Positions 1 to 64,000 of a DNA stretch of 64,000 bases are shown here, piece by piece. Within the stretch, counting starts at the first letter, position 1, and each line of letters begins with the position of its first letter. The DNA is from Methylophaga sp. (lineage in GTDB: Bacteria; Pseudomonadota; Gammaproteobacteria; Nitrosococcales; Methylophagaceae). The DNA lies in assembly GCA_002706095.1 (NCBI GenBank), contig PAJP01000022.1:62001-126000 (forward strand), written 5' to 3'. The notes under the pieces are model-generated. The model was not told the DNA's origin. It searched no databases and saw only the letters and a program-made list of their open reading frames with translations. Position numbers and translations under genes: made by a program.

Positions 1-1505
1 TGACTGCTTGTATCAAAGAAATAATCTAGGAATGATGCAAGTTTATTCCCAGGCACAATATAGTTGATCAGCAAATGTATCTTGGCATTTTTCTTGATTC
101 CAAGAAGGATTGTGGTCTTCTCATCACCCAGAAGAGGAAAGAGAATTTCATCGTCGACAGCACCATCAAGCAAGGTAGAGTGCTTCTCAACCAGTTTTGG
201 TTGAAGCGGGTTGTATGTGAGATTACCTTCAAAATCAATATAGCTACTGACCTCGAGTATTTGATCAGGAAACCGCTTTAAAAAAGGACTTAATGTAGAG
301 TAGGAAACAATGAGCTTGTCGAACCTGCCGGCTTGAATATGAATCCACTGGTCATCTCTAAAATGAACTGTCTTATCTTTAATTTGCTGGTGAAATGTCT
401 GCAATGCTTGCTGTGAGGTAATCGAGATAACTTCAACGTCAGGTAATGATGGTGAAGTTTGCTTCTCTAATGGGTAAAGCTTCTCCATTGTGTCAAAGAG
501 CATGCCCACACGATGATCCAGGGTATGTTCAGCCAAACTCCGCTGATAAGCCGCATCGGCTATCTGTTCTCGTTCGTTATTATTTTCGAGGAAATATTCT
601 ACTTTGGAGAATAAAGCTTCATCATTATCATAGAAAACGATTTCTTTATCCGGCTCATAAAGCTCTGCCAGTTCCGAATTAGTATTGGTAATTTGGAAAG
701 CTCCACAGCCAGGCACTTCGAAGTGACGAAGTTTTGTTTGAACAGCATCAGTTCCATCCGATGACCAAGCAGGATTAAAAACAATCTTTGTTGAATTAAG
801 AATCTTAACCATCTCTACCTGCGATGGCACACCACCAGCATACTCGGACAGCGTTGGATGTTTATCCCATCCATAGCCGAATATTTTAAAAAGCCAACCA
901 CGGGACTTTGCAAGCGTTGCTAATTCTTCAAGAATTTTTTCTCTTTGCTGTCCATCCTCTAAATAGGATTTGTCATCAAGCTCATTCACTTTATGTTTAC
1001 CGAAAAAGACGATATCAATCGATTTCGGAACATCATCCAAGCGATAACATTGACGTTGATTGTAGCCCCATGGCAGGTATATCACCCTATCTGCCCAGCC
1101 ACTTTGCTTCCTTCTCTCTACACCACGAGATGAGTGAGAAGCAATTACATCATAATGATGATCAAACTGTGTGTTTCTTTGGTACCAAACCTCTGGCTCA
1201 TCATCTGGAAGAAAGGTAACGATCTTGATACCTGCTGAACGTATCTTTTCAAAAAACGTATCTGGGTAATCAGCAAAAATCCAATCATGATAGAAGAATA
1301 TGTAGTCAATATGCTCACGACGAACCAAGTCGTATATATAGGCACAATGAAAACTCTCAGGCTGAGTCGAGTAACGTTCTTTGTTTACCAACAACGGTGC
1401 AGCATTGACACAAATAACTTGCTCACCCAATACTGCCTGAAGTGCATCAAACCAATTTTCTCGTATATATGGAACCCATAATGCTCCAATTGCCAATACC
1501 CTCAT
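1..1505 (-). CDS. CgeB-type glycosyltransferase, C-terminal end cut by window edge
   Basis: An open frame of about 501 codons runs from an ATG at 1505 to base 1 with no stop, so the 3' end lies outside the window. The first ~335 residues look like the CgeB/YkvP glycosyltransferase family (GT4-like, PF13524). They have an N-terminal Rossmann-like start (MRVLAIGALWVPYIRENW), an acidic FLPDDEPEVWY segment, and the family's nucleotide-sugar half-motif around RHFEVPGCGAFQITN. A YFLENNNEREQIADAAYQRS helix and a HTLDHRVGMLF tail follow. The last ~165 visible residues are an extension I do not recognise. The ATG overlaps the TGA of the radical SAM gene upstream (ATGA), so the two are probably translationally coupled. 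Inference: it transfers the sugar made by this island to flagellin or another acceptor. Donor and acceptor cannot be read from the sequence. Confidence 0.75.
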   Translation of the reverse strand, partial: MRVLAIGALWVPYIRENWFDALQAVLGEQVICVNAAPLLVNKERYSTQPESFHCAYIYDLVRREHIDYIFFYHDWIFADYPDTFFEKIRSAGIKIVTFLPDDEPEVWYQRNTQFDHHYDVIASHSSRGVERRKQSGWADRVIYLPWGYNQRQCYRLDDVPKSIDIVFFGKHKVNELDDKSYLEDGQQREKILEELATLAKSRGWLFKIFGYGWDKHPTLSEYAGGVPSQVEMVKILNSTKIVFNPAWSSDGTDAVQTKLRHFEVPGCGAFQITNTNSELAELYEPDKEIVFYDNDEALFSKVEYFLENNNEREQIADAAYQRSLAEHTLDHRVGMLFDTMEKLYPLEKQTSPSLPDVEVISITSQQALQTFHQQIKDKTVHFRDDQWIHIQAGRFDKLIVSYSTLSPFLKRFPDQILEVSSYIDFEGNLTYNPLQPKLVEKHSTLLDGAVDDEILFPLLGDEKTTILLGIKKNAKIHLLINYIVPGNKLASFLDYFFDTSS

Positions 1506-3409
1506 GAGTTATACGAAAAAATCTGACCACGCCGGCTCACACCAGCGGTAATGTTGCCTGCCAAGTATGAAGCGACACTCTCTACCTCTTGATACCCATC
1601 TCGATTCTCAAATGTGTATGGAATAAAAGCACCTTTAAAATTGATATCATTTTTCAGCACGTCCAACTCAGGTTTAAGCATGTCGCTAAGAAAATGACTA
1701 TTGCCGGAGAAAGCATGAATCTTATCTTCTGATAGCACGGGAGAGAATTCATCTTTAAATCGAACAGGTGTTAAGACATGTACATCCAGACCTAACTTCG
1801 CAAGAGAGGTAATAATCCAACGAGTAAGATGAACACGTGAGGATTGCATAACAACGACGCTATCGCCCTTGTTTAGATGACTTAGTGTTTGTTTCAGTTT
1901 TATGGTGACTTCTTCTGCCGGAAACGCTCTCTCTACCTGGGCTTGGTCGAAACGACGATATGCCTCTTTGACATAAGCCTCAAGCTCTTCTGCAGTGAAG
2001 TTTTCTGTTCTCGACACTGCTACCGTTGATCCATTGTAATCATCCCAGTCTTTGGAAACGATCCAACCTTTTTCATCGTATAAACGATACATTTCTGTCC
2101 CAGGGAATGGCGTAGCAATAGAGAATTGAACAGTATCAGCCGGCAAGCCACAGGCCATATCGATTGTATTCTCAATGGTTTCAGCTGTATCACTAGGTAA
2201 ACCAAATGTGAACGTGAGATGTACGCGAATACCCAGCTCTGATGTCAGCTTGATCATCTCAATATTTTTTTCGGCATTCATCCGTTTATCAATTTCATCT
2301 AGGATTCCCTGCTCGGCTGACTCTACACCATATTTAATACTGAATAATCCAGCATCTTTTAGTGCTTCCAATGTCTGCCTATCCATCAAATCGGCTCTAC
2401 CCATCGTTGACCATGGAATGCGATTACCAATACCAGAAGACTTCATCTTAGCGGCTAACTCAAGTACAAACTTTTTATTGATATTTACCGTGTCGTCATC
2501 GATATAAATACTCTTGTAAGGCACTTTTTCTAGGTTAGCTTTAATTTCCTCGATGACATCATCCGTCGTACGCATGCGATAACGAGGACTACGGAATAAC
2601 ATCTGCGGCCACGCGCAAAAAATACAGCCGTAAGGACATCCACGTGTAGCCATTAACTGCAATTGAGGACGCTCAAGTCCACAGACACCATCAAAATAGT
2701 TCAGGTTTGGTAAACCCTCACGTTCAGCCCAAGGCATGGTAGAAAGGTCTGGCAATCTGCCATACTCATTCTTTTTCACCTGGCTTACTTCGATAGTCTC
2801 AGACACGTCTTGTTCTGATTCTTTTTCAGCTTCATTTCGATATATTTTTCCATTATCCCTATAGATCAACGCAGGAATATCTTCCAATGAGCGGCCATCT
2901 CTGAGCGCGCATAAAAGCTGGATTACGGTTGTTTCGTATTCACCATAGATGGTGAAATCAATAACCGGGTTTTGCTCTAAAAACGTTTCATCTTCAAACT
3001 CGGTATGAAGTCCTGTAAACGCTACTTTCACATCAGGAAGCAGTGCCTTAATTTGACTCACGATCTTAAGATCGGTTTTTACAGTCGGGGTTGAGCTCTC
3101 GATAACAATGAAATCAGGTCGGCTTTCTTTGATGAACTGATAGAAACTATCAAATGTTTCACCCATTGAAAGTGAATCACGAATAACCGTCTCAAACCCT
3201 TCTCGCTTGGCATAGGCTGCGCCAGTAGCTAGCCAGACAGGGAAGGGTAAATAGCCTCCGATATGTTCCTGAATGATGCCATCTACCACTGTGTGCGAAT
3301 GCACTTGAAAAGTATGTGGCCAGCGGGAACCAGCTCTTACGCCTCGCCAGCCAGGCGTCTCTGGTGTGGCTTCTTTGTACCATGGAGGATTCGAAAATAA
3401 TACTTTCAT
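1502..3409 (-). CDS. B12-binding-domain radical SAM protein
   Basis: About 635 residues. The N-terminal ~170 residues form a cobalamin-binding-like Rossmann region (FIVIESSTPTVKTD, then TGLHTEFEDETFL, which matches the GGxH...PEE.L pattern of this class). The radical SAM cluster motif CxxxCxxC is GCPYGCIFCAW, with cysteines near residues 258, 262 and 265. A TIM-barrel region with YIDDDTVNIN and FTFGLPSDT follows. The final ~130 residues form an extra alpha/beta segment (VVVMQSSRVHLTRW, then AGVSRRGQIFSY) that I cannot assign. Family members catalyse methylations, ring rearrangements or other radical chemistry; the substrate here is unknown. I chose the second ATG (3409) because an AAAGG lies 8 bases before it but only 2 bases before the ATG at 3415. 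The gene overlaps the glycosyltransferase start by 4 bases and follows a 70-base gap. Confidence 0.85.
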   Translation of the reverse strand: MKVLFSNPPWYKEATPETPGWRGVRAGSRWPHTFQVHSHTVVDGIIQEHIGGYLPFPVWLATGAAYAKREGFETVIRDSLSMGETFDSFYQFIKESRPDFIVIESSTPTVKTDLKIVSQIKALLPDVKVAFTGLHTEFEDETFLEQNPVIDFTIYGEYETTVIQLLCALRDGRSLEDIPALIYRDNGKIYRNEAEKESEQDVSETIEVSQVKKNEYGRLPDLSTMPWAEREGLPNLNYFDGVCGLERPQLQLMATRGCPYGCIFCAWPQMLFRSPRYRMRTTDDVIEEIKANLEKVPYKSIYIDDDTVNINKKFVLELAAKMKSSGIGNRIPWSTMGRADLMDRQTLEALKDAGLFSIKYGVESAEQGILDEIDKRMNAEKNIEMIKLTSELGIRVHLTFTFGLPSDTAETIENTIDMACGLPADTVQFSIATPFPGTEMYRLYDEKGWIVSKDWDDYNGSTVAVSRTENFTAEELEAYVKEAYRRFDQAQVERAFPAEEVTIKLKQTLSHLNKGDSVVVMQSSRVHLTRWIITSLAKLGLDVHVLTPVRFKDEFSPVLSEDKIHAFSGNSHFLSDMLKPELDVLKNDINFKGAFIPYTFENRDGYQEVESVASYLAGNITAGVSRRGQIFSYNS

Positions 3410-3479
3410 AGCCATTGCCTTTCGTAGTGCAGCAAAATACGTGTTTTACTGTTTATTATTATCAGAGTTAATGTTGTTT

Positions 3480-4292
3480 TCATTCCAGCACAGTGATGCC
3501 AGAAGCCCAATATTCCGCCGCCTGATTAAAATGAGGTCGCTTATTAAACGTTAGGTTATAACCATACGCTTCAAAATGATAATTCGCTTTGGGATTATCC
3601 GTCTCCATACCCGCTAACCATAGTAAAGGAGGATAACCATCTTTCCTGAACAATAACTCTGGCAACGAAATAAAAGCTGCTGTTGTGTCATAGGCTCCAG
3701 ACAATAGAAAATTCTCAGGAAATAATTCGATCTGCTGCCTCGCGGCTTCAACAGAAAAGCCTAAAAAGCAAGGAAAATACATCCCTACAACTGCAGATTC
3801 TCTTACCTTGTTAAGTAAATACTGCTGTCGTCCAGATGCAGCGGGTACGAGTTTAGCCACTAAAGACTCTTCAACATGATTAGTAAAGTCAGAGTCGGGA
3901 AAGTTATCTGCATAAAGCTGGGCTATGGCTGGCAAAAAACGCTGTTCCAGTTCTTGCCCAATATCATTCTGATGAATCTGAGGAAGAATAAAAGGAATCG
4001 CTGGCCCTTGTAATATGTTTTCCATGCTCGAATGCTTAGCAATAGAGGCTTTGATAGCTTTTACTTTATGTTCAAAGGATGAAAATGCCAACACCTTTTC
4101 AATATCAAAAACGCTCTGATGTCGAGAATATATCTGCTGTAAATCAATATCCGGTGTATCCAAGATAAAGTAGCGTCTTGTTTTTTGATGGGCTTGACCT
4201 TGTATGCTGCCAGGAATACATCGACCATGAATATCGAAGCATTCTTCGGTATCTGAAAGCTGTGGTGAAAATTGAGAATTCAATATGGTCAT
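3480..4292 (-). CDS. Unrecognised 270-residue protein between two radical SAM genes
   Basis: I do not recognise this protein. It has no signal peptide or membrane helix and looks soluble and cytosolic. Three cysteines are visible: CFDIHGRC near the N-terminus and MYFPCFLGF around residue 178. The C-terminal third is rich in aromatic residues (YPPLLWLAGME, YHFEAYGYNLTF, AAEYWASG). The segment around residues 85-180 could be mostly helical. It lies in the same orientation as a radical SAM gene on each side, with gaps of about 70 and 97 bases, so it may be a partner, chaperone or substrate-binding subunit, or a separate sugar-processing enzyme. No function is claimed. Open frame and context make it a real gene; a homology search is needed for more. 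Confidence 0.6.
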   Translation of the reverse strand: MTILNSQFSPQLSDTEECFDIHGRCIPGSIQGQAHQKTRRYFILDTPDIDLQQIYSRHQSVFDIEKVLAFSSFEHKVKAIKASIAKHSSMENILQGPAIPFILPQIHQNDIGQELEQRFLPAIAQLYADNFPDSDFTNHVEESLVAKLVPAASGRQQYLLNKVRESAVVGMYFPCFLGFSVEAARQQIELFPENFLLSGAYDTTAAFISLPELLFRKDGYPPLLWLAGMETDNPKANYHFEAYGYNLTFNKRPHFNQAAEYWASGITVLE

Positions 4293-4389
4293 TACTTATT
4301 CCGATTAGACTAACGTCTTTATTTGCTACTAATTCTAAGCAAACTTCATACCTATGGTCGTAAGAGTCTGATTAAACAGACAAGATAAA

Positions 4390-5472
4390 TTAATCAAACA
4401 ATGAGTCTTTATCTGAAAAGCCTTCCCCCCAAGGAAGTGGCAAAAATTTGGCGTTGGCTGTTTTTTCTGTGTGAATACGAATAAATTTTTCATCCTCACC
4501 AATAAGACAATCAGGGCGATGAGGGCCAAGCCATGGGTTTCGCATACCTCGATCCAAAATATCTTTTAATGGCGTCTCTTTTAAATTACCTATGGAAAAA
4601 TCAATGTAAGGGCAAGGTGTAATCTCACCCGTTGATGTAACCGTTATTATGCCTTTTACCGTGATGCAGCCTTTATATGAGCCATATGAGGGTGTCATGT
4701 GGGTGAACACAGAATATTTTTTCTCGAGCTCTCTTATACGATCAGCATCTTCTTTAGTGATGACAAACTCAGGATGTTCTGTACACGACCCCGTTGGCTT
4801 CGCATACGACACATATAAACCCACACCTTTTTCTGTACAGAACTCACACAAATCAATAAATTCTTGTGTGTGAGCACGACCTTTAATGAGTACGGTTGAT
4901 AATAGCAAGTTCAGGCCGGCATTCAATGAGGCATCAATTGCCCGCATCACTCGCTTGTATGAGCCTTTTTTATTTCTGAATGAATCGTGCTCTTCTTCTA
5001 TAAAACTATCGAGTGAGAGTTGAATTTTCTCTACACCAATAGACTTGAGGTGTTCGGCTTTTGCATCATCTAAAAACCAGCCATTTGTATCTAAGATGAC
5101 ATAATGTTTATCCGGATCTATCGCTTCAACCACTTCATCCAGGTCACGCATCACTAAAGGTTCGCCACCAGTGATAACGAAACGAGCTAAACCTAATTCA
5201 TCGGCTTGTTTTGATAAATTTCTAATAAACGCTAAATCAATTTTTTCACGCTCATCCTGGACATGAAGCACTTTTTCTAAATGTCTATCCATATAGTACT
5301 CAGCAGAGCAATGTGAGCATTGGAAATTACACAAGTAACTTTTTTCCAGCCTGATGATGGGACTTATTTCTCCCCGTTCTTCCATATTTTTGATATTCGC
5401 CAGTTTGTCTGCAATGTAGGGCTTTCTTGCTCGAAGATCACTCCTTTTCGCTTGTTCAGCTGGTGTAAGCAT
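4390..5472 (-). CDS. Radical SAM protein, MoaA/PqqE/SPASM-like
   Basis: 360 residues. The cluster motif CxxxCxxC is LCNFQCSHC (cysteines 48, 52, 55). FVITGGEPLVMRDLDEV is the GGEP SAM-binding element, and ILDTNGWFLDD and IQLSLDSFIEEEHDSFR are typical of the MoaA/NifB/PqqE branch. The C-terminal part keeps three cysteines (KGCITV, TPCPYI, PDCLIG) and a FSIGNLKETPLKDIL segment of the kind seen before SPASM domains. This looks like a short SPASM or twitch region that could hold an auxiliary cluster. It starts at ATG 5472 with a GAGAAG ribosome site. It is the first gene after an AT-rich 84-base gap and is followed 97 bases on by the unrecognised gene. Its role in this glycan island is unknown. 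Peptide or sugar modification are both possible. Confidence 0.82.
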   Translation of the reverse strand: MLTPAEQAKRSDLRARKPYIADKLANIKNMEERGEISPIIRLEKSYLCNFQCSHCSAEYYMDRHLEKVLHVQDEREKIDLAFIRNLSKQADELGLARFVITGGEPLVMRDLDEVVEAIDPDKHYVILDTNGWFLDDAKAEHLKSIGVEKIQLSLDSFIEEEHDSFRNKKGSYKRVMRAIDASLNAGLNLLLSTVLIKGRAHTQEFIDLCEFCTEKGVGLYVSYAKPTGSCTEHPEFVITKEDADRIRELEKKYSVFTHMTPSYGSYKGCITVKGIITVTSTGEITPCPYIDFSIGNLKETPLKDILDRGMRNPWLGPHRPDCLIGEDEKFIRIHTEKTANAKFLPLPWGEGFSDKDSLFD

Positions 5473-5556
5473 ATTTTCTTCTCGGTATTGGAGTTGATTG
5501 ATTAGAAATAATCATTGAATACAAATCATATCGACTAGATTTATCTTAACATTAAT

Positions 5557-6441
5557 TCAATAATGAAATTGACGAGGGTCAATCTCATCTTGGTGCGCTT
5601 GATACCACTGCAAAAGTGAGCTCAATGAAGTTTGTATTGGTGTTAATTTTAGATCCGGTATTTCTTTTAATAGAAGACTATTGTCACCACTATACTCATG
5701 ACGAATCTGTTGATTATGGATAACAACATCAATTTCTTCTGATGAATACAATTTAGCTACGCTAGCTGCTAGCTCAGTGTATTCGTAAGCCATTCCAGAA
5801 CATACATTGTATACAGAGTGTTGTGGCTGATAGTCAACAAACCACTGAACAACTTTGATTAAGTCTTTGATGTAAAGAAAATCTACTTTTGCATTTTGCT
5901 GCACGGTAATAGATTGTTTTTTTAATGCGTGACAACAAATATTTGAAAGAAACCGATAACGCCAGTCGTCTAACTCACCAAACACACCAAATAACCGCAA
6001 GTTGATAATATTGTTTTTTGATTCAGCTATTTTGGTCATTAAGTACTTTGAATAACCATATTGGTCCTGAGGCACATGTTTATCAAAAAACGTCTCACGC
6101 ATTTTTGGTATCCAGTGAGGACGACTAAACTCGGCACCAGAACCGAAGTAAAGCAGCTTGCCATAATCATGCTCACAGCGAACAAGATTTGTGAACATCC
6201 TCATGTTGTATTCGAGAACCATCGAAGGGGCCTTTTTTGAACCCTTAGGTGCGGCATCATAGGTAGCAGTGTGGATAATGACATCAAAATGATGATGTCG
6301 AAGAAATTCTGAAACATGATTCACGTTGAGTAAGTCCAGCTCACTCCTAGAGCAGACTGTTAAATCGTATTTTTCTACAAATTCACGAGCAAGACTTCTA
6401 GCAATAAAACCATTGCCGCCAGTAATTAAAACTTTCTTCAA
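5557..6441 (-). CDS. NAD-dependent epimerase/dehydratase (extended SDR)
   Basis: 294 residues. The N-terminal nucleotide-binding loop is GGNGFIA and the catalytic YxxxK is YGYSKYLMTK, near residue 133; INLRLFGVFGE follows, as in extended SDR sugar enzymes. The predicted reaction is epimerisation, dehydration or reduction of a nucleotide-linked keto sugar. The start is a TTG at 6441: the reading MKKVLITGG begins exactly where the Rossmann strand should begin, and no usable ATG lies nearby. It is 23 bases after the HAD gene and is the last gene of the sugar operon before an 84-base gap. It could be the final ketoreductase of the CDP-sugar route (YerF-like in role), but that is inference from position only. 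Confidence 0.8.
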   Translation of the reverse strand: MKKVLITGGNGFIARSLAREFVEKYDLTVCSRSELDLLNVNHVSEFLRHHHFDVIIHTATYDAAPKGSKKAPSMVLEYNMRMFTNLVRCEHDYGKLLYFGSGAEFSRPHWIPKMRETFFDKHVPQDQYGYSKYLMTKIAESKNNIINLRLFGVFGELDDWRYRFLSNICCHALKKQSITVQQNAKVDFLYIKDLIKVVQWFVDYQPQHSVYNVCSGMAYEYTELAASVAKLYSSEEIDVVIHNQQIRHEYSGDNSLLLKEIPDLKLTPIQTSLSSLLQWYQAHQDEIDPRQFHY

Positions 6442-6464
6442 AATTCGCTTTCTCGACTTCCCGC

Positions 6465-7118
6465 TCAGTCCACTTCAAGTAAAGAATTAAGTGCATTTAC
6501 TTGCGACAGACAAACCCCGTCATAATCTGACCAATCACCATATCCCCATGCCACGGCAACGAAGTCAACCTGATTTGACAAGGCTGCGATCTGATCATCT
6601 GTACGATCACCGATATAAAGAGCTTGGGAAGGATCTACCTCGAACTCGTGCAACATATTTGATAACAAATTGGTTTTACTCTGCTGCCCTGTGGGTAACA
6701 TATCAACACATTGTATCGATTCAAACAGACTCTTCCAGTTAAGTTCGTTTATCACACTAAAGGTCGGCTCTGTTCGCTTATTAGTGGCTATAAATAGTTG
6801 TTTATCACTGGCTTTCAATTGATTTAAAACATCCTCAATACCAGAATAAGCAAGCGTCTCTTTTTCAACTATAGCGTCATACCTTTCCTTAAAGCACTGA
6901 GTCATTTCACTCAATGTTTTTTCAGAAACATCACCCACAAGCATTTTCATTGTCTCAGGAAGAGGTGGTCCGATAATGCCTTGTTCAATCTTGACCTTGG
7001 GCTTCATATCAAAAGTCTGCATCACAAATTCATAGCTTGATAGGATACAGGCAGCCGAATCTACCAACGTGCCATCAAAATCAAAGAAAATATATTTTTT
7101 ATTCTTCAGTACAGTCAC
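6465..7118 (-). CDS. HAD-superfamily phosphatase, phosphoglycolate-phosphatase type
   Basis: 217 residues with the full HAD set: motif I FFDFDGTLVDS with the nucleophile Asp, motif II ATNKR with Thr, and motif IV YIGDRTDDQIAA. A helical cap lies between motif I and motif II (residues ~20-85). The start is GTG at 7118 with GGAG seven bases upstream, lying across the stop of the methyltransferase gene. In nonulosonate pathways a HAD phosphatase often removes the phosphate from the NeuB product. A similar role downstream of the NeuB-like gene here would be consistent, but a general phosphosugar or phosphoglycolate phosphatase cannot be excluded. Confidence 0.82.
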   Translation of the reverse strand: MTVLKNKKYIFFDFDGTLVDSAACILSSYEFVMQTFDMKPKVKIEQGIIGPPLPETMKMLVGDVSEKTLSEMTQCFKERYDAIVEKETLAYSGIEDVLNQLKASDKQLFIATNKRTEPTFSVINELNWKSLFESIQCVDMLPTGQQSKTNLLSNMLHEFEVDPSQALYIGDRTDDQIAALSNQVDFVAVAWGYGDWSDYDGVCLSQVNALNSLLEVD

Positions 7119-7122
7119 TGCA

Positions 7123-8259
7123 TTACTCCAGAATTTTCAAGTTGGCACCATCAACCACGGCAATACCAGGATTATTCAATCTCATCGTTTTCAGAATCCT
7201 ATAAATTTCATCCGAAAAACTACCGGCCATGATAATGATGGCAGCGATGGGCTCCTGCTCTAATTTTGCTGGGGCGGTGATAGGTATGTGTGTGGCCGGT
7301 GTTAGTTTATTTTGTTTGAATTTAGCTGAATCCACTACAAAACGAATCTTTCCACTGAGGTTGGCCAACGCCATAATGGCCAATGCTTGGTGACCGGCAC
7401 CCCATATAGCAACAGAATTGGAAGGAAAAATGTTGATGTAGTGATCGAGTTGTCGTTTTAGATCATGCTGAAACAATTCAAACCGCTTTAGGTTTTTGGT
7501 GGCACGCTTTCTAACCACAGCTGAAAGATTGTAATCATGCCATACCGCCTGACAAGACAACACCTCAAAACCAGCTAAATTGAGCGTAGTTATCAACGTT
7601 TCTTTAGAAAAGTAAGACAGATGGTCAGGTATAAACTCTGAAAAAAGCTCCTTCTCCATTATCATTTCAAAGTTTGGTACCTCAACGAGGCCAATCGCAT
7701 CACTTTTGAGGTTGTCAGCAATAGCTTGTAAGGAATGAACAGGAGATGGCAAATGTTCTAAAAAGTTGAGCATGACAAAAGCATCAAAAGGGCAAGCAGC
7801 AACTCTGGTAAGCCGGTCTTCGAGAAATAGCTTTTCAACATTTAGTCCTAGAGATTGGCAATGCTCCGAGGCTAATTCGCCATATTCAACACCGTAGGCA
7901 TCAACACCTGTTTGTGCCAAAATCTCTAAATACTCACCTCTGCCACAGCCAACTTCTAACACTTTTTTCTGATGCAGTTGGTACTTTTCAACCCAGTCTG
8001 TAAATTGATCATGGCGAAAAGCGGCCATCTCAGCCGAAACGGATGTCGCTCGTATGACTTCCCGATAATAACTAACAGGCTCAGCGCTAAGCTGGATCAA
8101 GCCGCAGGCATTACACTCATATACATGCAAATCGACACCAAAATCATTGCCAGCATTGAATTCATCAGGAAAATACTGGGCAGATTTTGGCATACCACAA
8201 TAACTCAACGACGGTGTGGCACCAAGTGCCGCATCACAAACTCGACAGTATAAACTCAT
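7123..8259 (-). CDS. Sugar C-methyltransferase, zinc-domain class I SAM-dependent
   Basis: About 378 residues in three parts, as in the NDP-hexose C-methyltransferases (NovU/TylCIII/TcaB9 type). These are an N-terminal zinc-finger-like segment (YCRVC and YECNACG), a class I SAM-binding core (VLEVGCGRGEYLEIL, near residue 85) and a C-terminal domain with a second Rossmann-like motif (VAIWGAGHQALAIM). Family members add a methyl group to C-3 or C-5 of a 4-keto-6-deoxy sugar nucleotide. I chose the ATG at 8259, where the protein begins MSLYCRVC. The longer frame to 8307 starts at a TTG inside the end of the ThDP gene and adds residues unlike the family. It is followed 4 bases later by the HAD gene, so they are co-transcribed. 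The 4-keto CDP-sugar made by rfbFG is a plausible substrate. Confidence 0.82.
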   Translation of the reverse strand: MSLYCRVCDAALGATPSLSYCGMPKSAQYFPDEFNAGNDFGVDLHVYECNACGLIQLSAEPVSYYREVIRATSVSAEMAAFRHDQFTDWVEKYQLHQKKVLEVGCGRGEYLEILAQTGVDAYGVEYGELASEHCQSLGLNVEKLFLEDRLTRVAACPFDAFVMLNFLEHLPSPVHSLQAIADNLKSDAIGLVEVPNFEMIMEKELFSEFIPDHLSYFSKETLITTLNLAGFEVLSCQAVWHDYNLSAVVRKRATKNLKRFELFQHDLKRQLDHYINIFPSNSVAIWGAGHQALAIMALANLSGKIRFVVDSAKFKQNKLTPATHIPITAPAKLEQEPIAAIIIMAGSFSDEIYRILKTMRLNNPGIAVVDGANLKILE

Positions 8260-8290
8260 GGTATTTTTGATTCTTGAATAGAATACAACA

Positions 8291-10111
8291 TCAATAGCGG
8301 CGCTCAACCAAGATTGAATTAGGAGAAACGGGAACTGACATTTCTTTTTGAAGCTGCTCTGTGGATAACAAAGGTGACATATCCTCCAATGGCATCGATA
8401 TCATCGAACCATTCGCTTGAGGAATAGCTGACACTTTTGGCCATAACGCTTCGTCTTTAATGATAGTAACATCACAAAGAATTGGGCCTGGATGATTGAG
8501 AACATATTGGATTTTTTCATCCAACTCACTGGCGTCATTTATACGAACAGCATCAAGGCCAATCGCTTCAGACAGTTTGACTAAGTCCGGTATCAATAAA
8601 CCGGCTTCTTGCCCTGTTGCCACATAGCGTTCATCAAAATAATTTCGTTGTGTATTTCTAATTGAGGCATAACCATTATTGTTCATAATGAATAGGCGTA
8701 TAGGTAAATTGAGGGATTTTAAGGTGCTTAATTCTTGAAGATTAAGCTGCAAACTTCCGTCACCTTCTACCGAGACAACGGGCTTTCTGCCTGAGGCCAG
8801 ACAGCCACCAATCGCCGCGGGCAAACCATAGCCCATAGAACCTAAACCCGAGGTGAGAAAAACACGCTGTCCGGTTTTGTTCACAAAGGTGGAATAAAAC
8901 ACTTCCACAGCTAAGCCCGAACTACCGGTAATGATCAGTTCATTCTCAGCTGTATAAGCTGATAGTCGATCAATAAAATGATAATGGCTGATTTCACCTT
9001 GCTCAGGAAAGGTTTGACCATCACAGCGAGGATAACGCTGTTTCCAGTCTGTAATTTTATGTATCCAGTCAGCATAGTCAGCAGGTGCGTCATTCACCTC
9101 AGTCATAAGCTGTTCAATAAAGGTTTTGGCATTCGCCTGAATTAAACGGGCTTTGGGTAGCTGATGTTTTTTCAGTTCAGAGGCGTCAATATCGACAATC
9201 ACTTTATCGGCATATTGAGCAAAGTTTTGCGGGTTATGGGCGGTGACCACATTATCCAGACGGGCGCCAATGCTGATCAATAAATCACAATTCTGGGCGG
9301 CAAAGTTTGCCGGTCTGAGTGCCACGGAACCTGGTCGACCAGCACATAATGAATGTTCGTAAGGAATTAGATCCAGAGAATTCCATGTGGTTAATACCGG
9401 AATACCGGTTTTTTCATAAAGTTGTTTGAATGCGTCAGCGGCACCTGATAGACGGATACCATGACCTGCCAGAATAATAGGACGCTCTGCCTGCTGAATG
9501 AGTTGGATAACTTCATCCAGCTCAAGTGCACAGTCTGACTCAGTGTCTGTATTCGACTCATCCCGGGCTAGCTCTTCCGGCTCAATCAAACTGGCTTGTA
9601 CATCCAAAGGCACATCCAGCCAGACAGGGCCTTTTCGCCCTGTCATCGCTTCATGTAAAGCCTTATCAAGATAAAGACCAATATTCTCTGGCTCATCAAC
9701 GGTGATGGCATATTTGGTAATGGGTTTAACCATCGACACGATATCGACTTCCTGCGGGCCCATTTGCCGTACACCGCTATCAGCTTTCATATCGGCCCGT
9801 TTCACCTGACCGGAAATAATCAGCAATGGCACAGACTCAATCCAGGCACCCGCTACGGCAGTTAAAGCATTGGTTGCACCTGGCCCTGTGGTGACCAGCG
9901 CCACACCGAGTGTTTCATTCACGCGAGAGTAGGCTTCAGCAGCAATCGCAGCCGCTTGTTCGTGATGAGTCGGTATGAAAGTGATATCAGGATTCTGTCC
10001 CAAGGCATCCACAAGATGCATGGCGCCACCACCAGGAAGTAAGAAAACCTCTTTAACACCTAATTCAGCCACTCGGGCAAAGATATAGTCAGCAACGCGT
10101 TGTTCGCTCAT
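8291..10111 (-). CDS. ThDP-dependent enzyme, acetolactate-synthase-like (possible YerE-type)
   Basis: About 606 residues with the three-domain layout of acetohydroxyacid synthase large subunits. The activating Glu is in THHEQAAAIAAEAYSR. The central domain holds PIILAGHGIR, and the C-terminal ThDP motif runs from VEGDGSLQLN to FIMNNNGYAS (GDG then NN about 25 residues later). No separate small subunit and no ilv genes are nearby, and the setting is a CDP-sugar operon. The best known precedent is YerE, an acetolactate-synthase homologue that transfers a two-carbon unit from pyruvate to CDP-4-keto-3,6-dideoxyglucose in yersiniose synthesis. That assignment is inference. The start is ATG 10111, overlapping the TGA of the NeuB-like gene (ATGA); the GTG at 10117 is less likely. 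Confidence 0.85.
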   Translation of the reverse strand: MSEQRVADYIFARVAELGVKEVFLLPGGGAMHLVDALGQNPDITFIPTHHEQAAAIAAEAYSRVNETLGVALVTTGPGATNALTAVAGAWIESVPLLIISGQVKRADMKADSGVRQMGPQEVDIVSMVKPITKYAITVDEPENIGLYLDKALHEAMTGRKGPVWLDVPLDVQASLIEPEELARDESNTDTESDCALELDEVIQLIQQAERPIILAGHGIRLSGAADAFKQLYEKTGIPVLTTWNSLDLIPYEHSLCAGRPGSVALRPANFAAQNCDLLISIGARLDNVVTAHNPQNFAQYADKVIVDIDASELKKHQLPKARLIQANAKTFIEQLMTEVNDAPADYADWIHKITDWKQRYPRCDGQTFPEQGEISHYHFIDRLSAYTAENELIITGSSGLAVEVFYSTFVNKTGQRVFLTSGLGSMGYGLPAAIGGCLASGRKPVVSVEGDGSLQLNLQELSTLKSLNLPIRLFIMNNNGYASIRNTQRNYFDERYVATGQEAGLLIPDLVKLSEAIGLDAVRINDASELDEKIQYVLNHPGPILCDVTIIKDEALWPKVSAIPQANGSMISMPLEDMSPLLSTEQLQKEMSVPVSPNSILVERRY

Positions 10112-11628
10112 GCCCACTCCGTAGTTAGCCAGTCAGCACGAAAGATCAGGTTCGTTTTGCGACGACTGTTCTGGTTGATGCTTTTATCGTCGTAATATGA
10201 GTCATCAGTGAAATGTGTGGTGGATAACTCTTCAAATATCGCCCCAGTTTCACTGCTAAAAGCATGTTTAACACCGCGCTCAACGGTGACCATTTCACCG
10301 GCTTTGATGGTTTTTAGCTCATCACCTAGTTGTAAGTGCATTTCTCCCGCCAGCACATTAAAGGTTTCTTCTTTTTTATGATGAGCGTGCACGGGATGAT
10401 TTTGTCCTGGCAGTAACACCAGAATCTTTTTACAGTATTCACGGTTAACCACATCAATAATGGTCGCACCTGTTTCTTCGAACTTCTCGATGCCATAGTG
10501 ATGCGATAATTGGCAGTTCACGCCATCCGCAATAGCAATACCGGCTTCACGTAATAAAGCACACACTTTAGATAATGAAGCTGAAACCATGTCACGGGTA
10601 TCGGTGATTTCTAATTGCTCGAGTAATAAAGGTTCATTAGCCTTTACCGCCGCTTTTAACTCAAACTGTTTGTATTTGGATAAGTCATTAGCTAATAGTT
10701 GACCGGGTTGACTTGGAATCGCCAAGTAAAAATCTTCTGTTTGCAATGCTTTGCCTGCAGCGAGATCTTGTTTAGCAAACACCGCTCGGCGTAATGAATT
10801 CAGTGTGGTTAATTCTGTCTCTGTCACCGCCACACGCTCGCCCTCAAGACCAAGCATGGCATAAGCTTCTTGCGCTGAGAGTAACCATTGTCTGACTTGT
10901 TCAGGGTTCGCCGAGTAAGCATTGAGCTCACCTACCCCAACATGCTTTTCAAACAGCTGCGCCCCCATGGCGACGGCCATTTTTACTGCTTCCGTCTCAT
11001 TAGGATTTTCATGGGTTGAATAGCCCACCGTCACCTCAGGAAACCGTTGTTTTAATAGAGCAATTTGACCTAATTGTAAATTTTGTCGTGGCGTTGGATA
11101 TTCACCAACACAATGCATCACCGCTAACTGTTTGTGGCGATGTAAGAAAAACTGAACGACATTGTCAATCTCTTCCATCGTGGCACCGGCGGTAGACATC
11201 ACCAGCGGCAAAGAGGATTGAGCGATACGTTCTAGTAATGGCCAATCAGTAAGTGAACAGGAGGCAATTTTTAAGATGTCAAAACCATGTTGTTCAATCC
11301 AGTCAACAGAGGCTTCATCAAACGGCGTACACATGGAAATAAAGCCTGCTTCATCAATGGCTTTTTTTAACTCCAGCAGTTGGGCTTCGTCTAACTCTGT
11401 ATCACGAAACCGTTTAACGTATTTAATATCTTGTCTATCGCGATAATCAGGATGAATAAAGGTTTTCAGGTTACGGTACTGCAATTTAAAGGCAAACTGG
11501 AAAGGAAAGTCGTCACATACTTGTTTCATCTGCTGAATAACCTGCTTGCCATGAGCAATATCACCTTGGTGATTATTGGCCATTTCCAGCACGAATAACT
11601 TTTGATACATCGGTGTTTTGTCAGTCAT
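10108..11628 (-). CDS. NeuB-family synthase fused to SAF and cupin domains
   Basis: About 506 residues in three parts. Residues ~10-270 are a NeuB/PseI/LegI-type TIM barrel (EMANNHQGD, MCTPFDEASVDWIEQHG, MSTAGATMEEIDN, MHCVGEYPTP, VGYSTHENP, LFEKHVGVGE). Residues ~280-345 are an SAF/antifreeze-like domain (LRRAVFAKQDLAAGKAL...AIPSQPGQ). Residues ~390-480 are a cupin (LPGQNHPVHAHHKKEETFNV, with a His/Glu metal pattern, then GVKHAFSS). NeuB enzymes condense phosphoenolpyruvate with a hexose or hexosamine derivative to give a 2-keto nonulosonate-like acid. Typical members are ~350 residues, so the ~150-residue cupin tail is an addition, resembling sugar-isomerase-type cupins such as D-lyxose isomerase. 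It starts at ATG 11628, immediately after the rfbH-like stop, and overlaps the ThDP gene by 4 bases. Confidence 0.85.
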   Translation of the reverse strand: MTDKTPMYQKLFVLEMANNHQGDIAHGKQVIQQMKQVCDDFPFQFAFKLQYRNLKTFIHPDYRDRQDIKYVKRFRDTELDEAQLLELKKAIDEAGFISMCTPFDEASVDWIEQHGFDILKIASCSLTDWPLLERIAQSSLPLVMSTAGATMEEIDNVVQFFLHRHKQLAVMHCVGEYPTPRQNLQLGQIALLKQRFPEVTVGYSTHENPNETEAVKMAVAMGAQLFEKHVGVGELNAYSANPEQVRQWLLSAQEAYAMLGLEGERVAVTETELTTLNSLRRAVFAKQDLAAGKALQTEDFYLAIPSQPGQLLANDLSKYKQFELKAAVKANEPLLLEQLEITDTRDMVSASLSKVCALLREAGIAIADGVNCQLSHHYGIEKFEETGATIIDVVNREYCKKILVLLPGQNHPVHAHHKKEETFNVLAGEMHLQLGDELKTIKAGEMVTVERGVKHAFSSETGAIFEELSTTHFTDDSYYDDKSINQNSRRKTNLIFRADWLTTEWA

Positions 11629-11631
11629 CAC

Positions 11632-13284
11632 TCACACTTTGAAATAAGATTGGATAGTGTCGATCATATAATCAATCATCTCATCAGATAGCCCCGGAAA
11701 AACGCCGATCCACAACGAATCATTCATGACCTGATCGGTGACGGTTAATTCGCCAACTTTACGATAGCTTTGCTGTTCAAAATACGGCTGTTTGATAAGA
11801 TTACCGCCAAAAACCAGCCGGTTGGCTATCTTATGTTGTTCAAGATACTGAATAAATTCAGCTCGATTACCTTGTTTTAAGGTAATAGCAAAACCAAACC
11901 AGGACGGTTCAGCATTATTTTCTGCTTCCGGCAGTAACAAATAATCTTGTAGAGAAGTTAAGCCAGCATATAAACGTTGAAAGTTAGCTTTACGCTTTTC
12001 AATAAAGCCCGTGACTTTATCCAATTGAGACAAGCCCACAGCGGCCTGCATATCAGAAATTTTCAGGTTATAGCCAAGATGAGAATAGGTGTATTTATGA
12101 TCATAGCCACAAGGCAATTGCCCTAATTGATAACTAAAGCGTTTATTGCAGGTATTATCTTTGCCTGGCTCACAAAAACAGTCTCTGCCCCAATCACGAA
12201 ATGACTCCAGAATCAATTTTAGTTGACCATTGTTGGTATAAACCGCGCCACCTTCTCCCATCGTAATATGATGAGCCGGATAAAAGCTTAAGGTTGCAAT
12301 ATCACCAAAAGTGCCTACATGACGGGGCTTATCTAACTCAATTACTTGTCCACGATAATCTGTAAGCTCAACGGAGGGTGAATAAGTGGTGCCTAATGCA
12401 TCACAACAATCTTCGATTAACCATAAATTATGTTGACGGGCAAAACGCACAACAGCATCAATATTGAACGTATTCCCTAATGTATGCGCCATCATGATGG
12501 CTCGGGTTTTATCAGATAACGCCGCCTCAAGCTGACTGACGTCGATATTGTAAGAAGGTAAGGTAATATCAACAAAAACCGGGACTAAACCGTTTTGTAA
12601 GATGGGATTCACCGTAGTCGGGAACCCAGCCGCGACAGTGATGACTTCATCGCCTTTTTGTAATGCTTTATCACCTAACTTAGGTGACGTCAGTGCAGTT
12701 AATGCCAACAAGTTCGCTGAAGAACCTGAGTTTACCGTGAGAACATGTTTTACATCGATAAATTCTGCCAGTGCTTTTTCAAACTGGGCATTAAACCGTC
12801 CTGTTGTTAGCCACCCATCCAGTGAGGCATCCACCATATGCTGGATATCATTGTTATCCAAAACTTTTCCAGACACTGCAACAGCATTCTGCCCAGGCAG
12901 GAAAGCCTTTGATTGAAATTTATGTTGGCTGTAGCGTTTCACTTGACGTTGAACTAAGGCACGTAATAACGCTTCTACTGTTGAAGCCGAAAGTTGACCT
13001 TGTCGACTGGCGATATTCATTGGACCAGTAAAAATAGGCTGCCGTAAATCCAGGTATTCTGCTGAACGGCTTGCTGTCGCTTCCGATAACAAAAACCAGT
13101 TATCCACTGAAGTTGAAGGATTGTCTGTTAAAGCCATTACTTCATAACACTCTATGACGGCTTCTTCCTGAGAAATCACGACACATAAAGTTGGCGAGGT
13201 GGCAGGTTTATTGACAACACACAGTTCACCGCAAGTAAAAGTAGCAGCGTGATTGGTCATATCATGAGAATACATTGGGTTCAT
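11632..13284 (-). CDS. rfbH: RfbH/DdhC-like CDP-4-keto-6-deoxyglucose 3-dehydrase with N-terminal extension
   Basis: 550 residues. From about residue 110 on it matches RfbH/DdhC/AscC (E1), the PMP-dependent, iron-sulfur 3-dehydrase that starts C-3 deoxygenation of CDP-4-keto-6-deoxyglucose. Landmarks are [29 protein letters not shown] and [13 protein letters not shown]. The last has His where aminotransferases have the PLP lysine, the hallmark of this E1. The cluster cysteines are in [17 protein letters not shown]. RfbH proteins are usually ~435 residues. The extra ~105 N-terminal residues ([19 protein letters not shown] through [14 protein letters not shown]) have no counterpart I recognise. 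E1 needs an NADH-dependent flavin/iron-sulfur reductase partner (DdhD/AscD), and none is in this window. It is followed directly by the NeuB-like gene and preceded 14 bases upstream by the CDP-glucose dehydratase. Confidence 0.9.
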
Positions 13285-13298
13285 AATGTTGCTTTATG

Positions 13299-14378
13299 TT
13301 ATCGAGCTCGCTTACTCGCCTGAACAAACTGCTGAATTTGTTGCAGGCTTATCTCGCGCATGGGCTTTCCAGAATAAAAAGCATCATACCAGTCAAATGT
13401 GAGAGACAGTGCATCATCAATATGCCAAACAGGTTGCCAGTCTAATTGTTGTCGGGCTTTACTACAGTCGAGCATCAGTATTGATGCTTCATGATGCTCG
13501 TTATGCTGAGGTGCAAACCAATCAAGAGACGGCCAACGCTGCTGAGCAAATTCCACAATATAATCTACAGGCTTCGTGTCTTCCATAGCAGGACCAAAAT
13601 TCCATGCATCAGCTACTTCCGCACCGCGCTCAACCATGTGTTGAGCCAGTAATAAATAACCTGATAAAGGCTCCAATACATGCTGCCAAGGTCTAATAGC
13701 TCGCGGATGACGAATCTCAAGCGAATGACCTGTCTGATTGGCCTTTATTAAATCTGGGATTAACCGGTATTCAGACCAATCACCGCCACCAATCACATTA
13801 CCGGCACGCGCACTAGCGACGGCAGTTTTATTACCCATAAAAAAGGACTGTCGATAGGCACTGGTGACAAGCTCGGCACAGCCTTTACTATTGCTGTATG
13901 GGTCATGCCCACCCAACCGATCGTTTTCGCGGTATGGCCAAGACCACTCATGATTTTCGTAACATTTATCTGAGGTCACCACGACCACAGCTTGAACACT
14001 GGGACAATGTCTGACGGCTTCTAGAAGATTGACTGTCCCCATCACATTGGTTTGATAGGTTTCAACAGGAACAAGGTAACTGGGTTTAACTAATGACTGT
14101 GCAGCGAGATGAAACACCACATCGGGCTGTGTCTGATTCACAAGTTCAGATAGCGTTGATAAATCAGAAATATCTGCCATCACAGAGTTGATAATTGTCT
14201 CTAACTCGAGAGTTTCATATATTGAAGGTGTGGTATTTGGCGCAAGCGCATAACCCGTTACTTTGGCGCCAAGCTGAGTTAACCACAAGCTCAACCAGCT
14301 ACCTTTAAAACCGGTATGTCCGGTAATCAGAACGGATTTGTTATGCCAAAAAGTCTTATCAATCACCACACTTTCCAT
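13299..14378 (-). CDS. rfbG: CDP-glucose 4,6-dehydratase
   Basis: About 359 residues, an extended [23 protein letters not shown] is the RfbG/DdhB signature at the nucleotide-binding loop, followed by [15 protein letters not shown] and [13 protein letters not shown], which carries the YxxxK catalytic pair. [20 protein letters not shown] is also typical of the family. It converts CDP-glucose to CDP-4-keto-6-deoxyglucose. I prefer the ATG at 14378 (AGG six bases upstream; protein begins [14 protein letters not shown], as family members do) over the one at 14399. Either way it overlaps the end of the cytidylyltransferase gene, so the two are coupled. Confidence 0.93.
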
Positions 14379-15133
14379 GGTGCCTGATTTGACTGCCATA
14401 AGTGCTCAAGGTGCTGTTTGTCTCTAAGCGTATCCATGGGTTGCCAAAACCCCTCATGTCGGAATACTCGTAACTGTTTTTCAGCTACTAATTTCTCCAA
14501 TGGTCGGCCTTCCCAACTCGTCTTATCGTCGCTGATGTAATCAATCACTTTGGGTGACAACACAAAAAAGCCACCACTGACCATACTGTTATCACCCTTG
14601 GGTTTTTCCTGAAAGTTAATCACGCAATCATCTTTAATATCCAAGGCGCCAAATTTTGCCTGTGGATAAGCAGCCGTGACCGTGGCAAGATTTCCATGTT
14701 GTTGATGAAATTCGATACTGCCAGCTATATCAATATTACCGACACCATCACCGTAGGTTAAACAGAAAGCGTCTTCATCTTTGACATAATCGGCGATCCG
14801 ACGAATACGCCCGCCCGTCATACTATTGTCACCTGTGTCCACTAAGGTTACTTTCCAAGGCTCCGCATGCGCTTCATGTACATGCATTTTATTATTTTGC
14901 ATATCAAACGTGACGTCTGACATATGCAAAAAATAATTCGCAAAATACTCCTTGATGAGATAACCCTTATATCCACAGCAGATAATAAAATCATTCACGC
15001 CATGATAGGAATAGATTTTCATAATATGCCAAAGAATAGGCTTTCCACCTATTTCTATCATTGGTTTCGGCTTATTGATGGACTCTTCACTGATACGGGT
15101 GCCTAAACCACCAGCCAGGATTACTGCTTTCAT
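14363..15133 (-). CDS. rfbF: Glucose-1-phosphate cytidylyltransferase
   Basis: 256 residues, the usual length for RfbF/DdhA. The N-terminal nucleotidyltransferase motif is [19 protein letters not shown], followed by [17 protein letters not shown], the Asp-containing [11 protein letters not shown] and [13 protein letters not shown]. It makes CDP-glucose from CTP and glucose-1-phosphate, the entry step for the CDP-sugar genes that follow. It starts 36 bases after the flgL stop, in the same direction. The start has no visible Shine-Dalgarno sequence (upstream bases are TTATAAAAAT). It is probably co-transcribed with flgHIJKL; no better promoter is visible in the short gap. Confidence 0.94.
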
Positions 15134-15169
15134 ATTTTTATAACTGACGAGTGTAAAAATGTCAGTGTT

Positions 15170-16075
15170 TCATAAAAAGTTAAAGAGGGACAGTCCTTGC
15201 ACTTTGACATAGGCTTGTTGAGCCGCCTGCAAACCCGTTGTTTGCGAGTTTAAGCGTGAAATGGCTTCGGCATAATCCAAGTCTTTAAGTTTAGTTAGGC
15301 TCGTTTCCAGACTAGCTAAGCTGTCTTCATTAATACTACGTTGCTGGTCTATTGAATTGATTCGGGCACCTACAGCGGTTCTTGCTGTCGTTAATGAATC
15401 AATGGCTGTCGACATATTATCAAGAAACTCACCATTATTAGGGGCTGTGCCTATAGTATTGGCTTTAAGCGCGGTAGAAAAATCATCAATGGTTTGGAAA
15501 ACCGCCTGAGTAGTTGTGTCGGCATTGGTGATAACAAATAGCTCATCGCCGGGAAAGGTTGCTTCAACAGAATAATCGCTGCCTACACGCATACTGCGTT
15601 GCCCACCATCGCCGCCATAAGCAAATGTGGTAGTGTCAAACGCTTGTGTAAAAGATTGATAACCAGAGAATAAAAACTCGCCGTTCGCATCTGTGGTGTT
15701 CGCCAGGCTCACGAGAGACTTATTCAACTCATCAATTTCTTCTGCGATACCTGCTCGGGCATTGGCATCGTTGCTGTCATTAAGTGCTTGCACAGCCAGC
15801 TCACGGATCCGTTGAACAATATTTGTTGCACTGGTTAAGGCATTTTCAGCGGCATTAAGTTTGTTATTAGCCACATCGGCATTCGCCTGATACTGTTCGT
15901 TGATGCTGACTTCACGCTGATAGTTCAATGACTTTACTGCTGCCACCGGGTCATCTGACGGTCTTAGAATTCGTTGCCCCGTTGAGACTTGTAACTGGGT
16001 ATCCGCCAACTGCTTTTGTTGGGCCAGCATCGTATCAACACTTTGCTGTTGAATATAGGATGTAGAAATTCTCAT
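15170..16075 (-). CDS. flgL: Flagellar hook-filament junction protein FlgL (HAP3)
   Basis: 301 residues. It has the flagellin-like N-terminal coiled coil (MRISTSYIQQQSVDTMLAQQ, RILRPSDDPVAA) and the C-terminal coiled coil (LNSQTTGLQAAQQAYVKVQG) that form the D0/D1 core, with a short variable middle. With FlgK it joins the hook to the flagellin filament outside the cell and is exported by the flagellar type III system. It is the last flagellar gene of the flgHIJKL set and lies 9 bases after flgK. The island that follows in the same direction is probably for filament glycosylation. Confidence 0.94.
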   Translation of the reverse strand: MRISTSYIQQQSVDTMLAQQKQLADTQLQVSTGQRILRPSDDPVAAVKSLNYQREVSINEQYQANADVANNKLNAAENALTSATNIVQRIRELAVQALNDSNDANARAGIAEEIDELNKSLVSLANTTDANGEFLFSGYQSFTQAFDTTTFAYGGDGGQRSMRVGSDYSVEATFPGDELFVITNADTTTQAVFQTIDDFSTALKANTIGTAPNNGEFLDNMSTAIDSLTTARTAVGARINSIDQQRSINEDSLASLETSLTKLKDLDYAEAISRLNSQTTGLQAAQQAYVKVQGLSLFNFL

Positions 16076-16084
16076 GATAATCTC

Positions 16085-17521
16085 CTAAACAGCATTAATC
16101 AGTGAATCAAAAATAGTATTGGACACAATAATGATCTGTGATGCCGCCTGATAGGCTTGCTGAAACTTGATCAGCTGAGCGGCTTCTTCATCCAGATTTA
16201 CACCGCCTACCGCGTCGAAACGCTGTTCGGTCTGCTGCAACAATGCTAATTGTGTTTCCTGACTGGCTTCTGCTTGCTGAGTTCTGGTGGCGACATCAGA
16301 CACCAGCACGGCATAACCTTCTGATAGGGAACGAGTTACACCGGGGGCAATGGTCACGAGCGTTTTATCTGTTTCCAGATTAGCCAGCGCCAAAGCGTTT
16401 TCGTTATTGCCAGAGCCAGAAATATTTATCGTACCTGTTGCCGCATCAAATTTAGAGGAAGCGGCAATAGCACGCGGATCACTGATTGCCAAGGAGATCG
16501 TGGCAGCGGTAATATTTGCCGGGTTAAAGAAATCCCCACCATCATTACCATCCAAATCAACTGAACCCTGACCGCCATTGGCAATATTCGTCGTGTTGTT
16601 GTGGACAGCATTAAAACCTTCCACAACGGCTTGTGCCAACACATCAAGCTCCGCTCTCACATCATCGATAATCGTGTCACGGAAATCCAAAGCCCCACCT
16701 AAGGTACCACCAGATAACTGACTGGTAATATTCGTACTACTATCACCGTAGCCAATACCTAATCTTGGTGGACTGGTTGAGGTATCCGTAACCGTCGTTA
16801 GAGCCATACTTTTTGTGCCCGCGACAAGGGCCTGGCCATTACCAATCAGGATATTTGTGGTGCCGTTTGATTGCTCAATAACATTCACTGAGACGATCTC
16901 GGAAAGATCTGTGATCAGTTTGTCACGCTTATCAAGTAAATCATTCGGTGATCCACCAGCACCTGTGGCGGCAGTAATGGCCGAATTTAACTCGGCAATA
17001 CTTTTCGACAGATTATTGATGTCATCAATGGCAACGGTGATATCGTAATCAACCTGCTCGTCTAGCTTTGTTAGCTGTGAGTCCATGGTGTTAAAACGAT
17101 TCGCTAAGAGTTCACCACGGGTCAGCATCAATTGTCTGGCCGCTATAGAGGTAGGATCGTTTGCCACCTCATTTACTGAGTTGAAAAACTCACTGATGCC
17201 TGTACTCAGACCTAAGTCTTCCGAACCAAGTAGATCATCTACCTGTTGTGAATAACTGAGATAGCTTCTTTGGGCTGCTTCTTGTGCGGTATACGTTCTA
17301 ACCTGGCTCGCCAGAAAGGTGTCATAAACACGTTCAACCGAGGTTATCTGTACACCCGTACCAAAATACATATCTCCTTTGTAGTCAGGTGTACGGGTGG
17401 CTTGGTCAGCACGCTGGCGAGTGTATCCCTCAGTATTGACGTTACTGATGTTATGACTTGTCGTCGATAAATTACCTTGGGCTGTTAATAATGCCGATGT
17501 CCCAATCCCTAGCAGACTCAT
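16085..17521 (-). CDS. flgK: Flagellar hook-associated protein FlgK (HAP1)
   Basis: 478 residues, on the short side for FlgK (E. coli 547). The N-terminus has the rod/hook family motif LLTAQGNLSTTSHNISNVNT, followed by EGYTRQRADQ. The C-terminus ends in the conserved coiled coil EEAAQLIKFQQAYQAASQII. The middle holds the FlgK helical region (NSVNEVANDPTSIAARQLML). It forms the first hook-filament junction zone. It lies 27 bases after flgJ and 9 before flgL in one unit. Its shortness is in the variable domain, and both export/assembly ends are intact. Confidence 0.94.
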   Translation of the reverse strand: MSLLGIGTSALLTAQGNLSTTSHNISNVNTEGYTRQRADQATRTPDYKGDMYFGTGVQITSVERVYDTFLASQVRTYTAQEAAQRSYLSYSQQVDDLLGSEDLGLSTGISEFFNSVNEVANDPTSIAARQLMLTRGELLANRFNTMDSQLTKLDEQVDYDITVAIDDINNLSKSIAELNSAITAATGAGGSPNDLLDKRDKLITDLSEIVSVNVIEQSNGTTNILIGNGQALVAGTKSMALTTVTDTSTSPPRLGIGYGDSSTNITSQLSGGTLGGALDFRDTIIDDVRAELDVLAQAVVEGFNAVHNNTTNIANGGQGSVDLDGNDGGDFFNPANITAATISLAISDPRAIAASSKFDAATGTINISGSGNNENALALANLETDKTLVTIAPGVTRSLSEGYAVLVSDVATRTQQAEASQETQLALLQQTEQRFDAVGGVNLDEEAAQLIKFQQAYQAASQIIIVSNTIFDSLINAV

Positions 17522-17548
17522 GGCATGCTCCTTAACTCGTCAGCGTGA

Positions 17549-18523
17549 TTATGCATGGTCTGACTCCAGCGAAATTCGTGCCAGAATGTCACTATTCATT
17601 ATGCGTTTTATTTTGTCAGCGTATTGAGGATCGGTTGCAAACCCTGCTTTATGCAGGTGTTCAACAAAGGCTTCAGCATCATTGGTGTGCTGCAATGCGT
17701 TACGGTAGCGTGGTTGAGTTTGTAAAAACTCAACGTAGTCATTGAAGCTATCTTGGTAAGAATCATAAGCACGGAATTGAGAAGCCTCGTTGTAAGCTTT
17801 GCCATCACGATACTCAAGTGCCACTTTACTGACACGCTCTCCGTCCCAGCTTTTATCCGCTTTGATGTTAAACAGGTTAAAGCTTGTTTCACCACTTTTG
17901 CTTTTTAATACAAATTTACCCCAGCCGGTTTCGAGTGCAGCCTGCGACAATATTACTTCAGGCGACACGCCTATTTTATCTGCAGCTTGTTGTGCATACG
18001 GCCACAAGGTTTGCACAAAATCTTTGGGTGAATTAAAAACCTTTTCCCCAAGATTCATTAAGTCTGCTTTTGTCTCAATCTCACCGTTTTCTGCATGAAT
18101 CTCACGGATTTGTTTGATCATCAGTTCATTCACTTTCTTAGCAAGTGCTGGCCGAATAGTCACTGTGTCATAACTGTATGATTGATCCGTTCTCGCTGGT
18201 TGAGAGGACTGCAACTGATAACTTCCTAGCTGTTTGATGATGGCATCTTGCAGTCCCAGACCACCTCGCATCGATAAATCTGAGGCCAGTTGCTGATCAG
18301 CCATATCCTGATACATTTTGCTTTGTGTCGAATCAAACATGCCTTCAGCTAAACTGGCTTGGCGCATGGACTTGAGCATCATATTCACAAATAAAGACTC
18401 AAACTGACCAGCCACCTGCTTAAGTGTTTGCTCAGCATCACTACCTTTCACCGCTTGCTGACGCAGTTGGTTCAGACCATGAAAGTCAACAGCGGACTGG
18501 GCAATATTCGATTCGTAAGCCAT
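17549..18523 (-). CDS. flgJ: Flagellar rod assembly protein/muramidase FlgJ
   Basis: 324 residues with the two-domain layout of gammaproteobacterial FlgJ. The N-terminal rod-capping domain is residues ~20-105 (QVAGQFESLFVNMMLKSMRQ, DMADQQLASDLSMRGGLGLQ). The C-terminal glucosaminidase domain is residues ~155-320 (SPEVILSQAALETGWGKFV with the catalytic Glu, FNLFNIKAD, FRAYDSYQDSFNDYVEFL). It cuts peptidoglycan in the periplasm to let the rod through and caps the growing rod. It overlaps nothing and is 2 bases from flgI. Confidence 0.95.
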   Translation of the reverse strand: MAYESNIAQSAVDFHGLNQLRQQAVKGSDAEQTLKQVAGQFESLFVNMMLKSMRQASLAEGMFDSTQSKMYQDMADQQLASDLSMRGGLGLQDAIIKQLGSYQLQSSQPARTDQSYSYDTVTIRPALAKKVNELMIKQIREIHAENGEIETKADLMNLGEKVFNSPKDFVQTLWPYAQQAADKIGVSPEVILSQAALETGWGKFVLKSKSGETSFNLFNIKADKSWDGERVSKVALEYRDGKAYNEASQFRAYDSYQDSFNDYVEFLQTQPRYRNALQHTNDAEAFVEHLHKAGFATDPQYADKIKRIMNSDILARISLESDHA

Positions 18524-18525
18524 GA

Positions 18526-19617
18526 TTAAATGACCACTAAGTCTGCTTTAAGCGCACCCGCTTGTTTGAGAGCCTCAAGGATGGCGACCAAATCACCAGG
18601 TGCGGCGCCGACTTGGTTTACAGCACGTACGATTTCATCCAGTGACACGCCCGGGTTAAACACAAACATACGACTATTTTCTTCCGTGATGTTGATGTCG
18701 TAGTTAGGCGTCACCACGGTTTGTCCTTGTGAGAACGGTTCAGGCTGGCTAACCTCAGGATTTGCTGAAATAGTGACTGATAAGTTGCCATGAGTGACAG
18801 CAGCTGGACTCACTCTGACATGCTGACCAATCACGACCGTTCCGCTGCGTGAGTTAACCACGACTCTGGCAGGGGCCTCACCTGGGCTCAGCTCTAAATT
18901 TTCAATCAGTGATAAAAAGGGTACTCGTTGATTAGGATCTCGTGGCGCATTGACTTTTACGGAAGAAGCATCCATCGAAAAGGCCGTGTTTTTACCCAGA
19001 GTATGGTTAATCGCATCACTTAAACGACTGGCGGTGGTGAAGTCAGGGCTATGTAGATTCAGAATAATCGAATCTCCTACATTCAATGCATTTCTGACCG
19101 CCCGCTCGACGGTTGCACCGTTAGGCACACGACCAGCACTGGGAATATTGACGGTAACGCGTGAACCATCAGCTGCGTCAGCACCAAAACCACCTACAAT
19201 TAAATTGCCTTGTGCCATGGCATAAATCTGTCCATCTGCCCCTTTTAAAGGGGTCATCAATAAACTACCACCACGTAAGCTTTTCGCATCCCCTAAAGAA
19301 GAAACGGTGATATCAATGGTTTGTCCAGGCTTCATGAAAGGCGGCAAATCGGCATGAACTGAAACGGCTGCAACGTTTTTACTTTTTGGGTCGGTGCCTG
19401 GTGGAATATTGATGCCCATTTCTACCAGCATGTTTCGTAAACTTTGGCCGGTAAACTTGGTTTTATCACCCGTACCATTGAGGCCGACCACAAGGCCATA
19501 ACCGATTAATTGGTTATTTCGCACACCCGCAATTGAGGCTAGATCTTTGACCCGTTCGGCATAAGCCATACCCGAACTCATTATTAACGCAAATGCGACA
19601 AACACTTTGAACTTCAT
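18526..19617 (-). CDS. flgI: Flagellar P-ring protein FlgI
   Basis: About 363 residues with a signal peptide ([20 protein letters not shown]) for Sec export to the periplasm. Conserved stretches are [20 protein letters not shown] and [20 protein letters not shown]. It forms the P ring around the rod in the peptidoglycan layer. I chose the ATG at 19617: an AAGGG lies 8 bases before it, whereas the longer frame would use a GTG at 19626 inside that ribosome site. It is 12 bases after flgH. Confidence 0.95.
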
Positions 19618-19629
19618 AACTTTCACCCT

Positions 19630-20337
19630 TTAGAAAGGCATTAATGCACTGACGAAGAATCGACTTAACCAGCCCATCACATTGGCATCATTAGTCGGAC
19701 CATCTCCTACATAAGAAATCTGGGCATCGGCAATGCGGATAGACGAAATAGAATTATCGGCCTCAATATCTCTGGGACTGATCATGCCTGACAACCGAAT
19801 ATATTCATTGCCTTGGTTGATAGTGATGACTCGCTCACCACGAATCACCATATTGCCGTTTGGCAGTACTTCTACAACCGAAACACTGATATTACCGCTC
19901 AGTTTGTTATTCTGATCACTGTCGCCCGCACCAGTAAAATCTGAGTTAGAGCCAATACCAAATGCCAAATTGTTATCTGTTGTGTTGGCTAAAGGTAACT
20001 GACTGGGCAAATTGAATTGAGGAGTAGTACCAAACAATGTTGGATTATCGATGTTGTTACTATTTGATTTACTGACAGTAGTTTCTGTTTCTTTTTCGGC
20101 ATCAGTCTGCTCTTCCAGCTTCACCGTCAAAATATCGCCGACTCGTCTTGCACGATAATCTTCAAATAGAGAAATATTATTGCGTGCGTCAAAAATAGCA
20201 CCGTCATAATTATCTTGTGGCTCAATAGGAGCAGGACGAACAGCAGCAAACGCAGGGTCACGTTTGACTTCATTGTTGTAGCAACCCGATAACATTGCCA
20301 CAGCAAGAAATACTAAAAATGGGGCAACTGTTTTCAT
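19630..20337 (-). CDS. flgH: Flagellar L-ring lipoprotein FlgH
   Basis: 235 residues. The signal peptide ends in a lipobox (AMLSGC, Cys19), so it is lipidated and carried to the outer membrane, where it forms the L ring. Typical FlgH stretches are SLFEDYRARRVGDILTVKLE, SGNISVSVVEVLPNGNMVIR and ISPRDIEADNSISSIRIADA. It is the first gene of the second flagellar unit, downstream of a sigma-54 promoter and of the terminator that closes the flgB-flgG unit. Confidence 0.95.
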   Translation of the reverse strand: MKTVAPFLVFLAVAMLSGCYNNEVKRDPAFAAVRPAPIEPQDNYDGAIFDARNNISLFEDYRARRVGDILTVKLEEQTDAEKETETTVSKSNSNNIDNPTLFGTTPQFNLPSQLPLANTTDNNLAFGIGSNSDFTGAGDSDQNNKLSGNISVSVVEVLPNGNMVIRGERVITINQGNEYIRLSGMISPRDIEADNSISSIRIADAQISYVGDGPTNDANVMGWLSRFFVSALMPF

Positions 20338-20377
20338 TTTGACACTCCGAAAAAACCAACTTCACATGAAATAATGC

Positions 20378-20394
20378 TGCAGAGTTCGTGCCAA
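20378..20394 (-). promoter_or_regulatory. Sigma-54 promoter upstream of flgH
   Basis: On the minus strand the bases read TTGGCACG-AACT-CTGCA, which has the -24 GG and -12 GC dinucleotides exactly 10 bases apart, as the sigma-54 consensus requires. It lies about 40 bases before the flgH start codon, just after the flgG terminator. Flagellar class II/III genes in Pseudomonas and Vibrio use sigma-54 with a FleQ/FlrC-type activator; that activator is not in this window. Confidence 0.8.
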
Positions 20395-20419
20395 AAATGA
20401 GTGAGGTAGTGAATATTGA

Positions 20420-20457
20420 AAAAGAAAAAAGGCTACCTGGTGGGGGACCAGGTAGCC
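20420..20457 (-). terminator. Intrinsic terminator after flgG
   Basis: A perfect 10-base stem (GGCTACCTGG and CCAGGTAGCC around a 7-base loop, 20431-20457) is followed on the minus strand by TTTTTTCTTTTT. It lies 12 bases past the flgG stop and separates flgBCDEFG from flgHIJKL. Confidence 0.9.
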
Positions 20458-20468
20458 AAGTGCTGTAA

Positions 20469-21254
20469 CTAGAGATTTTGGCTGGCGTACTGCAGCATTT
20501 GATCGGAAGTAGAAATCGCTTTTGAGTTCATTTCGTAGGCGCGTTGCGTTTCGATCATGTTGATCAGCTCAGTCACCACATTCACATTCGATGTCTCTAG
20601 AGCGCCGCCAATCGTTTGGCCAAACCCATCCAATCCAGGTGTTCCCGTTATCGGTGTGCCACTGGCACCCGTTTCCTGAAATAAATTCTCACCGATAGGC
20701 TGTAGACCTGTTGGATTAACAAAGTCAGCTAATTCGATGTTACCTACAATGGTCGGGGTAGCCGTACCTGGCTGAGTCACGCTGACCGTGCCATCTGAAC
20801 CTACCGTGATACTCTGCGTGTCAGCAGGAATCGTAATGGAGGGTTCCAGCGGGTTACCGTTTGACATCACAATCTGACCATCAGAGTCTAATTGAAATGT
20901 ACCATCACGAGTGTACGACAATGTGCCATCAGGCATTAAAATCTGAAAAAAACCACGACCATTAATAGCAATATCCAATGCTTGTTCAGTTTGAATAATA
21001 TTACCTTGACCATGTAACTTTTCCGTCGCAACAGTGCGAACACCTGTACCAATCATTAAGCCGGATGGTAGTTGAGTGCTTGTTGAAGACTGGGCACCAG
21101 GCTGTCTTATAGTCTGATATAGCAAGTCTTCAAAAACGGCACGGTCTTGTTTAAAACCTGTTGTGTTCACGTTAGCCAGATTGTTTGAAATAACTGACAT
21201 TCGTGTTTGTTGGGCATCAAGGCCGGTTTTGGCAATCCACAAAGCCTGATTCAT
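20469..21254 (-). CDS. flgG: Flagellar distal rod protein FlgG
   Basis: 261 residues, the usual FlgG length. The N-terminal rod-family motif is [20 protein letters not shown] and the C-terminal motif is [20 protein letters not shown], followed by [10 protein letters not shown]. It has the FlgG-type segment [13 protein letters not shown]. It builds the distal rod across the periplasm. It is the last gene before the intrinsic terminator at 20420-20457. Confidence 0.96.
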
Positions 21255-21296
21255 AATTGTCTCCTGAAATCTATGCAGTCAGTATTACATTGAATG

Positions 21297-22040
21297 CTAA
21301 TTACTCATCTGCATTAAACGTGCCGATGCCGCACTATTTTCCTGGGTTGTATCCATCATTTTGACTTGCATCTCATATTGACGCTGCAACTCAATCATAT
21401 TTACCAGCGCCCCAACCGCATTCACATTGCTTCCTTCCAGTGTGCCGGAAGCGACTTTCACTGTGGCATCTAAAGGTGCTTCAGAGCCATCTTGCATACG
21501 CATGAGGCCATCACTATCTTTAAACACTTGCTGCAAGTCTGGTTTGACTAATTTAATCCTGTCTAATACGGCAAGGGCGTTTGCCGCTTCACCGATAGGA
21601 CGAATAGATATCGTGCCATCACTGCCGATTTCGACAGTTTGTGCCGGTGGGATGGCAATAGGTCCACCTTCTCCCATCACGGCTAGGCCCGTTCCTGTGA
21701 CGAGCTGCCCTGCTTCGGTGACATGAAGATCACCTGCACGCGTGTATCCTTCACGGCCATCTTTACCTTGCACAGCAATAAAGCCTTCGCCTTGAACAGA
21801 AATATCCAGATCACGCCCCGTAGATTGAATCGAACCAGTTTGATAATCCGTCTGAGGCCGTTCCAGCATTGAATAGACCCTGCTGGGTAAACCTTCACCA
21901 AACACTGGCATACTTCTGAACTGCTCAAAGTCAGCCCTGAACCCTGTTGTGTTCACATTCGCCAAATTATTGGCATTGGCTGCCTGAGCAAGCATGGTTT
22001 GTTGAGCGCCATTCATGGCGATATATAAGCTACGGTCCAT
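21297..22040 (-). CDS. flgF: Flagellar proximal rod protein FlgF
   Basis: About 247 residues. It begins MDRSLYIAMNGAQQTM and has the rod motif [20 protein letters not shown] and the C-terminal NVNAVGALVNMIELQRQYEM. I chose the ATG at 22040, with GAGGGTG six bases upstream; the longer frame to 22076 adds twelve residues unlike the family. It lies between flgE and flgG, the standard order. Confidence 0.95.
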   Translation of the reverse strand: MDRSLYIAMNGAQQTMLAQAANANNLANVNTTGFRADFEQFRSMPVFGEGLPSRVYSMLERPQTDYQTGSIQSTGRDLDISVQGEGFIAVQGKDGREGYTRAGDLHVTEAGQLVTGTGLAVMGEGGPIAIPPAQTVEIGSDGTISIRPIGEAANALAVLDRIKLVKPDLQQVFKDSDGLMRMQDGSEAPLDATVKVASGTLEGSNVNAVGALVNMIELQRQYEMQVKMMDTTQENSAASARLMQMSN

Positions 22041-22056
22041 TTTTTCACCCTCAATA

Positions 22057-22073
22057 CGCTGTTTTAAACAGCG
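22057..22073 (-). other. Short hairpin between flgE and flgF
   Basis: Two 8-base arms (CGCTGTTT and AAACAGCG) separated by one base form a near-perfect palindrome in the 50-base gap between flgE and flgF. No T-tract follows on the minus strand, so it is not a clear terminator. It may be an mRNA-processing or stability element. Confidence 0.35.
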
Positions 22074-22090
22074 CATTTAAACTAAAAACG

Positions 22091-23446
22091 TTATCGCAGG
22101 TTGATAATGGTCTGAGTAATAGCGTTATTTGTCTCAATCGCTTTGGAGTTAGCCTGGAAGTTACGTTGTGCTGTAATCAGTCCTACTAGCTCTGCTGTCA
22201 AATCAACATTCGAGGTTTCTAATGCACCCGCCTGTATTTGACCAAAACTACCTGTCGCAGCTTCTCCTGCAATGACCGGGCCAGAATCCGTTGTTTCCTT
22301 CCATGCCGTACTACCAATTTTGTTCAGCGCTTGTGGATTGGCAAAGTTACCCATGGCAATCTTACCGATTGGGATGGCTTGACCATTACTATAGTTTGCG
22401 CGAATCAGTCCTTCTTCACTCACATCAACACCCGTCAAACGTCCGGTCGGAAAACCATTGACCGTCAAGGCACCGACGTTAAAGCTACCTGAGTTCTGTG
22501 TCGACCCTCTCAATGAGATAGTAATATCTTGAGTTTCGGCACCACTGGCCCACTCCGTAGCACCACCATCTGTGAAGGATATGACCACATCATCAAGCGC
22601 CGCCGTACCAGGATCGGCATCAACGCTGGCAAGTGTACCGTCGGCATTAAAACTGATTCTGGCATCGGTTTCTAACGCATAGGGGACACCAGCCGTACCA
22701 CCTTTGACTTCACCACCATCCACATAAGCAGCCATTTGCCATTGATTGTCACCGACAGGTGTACCACCATCCAAGGCTGCTTCATCAATGTGCTGATAGT
22801 AAGTGGTCACAATATGTTCATTACCCAATGAATCATAAATCGTCGCTGATGTTGAAAAGCTGTATGTGGTGTCATCCGTCGGATCAATCGCCAAAATACC
22901 ACCAGTACCACTATCGATAATGCCATCAGAAGTAGAAGGCAAATTGGTTGCAATGGTTAATGCCGTAGTTGCTTCAGGCGCACCCACTGAAGCAGGTAAT
23001 TGAATAGGTGAAGTCGCATTCATGCTAGTAGCTGAAATATTGCCCTGTAAATCTACAGGGAAGGTTCTCAGATACCACCCCTCATTTGATACGATATAAC
23101 CATCTTTATCCACACCAAACTCACCCGCCCGAGTGTAGATGACTTCACCACTATCCAACTCAGGTGCTAAAGCAAAAAAGCCTTGCCCACTTATCGCTAG
23201 ATCCAAGGAATTATCGGTGAATTCCAGATTACCCTGGTTAAATTGCTGAGCCACGTTCTGTAACACTGCGCCACTACCAATCGCGGTTTGATTGGTTGAA
23301 CCAAACGCCGACACGGCAAAGACGTCACCAAACTCTGCACGAGACATCTTAAAGCCTGTCGTGTTGACGTTAGCAATATTGTTTGATTTGACATTTAGAT
23401 CGGCGGTTGCCGCATTCAAACCACTTAAAGCTGTACTAAATGACAT
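22091..23446 (-). CDS. flgE: Flagellar hook protein FlgE
   Basis: 451 residues. The N-terminal hook/rod motif is MSFSTALSGLNAATADLNVK, then [20 protein letters not shown]. The C-terminal segment is ETSNVDLTAELVGLITAQRN. The long middle (residues ~150-350) is the variable outer hook domain and includes a YDSLGNEHIVTTYY element typical of FlgE. About 120 copies or more polymerise outside the cell into the hook. It lies 11 bases after flgD. Confidence 0.96.
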   Translation of the reverse strand: MSFSTALSGLNAATADLNVKSNNIANVNTTGFKMSRAEFGDVFAVSAFGSTNQTAIGSGAVLQNVAQQFNQGNLEFTDNSLDLAISGQGFFALAPELDSGEVIYTRAGEFGVDKDGYIVSNEGWYLRTFPVDLQGNISATSMNATSPIQLPASVGAPEATTALTIATNLPSTSDGIIDSGTGGILAIDPTDDTTYSFSTSATIYDSLGNEHIVTTYYQHIDEAALDGGTPVGDNQWQMAAYVDGGEVKGGTAGVPYALETDARISFNADGTLASVDADPGTAALDDVVISFTDGGATEWASGAETQDITISLRGSTQNSGSFNVGALTVNGFPTGRLTGVDVSEEGLIRANYSNGQAIPIGKIAMGNFANPQALNKIGSTAWKETTDSGPVIAGEAATGSFGQIQAGALETSNVDLTAELVGLITAQRNFQANSKAIETNNAITQTIINLR

Positions 23447-23457
23447 AAGATGTTCTC

Positions 23458-24135
23458 CTAAAGAATTTCAACTACTTCGCTAAATGACGCAGAACCAATT
23501 CCGGCCAAATTCACTATCAGGCCATCGGTCGAGCTAATGGATACACTCGATACCTGAGCCATAACCCCGGTGGCAAAAGCCGTGTTAGATCCGTCTACCG
23601 TACCCGAGGCTTTAAACTGATAAACACCTTCTGGTAAGGCCTCACCATTGTCGTCAAACCCATCCCAGGTGAAATCGGTATAGCCCGAAGCAGCACCCAT
23701 TTCGATGGTACGAACCACAACGCCAGCTTCGTCGTAAATATTCACTTTTAGATCCGTGACAGGATCGGCAACATTTATCCGCCCGGACATACCATCTGTT
23801 GCCGTTAAATTACCGATTGAAGATGGAAGTAGTACTTTACGTCCTACTAATGATGATCCCTGCAGTGCTTGGTTAGACTGCATCGAGTTAGAAAAAGTAG
23901 AGAACGAATCCTGCAAGTCAGATAAGCCTGTGACCTGAGCAAAAGATGCGATTTGTCCAAGAAAATCACCATTTTCCATGGGGTTCATTGGATCCTGATA
24001 CTTTAATTGGGTGGTCATCAAAGACATAAAATCTTCCATGCCCAATGTGCCAGGATCTTTTTTGGTTTCTTCACTTGAACGATTTGAGTTCAAGAATGCA
24101 TACGGATTGTTATCGTTAACGCCGCTCACAGCCAT
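23458..24135 (-). CDS. flgD: Flagellar hook-capping protein FlgD
   Basis: 225 residues. The N-terminal capping region has LGMEDFMSLMTTQLKYQDPM, with NPMENGDFLGQIASFAQVTG next to it, both strongly conserved in FlgD. The C-terminus has the FLIG/tudor-like beta domains (FTWDGFDDNGEALPEGVYQF). It caps the growing hook and is needed for FlgE assembly. It lies 13 bases after flgC and 11 before flgE. Confidence 0.96.
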   Translation of the reverse strand: MAVSGVNDNNPYAFLNSNRSSEETKKDPGTLGMEDFMSLMTTQLKYQDPMNPMENGDFLGQIASFAQVTGLSDLQDSFSTFSNSMQSNQALQGSSLVGRKVLLPSSIGNLTATDGMSGRINVADPVTDLKVNIYDEAGVVVRTIEMGAASGYTDFTWDGFDDNGEALPEGVYQFKASGTVDGSNTAFATGVMAQVSSVSISSTDGLIVNLAGIGSASFSEVVEIL

Positions 24136-24148
24136 CTTTCACCCCTCC

Positions 24149-24562
24149 TTATTGCCCTAACTGTAATGTTCTTAACAGCAATTGTTTTGAGGTATTCGCG
24201 ATTTCAACGTTATTTTGATAAGAACGTGACGCGGACATCATATTTGCCATTTCGGTAATGGGATCCACATTAGAGTGGAAAATATAGCCATCTTCGTTTG
24301 CCATTGGATGACTTGGGTTGTATTCCTGTCTAACAGGTGCCTGGCTTTCAACGACTCCCTGAACTTGCACTGCGCCCTGCTTATAACCTTCCTGAACATC
24401 ATCAAGTACGGTCGCAAAGACCGGTTGTCTGGCTTTGTATGTTTGATCAACACTGCTACTGACACTGTCCACATTCGCTAGATTACTTGCTGTTGTGTTC
24501 AGACGCAGAGACTGAGCACTCATGCCACTACCGGCAATATCAAAAATATTAAATAAAGACAT
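24149..24562 (-). CDS. flgC: Flagellar proximal rod protein FlgC
   Basis: 137 residues, the usual length. It begins MSLFNIFDIAGSGMSAQSLR and contains TASNLANVDSVSSSVDQTYK and the C-terminal MANMMSASRSYQNNVEIANT. It is a structural subunit of the proximal rod. It follows flgB by 5 bases. Confidence 0.96.
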   Translation of the reverse strand: MSLFNIFDIAGSGMSAQSLRLNTTASNLANVDSVSSSVDQTYKARQPVFATVLDDVQEGYKQGAVQVQGVVESQAPVRQEYNPSHPMANEDGYIFHSNVDPITEMANMMSASRSYQNNVEIANTSKQLLLRTLQLGQ

Positions 24563-24567
24563 AGTGC

Positions 24568-24972
24568 CTACTCTCCTTTCAGTGCTCGTGTCATCGAACT
24601 AAACTTGCCACCCAAAAACTGAAGGCTGGCCTGATACTGAACAGCATTCTGCATAAACTGTGCCTGCTCAACCTCCTCATCGACACTATTGCCATCAAGT
24701 GAGTCCTGAGTGGCCACTCGATATTGGATGGGTCCCATCAGTCCATTGGATTCCGGATTAGTGGCATAGTGTTTGTTATTCGTCGTGTTCAGTTGGCTAG
24801 GAGAAGATCCTGCCATCGCATTCTTCAAAGTCTCTTTAAAATCAATATCCTGAGCTTTGTAATTAGGCGTATCAGCATTTGCCATATTGCTGGCCAGTAA
24901 CTCTGCACGCTGTGATCGCACCCGCAATGCATCAGCATGAATTCCAATCGCACTATCAAAATTAATCGGCAT
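24568..24972 (-). CDS. flgB: Flagellar proximal rod protein FlgB
   Basis: 134 residues. It has the rod motif RAELLASNMANADTPNYKAQ, the DIDFKETLKNAM segment that follows it in FlgB, and the C-terminal EEVEQAQFMQNAVQYQASLQ. It is the first gene of the flgBCDEFG unit, about 40 bases downstream of a sigma-54 promoter. flgA, flgM and flgN, often next to flgB, are not in the window. Confidence 0.95.
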   Translation of the reverse strand: MPINFDSAIGIHADALRVRSQRAELLASNMANADTPNYKAQDIDFKETLKNAMAGSSPSQLNTTNNKHYATNPESNGLMGPIQYRVATQDSLDGNSVDEEVEQAQFMQNAVQYQASLQFLGGKFSSMTRALKGE

Positions 24973-25007
24973 CTGTACGCCTCCATCCTCATTTACAATT
25001 GTCCTTG

Positions 25008-25024
25008 AGCATTTAACGTGCCAA
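25008..25024 (-). promoter_or_regulatory. Sigma-54 promoter upstream of flgB
   Basis: The minus strand reads TTGGCACG-TTAA-ATGCT, with GG and GC 10 bases apart. Its -24 element (TTGGCACG) is identical to that of the flgH promoter. The -12 GC lies about 36 bases from the flgB ATG, leaving a short leader. Confidence 0.8.
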
Positions 25025-25088
25025 CTAAACTAAGCGTATGAATTGCCGATAAACAGCTATGAATTCGGCAACATATTGGTCGAACATA

Positions 25089-25115
25089 GCGGCAAAGATT
25101 TCCCCCTATTGCCGC
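25089..25115. repeat. Inverted repeat in the flgB-fimT divergent region
   Basis: GCGGCAA (25089-25095) and TTGCCGC (25109-25115) form 7-base inverted arms with a 13-base spacer, in the 291-base region between the divergent flgB and fimT genes. It lies ~65-105 bases upstream of the flgB sigma-54 promoter, where an activator would bind, and upstream of fimT. The rest of the 24973-25263 gap holds the two promoters listed; I see no gene in it. Confidence 0.4.
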
Positions 25116-25208
25116 CATGTTGCTACACTTAAAAATGACGATATGGCTGATATTCACCGTTATTTTTCAAAATATGAGACAAGCCCCACAAAGTCTATTG
25201 ATTGAAGC

Positions 25209-25237
25209 TTGACTGAGAAAATAAATAAGACTAAAAC
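25209..25237 (+). promoter_or_regulatory. Possible sigma-70 promoter for the pilus operon
   Basis: TTGACT and TAAAAC are separated by 17 bases, close to the sigma-70 consensus spacing, 27 bases before the fimT GTG start. The -35 is good and the -10 weak; the leader would be short. This is a pattern match only. Confidence 0.35.
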
Positions 25238-25263
25238 CGACCACATGGAGAGGACGATACGAC

Positions 25264-25797
25264 GTGGTAAAAGACAAAATTAATCAAGGATTTACTTTAG
25301 TTGAATTGATGGTAACACTCGCTGTTGCAGCCATCATATTAGCTATTGCTGCCCCTAGTTTTTCTCAAATGATTCGAGACCACCGCCTTATCACGACAGC
25401 AAATGATTTTATGGGCACCATGCAACTGGCACGCAGCGAAGCTATCAGAAGAGGCATTCAAGTCACCATGCTACCGATTACCAATGGTGACTGGAGTAGT
25501 GGTTGGAATGTATTTACTGACTGGGATGCTGATGAATCGCTTGGAGATGTAGGGGCAGTTTGTGCAGAGAATCAGGATTGCTTTCTATCTCAACAAAATG
25601 CATTGGACAGCGTTACGTCAGTCGCTGCCGGAAATACAGGCAGTGGATTTCGGTTTATGCCGACAGGTGAAATTCTATCCACACTAGGTTTCCCAAATGG
25701 CAATATCACTTTTTGCTCGACAGGCAGCAATGAAAGAATTATTACCGTGAACCAGTCAGGTAGTAGCAGAATTTCTATCGGGAATGTTTGCCCATGA
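25264..25797 (+). CDS. fimT: Type IV minor pilin FimT/GspH-like
   Basis: 177 residues. The type IV prepilin leader is short (VKDKINQG) with the cleavage motif G|FTLVELMVTLAVAAIIL, giving Phe1 and Glu5 in the mature protein. The FimT/GspH pattern (DHRLITTANDFMGTMQLARS, then EAIRRG) follows. It begins with GTG and a GGAGAGGA ribosome site at 25247-25254. It is the first gene of the minor-pilin operon, which primes pilus assembly from the inner membrane; FimT in some species also binds DNA during natural transformation. Confidence 0.88.
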   Translation: MVKDKINQGFTLVELMVTLAVAAIILAIAAPSFSQMIRDHRLITTANDFMGTMQLARSEAIRRGIQVTMLPITNGDWSSGWNVFTDWDADESLGDVGAVCAENQDCFLSQQNALDSVTSVAAGNTGSGFRFMPTGEILSTLGFPNGNITFCSTGSNERIITVNQSGSSRISIGNVCP

Positions 25798-26255
25798 TGA
25801 GACGTCAACAAACCGGCTTTACCTTACTGGAAGTTATGGTGGCAGTATTTGTCTTAGCTATAGGTTTACTTGGTATGGCACATTTACAAGTCACCACCCT
25901 CAAGGCCAACTCAACCGCAGGCCTCAAAACCCAAGCTAATATTCTTGCTGGCAGCATACTAGAGCGCATGAAAGCTAATACCACGGCAGCCTATGCAAAA
26001 AACTATGACATTCTTTTTAATCAAGGTACGCCAGCTGGCAATAGTGTTTCTGATACCGATATTCGTGAGTGGCGAGCTGCTCTAGCAGCCTATCTTCCAG
26101 CAGGTGAAGGACAAATTGTGTGTGGCAACTTTCTTGTGAACCAGCCCTTCATTTGCACAATCACGGTGAGATGGTCAGATATTCAAATTGGTGATGAGAA
26201 TACTAATTATGGTGACTATGCGACCTCGACAATGGTTCTGGAAAGTGCAATATGA
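25794..26255 (+). CDS. pilV: Type IV pilus minor pilin PilV
   Basis: About 153 residues. The prepilin motif is QQTG|FTLLEVMVAVFVLAIG, and LGMAHLQVTTLKANSTAGLK with an ILAGSILERMKAN stretch is typical of PilV. I chose the ATG at 25794, which overlaps the fimT stop (ATGA); the frame extends only to a TTG at 25788. Together with PilW, PilX, FimT and PilE it forms the pilus tip/priming complex. Confidence 0.9.
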   Translation: MMRRQQTGFTLLEVMVAVFVLAIGLLGMAHLQVTTLKANSTAGLKTQANILAGSILERMKANTTAAYAKNYDILFNQGTPAGNSVSDTDIREWRAALAAYLPAGEGQIVCGNFLVNQPFICTITVRWSDIQIGDENTNYGDYATSTMVLESAI

Positions 26256-27343
26256 ATAAAGAAAAAGGGTTTTCTCTAGTCGAATTGATGGTGGCACTTG
26301 TCATAGGCCTTTTACTGATTGCTGGGGTAATAGAGTTATTCGTTAGTACGCGTCAAACCTATCGTGTACAAGATATGAAAGCGCGCATGCAAGAAGATGG
26401 ACGCTATGCAATTCATCACATTTCATCGCTTTTAGACCGCGCCGGTTACGTCGGTTGTAACTCTATCCCTACAGGGAATAGAGGGGCTACAGGAAGAAAT
26501 TCAGGGGGTACAGGTAGAAGCCTAGTCAATAATCTGAACACGGCAAATAATTATTTCTGGGACATAGGTGGTGCCCCAGTCTTAGGCCACGAAGCAGATA
26601 ACAACGGTGGCTGGTCTCCCGCATTACCTGCTGGAATCAATCAAGCGATTGCAGGTAGTGATGTTTTTACATTACGTACGGTTAACAATGTCTTTATTGA
26701 AGTTAGTCATTTCGATAGCAGTTTAGGCCCCTCTGCTCCGGTCAAAATTCCACAGAATAATCCTCTGGATGATTGCGATCCGGCGACAGAAGCAAATCCT
26801 GGTGAGTGTGCCAACATCGTGATTGCTTCTGACTGCAATAATAGCGTGATTTTTCAGGTGACCAATGATCCCTCAGTAGACGGCAATCTTCAACATGAAA
26901 CAGGTATCGGTACACCTGGAAATAGTCGAGTTGACTTGGGACTATCTGGCCTAAGTCAGGGCTGGTTAAATACCATCACTACACATACTTTTTTTATTCG
27001 AAATGGCCCCAGTAATTACCCTTCTCTTTATCAGATGGTGCTGGGAAAAAATCCAGATGTACTTATCGAAGGTGTCGAACAGATGCAGGTGGAGTATGGT
27101 GTCGATACCAGCAATAACGGTAGTGTAGACCAATATGTCAAAGCAAATGCAGTGGCTGACTGGGAGCAGGTTATCAGTGTTCGCATCTCCTTAGTCATGA
27201 TCAATATTGACCCTCAACAAAATGATAATGTGGCATTAGGGGATGGCACCTATACCCTCGAGGGCAATGTCATCACCCCGAATGACGGCAGGTTGAGACA
27301 AGTCTTTACTAAAACAATAACGCTCAGGAACCGTATATTATGA
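26252..27343 (+). CDS. pilW: Type IV pilus minor pilin PilW
   Basis: 363 residues. The leader MNKEKG is followed by FSLVELMVALVIGLLLIAGV and the PilW pattern MKARMQEDGRYAIHHISSLL with AGYVGC. The long periplasmic part has several cysteine pairs. It overlaps pilV by 4 bases and pilX by 4, so the operon is tightly coupled. PilW is required for pilus biogenesis and PilY1 display. Confidence 0.92.
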   Translation: MNKEKGFSLVELMVALVIGLLLIAGVIELFVSTRQTYRVQDMKARMQEDGRYAIHHISSLLDRAGYVGCNSIPTGNRGATGRNSGGTGRSLVNNLNTANNYFWDIGGAPVLGHEADNNGGWSPALPAGINQAIAGSDVFTLRTVNNVFIEVSHFDSSLGPSAPVKIPQNNPLDDCDPATEANPGECANIVIASDCNNSVIFQVTNDPSVDGNLQHETGIGTPGNSRVDLGLSGLSQGWLNTITTHTFFIRNGPSNYPSLYQMVLGKNPDVLIEGVEQMQVEYGVDTSNNGSVDQYVKANAVADWEQVISVRISLVMINIDPQQNDNVALGDGTYTLEGNVITPNDGRLRQVFTKTITLRNRIL

Positions 27344-27864
27344 AAACTCAACAATCAGGTGCGGCCTTGATTGTCAGTCTCATTATGCTGTTATTGCTGA
27401 CCATGATAGGAATCTTTGCCATGCGTACAGGTGTCATGGAAGAAAAAATGGCAGCTAATCAAATTGACAGAGATATAGCGTTTAAAGCAGCTGAAGTGGC
27501 GTTACGAGCTGGTGAAGGTACCGTCTTAAACTGGGTTAATCTGCCAATTTGTTCCGATACTGGTGCCCCCGGGTGTTGGACCAAACAATCTATGGATCCT
27601 GTCGGCACAGATGCGACCCCTTGGTGGCTTCAACGTAACGCCGCCTGGTGGACTGCAAATGGCACAGCCGCCACCCAACCACAAGGTGCTGTCAGCCCAC
27701 CACGTTATGTCATTGAAGAAATTATAAAACCCGGAAATAGTAACGGTAATAAGCCTCGAGACCAGCAACAAGGTGGTGCTAAGTTCTACCGCGTTACTGC
27801 CCGCGGTGTGGGTGGCTCAGTGCAATCCGTGGTCCTTTTACAGTCTGTCGTTCGTATGAGGTAA
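27340..27864 (+). CDS. pilX: Type IV pilus assembly protein PilX
   Basis: 174 residues. The N-terminus MKTQQSGAALIVSLIMLLLL followed by MRTGVMEEKMAANQIDRDIA is the PilX N-terminal family. The mature protein has Ala rather than Phe as first residue, and Glu5 is missing, as is usual for PilX/GspK-like pilins thought to start the filament. It lies 4 bases before pilY1. Confidence 0.9.
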   Translation: MKTQQSGAALIVSLIMLLLLTMIGIFAMRTGVMEEKMAANQIDRDIAFKAAEVALRAGEGTVLNWVNLPICSDTGAPGCWTKQSMDPVGTDATPWWLQRNAAWWTANGTAATQPQGAVSPPRYVIEEIIKPGNSNGNKPRDQQQGGAKFYRVTARGVGGSVQSVVLLQSVVRMR

Positions 27865-27868
27865 AAAT

Positions 27869-30800
27869 ATGAATAAATTATCCTCTTTCACAGCGCTCGT
27901 ATTATTGGGTATTTACTCGCTGACATCTTCAGCAGCTAATCTCAACATCAGTAATGTGCCACTCTATCTCGGTGGTGTGGTTGCACCGAATATCATGTTT
28001 ACACTTGATGATTCAGGTTCAATGCAATGGGAGGTCATGCCTGATGAGAATTTACATTATGCGAATTACCTGTTCCCTAGACCGTCCAGTCTTTATGGTG
28101 GTGTTACCTACAGTAACCAGGTACCAAACTTTGATGACGATAACGTCCATAACTTCTTTTCACGCTCATCTGTCAACAACGCAGTGTTCTACAATCCAGA
28201 TGTGACTTATGTGCCTTGGAGTAAGGCTGATGGCACGAGTATGGGAAATGCGAATCCATCAGCTGCGCTATATAATCCGGCCGATCCTTCACGTGGAAGT
28301 ATCAACTTAAAAACTCAACAAACACAATATTCATGCTGGTTCAAACATGGCAGTAGCCTCGGTAGTGCTTATGGAGACCCATGCAATGGTAACCATAGTT
28401 TTTGGCCCATCACATACTACAAATACAATGGCAGCGCTTCTGACTCAGAGGCATTGCGATTAGATCGCTCTCGCTATACACGGGTAAGAATTACCGACTC
28501 CACTTCAGCTAGTACAACATTCACCAGTCCAAACGGTACGACTCGGACTCGTGATGAAGAAATACAAAACTTTGCTAACTGGTTTCAATATTACCGCTCA
28601 AGAATTTTGACAGCTCGTGCTGGTGTAGGCCGCGCATTTGCCACCCAATCTGAAAATTCCCGTGTCGGTTTTGCTGCAATAAACGAGGGTAGCCGCACTA
28701 TCGATGGTGTCAGCAGTAACAGAGCCCTCATCAGAGGAGTCAGAAAATTTAGCGGTGCGAACAGGACCGCATTTTACGATAACCTCTACGATCATGTGAT
28801 TAACAATTACGGGACACCACTCAGATCAGCTGCGGCCAGTGTAGGCCAATATTACGAAAGAACCGACAACAGAGGACCATGGGGAGCTAACCCAGGTACT
28901 GATGACTCCTCTGCTCACCTGACTTGTCGTCAGAGCTATCATATTCTCACTACAGATGGCTACTGGAATGGTGGAAGCCCAGGACTTGGAAATGTTGACA
29001 GTAGCAACGGCACCACCATCAGTGGTCCTAATGATGACGATTATACGTATTTAGCTTCTCCCCCTTTCTCTGATTCATGGTCAAATACACTGGCTGATAC
29101 AGCCATGCACTACTGGAAACGGGATCTTCGCACAGACTTAGAAAATGAAGTACCAACCAATACGGAAGATCCAGCATTTTGGCAACACATGGTCACATTC
29201 ACCGTGGGGCTCGGGGTCAAAGGCTCACTCGACCCAGAGAATGATTTAAACGCGCTTTCAGCCACCCCTCCGACCAAATCATGGTCTGACCCGGGAAGTT
29301 CAAACCCAGCAAAAATAGATGACTTATGGCATGCTGCAGTCAATAGTCATGGTAATTTTTTCAGTGCTGCTGATCCTGATGAGTTTGCCGAATCACTTGC
29401 TGGCATTTTACAAAATATCACATCGAGAACTTCGTCCTCCGCTGCTGTTGCCGTTAACTCGGGTGCCATAACTAGTGACAGTAAAGTCTATCAAGCCCGT
29501 TTTAACAGTGGCGACTGGACAGGACGACTACTAGCGTTTGGCTTTGATGACGATGGACAATTATTACCTTCAGCATTGTGGGATGCTGCTAATAAAATTC
29601 CAAGCGCTAATCAACGTGTGATATTCACCTCTGATGGTAATAATGGTTATGCATTTGACTGGAATGCATTGAATTCTAGTCAAAAATTATCATTAGGTAG
29701 CGAAGATGTATTGAATTATCTGCGTGGTAACCAATCGAAAGAACAGAGTAAATCTGAGGGTATCTATAGAACACGAACTAAATTACTTGGCGATATTATT
29801 AATTCCTCTCCAGTGTTACTTGGTCCTCCTAGATCAGATTATTACGATCAATGGGGCAATAGATCAGAAGATGATGAGCCAGAAGATTCTGTCCTATATT
29901 CTGAGTTTGTCAGCACCTATCTGAACCGAACCGCTATGATTTATGTAGGGGCGAATGATGGTATGTTGCATGCGTTTGATGCTGATTCTGGAGTTGAAAA
30001 GTTTGCCTATGTGCCCAATAGTGTCTACAACAACTTGAAAGAATTATCATCCCCCAGCTACTCACACAAATATTACGTTGATGCCAGTCCAACTGTGGTA
30101 GATGCATTTTTTGATGGCAGTTGGCATACAGTACTTGTTTCAGGTCTTGGCGCGGGTGGTCAAGGTTACTTTGCCTTGGACATTACGGATCCTTCAGCAT
30201 TTTCAAATGAAACAGAATCAGCTAAAAAAGTGTTGTGGGAATTTACCGATAAGAATGATCCCGATATGGGATACACCATGGGACAAGCAAATATTGTTCG
30301 TTTGAATAACGGTAAATGGGCGGCCTTATTTAGTGGCGGGTACAACAATACTTTTGATAATGACGCTGATGGCAGTGCAAATAATGCAAGCCATGACAGT
30401 GAAGATGGCAATGGTTATATCTATATCGTAGATATAGAAACTGGTAGCCTGATTCGTAAGTTTGATACACAAACAGGCAAAAATGAGGATCCAACCGAAC
30501 AGTTTAGACCAAATGGAATCGCCACGCCGACAGCTATCGACACAAACCAAGATGGCACCACCGATCTGATTTATGCCGGCGATATGTTTGGTAATGTTTG
30601 GAGCATTGAAATTGGTAGCAATAATAAGAATGACTGGGACTTTACATACAGAGATGCGGATACCAATAAACCACTGCCTTTATATTCGGCGTGTTTCGGA
30701 ACAAGCTGTAACAAAGACAACATTCAACCAATTACAACACCAGTTAAAGTAGAGCTTCATAGAGAAAAAAATGGCTATTTACTTTTATTTGGTACCGGTA

Positions 30801-31510
30801 AATATTTTGAAGTTGGCGACAATACTCCAGTTGATCAAGTTACACAAAGTTTTTACGCTATTTGGGATCCGAGAGTATATGATGCTGATACATCCTCCTA
30901 TACACGTTATGCATTTTCTCGGGCTCAACTCAATAAACGGGCAATGGCTGAATTTACGATTCTAGGCACGAATTATCGGACAATATCGGCCTCAGAATCA
31001 GATAAAATCATTAACTGGGGTACAGCTAACACTGATGACCGAGGCTGGTATGTTGACTTAGTCAGTGCATCATCAGGTGAAAATAGTGGTGAAAGACAAG
31101 TTTCTGAAGCCATTATCCGAGATGAAAAAGTGATCTTTACGTCACTTGTTCCATCAGAAGATGCATGTGATTTTGGTGGTAGTAGTTGGTTAATGGAATT
31201 AGATTATTACACGGGACTACCTCTGAACTATCAGCCGCTGGATATCAATGGCGATGGTGTGATTGATGCAAATGATCTCTATGTAGATACTGATGGTGAC
31301 GGTGAGCCAGATACCGAGGTGCCAGTTGTCGCAGGTAAAGGCTATGACAGTATCATTTCTCCACCTAAAATCAGCAGACGTGTTCCTGGTTCTGGCTCCA
31401 CTGAAGTGAAATTTATGAGTGATGCCGAGACAGGTGAGCTTATTTTAGAAGAAGAGTCTTCAAGTGAGGATGCGATAGGAAGACGATCTTGGATTCAACT
31501 GACTGATTAA
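27869..31510 (+). CDS. pilY1: Type IV pilus tip adhesin PilY1
   Basis: 1213 residues with a signal peptide ending near SSA (residue 22). The N-terminal part has a von Willebrand-like MIDAS (LDDSGSM, Asp47-Ser49-Ser51). The C-terminal half (from ~residue 640) is the PilY1 beta-propeller (YVGANDGMLHAFDADSG, YVDASPTVVDAF, SGLGAGGQGYFALDITDPS). At least two calcium-loop-like segments are visible: DTNQDGTTD near residue 892 and DINGDGVIDANDLYVDTDGD near 1128. PilY1 sits at the pilus tip, helps extension against PilT, and acts in adhesion and surface sensing. A GAGG ribosome site precedes ATG 27869. Length and layout are normal. Confidence 0.93.
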   Translation: MNKLSSFTALVLLGIYSLTSSAANLNISNVPLYLGGVVAPNIMFTLDDSGSMQWEVMPDENLHYANYLFPRPSSLYGGVTYSNQVPNFDDDNVHNFFSRSSVNNAVFYNPDVTYVPWSKADGTSMGNANPSAALYNPADPSRGSINLKTQQTQYSCWFKHGSSLGSAYGDPCNGNHSFWPITYYKYNGSASDSEALRLDRSRYTRVRITDSTSASTTFTSPNGTTRTRDEEIQNFANWFQYYRSRILTARAGVGRAFATQSENSRVGFAAINEGSRTIDGVSSNRALIRGVRKFSGANRTAFYDNLYDHVINNYGTPLRSAAASVGQYYERTDNRGPWGANPGTDDSSAHLTCRQSYHILTTDGYWNGGSPGLGNVDSSNGTTISGPNDDDYTYLASPPFSDSWSNTLADTAMHYWKRDLRTDLENEVPTNTEDPAFWQHMVTFTVGLGVKGSLDPENDLNALSATPPTKSWSDPGSSNPAKIDDLWHAAVNSHGNFFSAADPDEFAESLAGILQNITSRTSSSAAVAVNSGAITSDSKVYQARFNSGDWTGRLLAFGFDDDGQLLPSALWDAANKIPSANQRVIFTSDGNNGYAFDWNALNSSQKLSLGSEDVLNYLRGNQSKEQSKSEGIYRTRTKLLGDIINSSPVLLGPPRSDYYDQWGNRSEDDEPEDSVLYSEFVSTYLNRTAMIYVGANDGMLHAFDADSGVEKFAYVPNSVYNNLKELSSPSYSHKYYVDASPTVVDAFFDGSWHTVLVSGLGAGGQGYFALDITDPSAFSNETESAKKVLWEFTDKNDPDMGYTMGQANIVRLNNGKWAALFSGGYNNTFDNDADGSANNASHDSEDGNGYIYIVDIETGSLIRKFDTQTGKNEDPTEQFRPNGIATPTAIDTNQDGTTDLIYAGDMFGNVWSIEIGSNNKNDWDFTYRDADTNKPLPLYSACFGTSCNKDNIQPITTPVKVELHREKNGYLLLFGTGKYFEVGDNTPVDQVTQSFYAIWDPRVYDADTSSYTRYAFSRAQLNKRAMAEFTILGTNYRTISASESDKIINWGTANTDDRGWYVDLVSASSGENSGERQVSEAIIRDEKVIFTSLVPSEDACDFGGSSWLMELDYYTGLPLNYQPLDINGDGVIDANDLYVDTDGDGEPDTEVPVVAGKGYDSIISPPKISRRVPGSGSTEVKFMSDAETGELILEEESSSEDAIGRRSWIQLTD

Positions 31511-31520
31511 GGACATATGT

Positions 31521-31814
31521 ATGTTTAAAAAAAATTATTTATCCATCCTCTCTGTGTTATTAATACCAATGTCAGTATTTGCACAGACTTTTAGTCAGAG
31601 TGGAACAGTAACGGACTCATCGCTATCCTCAGATAGATTAGTGATTTCTAATCAAGAGTATCTTATCGACCATAATACGGTTGTGCATGGTCTTGCGCCA
31701 CAAGGGGAAAAAGGCCCTATTGTGAATGTAGACACAGCTATAGGCTTTAACACGAATCGTGGTGCTGATGGCGAGCTCCCCTATATCACTGAAATATGGT
31801 TATTAAATGAATAA
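31521..31814 (+). CDS. Small exported protein in the PilY2 position
   Basis: 97 residues. A signal peptide (MFKKNYLSILSVLLIPMSVFA) precedes a ~75-residue periplasmic part (VSQ-free; GTVTDSSLSSDRLVISNQEY, ITEIWLLNE). It lies between pilY1 and pilE, exactly where Pseudomonas has pilY2, and overlaps the pilE start by 8 bases. Size, export signal and place fit PilY2, a poorly understood pilus accessory protein. Sequence similarity to PilY2 cannot be confirmed by eye, so no symbol is given. Confidence 0.7.
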   Translation: MFKKNYLSILSVLLIPMSVFAQTFSQSGTVTDSSLSSDRLVISNQEYLIDHNTVVHGLAPQGEKGPIVNVDTAIGFNTNRGADGELPYITEIWLLNE

Positions 31815-32208
31815 AACAATATATAGAGAAAATGGTTTTACACTTATCGAATTGATGATTGTGGTTGTCATTCTCGGTATTTTGGCTGCCATTGCTTATC
31901 CATCCTATCAAGAGCAAGTCAGGCAAACTCGACGAGCTAATGCTCAGGCTGATTTAATGGAACTGGCAAGTTATATGGAGAGGTATTACACAGAAAACTT
32001 TACTTACGTAGGCACACGGGGTGCCTTACCTTTTGCTCAGTCACCTAAGACTGGAACAGCCTATTACAATATCGTTGTAGCAGCGAATCCTACGGCGACA
32101 AGTTATCAATTAGTGGCAACAGCCCAAGGGAGCCAAGCAAATGACGTCAACTGCACCCCCCTGACAATAACTCAGACAGGTGCCACTGGTCCAGCTGGTT
32201 GCTGGTAG
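31807..32208 (+). CDS. pilE: Type IV pilus minor pilin PilE
   Basis: 133 residues. The prepilin motif is RENG|FTLIELMIVVVILGILAA, followed by IAYPSYQEQVRQTRRANAQA, the PilE pattern. The C-terminal pair of cysteines (NCTPL and AGCW) probably makes the D-loop disulfide. Its position at the end of fimT-pilVWXY1Y2E identifies it as the minor pilin rather than the major subunit. The operon stops at the strong terminator 22 bases downstream. Confidence 0.9.
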   Translation: MNKTIYRENGFTLIELMIVVVILGILAAIAYPSYQEQVRQTRRANAQADLMELASYMERYYTENFTYVGTRGALPFAQSPKTGTAYYNIVVAANPTATSYQLVATAQGSQANDVNCTPLTITQTGATGPAGCW

Positions 32209-32229
32209 AAACATATAAAATAACCCAGT

Positions 32230-32257
32230 AAAAAAGCCGACTAACGTCGGCTTTTTT
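32230..32257. terminator. Bidirectional intrinsic terminator
   Basis: AAAAAAGCCGAC and GTCGGCTTTTTT form a 12-base stem around TAAC. Each side ends in A6/T6, so it can stop both the rightward pilE operon and the leftward adhesin gene. Confidence 0.93.
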
Positions 32258-32276
32258 ACTTTTCTCATATACTGAA

Positions 32277-35200
32277 TTAACTTTGATCTACTTGTATCTG
32301 ACCACTAGTAATCAAAGAGTTGATAATATCTGCATTTGACATACCAGATGCATCACTACCAACCAGTTGATCAATACTGGTATTTTGTAAAGTGATTGTT
32401 TGTGTCATATCACCACCATCGCCTTCTGGGGTTAACGAAAGTACAACGTCGTTACCTTGTTCAGCGACTGAGATATAGTCGGTAATATCATTACTTTCTT
32501 CTCCCTGCAGAATATCAGAAAGATCCAATATATCACCTTCACTGCCATTAAAATCAGTGACAGTATCTTCAGCAGGATTTACAGCGGTACCTTGGTCACC
32601 ATCATGCCAGACGAATAAGTCAGCACCCTCGCCACCAGTTAAGATATCATTACCTGCTCCGCCGATAATAATATGCTCCCCATCTCCACCAACGACAATA
32701 TCATCACCAGCTCCGCCATCAAGTGTTTCAGTGACAATAGGATCATCGTCAACACTTGCAGAACTACCACCATTAGTCGTGTCTGGCTGATATTTACCAT
32801 CAAGACTGGTTCCATCACTGAAAGAGACCTTAAAAGGCACTTCTCGTGATCCAAAATCTTCACCTCTCGTCATCCCCCGGCCATCAGTATCAATACCGAA
32901 GGTGAGAGTCTCTCCATTCGTGAAAGTACCAGGTTCAAACGTGATGACTAGCTCATCAGTATCGCCATCTGTAACCATCTGAATGTCATCACTTGATATA
33001 GTTGAACCATCACCGAGGGTGAAGGTATAGCTATCGGTTCCTACCTGATCAAAAAAGGCATTATATTCGGCTAAGGAGATACGTACCTCCGTGACATATA
33101 ATGCAGCAGCGGCTAATGCAGTCAAAGTGAAAGAAAACTGATTATCATTGCCCGTACCAGTTTGTCCTGGACTTACCCTGGCAATGACTTCTCTTTCACC
33201 TGAGCTATATGTACCGCCTGTACCGCCAATCAGAACATCATCACCAGCGCCGCCGTAGATAAAATCAACGTCGTCGCCACCAATCAGAATTTCATCTCGG
33301 AATGTGCCTTCCAACAGACTTCCATTCACATATGTAACAGAGACATTGGCAGAATCTTGCTGACTGCCTGCTTGATTCTGATAACTGAAACTGCCGCCAT
33401 TACTATTGGCATCATTGAAGGTCACACTATTACCATTGACTAAAGCACTATCGGAATCCGATGAAGCACTAACTCCATTTAGGGAGTATGTTTCACCATC
33501 AGCACCACTATCATTAGCAAATAAAGCCCATTCAGGAATATCAACAGAGTTTTGATTAGTAATAACGACGTCATCACTGACGACTAACGTAGATAAATCC
33601 ACATCTACATCGATAGTAAATGTGTTACTAGCACTATCACCATCGCCATCAGTGACCGCGTAGGTTATTTCTTCAGTGAAGCTACCGTTCGCAGAATCCC
33701 CTACCGTGTAGGTATATTCACCGTTATCCATATCAACCGTTAAAACACTTCCATTAGCGGTTGTAATCGTCCATACGTGTGTTGTCACATCAAAACTGGC
33801 GACAGCGCTACCGGCAGAAGCTGTATTCGTTAGTTGATTGTAAGTATAGCCAACACCATCGATCGTAATCTGACTAATCCAACCGCCATCGGCTCCTGCA
33901 CTAGATGGGAGCCCACCATCAAGTAGATCACCAGAGACACTATTGCCTGTGACAGTGCTTGTTAAAGTATCACCAAGCTGAGAAAAATCTGTCACTGTAA
34001 TGACCGGAATCTCTGAACTATTCACTCCATCATAAGCTATAGGCGCTAATTCCTCTGCTACAGCATCAGCCCCCATACCTAAAGCGTATGAAGTGATGCC
34101 ATTATCAATTAAGAACTGCTCCCAAGCTTGTTGTTCACCGCTATCGATACCAACACCGATATACTTGCCATTAGCATCCGTTTCATTACTTTCATTTGGT
34201 GCGCCATCAGACATGAAATAGGCAAGGTTCTGAGCATCATCCAATTTACCTGTGTCATTAAACGCATCTATGGCTTGTTGGATAGCATCATCATAATTTG
34301 TTTCACCATCAGCTGTAAGCGAGTTGATGATTTCTTTTGCAGTGGCAGTGTCAACCCAGAGATTGGTTGGATTCTCAGCGTTATTGTTAAATGTCACTAA
34401 ATTCACCATGACATCACCAAGGGCTTCGTACTGCTCGATTAAGTTCAAACTGGATTTAATCATTACTTCCAGTTTCGTCATGCCCTGAAACTCAGCAGAT
34501 CCATTCATACTGTTAGACGTGTCAAGGATCAATAGTAGATTTGTATCAACTGATTGTCCTAGCGTTGTTGCACGTTGTTCCGGATTTGCGACAGGCGCAT
34601 CATCTTGCACTGTAACGTTGAAACTAGCTGACGATGTGCCACCGAGGTCATCAGTTACGTTAACGTTTACATTTATGTTTTCAACAACACCATCGACATC
34701 ACGTAACGGTTGAAGAAGCTCAACGGTGTAGGATGCTTGCGAATTTGAAATAGTACTGAGTAATACTGTAAAAACCTGGTTAGCTGAGTCACTAGAATCT
34801 GTTCCACTGATATAACCTATCAATGTCCCTGTAGAACTATCCCAAACGGTGTCTATCGCTGAACCATTAAGTGTTAATAAATCAGTGGTATCACCTGTGG
34901 TGGACAAAGAAATAGAGCTTAAATCATTTCCACCGAGATCCAAGCTAATCGTTTGTGTCGATGTTGCCGAACCACCTGATATTCCGTTCGCTAGTCCGCC
35001 TTCAGAAACCAAACTGGATGGCGCCTGGATAACAATATCACCTGGTGGCGGAGGAGGCGGTGGCGGATCAATTGGCGGTACATCAGACTGTTCAGGATCA
35101 GTATCATCAATAAACAGTAGATCTGCCTCAGGAAAGTCATAAGTATTGCTGACGCCAACGGTATCAAATCCTGCCTCGGGTATTCTTTCCGGCTCTAAAT

Positions 35201-35588
35201 AGTCGACAAAGACCGCATCATGGCCTTCATTTCCCGCTGCATTACCCGCGCCAGCAGCAGTTTCTTCAGCAGTTTGTGTAGGATCTTGCCCTTCTAAAAT
35301 AGCCTGTTGGATAGCATCAACATCGTCACTGACAGACTCTTCATTATCAGCAACGTCAATATTGACTGGATCAAATACTTCACTATCCAGCAATGCTTGA
35401 GAGCTTCGGCCCAGATCCATAACACTGCCGTCTGCAAACTCGATTTCAATGGCACCTTCTGCCCCTGTTGAAATCAAATCATTGGCATAAACCACATCAC
35501 CCACTTGTAGTGTTCTTACAGAACCATCCGTGGAGGTGGCTGTTACAGCGCCAATGAGCGCTTTTACAACACCAATTTCTGTAGCCAT
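32277..35588 (-). CDS. LapA-like RTX adhesin with retention module and VWA domain
   Basis: 1103 residues. Residues 1-75 are the retention module of LapA-type adhesins (VVKALIGAVTATSTDGSVRT, VGDVVYANDLISTGAEGAIE). TAAG at 110-113 matches the LapG protease site. A Pro8 run lies near 175-182. A VWA domain has the MIDAS DTSNS (356-360). Ig/VCBS-like repeats and two RTX stretches follow (IGGDDVDFIYGGAGDDVLIG; GGAGDDIVVGG with GGAGNDILTGGEGADLFVW), then a type I secretion C-terminus. It is probably secreted by a LapBCE-type T1SS and held in the outer membrane until LapG, controlled by c-di-GMP through LapD, cuts it. None of those partners is in the window. It is small for the family (LapA exceeds 5000 residues). 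An AGGGGA ribosome site precedes the ATG. Confidence 0.88.
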   Translation of the reverse strand: MATEIGVVKALIGAVTATSTDGSVRTLQVGDVVYANDLISTGAEGAIEIEFADGSVMDLGRSSQALLDSEVFDPVNIDVADNEESVSDDVDAIQQAILEGQDPTQTAEETAAGAGNAAGNEGHDAVFVDYLEPERIPEAGFDTVGVSNTYDFPEADLLFIDDTDPEQSDVPPIDPPPPPPPPGDIVIQAPSSLVSEGGLANGISGGSATSTQTISLDLGGNDLSSISLSTTGDTTDLLTLNGSAIDTVWDSSTGTLIGYISGTDSSDSANQVFTVLLSTISNSQASYTVELLQPLRDVDGVVENINVNVNVTDDLGGTSSASFNVTVQDDAPVANPEQRATTLGQSVDTNLLLILDTSNSMNGSAEFQGMTKLEVMIKSSLNLIEQYEALGDVMVNLVTFNNNAENPTNLWVDTATAKEIINSLTADGETNYDDAIQQAIDAFNDTGKLDDAQNLAYFMSDGAPNESNETDANGKYIGVGIDSGEQQAWEQFLIDNGITSYALGMGADAVAEELAPIAYDGVNSSEIPVITVTDFSQLGDTLTSTVTGNSVSGDLLDGGLPSSAGADGGWISQITIDGVGYTYNQLTNTASAGSAVASFDVTTHVWTITTANGSVLTVDMDNGEYTYTVGDSANGSFTEEITYAVTDGDGDSASNTFTIDVDVDLSTLVVSDDVVITNQNSVDIPEWALFANDSGADGETYSLNGVSASSDSDSALVNGNSVTFNDANSNGGSFSYQNQAGSQQDSANVSVTYVNGSLLEGTFRDEILIGGDDVDFIYGGAGDDVLIGGTGGTYSSGEREVIARVSPGQTGTGNDNQFSFTLTALAAAALYVTEVRISLAEYNAFFDQVGTDSYTFTLGDGSTISSDDIQMVTDGDTDELVITFEPGTFTNGETLTFGIDTDGRGMTRGEDFGSREVPFKVSFSDGTSLDGKYQPDTTNGGSSASVDDDPIVTETLDGGAGDDIVVGGDGEHIIIGGAGNDILTGGEGADLFVWHDGDQGTAVNPAEDTVTDFNGSEGDILDLSDILQGEESNDITDYISVAEQGNDVVLSLTPEGDGGDMTQTITLQNTSIDQLVGSDASGMSNADIINSLITSGQIQVDQS

Positions 35589-35706
35589 ATTTATTCCCCT
35601 GATCGCTGTACTGGAATAGCCAGCACGCGTAACTTATTCATCATGTCGTAATATTGCCCTGAGAGCCTTATTTGATCTACTGTACTTTGGTACTACACCC
35701 GCCGTT

Positions 35707-35728
35707 AAATGTGAAACTGTTCACATTT
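35707..35728. promoter_or_regulatory. CRP/Vfr-type palindrome upstream of the RTX adhesin
   Basis: AAATGTGA-AACTGT-TCACATTT contains TGTGA-N6-TCACA, the full CRP consensus with both flanking triplets symmetric. It is centred about 130 bases before the adhesin start codon, in the 219-base gap 35589-35807, which otherwise holds only the adhesin leader. Regulation by a cAMP receptor protein of the CRP/Vfr family is inferred. Confidence 0.7.
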
Positions 35729-35807
35729 TTCAAATTCTTGATGGCGAATTCCTGCTTTTGAAAGCAATATCAGTACCATTAATTTCAACTAAGGGAGGAA
35801 TGAGCTA

Positions 35808-36244
35808 TCAGCTCTTGATGAGATTTTGCCGTTTTTCTTCTTTAGCTAGGTGATCAAGTACATCCGTCACTAACTTTCTAGGAATCCAGGCTTCCCCATC
35901 ATGCACAACACGCACAGCTCTAACAATGGCATGCCGTTGTTCGTAAGCTACAAATCCTCGACATGTAAAAGCAGACAGCTTTAATTGTTCGTAAGTTGCA
36001 GGTTTATCGGTAATAATAATCGTTTTTGTATGCGGTGAGCGCAAATTAACATAGAAGCAGAGCTCATCAGCTGAAAGTTCGTCAGTCCGGTCTGAAATGA
36101 CTAGTACATCAGGCTTAGATTTTGCGATCGCTTCCAGAAGTATTTCAAAGGAAGAGTCATATAATGCATTGGTCGTAATGTTATGCTGGCTCTGCAACAG
36201 AGCGAGTTCTTTCTTTATATCAGAACCAACCAGACACACATTTA

Positions 36245-36248
<4 letters not shown>
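35808..36248 (-). CDS. Receiver-like protein lacking an output domain (CsgD/NarL-type)
   Basis: 146 residues. The fold pattern is that of a response-regulator receiver (KPDVLVISDRTDELSAD with a possible acceptor Asp, TKTIIITDKPATYEQLK). The linker AIVRAVRVVHDGEAWIPRKL is the one that joins receiver and LuxR-type HTH in NarL/CsgD-like regulators. The protein ends ~20 residues later, with no HTH, and I found no frameshifted HTH downstream. The usual acidic pair near the N-terminus and the Lys of the last strand are not obvious, so phosphorylation is doubtful. Its ATG overlaps the slmA stop (ATGA). It may be a dimerisation partner or antagonist of a full-length regulator; that is speculation. 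Confidence 0.65.
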
Positions 36249-37773
<1,525 letters not shown>

Positions 37774-37778
37774 TTAAA

Positions 37779-40613
37779 TTATAGTTTTAATGTCAGAGTG
37801 GGTTTCACTTGCTGCATTTGTTCCACAAACAACTGTTTGATTCTTTCTAACTCAACATCATTTGTGGCTTCAAAACGTAATGTCAACGCAGGCAATGTAT
37901 TTGAAATACGCACTAATCCCCAGCCATCAGCATAATCCACTCGTATACCATCAACCGTCGAAACGTCACCACCATCTGCATTGAAATTGCTTATGAGCGT
38001 CGTCATAAACCGTTTGGCTTCTGGGTATGGCATGTTCACCATAATTTCAGGTGTTGATACACGTTGACTAATTTCAGAGAACAACTGGGTAGGTGTTCGT
38101 GACATCGGATCGGCGGCTAATAACTCGATTAACCTTGCTGCGGCATATGTCGCATCATCAAATCCATACCAGCGGTCATTAAAGAAGAAATGTCCGCTCA
38201 TTTCAGCAGCCAACGCGGCATTATACTGTCGCATTTTATTTTTGATAACAGAATGTCCAGATGGCACCATCATTGGCTCGCCACCCGCAAAGCGTATCAC
38301 GCCCTCAAGCAAACTCGTACTTTTTACATCATAGAGTATCGTAGCCCCTGGCGACTTTTCCAGAACATCCCTTGAAAACAAGATCATGAGTTGATCTGGC
38401 CAGATAATATTACCTTGCGTGTCGACCACTCCGAGGCGATCACCATCCCCATCCACGGCAATACCCAGCTCTGCGCCTGTAGACTTCACTTCAGAGACGA
38501 GTGATTTTAAGTTTTCTGGTTCGCCTGGATTAGGGTGATGATTAGGGAAACGGCCATCAACTTCACAGAATAATTCAATGACATGGCAGCCTATTTCTTT
38601 GAGCACTTTAGGTAATACTTTACCTGCAACACCATTGCCACAGTCCACTACCACTTTAATTTTGCGCTCGGGTTTTACCTCGGTTTTTATTCTTTGAATA
38701 TAGGCATCTGTCACATCCGTTGCACTGATGTTGCCTCGTCCTGTTTCAAATGCACCCGTTTTAATACGACGGTATAAGGCGTGAACTTCATCACCTTCAA
38801 GCGTTTTTCCGGCGATAACGAGTTTTATTCCATTGTAATTAGCAGGATTGTGACTGCCTGTGATCATCGCGCCAGAATGCGTATTTAAATGCTCACATGC
38901 GAAATAGACCACAGGTGTGGGCACCTGCCCAAGATCAACCACATGACAACCTGTATTGGTAACACCGCGCATGAATGCTTTAGCTAAAGGTTGACTGCTT
39001 AAACGTCCATCATGACCAACAACTAACTCGGACACGCCTTGCGCCAACATTTGACTGCCCACAGCGCGACCAATCAATGTCATCACGGGAACAGTTAACT
39101 GCTCACCCACAATACCTCTAATGTCATACGCTCTGAATATGCCTTCATCAGGCATATTCTGTGCTGACGGTGGATTCAACTCCAGTTTCTTTTCTGGTGT
39201 TAACTGACTTTGCTGAGTATCTTCATGGAAGCTTTCTTTTGCTTCCTCGGGGCCCTCATCGACTTCTAATTCAAAATTAATAGTTGGCTCAGGTGACGTT
39301 TCTTTTTCGTCTAAAGAGTCGGGTTCAATAAAGATAGAAGAATCATTCTTGTCCGTCTTTTCTTCTTCATCATTTAATTCGAGCTCAAGAACATCAGAAC
39401 GGTTGTCAACGGTTTCATCAAGACGATTAGATTTGAATTCATCAGTCACCATCTCATCATCTATTTGCTGAGGGGATGTCATCTCAGCATCTTTGTTCTC
39501 ATATGGTTGGTCATAATCAATAACGTCATGATTGCTAGGCTCATTATCAGTAATTAACGACGTCTCTGTTTCAGCACTTAAGTCTGCTTCTGTTGCCTCA
39601 TCATCTATGACAAAAACGCTGTTTGGTTCATCCACGGGGACGGGACGTTTCTTTTCTGGAATCGCCAATTGTTGAATAAACTCTCGAACGCCATAAAACT
39701 CCTGGAAAATCAGTGGGTATTTTGGTTTGAGTTTGACGTCTTGTAGATCATGAAGCTGCTCTTCCAGCGTATCGGCATCTGATCGTAATAATTTTTTCTG
39801 CCACCACTCTCGCACCCACCATATCAGTGCAATTAATAGCATCACAGGTAGAAATATCATCCATAGCGATGCACTAGTTGCAAGCGGTGCGGCCCAGAGT
39901 TTCACTTGCCAGTATGAATTGGATATTGGCTGACTAACAACAGTATCGGCATGTTTATATTGACTGTTGCCGAGCGTTGTCAGAATGCCCAGTGACATAT
40001 CGCCCTGAGTAATTTCAACATACGCATCAGGAAGCAGTCCTGGATTAATCATTTGGATATCGACAGGCTCAAGCGCAACTGCCACCGCCGCATACTGTTG
40101 CTCATCATCAAGAGGTACTTTCGCCGCCAGTAAAATATGATCTGACTGGCCATCCTGCATGATCATAGCGACATCAGCCTGCGCTTGTGTATTCAGTTGT
40201 CGTAAGCTTTTTAAGGAAGCATAGGTAATGGGCAGGCAAGCTTCACGTGTAGGCGACTCATACTCTTGTGTGATTAAACAGACGGCCTTGGCTGTTGGAA
40301 AAAAAGTGTTCGCCACTGTCTTCCAGTCGTCAATTACGAAGATATTCTTAGTTTTTGCCAATTGCTTGGTTTCGTCTAACTCAGCCAGCCTCAGCGTTTG
40401 TTGCTGCCAAGCTGTTATTTGTTGCTGATAACTCGCAACAACGGCATCGATAATCTGTTGGTTATGTTGGCGCTCAGTACTTTCTTGTGCTGTGTTGGCC
40501 TTTTTATCAGCGAACAGGACGGCAATGCATAGCAATACGAGCACGGACAATAACAACATACTACTAACGAGCTTGCTTCCCAGCGCTATCGCGAGCTTAT
40601 CCTTCATCGCCAT
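37779..40613 (-). CDS. algC: Phosphomannomutase/phosphoglucomutase AlgC with membrane-anchored N-terminal region
   Basis: About 944 residues. The C-terminal ~455 residues are a complete AlgC enzyme: FRAYDIRGIVGEQL, phosphoserine loop ITGSHNPANYNGIK, metal site VDGDGDRLGVVD, sugar loop AEMSGHFFFNDRWYGFDDA. It interconverts mannose- or glucose-6-phosphate and the 1-phosphate, and so supplies glucose-1-phosphate to rfbF. The N-terminal ~490 residues hold a membrane helix (SSMLLLSVLVLLCIAVLFA), a ~200-residue periplasmic-like part, a second helix (WMIFLPVMLLIALIWWV) and a very acidic linker. The longer gene model of Pseudomonas algC (~870 residues) has a similar anchor. I chose ATG 40613, six bases after AAAGGGG; the ATG at 40619 abuts that site. 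Confidence 0.93.
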   Translation of the reverse strand: MAMKDKLAIALGSKLVSSMLLLSVLVLLCIAVLFADKKANTAQESTERQHNQQIIDAVVASYQQQITAWQQQTLRLAELDETKQLAKTKNIFVIDDWKTVANTFFPTAKAVCLITQEYESPTREACLPITYASLKSLRQLNTQAQADVAMIMQDGQSDHILLAAKVPLDDEQQYAAVAVALEPVDIQMINPGLLPDAYVEITQGDMSLGILTTLGNSQYKHADTVVSQPISNSYWQVKLWAAPLATSASLWMIFLPVMLLIALIWWVREWWQKKLLRSDADTLEEQLHDLQDVKLKPKYPLIFQEFYGVREFIQQLAIPEKKRPVPVDEPNSVFVIDDEATEADLSAETETSLITDNEPSNHDVIDYDQPYENKDAEMTSPQQIDDEMVTDEFKSNRLDETVDNRSDVLELELNDEEEKTDKNDSSIFIEPDSLDEKETSPEPTINFELEVDEGPEEAKESFHEDTQQSQLTPEKKLELNPPSAQNMPDEGIFRAYDIRGIVGEQLTVPVMTLIGRAVGSQMLAQGVSELVVGHDGRLSSQPLAKAFMRGVTNTGCHVVDLGQVPTPVVYFACEHLNTHSGAMITGSHNPANYNGIKLVIAGKTLEGDEVHALYRRIKTGAFETGRGNISATDVTDAYIQRIKTEVKPERKIKVVVDCGNGVAGKVLPKVLKEIGCHVIELFCEVDGRFPNHHPNPGEPENLKSLVSEVKSTGAELGIAVDGDGDRLGVVDTQGNIIWPDQLMILFSRDVLEKSPGATILYDVKSTSLLEGVIRFAGGEPMMVPSGHSVIKNKMRQYNAALAAEMSGHFFFNDRWYGFDDATYAAARLIELLAADPMSRTPTQLFSEISQRVSTPEIMVNMPYPEAKRFMTTLISNFNADGGDVSTVDGIRVDYADGWGLVRISNTLPALTLRFEATNDVELERIKQLFVEQMQQVKPTLTLKL

Positions 40614-40634
40614 GCCCATCCCCTTTGCTTGCTA

Positions 40635-41090
40635 TCACTGACGTCCGGTATGGCCAAACCCACCCGTTCCGCGCTCCGATGAACTGAATTCATCAACTTG
40701 CTCAAATCCTACCTGCACGACAGGCACAAATACCATTTGTGCAATCCGTTCTCCTACGCTGATCTCAAAACTATCGCTACCGCGATTCCAGCAGGAAACA
40801 AACACTTGCCCTTGATAGTCACTATCAATCAGTCCAACCAGATTGCCTAAAACAATACCGTGTTTATGACCTAGCCCGGAACGTGGCAATAACACAGCCG
40901 CCAGACTGGCATCATCAATATGAATAGCCAGGCCTGTGGGAATTAACACTGTTTCGCCTGGAGCAAGAGTGACAGACTCATCAAGACAGGCACGCAGATC
41001 TAAACCGGCCGAACCTGATGTTGCATAGTCGGGCAGTGCAATCGTGTCGCCAAGGCGAGGGTCAAGAATTTTTAATTGAATTTTTTGCAT
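40635..41090 (-). CDS. dut: dUTP diphosphatase
   Basis: 151 residues, all five trimeric dUTPase motifs: [43 protein letters not shown] and [12 protein letters not shown]. It hydrolyses dUTP to dUMP, keeping uracil out of DNA and feeding dTMP synthesis. It overlaps the coaBC end by 29 bases. Confidence 0.97.
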
Positions 41091-42291
41091 AGAATCTTTT
41101 TATTATTAATGTCATCAGTTCTCGCGCCAACTGAGTTTTAGGCATCAGTGGCAATGTTTGTTCACCATCATTCCATATCACATGCAAAGCATTGTCATCG
41201 GCAGCAAACCCCTGTTTTTGTCCAACCCAATTCGCTGCGATCATATCGAGCTTTTTTCGTTCTAATTTCGACTGTGCATATTCCACCAGGTTTTGTGTTT
41301 CTGCAGCAAAGCCAACAACAAATGATGGCCTATTGTGGCTTGTCGTTACAGCCGACACAATATCTTTTGTTGGCTGGAGTTCTATTTGTAACGGCTGTTT
41401 TTCTGTTTTTTTTATTTTTTCTTGCTCAAACAGTTTAGGTCGGTAATCGGCCACTGCGGCACAGCTAATGAAAATATCACATGATTCCAAGCTGGCATCA
41501 ACTGCATTTGCCATTTGTTCCGTCGTTTCCACATCAATCCGTTTCACGCCTGTGGGCGTTGTCAGACTGACCGGGCCGCTAATCAGCGTCACGTTTGCAC
41601 CTGATTCTCTCGCCGCCTGAGCTAAAGCAAAGCCCATTTTCCCCGAACTTCTGTTACCAATAAATCTAACAGGATCTATCGGTTCGTAGGTCGGGCCAGC
41701 TGTAATCATGACGTGTTTGTCTATTAACTGGCCTGGCACCATCAACCGACTTAATTCCTCAATAATAGCCAAAGGCTCGAGCAATCTACCTTCTCCCTGT
41801 TCGCCGCAAGCCTGGTCGCCACTAGCAGGACCAATCACATGAATGCCGCGATGCCGCAGCAAGCTGAGATTGTTCTGTGTGGCAGTGTTGGACCACATTT
41901 TATTATTCATGGCCGGGGCGACAGCAATTGGCGCTTCCGTTGCCAGGCAAACAGCACTCAGTAAGTCGTCAGCACGACCGGCAACCAGCCTCGACAGACA
42001 GTCAGCCGTTGCCGGAGCAACCAGTATCCAATCTGCCCAACGAGCTAATGCAATATGGCCCATTGCAGACTCTTCATCAGCGTCCAACAAGGTCATCGAT
42101 ACAGGATGCCCACTCAATGTCTGCAATGTCAGTGGTGTAATAAATTCGGCCGCGCCATGTGTCATGACGACACGCACTTCAGCACCAAACTCTTTCAATC
42201 GACGAATTAAATCTGCGGCTTTATATGCAGCAATACTTCCTGTAACGGCGACAACAATTTGTTTGTTTTTTATGGATGAAACATTGCTCAT
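41062..42291 (-). CDS. coaBC: Bifunctional phosphopantothenoylcysteine decarboxylase/synthetase CoaBC
   Basis: 409 residues. The CoaC half (1-190) has the FMN domain start [20 protein letters not shown], catalytic His in [18 protein letters not shown] and the lid Cys in [10 protein letters not shown]. The CoaB half has [20 protein letters not shown] and [20 protein letters not shown], with [12 protein letters not shown]. It makes 4'-phosphopantetheine for coenzyme A. ATGA overlap with the YihY gene upstream; overlap with dut downstream. Confidence 0.96.
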
Positions 42292-43646
42292 TCGCCATCT
42301 TTCCTCAGCGCAAGTTCACGCAATGTTAAATCGCCTAAGACCTCGGCTTGAGCATCACCAATGTCTTTAAGTAATTTGTTCACATCTTTATCCATCATAC
42401 CTTTGACATGATAGGCACTGTTCTCTTCGGCAGTGCGTAAACAGTTCAATAATGCTGCTACCTTGATTGTTGCCACATCACACGAGGGCACATAACGTGT
42501 TTCATCACCAGCAATTTCAATAAGAAACCCGCCTTTTTCAAGACTGGTGAGTAAATCCTGAACAGCATTATTCGTCAGTCCGGTTTGCTCTTCCAAGTGT
42601 TGAATCGTCAGCGGAGGTTGATTTTGACAAAATCGTCTTGCAATCACTGTCATCAGCCAAAGTCCTTCTCGTTCCCGTAGTCGAGGACTTAATATCAGCG
42701 GTTTACCTGCTAATTTCACCAGCTTAGGATGCTGAAGATAAAAGGCTACCTGAGATCCTGTTAATAAGATGAACCAGGCGAGATATAACCAGATCATAAA
42801 GAAAAACAAAATAGCAAAGCTGGAATAAATCGCCGTGTAGTTGGATGAAGAAGCCACAAATTTGGCAAATACGGTGCCGACCCCAATCCATAAAGCACCC
42901 GCCACTGAAGCACCAATCAGTGCCGGACTGAACTTCACTTTTGTGTTCGGTATAAAGGTGTATAAGAACGTAAATGCCGTGATAATCATCAGGTAAGGCA
43001 ACAGCTTTGTGCCAATCACCAGCAATGTGCCAAAAGGTTCGATACTGCTTAATTGTTGAACAAACTCATGGTTTACAACGGTTGCCACCAGTCCCAATGC
43101 TGAAAAAATCAACACCGGGCCAATCATCACCACGCTCAGATAATCCGTAAAACGCCGGGCGAATGATCGCGATCGCTTTACACGCCAGACAAAATTGAAC
43201 GCATTCTCAATTTTCTGGACCAGCGCAATAATGGTGTAGAACAACATCGCCACACCAATTGATCCTAAAACGCCGACTTTGACGTTCTGCACAAAACCAA
43301 TAATATTTTCCGTTATTTCGGGACCACGCTCACCCAGCGGCTCCAACAAACTCAATAACATCGGTTCCATTTGGTTGTGAACACCAAACGCTTTCAAAAC
43401 AGAAAACGCGACAGCAATTAAGGGGACCAAAGAAAGAATGGTGGTAAACACCAGACTCATGGCACGTAAATTCAACTCACCGGTTGCCAGTTCACGAATC
43501 ATGATATATGTGACACGAATGGCATTAACCCATAAACGCCATAATGGCGAAGCATCTTCAGCAATGTCTTGCCACAAGGTTATTTCAAAAAAACGTTCAA
43601 TGCGAAGTCGTTGTTTTTCATAAAAATTTAGAATGGAATTAAACAT
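42288..43646 (-). CDS. YihY family inner-membrane protein
   Basis: About 452 residues with six predicted membrane helices (for example LVFTTILSLVPLIAVAFSVL, LGSIGVAMLFYTIIALVQKI, AILFFFMIWLYLAWFILLTG), the YihY/virulence factor BrkB layout. The C-terminal ~150 residues are a soluble extension with a winged-helix look (QPPLTIQHLEEQTGLTNNAV, QDLLTSLEKGGFL). The family was once called ribonuclease BN, which is an error for E. coli YihY; its function is unknown. I chose ATG 43646, with AGG seven bases upstream. The longer frame to 43718 would overlap the Nif3-like gene by 65 bases. Confidence 0.85.
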   Translation of the reverse strand: MFNSILNFYEKQRLRIERFFEITLWQDIAEDASPLWRLWVNAIRVTYIMIRELATGELNLRAMSLVFTTILSLVPLIAVAFSVLKAFGVHNQMEPMLLSLLEPLGERGPEITENIIGFVQNVKVGVLGSIGVAMLFYTIIALVQKIENAFNFVWRVKRSRSFARRFTDYLSVVMIGPVLIFSALGLVATVVNHEFVQQLSSIEPFGTLLVIGTKLLPYLMIITAFTFLYTFIPNTKVKFSPALIGASVAGALWIGVGTVFAKFVASSSNYTAIYSSFAILFFFMIWLYLAWFILLTGSQVAFYLQHPKLVKLAGKPLILSPRLREREGLWLMTVIARRFCQNQPPLTIQHLEEQTGLTNNAVQDLLTSLEKGGFLIEIAGDETRYVPSCDVATIKVAALLNCLRTAEENSAYHVKGMMDKDVNKLLKDIGDAQAEVLGDLTLRELALRKDGE

Positions 43647-43653
43647 AAAAAAC

Positions 43654-44412
43654 CTAAACCGGATTATCGATATCAATAAAATGATGGGTGATTCCAAACT
43701 GTTCCGCCAGCCGTTCACCCAATGCTTTCACCCCATAGCGCTCCGTGGCGTGATGCCCGGCCGCCATGTAGTTAATACCTAATTCACGCGCTATATGCAC
43801 AGTTGGCTCAGAGATTTCACCACTGATATAAAGATCTAACCCCAGTTCAGCAGCCTGCGCTAAATACCCCTGAGCGGCACCAGTGCACCAACCAACCGTA
43901 TTAATTTGGCGATCATGCCCTTGTATTACCAGCGGATCTCGTTTGAGTTGTTGTCGAACATGACTCGTGAATGCAGCTAGAGATACAGGCTCGGGTAGAC
44001 TCCCACATAAACCTATTGCTGGATCTCCCATACCTGAAATTCGCCCATCAACTTCGATGCCTAACAATGCAGCAAGCTGGGCATTGTTACCTAAGTTTGG
44101 ATGAGCATCCAAAGGCAAATGATAGGCGATTAAATTAACTTCATTTTCCAGCAATAATTTTAATCTGCGCTGCTTCATACCGATTATTCGGGCATCTTCT
44201 CCACGCCAGAAATAGCCATGATGGACGATGACAGCGTCGGCATTTCGATCTATTGCTTCCTCCAACAAGGCTTCTGAAGCCGTAACACCGGTCACCAGCG
44301 TTGAGATATCCTCACGACCTTCAACCTGAAGACCATTCGGGCAATAATCGTTAAAACGCTCAGGCTCTAAAAGTGTATTGATGTAGGCGAGAAATTCAGT
44401 TCGGGTTATCAT
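43654..44412 (-). CDS. Nif3-like dinuclear metal-centre protein (YbgI)
   Basis: 252 residues. Metal-binding motifs of the Nif3/YbgI family are present: [29 protein letters not shown] and, near the end, [20 protein letters not shown]. Members form toroidal hexamers with two metal ions per subunit; the physiological reaction is not settled (GTP cyclohydrolase 1 type 2 homologue is a database name). It is divergent from the DUF4126 gene 57 bases away and precedes the YihY gene by 7 bases. Confidence 0.9.
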
Positions 44413-44469
44413 CGACTTAAATCCCTGTGGCTAAGTAAGTCATCACTATAACAAAATGGAGAGCCATCA

Positions 44470-45147
44470 ATGGAAGCAGTCAACATTATTGCACTCAGTA
44501 TGGGTGCTGCATGGGCAAGCGGGATCAATCTCTATGCCACTATTTTTATGCTTGGTTACATGGGAATCACCGGAAATATTGTCTTACCTGATGAACTTCA
44601 GATTCTAACTGATCCGATGGTGATGGCCGCCGCTGGCTTTATGTACTGCGTAGAATTCTTTGCTGACAAAATTCCAGGTGTCGATTCCGGCTGGGATACG
44701 ATGCACACCTTTATCCGAATTCCTGCTGGGGCGATGCTAGCCGCAGGCGCCGTAGGTGATGTCAGTGCAGCTGCTGAATTAAGCGCCGCGTTATTAGGAG
44801 GCAGCTTAGCGGCTGGCAGTCATGCAACCAAGGCAGGTGGTCGTTTATTGATTAATACCTCTCCCGAACCTGTGACGAATTGGGGCGCCTCTATCAGCGA
44901 AGATTTATTAGTGATTGCTGGTTTATGGACAGCGCTTCACCATCCAGTACTGTTTCTGATACTGCTTGTTGTGTTTGTTGCTTTGATGATTTGGTTATTG
45001 CCAAGACTATGGCGCTTGCTCAAGGCCATATTCAGTAAGGTTGGTCGTTGGCTTGGACTGACAAAAACGCCAGAAAGCAGTGTGGGTGAATCAACAACAA
45101 ATACTGAAGACACACCAGTCAAAAAAATTGAGCACGATCCAAACTAA
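44470..45147 (+). CDS. DUF4126 membrane protein
   Basis: 225 residues. Several membrane segments (IIALSMGAAWASGINLYATI, MLAAGAVGDVSAAAELSAAL, LFLILLVVFVALMIWLLPRL) and the DUF4126 pattern ASGINLYAT...FADKIPGVDSGWD and AGSHATKAGGRLLINTSPEP. The C-terminal tail after residue ~195 is hydrophilic. It starts at ATG 44470, with GGAGA seven bases upstream. The end overlaps the convergent cheR stop by 4 bases. Function unknown. Confidence 0.85.
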   Translation: MEAVNIIALSMGAAWASGINLYATIFMLGYMGITGNIVLPDELQILTDPMVMAAAGFMYCVEFFADKIPGVDSGWDTMHTFIRIPAGAMLAAGAVGDVSAAAELSAALLGGSLAAGSHATKAGGRLLINTSPEPVTNWGASISEDLLVIAGLWTALHHPVLFLILLVVFVALMIWLLPRLWRLLKAIFSKVGRWLGLTKTPESSVGESTTNTEDTPVKKIEHDPN

Positions 45148-45977
45148 TCTTTTTTGCGATAAACGGTGCTATGTGGCGTACGAACGAGATCAAAGGCATC
45201 GGTGTAACCACTAATTGTTTCTGACGCCCCAAGGAAAAGATACCCACCTTTGTTCAGTGATTGCGCCATCCGCTGCAGAATGTCTTTTTTGCGATCGGCC
45301 GAGAAATAAATCAGTACATTTCGACAAAAGATAATATCGAACTTGCCTAAGGTACCAAAGCTTTGCAACAGGTTCTGAGGTCTAAAACTTACTCGCTGTT
45401 TGACTTCATCAATAACACGCCAGCGCTCTCCCTGTTTGGTGAAAAACTGTTGGCGCCGTTGATCAGATAAGCCGCGACCAACGGCCACATCCTCATATTC
45501 TGCTTTTTTTGCCTGTACTAGCATTGAACTGGAAATATCTGTGGCGATGATTTGGCTGGAAGCCAGTCTACTTGATGATACTTTTCGGCAGTATTCACTT
45601 AACATCATGCTGATGGTATAGGGTTCCTGCCCGGATGAGCATGCGGCCGACCATATTCTAAGCGACGTTCCTCGCACCTTCTCTAATTCGGGGAAAATCA
45701 CCTGACCAAGGGTCTCAAAAGGCTGAACATCTCGAAACCAAGACGTCTCATTGGTTGTCATGGCATCAATAACCGCATCACGCAGATGATGGGGCTGACC
45801 TCGCTCAACCGCACTAATCAACTCTGACAAGCTTGTCATCTTTTCATCGCGCAACAGACGCGTCAGTCTGCTGACAATGAGATATTGTTTGCCATCCCCG
45901 AGAAGAATACCGCAGGCATCTTCTAAGAAACGCTTAAAGCGCTGGTAATCAATATCCGTTATTTCTTGCGTCTGCAT
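45144..45977 (-). CDS. cheR: Chemotaxis protein methyltransferase CheR
   Basis: 277 residues. The N-terminal helical domain (YQRFKRFLEDACGILLGDGK) is followed by the SAM-dependent core: MTTNETSWFRDVQPFETLGQ, IWSAACSSGQEPYTISMMLS, IIATDISSSMLVQAKKAEYE, FDIIFCRNVLIYFS. It methylates glutamates of chemoreceptors. No other che genes are in the window, so it stands alone here; a 114-base divergent gap (45978-46091) separates it from the SDR gene. That gap is AT-rich and holds no clear consensus promoter. Confidence 0.94.
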   Translation of the reverse strand: MQTQEITDIDYQRFKRFLEDACGILLGDGKQYLIVSRLTRLLRDEKMTSLSELISAVERGQPHHLRDAVIDAMTTNETSWFRDVQPFETLGQVIFPELEKVRGTSLRIWSAACSSGQEPYTISMMLSEYCRKVSSSRLASSQIIATDISSSMLVQAKKAEYEDVAVGRGLSDQRRQQFFTKQGERWRVIDEVKQRVSFRPQNLLQSFGTLGKFDIIFCRNVLIYFSADRKKDILQRMAQSLNKGGYLFLGASETISGYTDAFDLVRTPHSTVYRKKD

Positions 45978-46091
45978 AGTGTCTCAGGGTTAAGTGTTAA
46001 AGGAATATATAGCATATCGGACAACAGACTTAAACATTTACCCTAACATCGGATAAAGTGATAAATCATTTCGTAAAGATGAAGTAATCAA

Positions 46092-46922
46092 ATGAAAACA
46101 TGTCTCATCACAGGCTGCTCCAGCGGCATTGGTTTATGTGCCGCCATCACATTACATCAGCGTGGTTATAAAGTCGTGGCCACGGTCCGCCAGGACAGCG
46201 ACAAAGCAGCACTTGAGGAGCAAGGTATCTATACCATCATTATGGATTTAGCGGATGAAAACAGTGTGAGCGCAGGTTTTCAACAAGCATTAAACCACCT
46301 TAATCATCAACTGGATGGGCTGTTTAATAATGCTGCTTTTGGACAACCAGGCGCCGTTGAAGACTTATCACGCACCGCGCTGACAGAACAGTTTGAAACG
46401 AATGTATTTGGTACACAACAGCTAACCAATCTGGCTATCGCTCATATGCGCCAACAAGGCTATGGACGCATTATTTATAACAGTTCGGTCTTGGGATTAA
46501 TCGCCTTAGCTTACCGGGGCGCCTATAACGCCAGTAAATACGCCATAGAAGGTTTGGCCGATACCTTACGAATCGAACTCCATGGCTCAGACATCCATGT
46601 CAGTCTGATTGAGCCAGGCCCAATCAGCAGTCGTTTTCGCGACAACGCCTACGCAAAGTATATGCAGCATATTAATAAAACTCACAGCGCTCATCGCCAA
46701 ACTTATGAAGCGATGGAAGCCAGACTCAAAAAAAAAGGCCCAGCCGCCCCTTTCACGCTGCCTGCAGATGCTGTTGTAAAAAAATTTATTCATGCGTTAG
46801 AAGCTAAAAAGCCTAAAAGACGTTACTACGTCACTTTTCCTACTTATCTTTTTGCATATAGTAAGAGACTACTGCCAACAGGTGTACTAGACTGGATGTG
46901 CCGTAAGGTCTCCGATAGCTAG
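46092..46922 (+). CDS. Short-chain dehydrogenase/reductase
   Basis: 276 residues, classical SDR. TGCSSGIG is the cofactor loop, NNAAFGQPGAVEDLS follows, the catalytic Ser is in IIYNSSVLG, and YNASKYAIEGLADTLRIEL carries YxxxK. The Arg in ATVRQDS suggests NADP preference, but not firmly. The substrate cannot be predicted. It is followed 35 bases later by the GGDEF-EAL gene. Confidence 0.88.
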   Translation: MKTCLITGCSSGIGLCAAITLHQRGYKVVATVRQDSDKAALEEQGIYTIIMDLADENSVSAGFQQALNHLNHQLDGLFNNAAFGQPGAVEDLSRTALTEQFETNVFGTQQLTNLAIAHMRQQGYGRIIYNSSVLGLIALAYRGAYNASKYAIEGLADTLRIELHGSDIHVSLIEPGPISSRFRDNAYAKYMQHINKTHSAHRQTYEAMEARLKKKGPAAPFTLPADAVVKKFIHALEAKKPKRRYYVTFPTYLFAYSKRLLPTGVLDWMCRKVSDS

Positions 46923-46957
46923 CTTGAAAGGATGCGTATCATGAACGAGCTGTCATC

Positions 46958-49063
46958 ATGAGAAGTACCAGACACTCCAATTCAGTCTCCATGACTCAAA
47001 ACTGGATTATGGTAAGCAGTGTTTTATCCGCTGTCATAGCCCTTGGTACTTTCTTCTTAATACGTTATTTTTTTCCGACATTTTCATCTATCACCTGGAT
47101 TGCAGGAGCACTGAGTGTTCTCTCTTATTTATGTCTAACTCTATTGTTTTCTCGCTACATTATTCGCCCTCTGCAGTCAGGCATCGATGAGATAGGTCAA
47201 CTGACTCTCTCCATCCCACTGGTTGCCAGCAAAAAATACATTGAGGCCCGCGAGCAATGTGAAAAAATCGATGAAGTCCAGTCAGACCCGGCCATCGTGA
47301 AGCTGAAACAAGCGCTGTGTGATTTAGCTAGTATGCTTGAAGCACTGGAAAGCAAGGTTAGTCAGCGTAATAAAGCGGTATTTAGGGCCCATCAAGCCTT
47401 GAAGAGTGAACGCGATTTCATCACACAACTCGTTGATACCGCTCAGATGATTGTGATGACTTCAGACGATCAACACATCATTCAGTTATTCAACCAATAT
47501 GGTGAGCAATTGACCGGTTTTAGTCGTGACGAAGTGGAAGGTTCGGATGTCGCACGTTTTTTCCCTCCTGGTCACTGGTCCGAAACCGATCATATTCTGA
47601 AAGAGCTGCTACTTGGTAACATCCAGATTGCGCAGCAAGAGGCTGAACTTGTTGATAAAGCAGGACATTTAAAACAAATCTCTTGGTTTCATTCACGTGT
47701 AGAAAGAAATAATGAAACAACACTGATTCTCTCTGTGGGTCTTGATAATACACAAACCCGAGCAGCTGAAAAGCGTATCGTCTGGATGGCTGAACATGAT
47801 CCATTAACGGATTTATGTAATAGAAGAAAATTTACTGAAGAATTCGAAAAGTCATTGCAAACAGCCATTCGTTATCAACATAACAATACGCTTTTGCTAC
47901 TGGATTTAGATCGCTTTAAAGATATCAACGATACCAGTGGCCATCGAGCTGGTGATGAAGCCTTAAAACTTGTCGCAAAAACCCTCAATAGAATCACACG
48001 TTTTACTGATTTTGTTGCCAGGCTAAGTGGTGATGAATTCGCGATTATCATGCCGGAAAGTGATGAAGCTGGCGCCATCACTCTGTCGAAAAAGATACTG
48101 GCTGAGCTATCAACCATTCATCTGAATTATGCGTCTGTGCGTCATACCATCTCGGCCAGTATTGGTATCGTCAACTATCCCCTACAAGATGCCACGACCA
48201 ATGAACTCATAGGCTTTGCAGATTTGGCCATGTATCGAGCGAAAGCTAACGGCAAAGGTCGCTATCATGTTTTTTCATTGGATGATCAAAGTCGTGAACA
48301 GCTACAAAAACGGGTTTATTGGAAACAAAAAATCGAAGAAGCCTTGGAAAATCATCTCTTCGTTCTCTATTTCCAGCCCATACTCAATCTGAATAATAAT
48401 AACATTCAGCATTATGAAGTCCTGGTCAGAATGCGTGATCCCGCCACCCAAGAAATCACTTTACCCGGCAAATTTATCGAAATTGCTGAAGAAGTCGGAC
48501 TCATTCAAAGCATCGACCATTATGTTTTACATCACAGCATAAAAAAATTAGGCGAACTACAAAAACAAGGTTCTAAAGTAGAGTTTGCTATCAATCTGTC
48601 TGGTGCCGTGGTGGATACCCCCGTTTTATTGCCCTATCTAAAAAAATTAATTAAACGCTTTGATGTGGACCCTACCGCCTTAATTTTTGAAGTTACCGAA
48701 ACGGTGGCGGTTTCAAACCTGTATCAAGCGAAATTAATGATGACCGCCATCAAAGCGCTGGGATGCCGTTTTTCACTGGATGACTTTGGCGTTGGTTTTG
48801 CTTCATTCAATTACATGCGGGAACTGCCCATAGACATCATTAAAATCGATGGTATTTTTATACAAAATCTGGATATCAATAAAGACGATCAGCTCTTTGT
48901 TAAAGCATTAATTGATGTAGCAAAAGGGCTTGGTCGCCAGACCATTGCCGAATATGTCGAGAATGAAGCCATACTCCACATTCTACAAAGATACGGGGTC
49001 GACTTTGCTCAAGGCTTTTATATTGGCAAGCCCCAACAAGATTTATTACCCGAGTCAGATTAA
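46958..49063 (+). CDS. GGDEF-EAL c-di-GMP protein with PAS domain
   Basis: 701 residues. Two membrane helices (residues ~15-35 and ~47-67) flank a short loop, followed by a coiled-coil region (~90-150), a PAS domain (~155-265), a GGDEF domain and an EAL domain. The GGDEF active site reads RLSGDEFA (SGDEF, a variant still found in active cyclases). The EAL signature reads YEVLVRMRDP (EVL), with the other catalytic elements kept: EVTETVA, LDDFGVGFASFNYM, IIKIDG, AEYVENEAIL. It may therefore make and break c-di-GMP, or only one of these. It probably acts on surface traits, for which this window holds possible targets (PilZ protein, LapA-like adhesin). A six-codon frame (46941-46961) overlaps its ATG. 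Confidence 0.92.
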   Translation: MRSTRHSNSVSMTQNWIMVSSVLSAVIALGTFFLIRYFFPTFSSITWIAGALSVLSYLCLTLLFSRYIIRPLQSGIDEIGQLTLSIPLVASKKYIEAREQCEKIDEVQSDPAIVKLKQALCDLASMLEALESKVSQRNKAVFRAHQALKSERDFITQLVDTAQMIVMTSDDQHIIQLFNQYGEQLTGFSRDEVEGSDVARFFPPGHWSETDHILKELLLGNIQIAQQEAELVDKAGHLKQISWFHSRVERNNETTLILSVGLDNTQTRAAEKRIVWMAEHDPLTDLCNRRKFTEEFEKSLQTAIRYQHNNTLLLLDLDRFKDINDTSGHRAGDEALKLVAKTLNRITRFTDFVARLSGDEFAIIMPESDEAGAITLSKKILAELSTIHLNYASVRHTISASIGIVNYPLQDATTNELIGFADLAMYRAKANGKGRYHVFSLDDQSREQLQKRVYWKQKIEEALENHLFVLYFQPILNLNNNNIQHYEVLVRMRDPATQEITLPGKFIEIAEEVGLIQSIDHYVLHHSIKKLGELQKQGSKVEFAINLSGAVVDTPVLLPYLKKLIKRFDVDPTALIFEVTETVAVSNLYQAKLMMTAIKALGCRFSLDDFGVGFASFNYMRELPIDIIKIDGIFIQNLDINKDDQLFVKALIDVAKGLGRQTIAEYVENEAILHILQRYGVDFAQGFYIGKPQQDLLPESD

Positions 49064-49072
49064 ATCTTACTG

Positions 49073-49089
49073 CCCTGCACCATGCAGGG
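49073..49089 (+). terminator. Weak hairpin after the GGDEF-EAL gene
   Basis: CCCTGCA and TGCAGGG form a 7-base stem around CCA, 10 bases past the stop. No T-tract follows, so termination is uncertain. Part of the hairpin overlaps an NtrC-like half-site. Confidence 0.35.
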
Positions 49090-49111
49090 ACAAAATATTC
49101 AATATGGTGCA
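49076..49111 (+). promoter_or_regulatory. NtrC-like half-sites upstream of the FNT-cynS promoter
   Basis: TGCACCA (49076-49082) and TGGTGCA (49105-49111) are the two halves of the NtrC consensus, inverted and 22 bases apart. The normal site has them 3-5 bases apart, so these would be two single half-sites. They lie about 90-125 bases upstream of the expected start of transcription, where enhancers for sigma-54 promoters usually sit. Confidence 0.4.
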
Positions 49112-49175
49112 AAAAACCAGCACTCCCCCAGACAAAAACACCACTATCACACTGATATATAAATCATTATTAAAC

Positions 49176-49190
49176 TGGCATAATAAATGC
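49176..49190 (+). promoter_or_regulatory. Sigma-54-type promoter for FNT-cynS
   Basis: TGGCATAATAAATGC has GG (49177-49178) and GC (49189-49190) exactly 10 bases apart, the defining sigma-54 spacing, in an AT-rich setting. Position 6 is T instead of the usual C. Transcription would start near 49202, 37 bases before the channel gene. Confidence 0.6.
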
Positions 49191-49238
49191 CAATTTAAAT
49201 CCACCTTACTTTTTTAGTTCTGTGGAGAAATAAATGCT

Positions 49239-50081
49239 ATGTCTTATATAAGCCCTGGTGAGTTTGTAAAAACAATGGTGGATGCTGGTGAGTCAAAATT
49301 ATTCATGGCCACCCGAGATGTGTTGATTCGTTCATTTATGGCTGGTGCCATTTTAGCCATCGCCGTCGCTCTTGCTGTGACGGCCGCTGTACAAACCGGT
49401 ATTCCAATAGTCGGTGCTTTAATCTTCCCCGTCGGGTTTTGTATTCTGAATTTATTAGGGTTTGATTTATTGACCGGTGTGTTTGCACTTGTGCCATTAG
49501 CTTTATTTGATAAACGCCCTGGTGCGACATTCAATGGTTTACTTAAAAACTGGGGACTAGTCGCTCTGGGTAATTTACTGGGGGCATTAACAACCGCTGT
49601 GTTGATTGGCATTGCCTGGACCTTCGCCTTCACAACCGAGCCCGGTGCAGTCGGACAAGCGATTGCTAAAGCGGCTGAAGCGAGAACACTTGGCTTTGCT
49701 GAGCACGGTGCAGCAGGTTGGTTTACCGTGTTTGTCAAAGGCATTTTATGCAACTGGATGGTGTCCGTTGGTGTGGTCGGTGCCATGTTATCAAAAGACG
49801 TGATGGGTAAGGTCATCGCAATGTGGATGCCGATTCTTATCTTCTTTGGTCTGGTATTTGAGCATGCTGTCGTCAATATGTATTTATTCCCGCTGGGAAT
49901 GATGATGGGTGCACCTATTACTATTGCTGACTGGTTAATCTGGAATGAAATCCCCGTTATTTTAGGTAATTTAGTAGGCGGTTTATTGTTAACCGGCATG
50001 GTGCTTTACGCCACTCACCTTAAACCGGGACCTACTCGTAGCCGTGTTATCGAGCCGGCTAATAAAGTCACCGTTAACTAA
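49239..50081 (+). CDS. Formate/nitrite-family channel next to cyanase
   Basis: 280 residues with six membrane helices of the FNT family (FocA/NirC). Family marks are VGALIFPVGFCILNLLGFDL with TGVFAL, LLKNWGLVALGNLLGALTTA, GILCNWMVSVGVV and FGLVFEHAVVNMYLFPLG. FNT proteins carry small monovalent anions (formate, nitrite, hydrosulfide, cyanate). Pairing with cynS 49 bases downstream suggests uptake of cyanate, or nitrite plus cyanate, but transport selectivity cannot be read. The start is ATG 49239. A GGAG lies 11 bases upstream, which fits better to an out-of-frame ATG at 49234 that opens a five-codon frame. Confidence 0.9.
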   Translation: MSYISPGEFVKTMVDAGESKLFMATRDVLIRSFMAGAILAIAVALAVTAAVQTGIPIVGALIFPVGFCILNLLGFDLLTGVFALVPLALFDKRPGATFNGLLKNWGLVALGNLLGALTTAVLIGIAWTFAFTTEPGAVGQAIAKAAEARTLGFAEHGAAGWFTVFVKGILCNWMVSVGVVGAMLSKDVMGKVIAMWMPILIFFGLVFEHAVVNMYLFPLGMMMGAPITIADWLIWNEIPVILGNLVGGLLLTGMVLYATHLKPGPTRSRVIEPANKVTVN

Positions 50082-50130
50082 TATTGCATTCGTTAATATG
50101 TCGACATCACTTAATAATGCGAGAAATAAG

Positions 50131-50571
50131 ATGAATAAACTGGACATGACTCAAGCCATCATGGTGGCTAAAGAAATTAAACAGCTACAGTGGGAAACGA
50201 TTGCCAACACCATCGGTATGTCCACTGTGTGGACCACTTCAGCTTGCATGGGCATGAATAGCATGCCAGCCGAAAAAGCACATGCTTTATGTGAACTTTT
50301 AGAACTACCAGCCGAAGTCAAAACAGCACTTGAGGCTTACCCGATAAAAAGTTGGGATGAGAGCGTGCCTAAAGATCCATTGATTTATCGCCTCTATGAA
50401 ATTGTTGGCGTATATGGCCCCACTCTGAAAGAAGTCATTCAAGAAAAGTTTGGCGATGGCATTATGAGTGCCATTGATTTTAATATGTCGGTAGAGCGGG
50501 AACACGACCCCAAGGGGGATCGTGTTGTTGTGACAATGAATGGCAAATTTTTACCTTATAAAGCCTGGTAA
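50131..50571 (+). CDS. cynS: Cyanate hydratase (cyanase)
   Basis: 146 residues. The N-terminal helix-turn-helix-like part is WETIANTIGMSTVWTTSACM. The catalytic region contains YRLYEIVGVYGPTLKE (Arg and Glu of the active site) and EKFGDGIMSAIDF (Ser), all three catalytic residues of the E. coli enzyme. It turns cyanate and bicarbonate into ammonia and CO2 as a decamer in the cytoplasm. I chose ATG 50131, which gives the family's usual length; frames to 50098 or 50044 add residues unlike cyanase. It shares a transcript with the FNT channel and is closed by an intrinsic terminator. Confidence 0.95.
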   Translation: MNKLDMTQAIMVAKEIKQLQWETIANTIGMSTVWTTSACMGMNSMPAEKAHALCELLELPAEVKTALEAYPIKSWDESVPKDPLIYRLYEIVGVYGPTLKEVIQEKFGDGIMSAIDFNMSVEREHDPKGDRVVVTMNGKFLPYKAW

Positions 50572-50584
50572 GTTGCCCCTTGGT

Positions 50585-50622
50585 GAAGGGAGATAAACCT
50601 CGGTTTTCTCCCTTCTTTTTTT
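50585..50622. terminator. Terminator between convergent cynS and clpB
   Basis: GAAGGGAGA and TCTCCCTTC form a 9-base stem with an inner AAACC/GGTTT stem, followed by T7 on the plus strand. On the minus strand the clpB transcript meets the same stem with a weaker T-tract, so it mainly serves cynS. Confidence 0.85.
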
Positions 50623-50630
50623 CTCATGTT

Positions 50631-53216
50631 TTAGTGAAGCTTCAGTTCTTTGAAAACCAGTTTATCGGCTTCAACATCGATATTGACGGTATCACCCGCT
50701 GAGAACTTACCTGACAATAAGTCCTGCGCCAGAGGGTTTTCAATCTCCTGTTGAATCACGCGTTTCAGTGGTCTTGCACCATAGACAGGGTCAAAGCCTT
50801 CTGAAGCAATCAAATCCAAAGCCTCATCAGATAACATCAGCTTCATCTCACGCTCGGCCAGTCTTGCACGCAGATGAGATAACTGAATCTCAGCAATCGC
50901 ACGGATTTGCGCCTGTTGTAATGGATGGAATACCACCACATCATCAACCCGGTTGATAAACTCCGGACGGAAATGTTGTGCCACAATCTCCATGACCGCC
51001 GCCTTCATGGCGTCATAATTTTCTTCACCGGCCATTTCCTGAATCACGCTTGAGCCCAGATTAGAGGTCATCACAATAACGGTATTACGAAAATCAACCG
51101 TGCGCCCCTGTCCATCAGTCAAACGGCCATCGTCCAACACCTGAAGCAGGATGTTAAAGACATCCGGATGGGCTTTTTCCACCTCATCTAACAAGATGAC
51201 AGAATAAGGTTTACGTCTGACAGCTTCCGTCAAATAGCCACCTTCCTCATACCCAACATAACCAGGCGGCGCACCGACCAGACGAGCGACGGAATGTTTT
51301 TCCATAAACTCAGACATATCAATTCGAATCATCGCGTCCTGTGTATCAAACAGGAAGTTAGCCAGTGATTTACACAATTCTGTTTTACCCACACCTGTAG
51401 GCCCTAAAAACAGGAACGAGCCATTGGGACGTTGCGGATCAGATAAGCCTGCTCGACTTCTACGAATCGCATTGGCCACTGAGGTAACCGCTTCATCTTG
51501 ACCAATCACTGTTTCGTGTAAGGCGTCGTCCATTTTCAGCAGTTTGTCACGTTCACCTTCCAGCATTTTAGAGATCGGAATGCCCGTCCATTTGGACACT
51601 ACTTCAGCGATTTCCTCTTCACCCACTTTATTACGTAACAAGGTGAATTCTTGCATCTCGGCTTCTGTCGCCAGTTTCAGTTGTTTTTCCAACTCTGGAA
51701 TACGTCCATATTGTAGTTTCGCCATTTTTTCATAATCAGCATTACGATTAGCTGCATCAAGTTCAAGACGCGCTTTTTCCAGCTCTTCTTTTACGTGCTG
51801 ACTACCGTGTAGCGACGCTTTCTCAGACTTCCAGACTTCTTCCAGATCAGTATATTCTCTGGCCAGTTTTTTCATCTCGGTCTCAAGCGTTTCCAGTCGT
51901 TTTTTAGAGGCATCATCACTTTGTTTTTTCAGTGCCATGCGTTCAATTTTTAATTGAATCAAACGACGCTCCAGGCGATCTAAGACCTCTGGCTTGGAAT
52001 CGATTTCCATACGAATGCGACTGGCGGCTTCATCAATAAGGTCAATCGCTTTATCTGGTAACTTTCTGTCTGTAATGTAACGGTTGGACAAGGTCGCCGC
52101 AGCCACAATCGCCGGATCCGTAATATCGACACCATGATGGACTTCATAGCGTTCTGTCAGTCCACGTAAGATGGCGATGGTCGATTCGACCGTAGGCTCA
52201 CCAACGAGCACTTTTTGGAAGCGACGCTCTAAAGCCGCATCTTTTTCCACATACTGACGATATTCATTTAAGGTGGTTGCACCGATACAGTGAAGTTCAC
52301 CACGCGCCAGTGCTGGCTTGAGCATATTACCAGCATCCATCGCGCCTTCCGCTTTACCGGCCCCTACCATGGTATGAATTTCGTCAATAAACAGAATAAT
52401 CTGACCTTCTTGTTTCGATAGATCATTCAAAACAGCTTTCAGGCGTTCTTCAAACTCACCACGGAATTTAGCACCGGCAATCAAAGACCCCATATCCAGC
52501 GCTAAAACCCGTTTATTTTTCATACCATCAGGCACTTCACCATTGACGATACGTTGTGCTAATCCTTCCACAATGGCGGTTTTACCGACACCAGGTTCAC
52601 CGATAAGAACGGGGTTATTTTTAGTACGGCGCTGTAAGACTTGAACAGTACGACGAATTTCATCATCACGACCAATCACCGGATCTAATTTGCCTGCTTC
52701 AGCTCTTGCTGTCAGATCAATGGTGTATTTCTCCAAGGCCTGCCGTTGTTCTTCTGCATTTGGATCAGTCACGCGCTCCCCTCCACGAATCTTATCGATG
52801 GCGTTATTAATCGCCGTTTTGTTACCACCATGCTGTCGTAATAGATCGCCATGTTGGTTTTTATCTTCTGCCAATGCCAATACAAACAGTTCACTGGAAA
52901 TGTACTGATCCTGACGTTTTTGTGCCAGCTTATCGGTTTGATTTAATAACCGGCTTAAGTCTTGTGAAACATGGATATCACCATTGCCACCTTCCACTTG
53001 GGCCAGTCGTGATAACTGCTGTTCTAACTCCGCTTGATAAGCGGCAACACTGACACCACTCTGAGCCAGAATCGGTTTGACACTGCCATTTTGTTGTTGC
53101 AACAAAGCCAACATTAAATGTACAGGTTCAATGAACTGATGATCTTGCCCGACAGCCATACTTTGGGCAGCAGCGAGTGCTTCCTGAAATTTACTGGTTA
53201 ATTTATCGATTTGCAT
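50631..53216 (-). CDS. clpB: ATP-dependent disaggregase ClpB
   Basis: 861 residues, standard for ClpB. An N-terminal Clp_N domain is followed by two AAA+ modules with Walker [17 protein letters not shown] and [12 protein letters not shown], Walker [10 protein letters not shown] and LLDEVEKAH, and a long middle domain (~400-530) rich in Glu/Lys heptads, the coiled-coil M-domain that docks DnaK. There is no IGF loop for ClpP. It rescues aggregated proteins after heat stress with DnaK. It is preceded by a sigma-32 promoter. Confidence 0.98.
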
Positions 53217-53252
53217 AAGAGGTATTTCCCCTAAAAAAGTAAGTTAATACAG

Positions 53253-53281
53253 AAATGGGGTAAGCCTCGATAAAAATCAAG
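53253..53281 (-). promoter_or_regulatory. Sigma-32 heat-shock promoter for clpB
   Basis: On the minus strand CTTGAT (-35) is followed after 15 bases by CCCCATTT (-10), matching the sigma-32 consensus CTTGAA and CCCCATnT at the right spacing. It lies ~37 bases before the clpB ATG and overlaps the last bases of the acyltransferase gene. Confidence 0.8.
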
Positions 53282-53948
53282 AGAACGAATGTGGATGTTT
53301 TTGCATGGTCTCGATATGACGCGTTAATTCAGCTTTAAGACCATCTATTTCCATCGCAGGTGGCAATATTTTGCCAACCGTTAAAACAACTCGGCTGGGC
53401 ACAAAAGGCGCGAGTAACACGTGTCCCTGTGCTGTAATACCATCCAATCGCAGTGGATATATCGGTGTATTTGTCCATATGGCTAAGCGAACAACGCCTG
53501 CTTTTATTGGTCTTGGTGGATCGCTATCTAAATGAATTTTGCCGTGAGGAAATAAGGCGATTACCTCTCCCTGCTCCAGAGCACGCCTTGCCGCTCGCAA
53601 TGCTTGTTCTGCTCTACCCTTGCGATCAACAGGAATACAACCTGCCGCTTTGAAAATCCAGTGAAGAACGGGGCGATGGTATTCCTCTGAGGCGATCAGA
53701 AACCGTAATGGTCGACGGCTCGCCGCAATCAGCAATAAAGGATCAAGCCCGGAAACATGGTTTGCAGCCACAATCGCTGGGCCTTGTTCTGGCAAGGGTA
53801 ACACCAGACCAGGATGACGATGTAACACTTTGCAGAGAAGGCGGGTTAGCCCATCCAGCCAGTTCACATGCATGCCACCCCAGTCAGCGCGTGACTGAGA
53901 TAAACACAAGATAAAAAAGGCGAAAACAAGAATAAGCGTTATCCACAT
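53277..53948 (-). CDS. PlsC-type 1-acyl-glycerol-phosphate acyltransferase
   Basis: About 223 residues. An N-terminal membrane helix (ITLILVFAFFILCLS) is followed by the HX4D motif NHVSGLDPLLL, the LHWIFKAAGCIPVDRKG segment and FPHGKIHLDS (the FPEG-like motif, with His in place of Glu). It probably acylates lysophosphatidic acid or another lysolipid at the inner membrane. I chose ATG 53948, four bases after the yciO stop; longer frames overlap yciO by up to 110 bases. Confidence 0.86.
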   Translation of the reverse strand: MWITLILVFAFFILCLSQSRADWGGMHVNWLDGLTRLLCKVLHRHPGLVLPLPEQGPAIVAANHVSGLDPLLLIAASRRPLRFLIASEEYHRPVLHWIFKAAGCIPVDRKGRAEQALRAARRALEQGEVIALFPHGKIHLDSDPPRPIKAGVVRLAIWTNTPIYPLRLDGITAQGHVLLAPFVPSRVVLTVGKILPPAMEIDGLKAELTRHIETMQKHPHSFS

Positions 53949-53952
53949 ACGC

Positions 53953-54576
53953 TTAACTCTCAAACGGCGCAGTATCTCCCATGCCATGTCGGGTGACTTC
54001 AGGTAAGTCATCAACAAATTCAACCACGGTGGTGGGTTCTGCACCACAGGCACCGCCATCAATAATTAGATCCACCTGCTTACCAATGGCATCAACAATG
54101 TCATCGGCATCGGTCATGGGCATATCATCACCAGGTAAAATCAAGGTTGAACTCATTAAAGGCTCATTCAGTTCTTCCAACAGTGCCAATGCAATCGTGT
54201 GTTCCGGAATGCGTAAACCTATGGTTTTTCGTTTGGGATGCTGTAATTTTCGAGGTACTTCCTTGGTCGCCGGTAAAATAAAGGTGTAAGGACCGGGAGT
54301 GTAGGCCTTTAAAAGACGAAAGACCGCATTGTTGAATTTTGCATAGGTTGAGAGTTCTGATAAATCCCGACACACCAAAGTAAAGTTATGATCGACATCC
54401 AGTTGGCGAATCCGACGCAGTCGTTCCATGGCATTGTTATCACCAATCTGGCATCCCAGTGCATAACCAGAGTCAGTGGGGTAGACAATCAAACCACCAC
54501 GACGAATAATTTCGCAGGCCTGTTTGATGAGTCTGACCTGAGGATTCTCTGGATGTATTTGAAAAAACTGGCTCAT
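53953..54576 (-). CDS. yciO: YciO, TsaC/Sua5-like protein
   Basis: 207 residues, closely similar over its length to E. coli YciO: MSQFFQIHPENPQ, VYPTDSGYALGCQIGDNNAM, NFTLVCRDLSELSTY and QVDLIIDGGACGAEPTTVVE. It is a single YrdC domain. YciO is a paralogue of the threonylcarbamoyl-AMP synthase TsaC but is not the main one in E. coli. It follows rnm by 26 bases. Confidence 0.92.
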   Translation of the reverse strand: MSQFFQIHPENPQVRLIKQACEIIRRGGLIVYPTDSGYALGCQIGDNNAMERLRRIRQLDVDHNFTLVCRDLSELSTYAKFNNAVFRLLKAYTPGPYTFILPATKEVPRKLQHPKRKTIGLRIPEHTIALALLEELNEPLMSSTLILPGDDMPMTDADDIVDAIGKQVDLIIDGGACGAEPTTVVEFVDDLPEVTRHGMGDTAPFES

Positions 54577-54602
54577 ATGAAATCACTTTATAAAATTTGG
54601 TC

Positions 54603-55436
54603 TTAATTCACCCATGTAGACCAGATGGGTGTCACATTTGGCGGCAAGTCTGTCATTTTACCGAGTTCAGTATAGCTATTGTCAGGGCTGTGAAAGTCGG
54701 AGCCTGCAGAAGCCAGCAAATCAAATTCTGTTGCCAGTCGTGCCATTGTTCTCACCTCTTCCGGGTGCTGAGAGCCTGATGCAACTTCAATACCCGCCCC
54801 GCCCAGATCTTTAAATTCAGCGACTAATTTCCGACGTTTTGTCGCCGTCATTTTATACCGTGCAGGATGCGCTATCACGGCTTGTCCACCAGCAGCATTA
54901 ATCCAGTTAACGGTCTCTTCGAGGCTGGCCCAATTGCCACTGACATACCCCGGTTTGTTACGAACCAAAAAGCGCTTAAACACATCCTTCATATCTTTTG
55001 CATAGCCTTTTTCAACTAAAAAGCGAGCAAAATGTACACGTCCCATCATCGTTTCAGATGCATATTGACTCGCGCCCTCATAAGCGCCAGAGATGCCGGC
55101 TTTCTCTAAACGGGTTGCAATATCTATGGCTCGCTGACGCCGATAATCTCGCAAAGCTGATAATCCTTCCTGCAAAGCCGCATTATCAATATCAATTTGC
55201 AGACCGACAATATGCACGGTCGCACCATGCCAGCTGACGGAGATTTCTACCCCAGGAATCAGAACAAGATCCTGAGACAGAGCCTCCTTCATCGCCTGTC
55301 TGATGCCTTCTGTTCCATCATGGTCTGTCAACGCAAGATGAGTAACACCTTGCTGCTTGGCGCGCGATACCAACGCTTCTGGTGTGAGCGAACCATCAGA
55401 AGCGGTGGAATGGGTATGTAAGTCAAACTGAGTCAT
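54603..55436 (-). CDS. rnm: PHP-domain 5'-3' exoribonuclease/nucleotide phosphatase (YciV/RnmAmp type)
   Basis: About 277 residues. The four PHP metal motifs are seen: FDLHTHSTASDGSL, LALTDHDGTEGI, VIPGVE-like LVLIPGVEISVSW, and near the end AVIAHPARYKM and AGSDFHSP. YciV/TrpH enzymes hydrolyse 3',5'-bisphosphonucleotides and trim short RNAs and 5S rRNA. I chose ATG 55436 (MTQFDLHTHS), because the longer frame to 55517 adds 27 residues unlike the family and would overlap the divergent yciB. Together with yciO it matches the E. coli gene order. Confidence 0.9.
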   Translation of the reverse strand: MTQFDLHTHSTASDGSLTPEALVSRAKQQGVTHLALTDHDGTEGIRQAMKEALSQDLVLIPGVEISVSWHGATVHIVGLQIDIDNAALQEGLSALRDYRRQRAIDIATRLEKAGISGAYEGASQYASETMMGRVHFARFLVEKGYAKDMKDVFKRFLVRNKPGYVSGNWASLEETVNWINAAGGQAVIAHPARYKMTATKRRKLVAEFKDLGGAGIEVASGSQHPEEVRTMARLATEFDLLASAGSDFHSPDNSYTELGKMTDLPPNVTPIWSTWVN

Positions 55437-55489
55437 AGGTGATATTTTACGATAGAATGCAGACATCCTGCTTGAAGTGAAAAAACGAA

Positions 55490-56068
55490 ATGAAATTATT
55501 CTTCGATTTCCTGCCAATAGTGTTGTTTTTTGTAGCGTACAAGTTCGGCGGCGGAGAGTACACGTTTAATGGCATTAGCTATCAGTTAGAAGGTATCTAT
55601 GTCGCGACCGCCGTCATGATTGTGGTCAGTTTATTACAGGTTTGCATCACTTGGTTGTTGTATCGAAAAGTCGAACGTGCGCATTTAATCACTCTGGCCT
55701 TAGTACTAGTGTTAGGCGGGCTGACGCTCTGGTTACATACCCCGGACTTTATTAAGTGGAAACCCACGGCAGTAAACTGGTTATTCGCATTAGTCTTTAT
55801 AGCGGCTTATCTGTTTACCGATAAATCGTTGCTGGAACGAATGATGGCGGATCATATTCAATTACCAGCCAAAGTCTGGACTCGTCTCAACCTGGCCTGG
55901 GTCGCTTTTTTTATATTATCCGGTCTCGTTAACCTGTATGTGGCCTTTAACTATGATGAAGCTACGTGGGTTAACTTCAAATTATTTGGCATGTTAGGAC
56001 TAACCATCGTCTTTGTTGTGGCACAGTCCATTTATTTGGCCAAACATGCTGTAGAAGTAAAAAAATAG
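55490..56068 (+). CDS. yciB: Inner membrane protein YciB (septation protein A)
   Basis: 192 residues with five to six membrane helices. It begins MKLFFDFLPIVLFFVAYKF and contains FIKWKPTAVNWLFALVFIAA, LLERMMADHIQLPAKVWTRL and NLYVAFNYDEATWVNFKLFG, the YciB family blocks. It is linked to cell envelope synthesis and septation. It is divergent from rnm and 12 bases upstream of yciI. Confidence 0.95.
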   Translation: MKLFFDFLPIVLFFVAYKFGGGEYTFNGISYQLEGIYVATAVMIVVSLLQVCITWLLYRKVERAHLITLALVLVLGGLTLWLHTPDFIKWKPTAVNWLFALVFIAAYLFTDKSLLERMMADHIQLPAKVWTRLNLAWVAFFILSGLVNLYVAFNYDEATWVNFKLFGMLGLTIVFVVAQSIYLAKHAVEVKK

Positions 56069-56080
56069 GGATTGTGAATT

Positions 56081-56380
56081 ATGTTATATGCCATTATCAG
56101 CGAAGATAATCCAGACAGTCTCAGCAAGCGTCTTGCTGCCAGACCTGCGCATTTGGAACGTCTTCAAGTACTACAGAACCAAGGCCGTCTTGTTTTGGCT
56201 GGTCCTCACCCTGCTGTTGACACAGAAGCCCCGGGAGAAGCTGGATTCAGTGGTAGTCTGGTTGTTGCTGAGTTTGACAGCCTTGAACAAGCACAATCAT
56301 GGGCAGCAGAAGATCCTTATGTGGATGCTGATGTCTACGCCAACGTCACCGTTAAACCCTTTAAAAAAGTCTTACCATGA
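56081..56380 (+). CDS. yciI: YciI-like protein
   Basis: 99 residues, one YCII domain. The His of RPAHLERL and the Asp of [12 protein letters not shown] are the conserved pair of the putative active site. The family is small and dimeric, related to ferredoxin-like enzymes; no physiological reaction is established for YciI. It overlaps the BolA-like gene by 4 bases. Confidence 0.92.
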
Positions 56381-56643
56381 GCACCATTGACGATATCAAA
56401 ACTGCACTGCAAGCCCTATCACCAGAACTGATTGAAATTGAAGATGACAGCGATAAACATGCTGGTCATGCTGGCAATACAGGTGGTGGTCATTACAACG
56501 TGCTGATTGTCAGTAACGCCTTCTCAGGCTTAACACTTATCAAACGTCATCGTTTGGTTTTTGAGCAGGTTGAATCTCTGATGAAATCGAAAATTCACGC
56601 CTTGAGTATTCAGGCAAAAACGCCTGCCGAATATCACGTGTAG
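56377..56643 (+). CDS. BolA family protein
   Basis: 88 residues, one BolA domain: [32 protein letters not shown] and [14 protein letters not shown]. The His in RHRLVF is the conserved BolA ligand for a [2Fe-2S] cluster shared with a monothiol glutaredoxin. Whether it is the BolA or IbaG type is not certain, so no symbol is given. It is the third gene of the yciB-yciI-bolA unit. Confidence 0.88.
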
Positions 56644-56654
56644 CTCATACCACC

Positions 56655-58862
56655 ATGGCTGAAAATGCTGATCTTAAGCAAAAAAACCAAGCCTTTTTGC
56701 AAGGATTAGAAAAACAACGTCTTAACAAAGATTGCCTGCGAATTATTGATTTACGAGGCAAGGTAAGCGGGGAATGTCAGGCCTATGAGTTTGGTGGCCG
56801 TCGACATTATTTGGATGATAGAGCTTATCTCCTAGTCAAACAACTCATGCAGCGTACTCAGGGCCGCTACACCGTGGCAGTCTACGAAGCCGTACTGAAA
56901 ACGATCAGACAATTAGAACAGGCCAGTATCACGGATGAGCCAAGGGAAGATGACCAAACAAAAATTCAACGACTGAAGCTGGATGAGAATTTTGCCCGAG
57001 CAGAGCAACGACTGAATTTTAGTACGCCCATCAAACTTCGGATGGCAGATGTGCTATACAGCGGCCATACCGTCAATATATCTTCAACGGCCATCCGGGT
57101 CACGATCAAACGTAGTTATACATTACACATTGGCGACTCTGTGACGGTTGAATTTAGCGAGCTTGCAGAAAAACACCGGCACACTTTTCTCTCGCTTCAG
57201 CGTTATCAGATATTAAAACTGGAACACGATGAAGCCTACTCCACCCTCATTCTTACCCAAGAAAACGCGGATATGGAATTTGTAGAGTGGATGTCTGGCT
57301 TTATTGAACACCTGGCTAAACAGCGTCATATTGATACCGAGTATGAGCTACTCAATTTACAAAAAGCTTTTTATCGACGCCTTTGGGTTAATCATCTTGC
57401 TTACCCGGTATTGTGGCAAGTGCAATATGCAGACTACCCGGATTATCAGGCTATTTTTTGTGCTGCTGAAGCACACTGGCAGACGCAACATTGGCAAACC
57501 AACCTGAGTGCACTGATTGAGAGTCTGCCAGCGCCTGAGCAGAAACAACAAGAGAAACGATTGATTTTGATCGGTGACAAACGCTTATGTTTTTCTTCAT
57601 TAAAATCAGACAAGCAAGTCAGCGCATTACTTAATCACGCTAATATAGAGCAACAGCACCTGTTTCTGATGCTGCGAAGCCCAATCCAAATTGATGATTC
57701 TGTGTCTGCATCATCTCTGAGCATGCTCAAGGAACATGCTCCAGCCTACGCAGAACAGCTAGCAAATAATCTGCACTATCCACAATATGCTATTCGTTTG
57801 ATCGACTTACAAACCGCGCTATCAGACACCGAAATCAAATCTACACATACGCAAGAGAGTACGCCAGAATGTTATGACATCCCGATGTGGGAGTTAAATG
57901 ATTTGCCTACGCCATATGCCTTGAGTCATGTTATTAAACGCCAGGTTCAGCGATATCATATCCGTACTCCGGTCACCTTACATATCAATGAGCAAGAGTG
58001 GAATAGCACCAGTGTGGATGTCTCAAGTCATGGTTTATCAGTGACGCTACCATTAAACGTTGAACTGACTCTGGATAAAGTCGTTTATGTTGATTTTCCT
58101 CGCTGGCAAAGTCAGACAAAAAAGGTCAGTCTGCAACGTATTCCCTATCAACTCAAAAATAAAAAACGCTGGGAGAACAAGTATCAACTGGGGTTTGAAC
58201 GCATTCATGAGCATTGCTCCGCCAGCCAGAATCAGTTTTTTGACAACATCATTGCCAGCAACCATTCACAACTCAAACAAAATCATGATGACCTGATACA
58301 GCATCATGAAAGTCGTTTATTCCTCCCCTGCTTACTTACTACCTCAGAATCGATTCCGCTATTTCTGGGCGTCGATGAATCAGGTCAGAGACACATCTCG
58401 GTCATTGGCTGCACGGAACGAAATGGTGCTGACCAGCATACGGATAATTTCTGGCGTTCTATCGAGATTCATCTAGCTGAACTGCATGAGCAAGTAAAAG
58501 GCTTGCAGGCTAAAGAAGGTGAATCACTGAACACCGCGTTATACGGATTTGAAACCCACCATGACCAATGGCAGTGGATGTTTGATCATCAGTTTATGAC
58601 GCAAAGGGATAAGGATCGTTTTCTTCAGCGTGGGCTATCAGCCAAACAATTTCATGCATTTCAATGCTTTGTCAGCCCAATCAATGACAGAGAAGCTGAT
58701 GAGCAGACTGATCTTATACCGCAGCTGAACCAACAGCGGAGTCAACAAGCTCATCGCATAAAAATAATGCGTCAACAGTTATCTCAATTATTTGCACTGC
58801 TAGAACTGACCGATATAACGCAGTTAATATCGCTGAAATACGCAACAACTAACCCTGTATAG
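56655..58862 (+). CDS. Large protein with two PilZ domains
   Basis: 735 residues, no signal peptide or membrane helix. The second PilZ domain (~435-540) has the c-di-GMP motifs RYHIRTPVTLHI and DVSSHGLSVTL (RxxxR and D/NxSxxG). The first (~115-210) is similar in fold but lacks them (LNFSTPIKLRM, NISSTAIRVT), so it is probably structural. The flanking regions (1-110, 210-430, 540-735) are not recognised. The gene begins 11 bases after the bolA-like gene and ends 3 bases from the convergent pmbA. It is a candidate c-di-GMP effector. Confidence 0.8.
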   Translation: MAENADLKQKNQAFLQGLEKQRLNKDCLRIIDLRGKVSGECQAYEFGGRRHYLDDRAYLLVKQLMQRTQGRYTVAVYEAVLKTIRQLEQASITDEPREDDQTKIQRLKLDENFARAEQRLNFSTPIKLRMADVLYSGHTVNISSTAIRVTIKRSYTLHIGDSVTVEFSELAEKHRHTFLSLQRYQILKLEHDEAYSTLILTQENADMEFVEWMSGFIEHLAKQRHIDTEYELLNLQKAFYRRLWVNHLAYPVLWQVQYADYPDYQAIFCAAEAHWQTQHWQTNLSALIESLPAPEQKQQEKRLILIGDKRLCFSSLKSDKQVSALLNHANIEQQHLFLMLRSPIQIDDSVSASSLSMLKEHAPAYAEQLANNLHYPQYAIRLIDLQTALSDTEIKSTHTQESTPECYDIPMWELNDLPTPYALSHVIKRQVQRYHIRTPVTLHINEQEWNSTSVDVSSHGLSVTLPLNVELTLDKVVYVDFPRWQSQTKKVSLQRIPYQLKNKKRWENKYQLGFERIHEHCSASQNQFFDNIIASNHSQLKQNHDDLIQHHESRLFLPCLLTTSESIPLFLGVDESGQRHISVIGCTERNGADQHTDNFWRSIEIHLAELHEQVKGLQAKEGESLNTALYGFETHHDQWQWMFDHQFMTQRDKDRFLQRGLSAKQFHAFQCFVSPINDREADEQTDLIPQLNQQRSQQAHRIKIMRQQLSQLFALLELTDITQLISLKYATTNPV

Positions 58863-58865
58863 GCC

Positions 58866-60200
58866 TTATGCAGCCGCTATCATCATTTTATCAATCAGCA
58901 CTGAGCCACAACGCGTATTACCACGAATATCTACGTCACTTCCCACATCCACAATACCCATAAACATGTCTTGTAAGTTGCTGGCGATAGTAAATTCATC
59001 GACTGGGTATTGAATTTCACCATTATCTACCCAAAAGCCAGCGGCCCCTTGTGAATAGTCACCATTCACAATATTGACACCCATGCCCATGGTTTCTGTG
59101 ACGATAATGCCTTTACCCATTTTTTTGATCAGTGCAGCCAAATCAGCATCAGTACTGCTATCAATCGTTAAGTTGTGCACACCACCGGCATTACCTGTTG
59201 TTTGCAGACCCAAGCGTCGGGCGGCATAACTGTCGAGCACATAGCCTTGCAACACACCATCTAAAATAATGTCACGATTTTGTGTGGCCACACCTTCACC
59301 ATCAAAGCTGGCACTACCCAAGGCTTTGAGAATATGTGGTTGTTCATGCACATGAATAAACTCAGGGAAAATTTGCTCACCTTTTTTATCCAGCAAAAAT
59401 GAGGCTTTGCGATACAGCGCACCGCCGCGGATAGCTGAGATTAACTGTCCGAACAGTGAAGGGGCCATCTGAGCAGTGAATATCACCGGGTAGCTACCTG
59501 TTTTTACTTCACCGGCACCTAATCTTGATAATGTCCGTTCTGCTGCTTTTAAACCGATGGACTCAGCACTCAGAAGATCATTAGCATCACGTTTGATGTC
59601 ATACCAGTAATCGCGCTGCATACCGCGTGCATCTTGAGCAATAAGCGTTGCAGACAAACTATGTCGACTACTTTGAGTCGCCCCCATAAAGCCATGACTG
59701 TTAGCATAAACACGCTGACCTGTATGACTGGAAACGGTCGCTCCTTCAGAATTTGATATTCGTGGATCGTTATCGAGACCCGCCTGCTCACATAGCGTGG
59801 CAAGATCAATCGCCTTTTCAACATCAATCGACCATGGGTGATAGAGCGACAACTCTGGAAATACAGTGGCCATTAAATCAGCATCCGCCAGCCCGGCCGC
59901 TTCATCAGCCTGAGTATGTTTGGCAATATTACAGGCCGCCCCTACAGCTTCAGTGATGGCCGCTTCACTTAAATCAGAGGTACTTGACGATGCTTTGCTA
60001 TGTCCAAAATAGACCGTGATACCTAAGCCTGTATCATTGTTGTGCTCCAACGTTTCGACTTCGCGTTGACGAACCGTGACGGATAATCCTTCACTGTGGC
60101 TAAGCCCAACCTCGGCAGCACTTGCACCGCGCTTCTTGGCTTCAGTCAGTGCCATTTCCGCAGCACGTTCCAATTCAACAGTATTTGTCATTCGACTCAT
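58866..60200 (-). CDS. pmbA: TldE/PmbA-type metallopeptidase subunit
   Basis: About 444 residues. PmbA blocks seen: LGITVYFGHSKASSSTSDLS, GSYPVIFTAQMAPSLFGQLI, YSQGAAGFWVDNGEIQYPVD. Like other PmbA/TldE proteins it has no HExxxH and depends on the TldD partner for catalysis; tldD is not in the window. The TldD/E pair matures microcin B17 and degrades CcdA in E. coli. I prefer ATG 60200 over a TTG at 60212; both are possible because a GAGGA lies just before the TTG. Confidence 0.9.
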   Translation of the reverse strand: MSRMTNTVELERAAEMALTEAKKRGASAAEVGLSHSEGLSVTVRQREVETLEHNNDTGLGITVYFGHSKASSSTSDLSEAAITEAVGAACNIAKHTQADEAAGLADADLMATVFPELSLYHPWSIDVEKAIDLATLCEQAGLDNDPRISNSEGATVSSHTGQRVYANSHGFMGATQSSRHSLSATLIAQDARGMQRDYWYDIKRDANDLLSAESIGLKAAERTLSRLGAGEVKTGSYPVIFTAQMAPSLFGQLISAIRGGALYRKASFLLDKKGEQIFPEFIHVHEQPHILKALGSASFDGEGVATQNRDIILDGVLQGYVLDSYAARRLGLQTTGNAGGVHNLTIDSSTDADLAALIKKMGKGIIVTETMGMGVNIVNGDYSQGAAGFWVDNGEIQYPVDEFTIASNLQDMFMGIVDVGSDVDIRGNTRCGSVLIDKMMIAAA

Positions 60201-60261
60201 AGTAGTGTTCAAATCCTCGACTTATTTGTCTTTTCTCAACAGCATGACATGCTTGTTCAGT

Positions 60262-61020
60262 TTATTCACGGTGATGACTGTCCGCACATACTGGACAGCT
60301 TGGATCAGGTTTCAGTTTTATCTCTCGCCAACTCATGGAAAGCCCATCCAGCAGTAATAAACGCCCCGTTAAAGGTGTCCCAATTTTTGCCAGTAGTTTT
60401 AATGTCTCCGCAGCCTGAGTACCGCCGATCATGGCCAGCATCGGGGCAAAAACACCACTCTCTGAGCAGGTTTCCTGCAGTTCGCCTTTATCTTCATACA
60501 AACAACGATAACAAGGCGAATCTGCTTGACGCGGATCATAAACAGTGACTTGCCCATCAAAACGGATAGCGGCACCAGACACCAGTGGTATCTGATTTTC
60601 CCTACTGATCTCGTTTAAGAAAAAACGTGTCTCAAAATTGTCGGTGCAATCCACGATCACGTTCACGTGACGCGATGTCGCCAGCATAGCAGGCTTATCC
60701 AAGCGCTCATCAATCATGTCGATAGTGATATCAGGATTCAGAGCATGAAGCTGTTCATATGCGGAGTCGACTTTTTTTCGACCGATATTCTTATGTGTAT
60801 GAACAATTTGGCGTTGTAAATTGGCTAATTCAACCACGTCATCATCGACCAGTGTTAAATGGCCTACTCCTGAGGCAGCAAGATACATCGAAACAGGCGC
60901 ACCCAGTCCGCCCATCCCGATAATCATGACATGACTATCGAGCAGACGCTGTTGGCCCTCAATATCCATCTGGGATAGTAATATATGTCGACTGTAGCGG
61001 AGTAGCTGTTCGTCATTCAT
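60262..61020 (-). CDS. moeB: MoeB/ThiF/HesA-type adenylyltransferase
   Basis: 252 residues. Rossmann ATP loop VMIIGMGGLGAPVSMYLAAS, LVDDDVVELANLQRQIVHTH, VDCTDNFETRFFLNE and two zinc pairs (CYRC and CPVC). It adenylates the C-terminal Gly of a ubiquitin-like sulfur carrier, MoaD or ThiS. The close likeness to MoeB, and its place next to prmC, favours MoeB, but the ThiF role cannot be ruled out. Confidence 0.88.
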   Translation of the reverse strand: MNDEQLLRYSRHILLSQMDIEGQQRLLDSHVMIIGMGGLGAPVSMYLAASGVGHLTLVDDDVVELANLQRQIVHTHKNIGRKKVDSAYEQLHALNPDITIDMIDERLDKPAMLATSRHVNVIVDCTDNFETRFFLNEISRENQIPLVSGAAIRFDGQVTVYDPRQADSPCYRCLYEDKGELQETCSESGVFAPMLAMIGGTQAAETLKLLAKIGTPLTGRLLLLDGLSMSWREIKLKPDPSCPVCADSHHRE

Positions 61021-61050
61021 CGTCTGTTAACTCTACTGAATAGCCCGGCA

Positions 61051-61887
61051 TTATAACGTGAGTTGTGCTATGACAACCCGATCGTTACCACCAAAGTCCT
61101 GGTGAGCCGAAATCTTTACAAACCCTGCCTCTGAGAATAATTGCTGCACTGCACGGGATTGATCATGTCCATGCTCAATGAGTAACCAGCCACCTGGTTT
61201 CAGACAGATCGCAGCCTGCTTGATAATCTGGCGTATATCATCAAGCCCGTCCGGTCCTGATATCAACGCAGAAAGCGGTTCAAAACGAACATCACCCTGC
61301 TGTAGATGTGGGTCATCTGCTTCGATATAAGGCGGATTCGAGATTACCATATCAAACTGAGCTGGCTGACATGCACTCAACCAGGAAGCTTGAAAGAAAT
61401 GAACGTGGCCAAGCCTATAGGATTGGGCATTTTGTTGCGCTAACTTGACCGCCTGTAGATGAAAGTCACTGGCAATGATAGTGACATCAGGCCGCTCATG
61501 TGCGATGGAGAGAGCGATGGCCCCCGTTCCTGTCCCTAAATCAATTATGCGCATACCCGGCTGCAGCTTTGGCAATGACAGCGCGACCAGTAATTCGGTA
61601 TCGGCTCGGGGAATAAGTGTCGAATTATTAACCGCCAGATCGAGTGACCAAAACCCCCTGCTGCCCGTAATATGCGCTATTGGCTCACCGGTTTGGCGTC
61701 TCGTGATGAGGTGTTTGAAGTCTTGCCATTGCTGCTCTGTCAGATCTGTCTCGGCATCGAGTAACAGGCGTGTTGGCGAACACGTCAACACGTGACATAA
61801 CAGATACTGCACATCGACATCGGGACTGTTTGAATGAGCGAGGCAAGTGCGACCATAGGCCTGTGCTTCACGAATCGATGGCAACAT
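61051..61887 (-). CDS. prmC: Release factor glutamine methyltransferase PrmC
   Basis: 278 residues. N-terminal helical domain, then the SAM fold MRIIDLGTGTGAIALSIAHE, and the catalytic NPPY in VISNPPYIEADDPHLQQGDV. It methylates the Gln of the GGQ motif in RF1 and RF2. Its usual neighbour prfA is absent here: upstream is a response regulator, whose TAA overlaps the prmC ATG by one base. Confidence 0.95.
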   Translation of the reverse strand: MLPSIREAQAYGRTCLAHSNSPDVDVQYLLCHVLTCSPTRLLLDAETDLTEQQWQDFKHLITRRQTGEPIAHITGSRGFWSLDLAVNNSTLIPRADTELLVALSLPKLQPGMRIIDLGTGTGAIALSIAHERPDVTIIASDFHLQAVKLAQQNAQSYRLGHVHFFQASWLSACQPAQFDMVISNPPYIEADDPHLQQGDVRFEPLSALISGPDGLDDIRQIIKQAAICLKPGGWLLIEHGHDQSRAVQQLFSEAGFVKISAHQDFGGNDRVVIAQLTL

Positions 61888-62879
61888 TAAATCAGAACAA
61901 AGATTAAGGCGAGTATAGCAATCACACCCACACCAATACTGATTTTACGCTGCATCATCAGTTGCGCCTGAATTTGTGCCCATTGCTCCTGATGACTAGT
62001 ATCAAATTCATTTTTCATTGCTGTGACCTGGTTACGAATAAGCGGCAATATTTTTTCATTCACCAACCTTTCCAGGCTTTTGGCGACCAGCGGGTTTAGA
62101 TCATGTTTTAACTGGCGAAGTACCGACTCACGCACCACATTTTGCTGTTTATCCAACCATTTGGTGGCATTTTGCTCCAAAGCACGATCAATGTTTGAAC
62201 TTAAGTCCATCTCTTTTAGCGTTTGCTCTAAAACCGGTTCTGCGGTTATCGACACCAATTCATTCAGCTGAATTGATAAGGATTGTTTTAAAGCGGAAAA
62301 CTGTTGTTCAGTGAGCTCTCTTACCAGCTGCACAACCTCATCACGGCCAAACTGGTCTGAAGCTTCAGACTGAGTCGTTGAGCTTGATTGCAACCGTTGT
62401 TCAACATCTCGAAGTAACTCATCTTTAAATGAGGCCAGGATGACATTTATCTCTGGCTGCGCTGACTCAGAATCAGCATGAGCAGCATCAGGCAATGGGA
62501 TAGCGCTGAACTCAATTTCATCTAATATACTTTCCAGCTTATCCGCTTCGGGCGGTTTGCTCAAAACAGCTGAGGCACCTGCATCAAATGCTTTTTTCTG
62601 ATCAGCTTCCGTTTCATTACCTGTACAAATGACGACCGGAATATGTCCCCATTGTGGGTGTTGTTTCAGCTGGGAGGTAGCTGTCAGGCCATCCATCGTC
62701 GCCATCATAACGTCCATAAAGATGATATCCGGTAAGGTATCCGTGGTCTGTAACCATTGCATCGCTTCTTCAGCGCTACCCCATTCCACACTGCTGTAAC
62801 TATGGTCACGTAGCAATTTGCTTAAGGTCATTCTGGCAACGCGAGAATCATCCACCACTAATGCCATCAATTTAGTCAT
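61887..62879 (-). CDS. Response regulator receiver with C-terminal membrane anchor
   Basis: 330 residues. Residues 1-125 are a complete receiver: VVDDSRVARMTL, phospho-acceptor in IIFMDVMMATMDG, VICTGNE, and Lys in AVLSKPP. The middle (~150-300) is a long, mostly helical region without a known output domain. The last ~20 residues are a membrane helix (IGVGVIAILALIFVLI) with no soluble tail, so the protein is tail-anchored in the inner membrane. Its sensor kinase is not nearby. Function unknown. Confidence 0.85.
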   Translation of the reverse strand: MTKLMALVVDDSRVARMTLSKLLRDHSYSSVEWGSAEEAMQWLQTTDTLPDIIFMDVMMATMDGLTATSQLKQHPQWGHIPVVICTGNETEADQKKAFDAGASAVLSKPPEADKLESILDEIEFSAIPLPDAAHADSESAQPEINVILASFKDELLRDVEQRLQSSSTTQSEASDQFGRDEVVQLVRELTEQQFSALKQSLSIQLNELVSITAEPVLEQTLKEMDLSSNIDRALEQNATKWLDKQQNVVRESVLRQLKHDLNPLVAKSLERLVNEKILPLIRNQVTAMKNEFDTSHQEQWAQIQAQLMMQRKISIGVGVIAILALIFVLI

Positions 62880-62897
62880 GATTATCCTCTGTTGATG

Positions 62898-63209
62898 TTA
62901 ACCGGCGCGAAACGCATCCATTTTAATCGACTCGACTTTTTTACCCATCATGATGACCTCCCCCTGATAACGCTGCTGCATATCACTGGCGAACTCAAAA
63001 AAGTAATACCGCTGCAACTGTATACGACCTTGGCGATTACGTTTAAATCGTATCTTACGCCAGAACACCGTATCGTTTAAAAAAGCCACGCCGGTATTGG
63101 CGCAATACGATTTTGCTGCCAGCGTCGCGCGTTCAGCCACACCGCGACTGTCCCACCAAAACCAGGCTATAGCAGCTAGAATGATGACTAAAATTTCGCT
63201 GTCATTCAT
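62898..63209 (-). CDS. DUF3301 protein
   Basis: 103 residues. One N-terminal membrane helix (ILVIILAAIAWFWW) followed by the DUF3301 pattern SYCANTGVAFLNDTVFWRKI and RYYFFEFASDM. The family is found next to rsmE or prmC genes in gammaproteobacteria; its function is unknown. The ATG overlaps the rsmE stop by 4 bases. Confidence 0.88.
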   Translation of the reverse strand: MNDSEILVIILAAIAWFWWDSRGVAERATLAAKSYCANTGVAFLNDTVFWRKIRFKRNRQGRIQLQRYYFFEFASDMQQRYQGEVIMMGKKVESIKMDAFRAG

Positions 63210-63934
63210 CCTAGATCACCCCATAATGTTTGAGAGACAGCCAGAGCTGCCACCGCGGCTGTTTCCGTTCGTAAAATACGTGGTCCAAATTGTACAGCCT
63301 GATAACCGGTATCTTTTGCCATCGCCACTTCGCTATCCGCTAAACCACCCTCTGGACCAATGAACATGGTTAGCGATTGAGGCTTTGACAACTCAGTAAA
63401 GCGTGTTTCTGCTAGAGGATCCAGTACCAAGTTCAGCTCATCCTGATAATCAGATAATACATCGGCTAATGTTTGAACTGGGCTTAATTCAGGCAAAAAA
63501 CTCCGACCTGATTGCTCACAGGCACTAATCATGACACCTCTCCAATGATGAAAGCGTTTATCAGCGCGGTCACCATTTAGCTGCACATTGCAACGTTCGG
63601 TTATCACAGGCACAATTTTTTTGACGCCCAACTCCACCGCTTTTTGTATAGCAAAGTCCATTCGCTCACCACGTGAAACGCCTTGTAATAAGGTGATGCC
63701 TAATGGTGATTCTTTCTGTGTTTCAATCGCATTGCCCAGGCGCACGCGTGAATGCCGCTTTTCAACAAGGGTCAACTCTGCTTCATACTCCATACCGCCA
63801 CCATTGAACAAACGAATATTGGCCCCTGGTTTGAGCCGCAGCACTTGAATGGCATGACGGTGCACGTCATCCGGTAAGACAAATTCTGATTCAGAAGATG
63901 ACAGTGTTTCAGTATAAAATCGAGGCATGCGCAT
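63206..63934 (-). CDS. rsmE: 16S rRNA (uracil1498-N3)-methyltransferase RsmE
   Basis: About 242 residues. It begins MRMPRFYTETLSSSESEFVL and has the SPOUT trefoil-knot core ALAVSQTLWGDLG end, with LTMFIGPEGGLADSEVAMAK and FGPRILRTETAAVAAL, the SAM-binding knot of RsmE. It methylates U1498 of 16S rRNA. I chose ATG 63934 (frame open to a TTG at 63955); no ribosome site is clear. The remaining bases 63935-64000 hold no gene that I can see. Confidence 0.94.
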   Translation of the reverse strand: MRMPRFYTETLSSSESEFVLPDDVHRHAIQVLRLKPGANIRLFNGGGMEYEAELTLVEKRHSRVRLGNAIETQKESPLGITLLQGVSRGERMDFAIQKAVELGVKKIVPVITERCNVQLNGDRADKRFHHWRGVMISACEQSGRSFLPELSPVQTLADVLSDYQDELNLVLDPLAETRFTELSKPQSLTMFIGPEGGLADSEVAMAKDTGYQAVQFGPRILRTETAAVAALAVSQTLWGDLG

Positions 63935-64000
63935 GTTGTTGGTGTCAAAAAGCAAGTAAAGTGATAAGCAGTTTACAGATTGTCATCGATAGATTGAATC

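Follow-up and report, generated by a model that had tools for sequence, protein, structure and literature searches.

In glycosylation islands of the Pseudomonas aeruginosa type, the stretch from flgL to the flagellin genes is occupied by sugar and glycosyltransferase genes; described flgL-fliC islands make other sugars and are not known to contain radical SAM enzymes. A Rickettsia genome paper names both "radical SAM" and "flagellin glycosylation." A second group of related systems is built around ThDP enzymes: YerE attaches a carbon unit to CDP-3,6-dideoxy-4-keto-glucose, ErwE accepts longer hydroxy keto acids as substrates, and MMAR_2332, of the same enzyme group, has been linked to caryophyllose (review PMC12247030), a sugar with a 4-C branch whose second carbon is deoxy (PMC5706390). 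The structure 8rph is that of JanthE, whose physiological substrates are stated in PMC12188165 as not yet identified. The terms "NeuB," "neuramin," "sialic," "flagell," and "radical" are all absent from PMC12247030.

Here we describe a gene block in a 64,000-nucleotide stretch of Methylophaga DNA (the window) that is part of a probable flagellin-glycosylation island, whose product would be passed to flagellin, and that contains a conserved radical SAM gene pair (Table 1).

Table 1. Features of the gene block, in coordinates of the window
Feature	Position	Strand	Evidence and remarks
CgeB-like glycosyltransferase	3..1505	-	N-terminal 501 of 652 aa; Pfam Glyco_trans_1_2 2.2e-32; accessory
B12-rSAM, B12-binding-domain radical SAM protein, 637 aa	1502..3415	-	Pfam; accessory
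P270, unnamed 270-aa family, second half of the pair	3480..4292	-	AF2 model, adjacency
SPASM-rSAM, radical SAM/SPASM protein, 360 aa, first half of the pair	4390..5472	-	Pfam
SDR epimerase/reductase	5557..6441	-	Pfam Epimerase 2e-28
HAD phosphatase	6465..7118	-	Pfam HAD_2 5e-29
Sugar C-methyltransferase-like protein	7123..8307	-	Pfam Methyltransf_23 and Methyltransf_14
YerE/JanthE-like ThDP enzyme	8291..10117	-	Best PDB match 8rph; GDG motif at residue 452
NeuB-type synthase with C-terminal lyxose-isomerase-like cupin (NeuB-cupin)	10108..11631	-	Pfam NeuB 6.4e-44, Cupin_2, Lyx_isomer
RfbH, CDP-4-keto-6-deoxyglucose 3-dehydratase	11632..13284	-	NCBIfam RfbH 718.8 bits, cut-off 423
CDP-glucose 4,6-dehydratase-like SDR (exact name presumed)	13299..14399	-	Pfam GDP_Man_Dehyd 7.4e-40
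Nucleotidyltransferase, presumed glucose-1-phosphate cytidylyltransferase (name from operon)	14363..15133	-	Pfam NTP_transferase 1.5e-19
flgL, upstream border of the island	15170..16075	-	Pfam Flagellin_N/C; 97% identical to the L092 copy

An earlier note on this DNA had described two radical SAM genes flanking a 270-residue protein, with a CgeB gene translationally coupled to the first; all four open reading frames were recovered on the minus strand, Pfam assigns the flanking genes to the B12-binding and SPASM types (CxxxCxxC is present in both), and the 4 bases shared by the CgeB and B12-rSAM frames fit the proposed coupling. The upstream CDP-sugar operon and flgL do lie in the same direction, as that note had it, but the operon also holds the NeuB-cupin and YerE/JanthE-like genes and is more than a CDP-sugar operon. 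Beyond flgL, upstream of the sugar genes and in the same direction, lies flgK, and at the other end the island runs on for about 14 kb beyond the window start, reaching two flagellin genes followed by fliD. On contig C11 of the window's genome, flgL is located at 77656, the pair at 66393, and the flagellins at 47208 and 46223, so that flgL and the flagellins enclose sugar and transferase genes, with the pair 11.3 kb from flgL and 19 to 20 kb from the flagellins.

SPASM-rSAM has both domains of its class (Radical_SAM, 3.8e-21; SPASM, 1.2e-5) together with conserved cysteines, those at C48, C52, C55, C209, C269, C287, and C322 being invariant in a 32-sequence alignment. Among the 25 best of 69 NCBIfam families it remains under the cut-off of every named equivalog, including MoaA, PqqE, AhbD, and NirJ, and the best-ranked of these scores 101.3 against a cut-off of 500. 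A contig search with the SPASM pair alignment as query gave 45 loci, of which 44 were kept as orthologous (72 to 84% identity) and one, L054, was dropped at 28% identity; a contig search with P270 as query returned no matches. P270 directly follows SPASM-rSAM in all 44 loci, and the two form a conserved unit whose pairing by chance is excluded. They are fused in one frame in 8 of these loci, L046 among them, and in the 36 unfused ones their aligned parts are separated by 15 to 147 bases, a gap that is the one flank covered as regards the short precursor peptide of a RiPP system. A ninth apparent fusion, L042, was rejected because P270 is there in another frame and the stretch contains N runs. 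The pair appears to be an undescribed two-part radical enzyme that is made as one fused protein in some other bacteria.

The inability of the earlier note to assign P270 was borne out by a profile check, which placed it in no Pfam or NCBIfam family (best Pfam match DUF4899, E = 0.099, below threshold). Among 39 members, comprising the window, L007, and 37 of the 44 loci (those missing had unclear starts, apart from three that are fused), four Pfam families matched one member each with a best E of 0.0015, which is not credible, and the same holds for the best match of the P270 profile to the PDB (E = 0.014). Foldseek recovered no match to the P270 model at E<=0.001 among PDB and viral models, and the profile gave no credible hit in 398 phylum genomes besides two already known, with at most six candidates scored per genome. 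The AF2 model has a pLDDT of 93.5, and the conserved positions in the alignment are R, H, E, Y, N, and W, a pattern as might be expected in an enzyme domain. A model of the fused protein reached a pTM of 0.86, a figure that does not establish the interface, and its nearest folds include the peptide maturases SkfB and SuiB together with the small-molecule enzymes MoaA, BlsE, and viperin.

The pair is associated with a sugar pathway in which a NeuB-cupin synthase and a YerE/JanthE-like ThDP enzyme accompany the CDP-3,6-dideoxyhexose genes. Of 34 well-flanked loci, 31 match one or more of six genes of the sugar cassette at E<=1e-20 (the E value being the sole filter), and 28 of the 34 have the C-methyltransferase-like gene; the SDR gene immediately upstream of the pair recurs in L011, L039, and L052, and of the 12 loci with an HAD homologue at E<=1e-20, 9 have it beginning no more than 70 bases past the P270 match. 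One genome, G151, has both the pair and the sugar genes on separate contigs. A mobA-like gene adjoins the pair there by eye, and a molybdenum cofactor link was considered and discarded, the ten frames around it encoding signaling proteins or falling in no family. The ThDP enzyme aligns with JanthE (8rph) over residues 6 to 593 (E = 1.7e-120; the runner-up is an acetolactate synthase at 7.1e-78), and this full-length kinship to a characterized enzyme makes it a putative YerE-like carboligase. For the CDP-4-keto-3,6-dideoxyglucose genes, RfbH exceeds its NCBIfam cut-off and the SDR and nucleotidyltransferase are identified by Pfam only. A separate E3 reductase is to be expected beside RfbH, and none was seen in a general scan of the genes, which counts against the sugar reading. 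The NeuB-cupin protein, which has the NeuB domain, best matches 3g8r in the PDB (2.2e-112), and we call it NeuB-type only, given its scores of 151.8 of 399.65 bits for NnaB and 127.5 of 340.25 bits for PseI.

The link to the NeuB-type gene could be counted in 44 genomes, namely, those of 42 of the 44 loci (L017 and L046 were left out) plus the window's genome and G151. The gene is present in 43 of them versus 10 of the 396 phylum genomes sampled that lack P270 (Fisher test, 9e-49, kinship ignored); the background of 12 in 398 was obtained with at most three candidates scored per genome and may be low. Matches are nearly full length in 40 of the 43 genomes and partial in G569, G544, and G540, and the single pair genome without a match, the MAG G535, has two ThDP matches. 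Of the 37 genomes with a flagellin-family match (PF00669, Flagellin_N), 26 have one no more than 25 kb from the pair, where 1.26 would be expected (binomial, kinship ignored), although some of these matches are flgL-type because PF00669 also matches FlgL and the two were counted together. The other 11 have flagellin on a different contig from the pair, which counts against the association. The order flgL, pair, flagellins is found again in Methylophaga aminisulfidivorans (G575), an environmental methylotroph whose island has the same core, and in G567 if its 304-aa match is flgL. The orthologues are therefore found by sugar and flagellar genes, the opposite of the outcome that the earlier note had named as refuting its idea.

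That note had also taken the radical SAM genes, P270, and the CgeB gene for a single system, and one could accordingly imagine B12-rSAM and SPASM-rSAM acting in succession on the same substrate. In the window the four genes share a strand with short gaps, and the set is found again in L014, from a Sulfuriferula MAG whose adjoining CgeB orthologue is 55% identical; we nevertheless regard this as unlikely. B12-rSAM (Radical_SAM, 4.6e-21; B12-binding, 4.9e-13) is rare, its own genome always counted: 2 of 54 genomes at E<=1e-50, the other being G550 (71%), 1 of 143 relatives, and 1 of 369 class genomes, where at most three candidates per genome were scored and the count may be low. The genome of M. 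aminisulfidivorans contains the pair but no B12-rSAM orthologue, and its island holds two further radical SAM genes. A single locus of the 34 well-flanked ones repeats the foursome, a frequency at which it could be a chance arrangement, and this together with the rarity of B12-rSAM leads us to reject a four-gene unit; SPASM-rSAM and P270 alone are conserved. B12-rSAM with CgeB, which adjoins it in both genomes having it (the full 652-aa frame is at L006:9547-11505), is an accessory.

On balance, we lean toward a flagellin-glycosylation island that makes an unusual higher-carbon sugar tailored by SPASM-rSAM and P270. The CDP-sugar enzymes and RfbH would convert CDP-glucose to CDP-4-keto-3,6-dideoxyglucose, and NeuB-cupin would condense PEP with an aldose, perhaps supplied by its cupin half, to a 3-deoxy-2-keto acid. 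The YerE/JanthE-like enzyme would then decarboxylate this acid and join the remainder to C4 of the keto sugar; the deoxy second branch carbon of caryophyllose is what a decarboxylated 3-deoxy-2-keto acid would leave. SPASM-rSAM and P270 may act as one two-part radical enzyme that, for instance, epimerizes, deoxygenates, or ring-closes either the branched sugar or the keto acid from which it is made, and B12-rSAM with CgeB may provide a strain-specific extra modification and transfer. The pair likely tailors a long-chain 4-C-branched CDP-sugar by radical chemistry. Caryose and bradyrhizose are carbocycle-containing sugars, and a bolder version, which we consider improbable, is that the pair is a new class with a new-fold partner domain that rebuilds the skeleton of a long-chain branched sugar, e.g., by closing a carbocycle, in a higher-carbon flagellar sugar made by NeuB-type condensation and YerE-type grafting.

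A less probable alternative is that the pair works earlier in the pathway, its substrate being the keto acid or the aldose used by NeuB, with the YerE-like step coming later. The NeuB-type gene is the partner whose co-occurrence is best measured, SPASM-rSAM adjoins it in L037 and in the SAR11 locus L041, and the MAG that is home to L037, G541, has NeuB next to SPASM-rSAM and yields no match to the ThDP enzyme at E<=1e-100. Against this, ThDP genes are about equally frequent, being found in 29 of the 34 well-flanked loci (partial matches included) and, at E<=1e-100, in 11 of 14 genomes tested, all but G540, G541, and G547. Because G540 has a weaker ThDP match (36%) adjoining NeuB and G547 has the start of a ThDP gene followed by masked sequence, the order of steps cannot be read from gene content; most of the ThDP gene seems missing in L041 as well, but that stretch is masked and supports no inference of absence.

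The earlier note had left open whether the radical chemistry modifies a sugar or the flagellin peptide, and it is the sugar-linked step within a flgL-fliC island that has held up. SPASM-rSAM could instead modify a protein, with P270 as substrate or presenting flagellin, as in peptide-maturation systems; flagellin genes are often nearby and RiPP maturases are among the top folds of the fused model, and yet we find this distinctly unlikely. P270 is confidently folded with conserved polar residues, and its fusion to the enzyme would be unusual for a substrate. Seven of the 44 pair genomes, several of them draft MAGs or single-cell genomes, are without a Flagellin_N match, and all seven have a NeuB-type gene, which favors a sugar as substrate over the flagellin peptide.

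For the tailored-sugar reading, the joint occurrence of NeuB-type, YerE-like, and RfbH genes suggests a rule for the bacterial synthesis of long-chain branched sugars, whereby a keto acid is made by one enzyme and then grafted by the next onto a CDP-keto-sugar. With the pair comes a radical SAM family whose constant partner is without a match among the families and solved folds searched, and the natural fusions offer a one-protein version for assays.

Compared with described enzymes, SPASM-rSAM resembles the MoaA/PqqE-type SPASM/twitch group, including BlsE, in its radical SAM core and C-terminal cysteines, with MoaA, PqqE, SkfB, and BlsE as sequence and fold matches, but it lies far under the equivalog cut-offs and has in P270 a constant partner without a fold match. 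B12-rSAM has HpnJ, of the HpnJ/BchE type, as its best NCBIfam match, but at 242.7 of 577.6 bits, and AprD4 as its best PDB match (7e-22, residues 255 to 480 only), but at 84.6 of 500 bits for the AprD4 family. The placement of sugar and glycosyltransferase genes in the present island is like that in the P. aeruginosa-type flgL-fliC islands. With the YerE/ErwE/JanthE pathways to CDP-yersiniose and erwiniose, the present island shares RfbH-type 3-deoxygenation genes and a YerE-like ThDP enzyme, and it differs from them in its NeuB-cupin synthase and its radical SAM/P270 pair.

The four genes described in the earlier note are all present on the minus strand, as confirmed by open reading frame coordinates and Pfam: a SPASM-type radical SAM gene (SPASM-rSAM, 360 aa), a member of an unnamed family (P270, 270 aa), a B12-binding radical SAM gene (B12-rSAM, 637 aa), and a CgeB-like glycosyltransferase gene whose reading frame overlaps that of B12-rSAM by 4 bases. 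The CDP-sugar operon and flgL placed upstream in the same direction were also recovered (RfbH, a dehydratase-like SDR, a nucleotidyltransferase, and flgL). The full upstream series from SPASM-rSAM comprises an SDR, a HAD protein, a C-methyltransferase, a YerE/JanthE-like ThDP enzyme, a NeuB-type synthase with a cupin half (NeuB-cupin), RfbH, the SDR resembling CDP-glucose 4,6-dehydratase, the nucleotidyltransferase, flgL, and flgK; FlgL has 97% identity to the copy in Methylophaga aminisulfidivorans MP (locus L092), which points to a probable Methylophaga host. Past the window start the island goes on with an RmlD-like SDR, a protein without a Pfam match, a DegT aminotransferase, a third radical SAM/SPASM gene, a methyltransferase, a hexapeptide transferase, WbqC, a glycosyltransferase, a sulfotransferase, and a 1503-aa glycosyltransferase, ending in two flagellin genes and fliD.

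Features of the island and related loci (L, extracted locus; G, genome; C, contig)
Feature	Location	Strand	Observation
NeuB-cupin	window 10108-11631	-	39 to 98% identity in 42 other pair genomes; found also without the pair
RfbH	window 11632-13284	-	~100 extra N-terminal residues; family match spans 104-549 only
Third radical SAM/SPASM gene, 326 aa	L006:4762-5742	-	outside window; neighbors DegT aminotransferase and methyltransferase
1503-aa protein	L005:7738-12249	-	GT2 matches, GT1-like ones weak; immediately precedes flagellin genes
M. aminisulfidivorans MP radical SAM genes	L092:11626-13023 and 14227-15576		between sugar cassette and pair
mobA-looking gene (by eye), G151	L007:874-1473		adjoins pair, away from sugar-gene contig
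NeuB-cupin copy	G550:C14:341802-343295		one internal TGA
NeuB-cupin copy	G252:C22:47511-48998		one internal TGA

A contig scan with a two-sequence SPASM-rSAM alignment as query recovered 45 loci from beta-, gamma-, and alphaproteobacteria, a Bacteriovoracia MAG, and an Anaeromyxobacter MAG, and 44 of these carry orthologues (72 to 84% identity). P270 lies directly 3' of SPASM-rSAM in all 44, and in 8 the two share one open frame (L031, L034, L040, L043, L046, L047, L049, and L050); these natural fusions indicate that both proteins probably act as one unit. P270 diverges faster (27 to 47% identity to the window copy), with R24, R39, Y220, Y243, H254, and E260 kept in 39/39 aligned sequences. 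Its AF2 model is confident (pLDDT 93.5, pTM 0.90), and a PDB fold search with it gave no match at an E value of ≤0.001 (best, 0.46). At L041 (Pelagibacteraceae, a SAR11 relative), NeuB-cupin, SPASM-rSAM, P270, and CDP-sugar-like genes adjoin.

Among 34 loci in which the pair is flanked by 9 kb or more of sequence on either side, its neighbors include the ThDP gene (29 loci, partial matches included), NeuB-cupin (28), the C-methyltransferase (28), RfbH (21), the nucleotidyltransferase (18), and the 4,6-dehydratase (17), with at least one of these six in 31 loci; HAD (10) and SDR (4) genes are less frequent. The four-gene system envisaged earlier is not supported by this comparison: SPASM-rSAM and P270 form the conserved unit, but B12-rSAM and CgeB each occur near it in 1/34 loci. 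A NeuB match was found in 43 of 44 pair-bearing genomes (40 nearly full length, 3 partial) versus 10/396 sampled phylum genomes without P270 (Fisher P = 9e-49, kinship ignored). The whole phylum sample, 398 genomes, has NeuB in 12 and P270 in 2, both among those 12 (Fisher P = 8e-4 in this sample alone, kinship ignored). In genome G151 the pair (contig C15) is separated from NeuB and the ThDP gene (both on C20), which argues that the association is more than inherited linkage. Because 10 of the 12 NeuB-cupin genomes in the sample are without P270, the pair seems to be an optional addition to a broader NeuB/ThDP pathway.

NeuB-type enzymes are established to condense PEP with an aldehyde sugar into 3-deoxy-2-keto acids. 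We infer that NeuB-cupin would make such a donor, which the ThDP enzyme would graft onto a keto sugar; the cupin half, which resembles D-lyxose isomerase (Pfam and PDB sequence search), may supply the aldose. The ThDP enzyme is closest to 8rph in a PDB sequence search (E = 1.7e-120), an entry identified as JanthE (PMC12188165). YerE is described as moving activated acetaldehyde onto CDP-3,6-dideoxy-4-keto-glucose; longer hydroxy keto acids are the preferred substrates of ErwE, and those of MMAR_2332, tied to caryophyllose, are similar (PMC12247030). In the structure given for caryophyllose, 3,6-dideoxy-4-C-(1,3,4,5-tetrahydroxyhexyl)-hexopyranose (PMC5706390), the second carbon of the branch is deoxy. 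We would expect this if a 3-deoxy-2-keto acid were decarboxylated and then grafted.

The earlier note had allowed either a sugar or the flagellin peptide as the substrate. Of 37 genomes with a Flagellin_N match, 26 have one no farther than 25 kb from SPASM-rSAM (1.26 expected by chance), a count that may include FlgL, which PF00669 (Flagellin_N) also detects; the remaining 11 have theirs on different contigs. The pair sits between flgL and the flagellins in the window's genome and in M. aminisulfidivorans, and probably in G567. No Flagellin_N match was found in 7/44 pair genomes, among them L041 and the Rhodospirillales/Rhodospirillaceae MAGs L044 and L045; several of the seven are MAGs or single-cell assemblies, in which absence is uncertain, and all seven have a NeuB match. 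Since the pair and NeuB thus occur in genomes without a Flagellin_N match, the evidence favors a sugar product for flagella and other surface glycans over modification of the flagellin peptide. Fold matches to the modeled L046 fusion (pTM 0.86) do not decide the matter: the 50 listed are all radical SAM enzymes, SkfB, MoaA, PqqE, SuiB, BlsE, AbmM, EpeE, and viperin among them, and would be compatible with peptide and sugar substrates alike.

B12-rSAM was found in 2/54 genomes, 1/143 relatives, and 1/369 class genomes, in partly overlapping sets that each count the window's own; at L014, orthologues of B12-rSAM (70% identity) and CgeB (55%) adjoin. In the M. aminisulfidivorans island two further radical SAM genes, of 465 and 449 aa, are present instead; the island's outer part is therefore variable, with radical SAM genes recurrent there. 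Downstream of P270, L016 and L019 encode proteins of 1233 and 1185 aa that match GT2, the latter weakly; these and the 1503-aa protein are candidate flagellin glycosyltransferases.

YerE, NeuB, and "radical SAM" were not found together in any paper among the open-licence matches listed; among these, "radical SAM" and "flagellin glycosylation" co-occur in one Rickettsia paper, and a Bacillus review also surfaced. Known kinds already include such flagellin-glycosylation islands, YerE-like pathways, and SPASM enzymes; the new part is their combination and the P270 partner.
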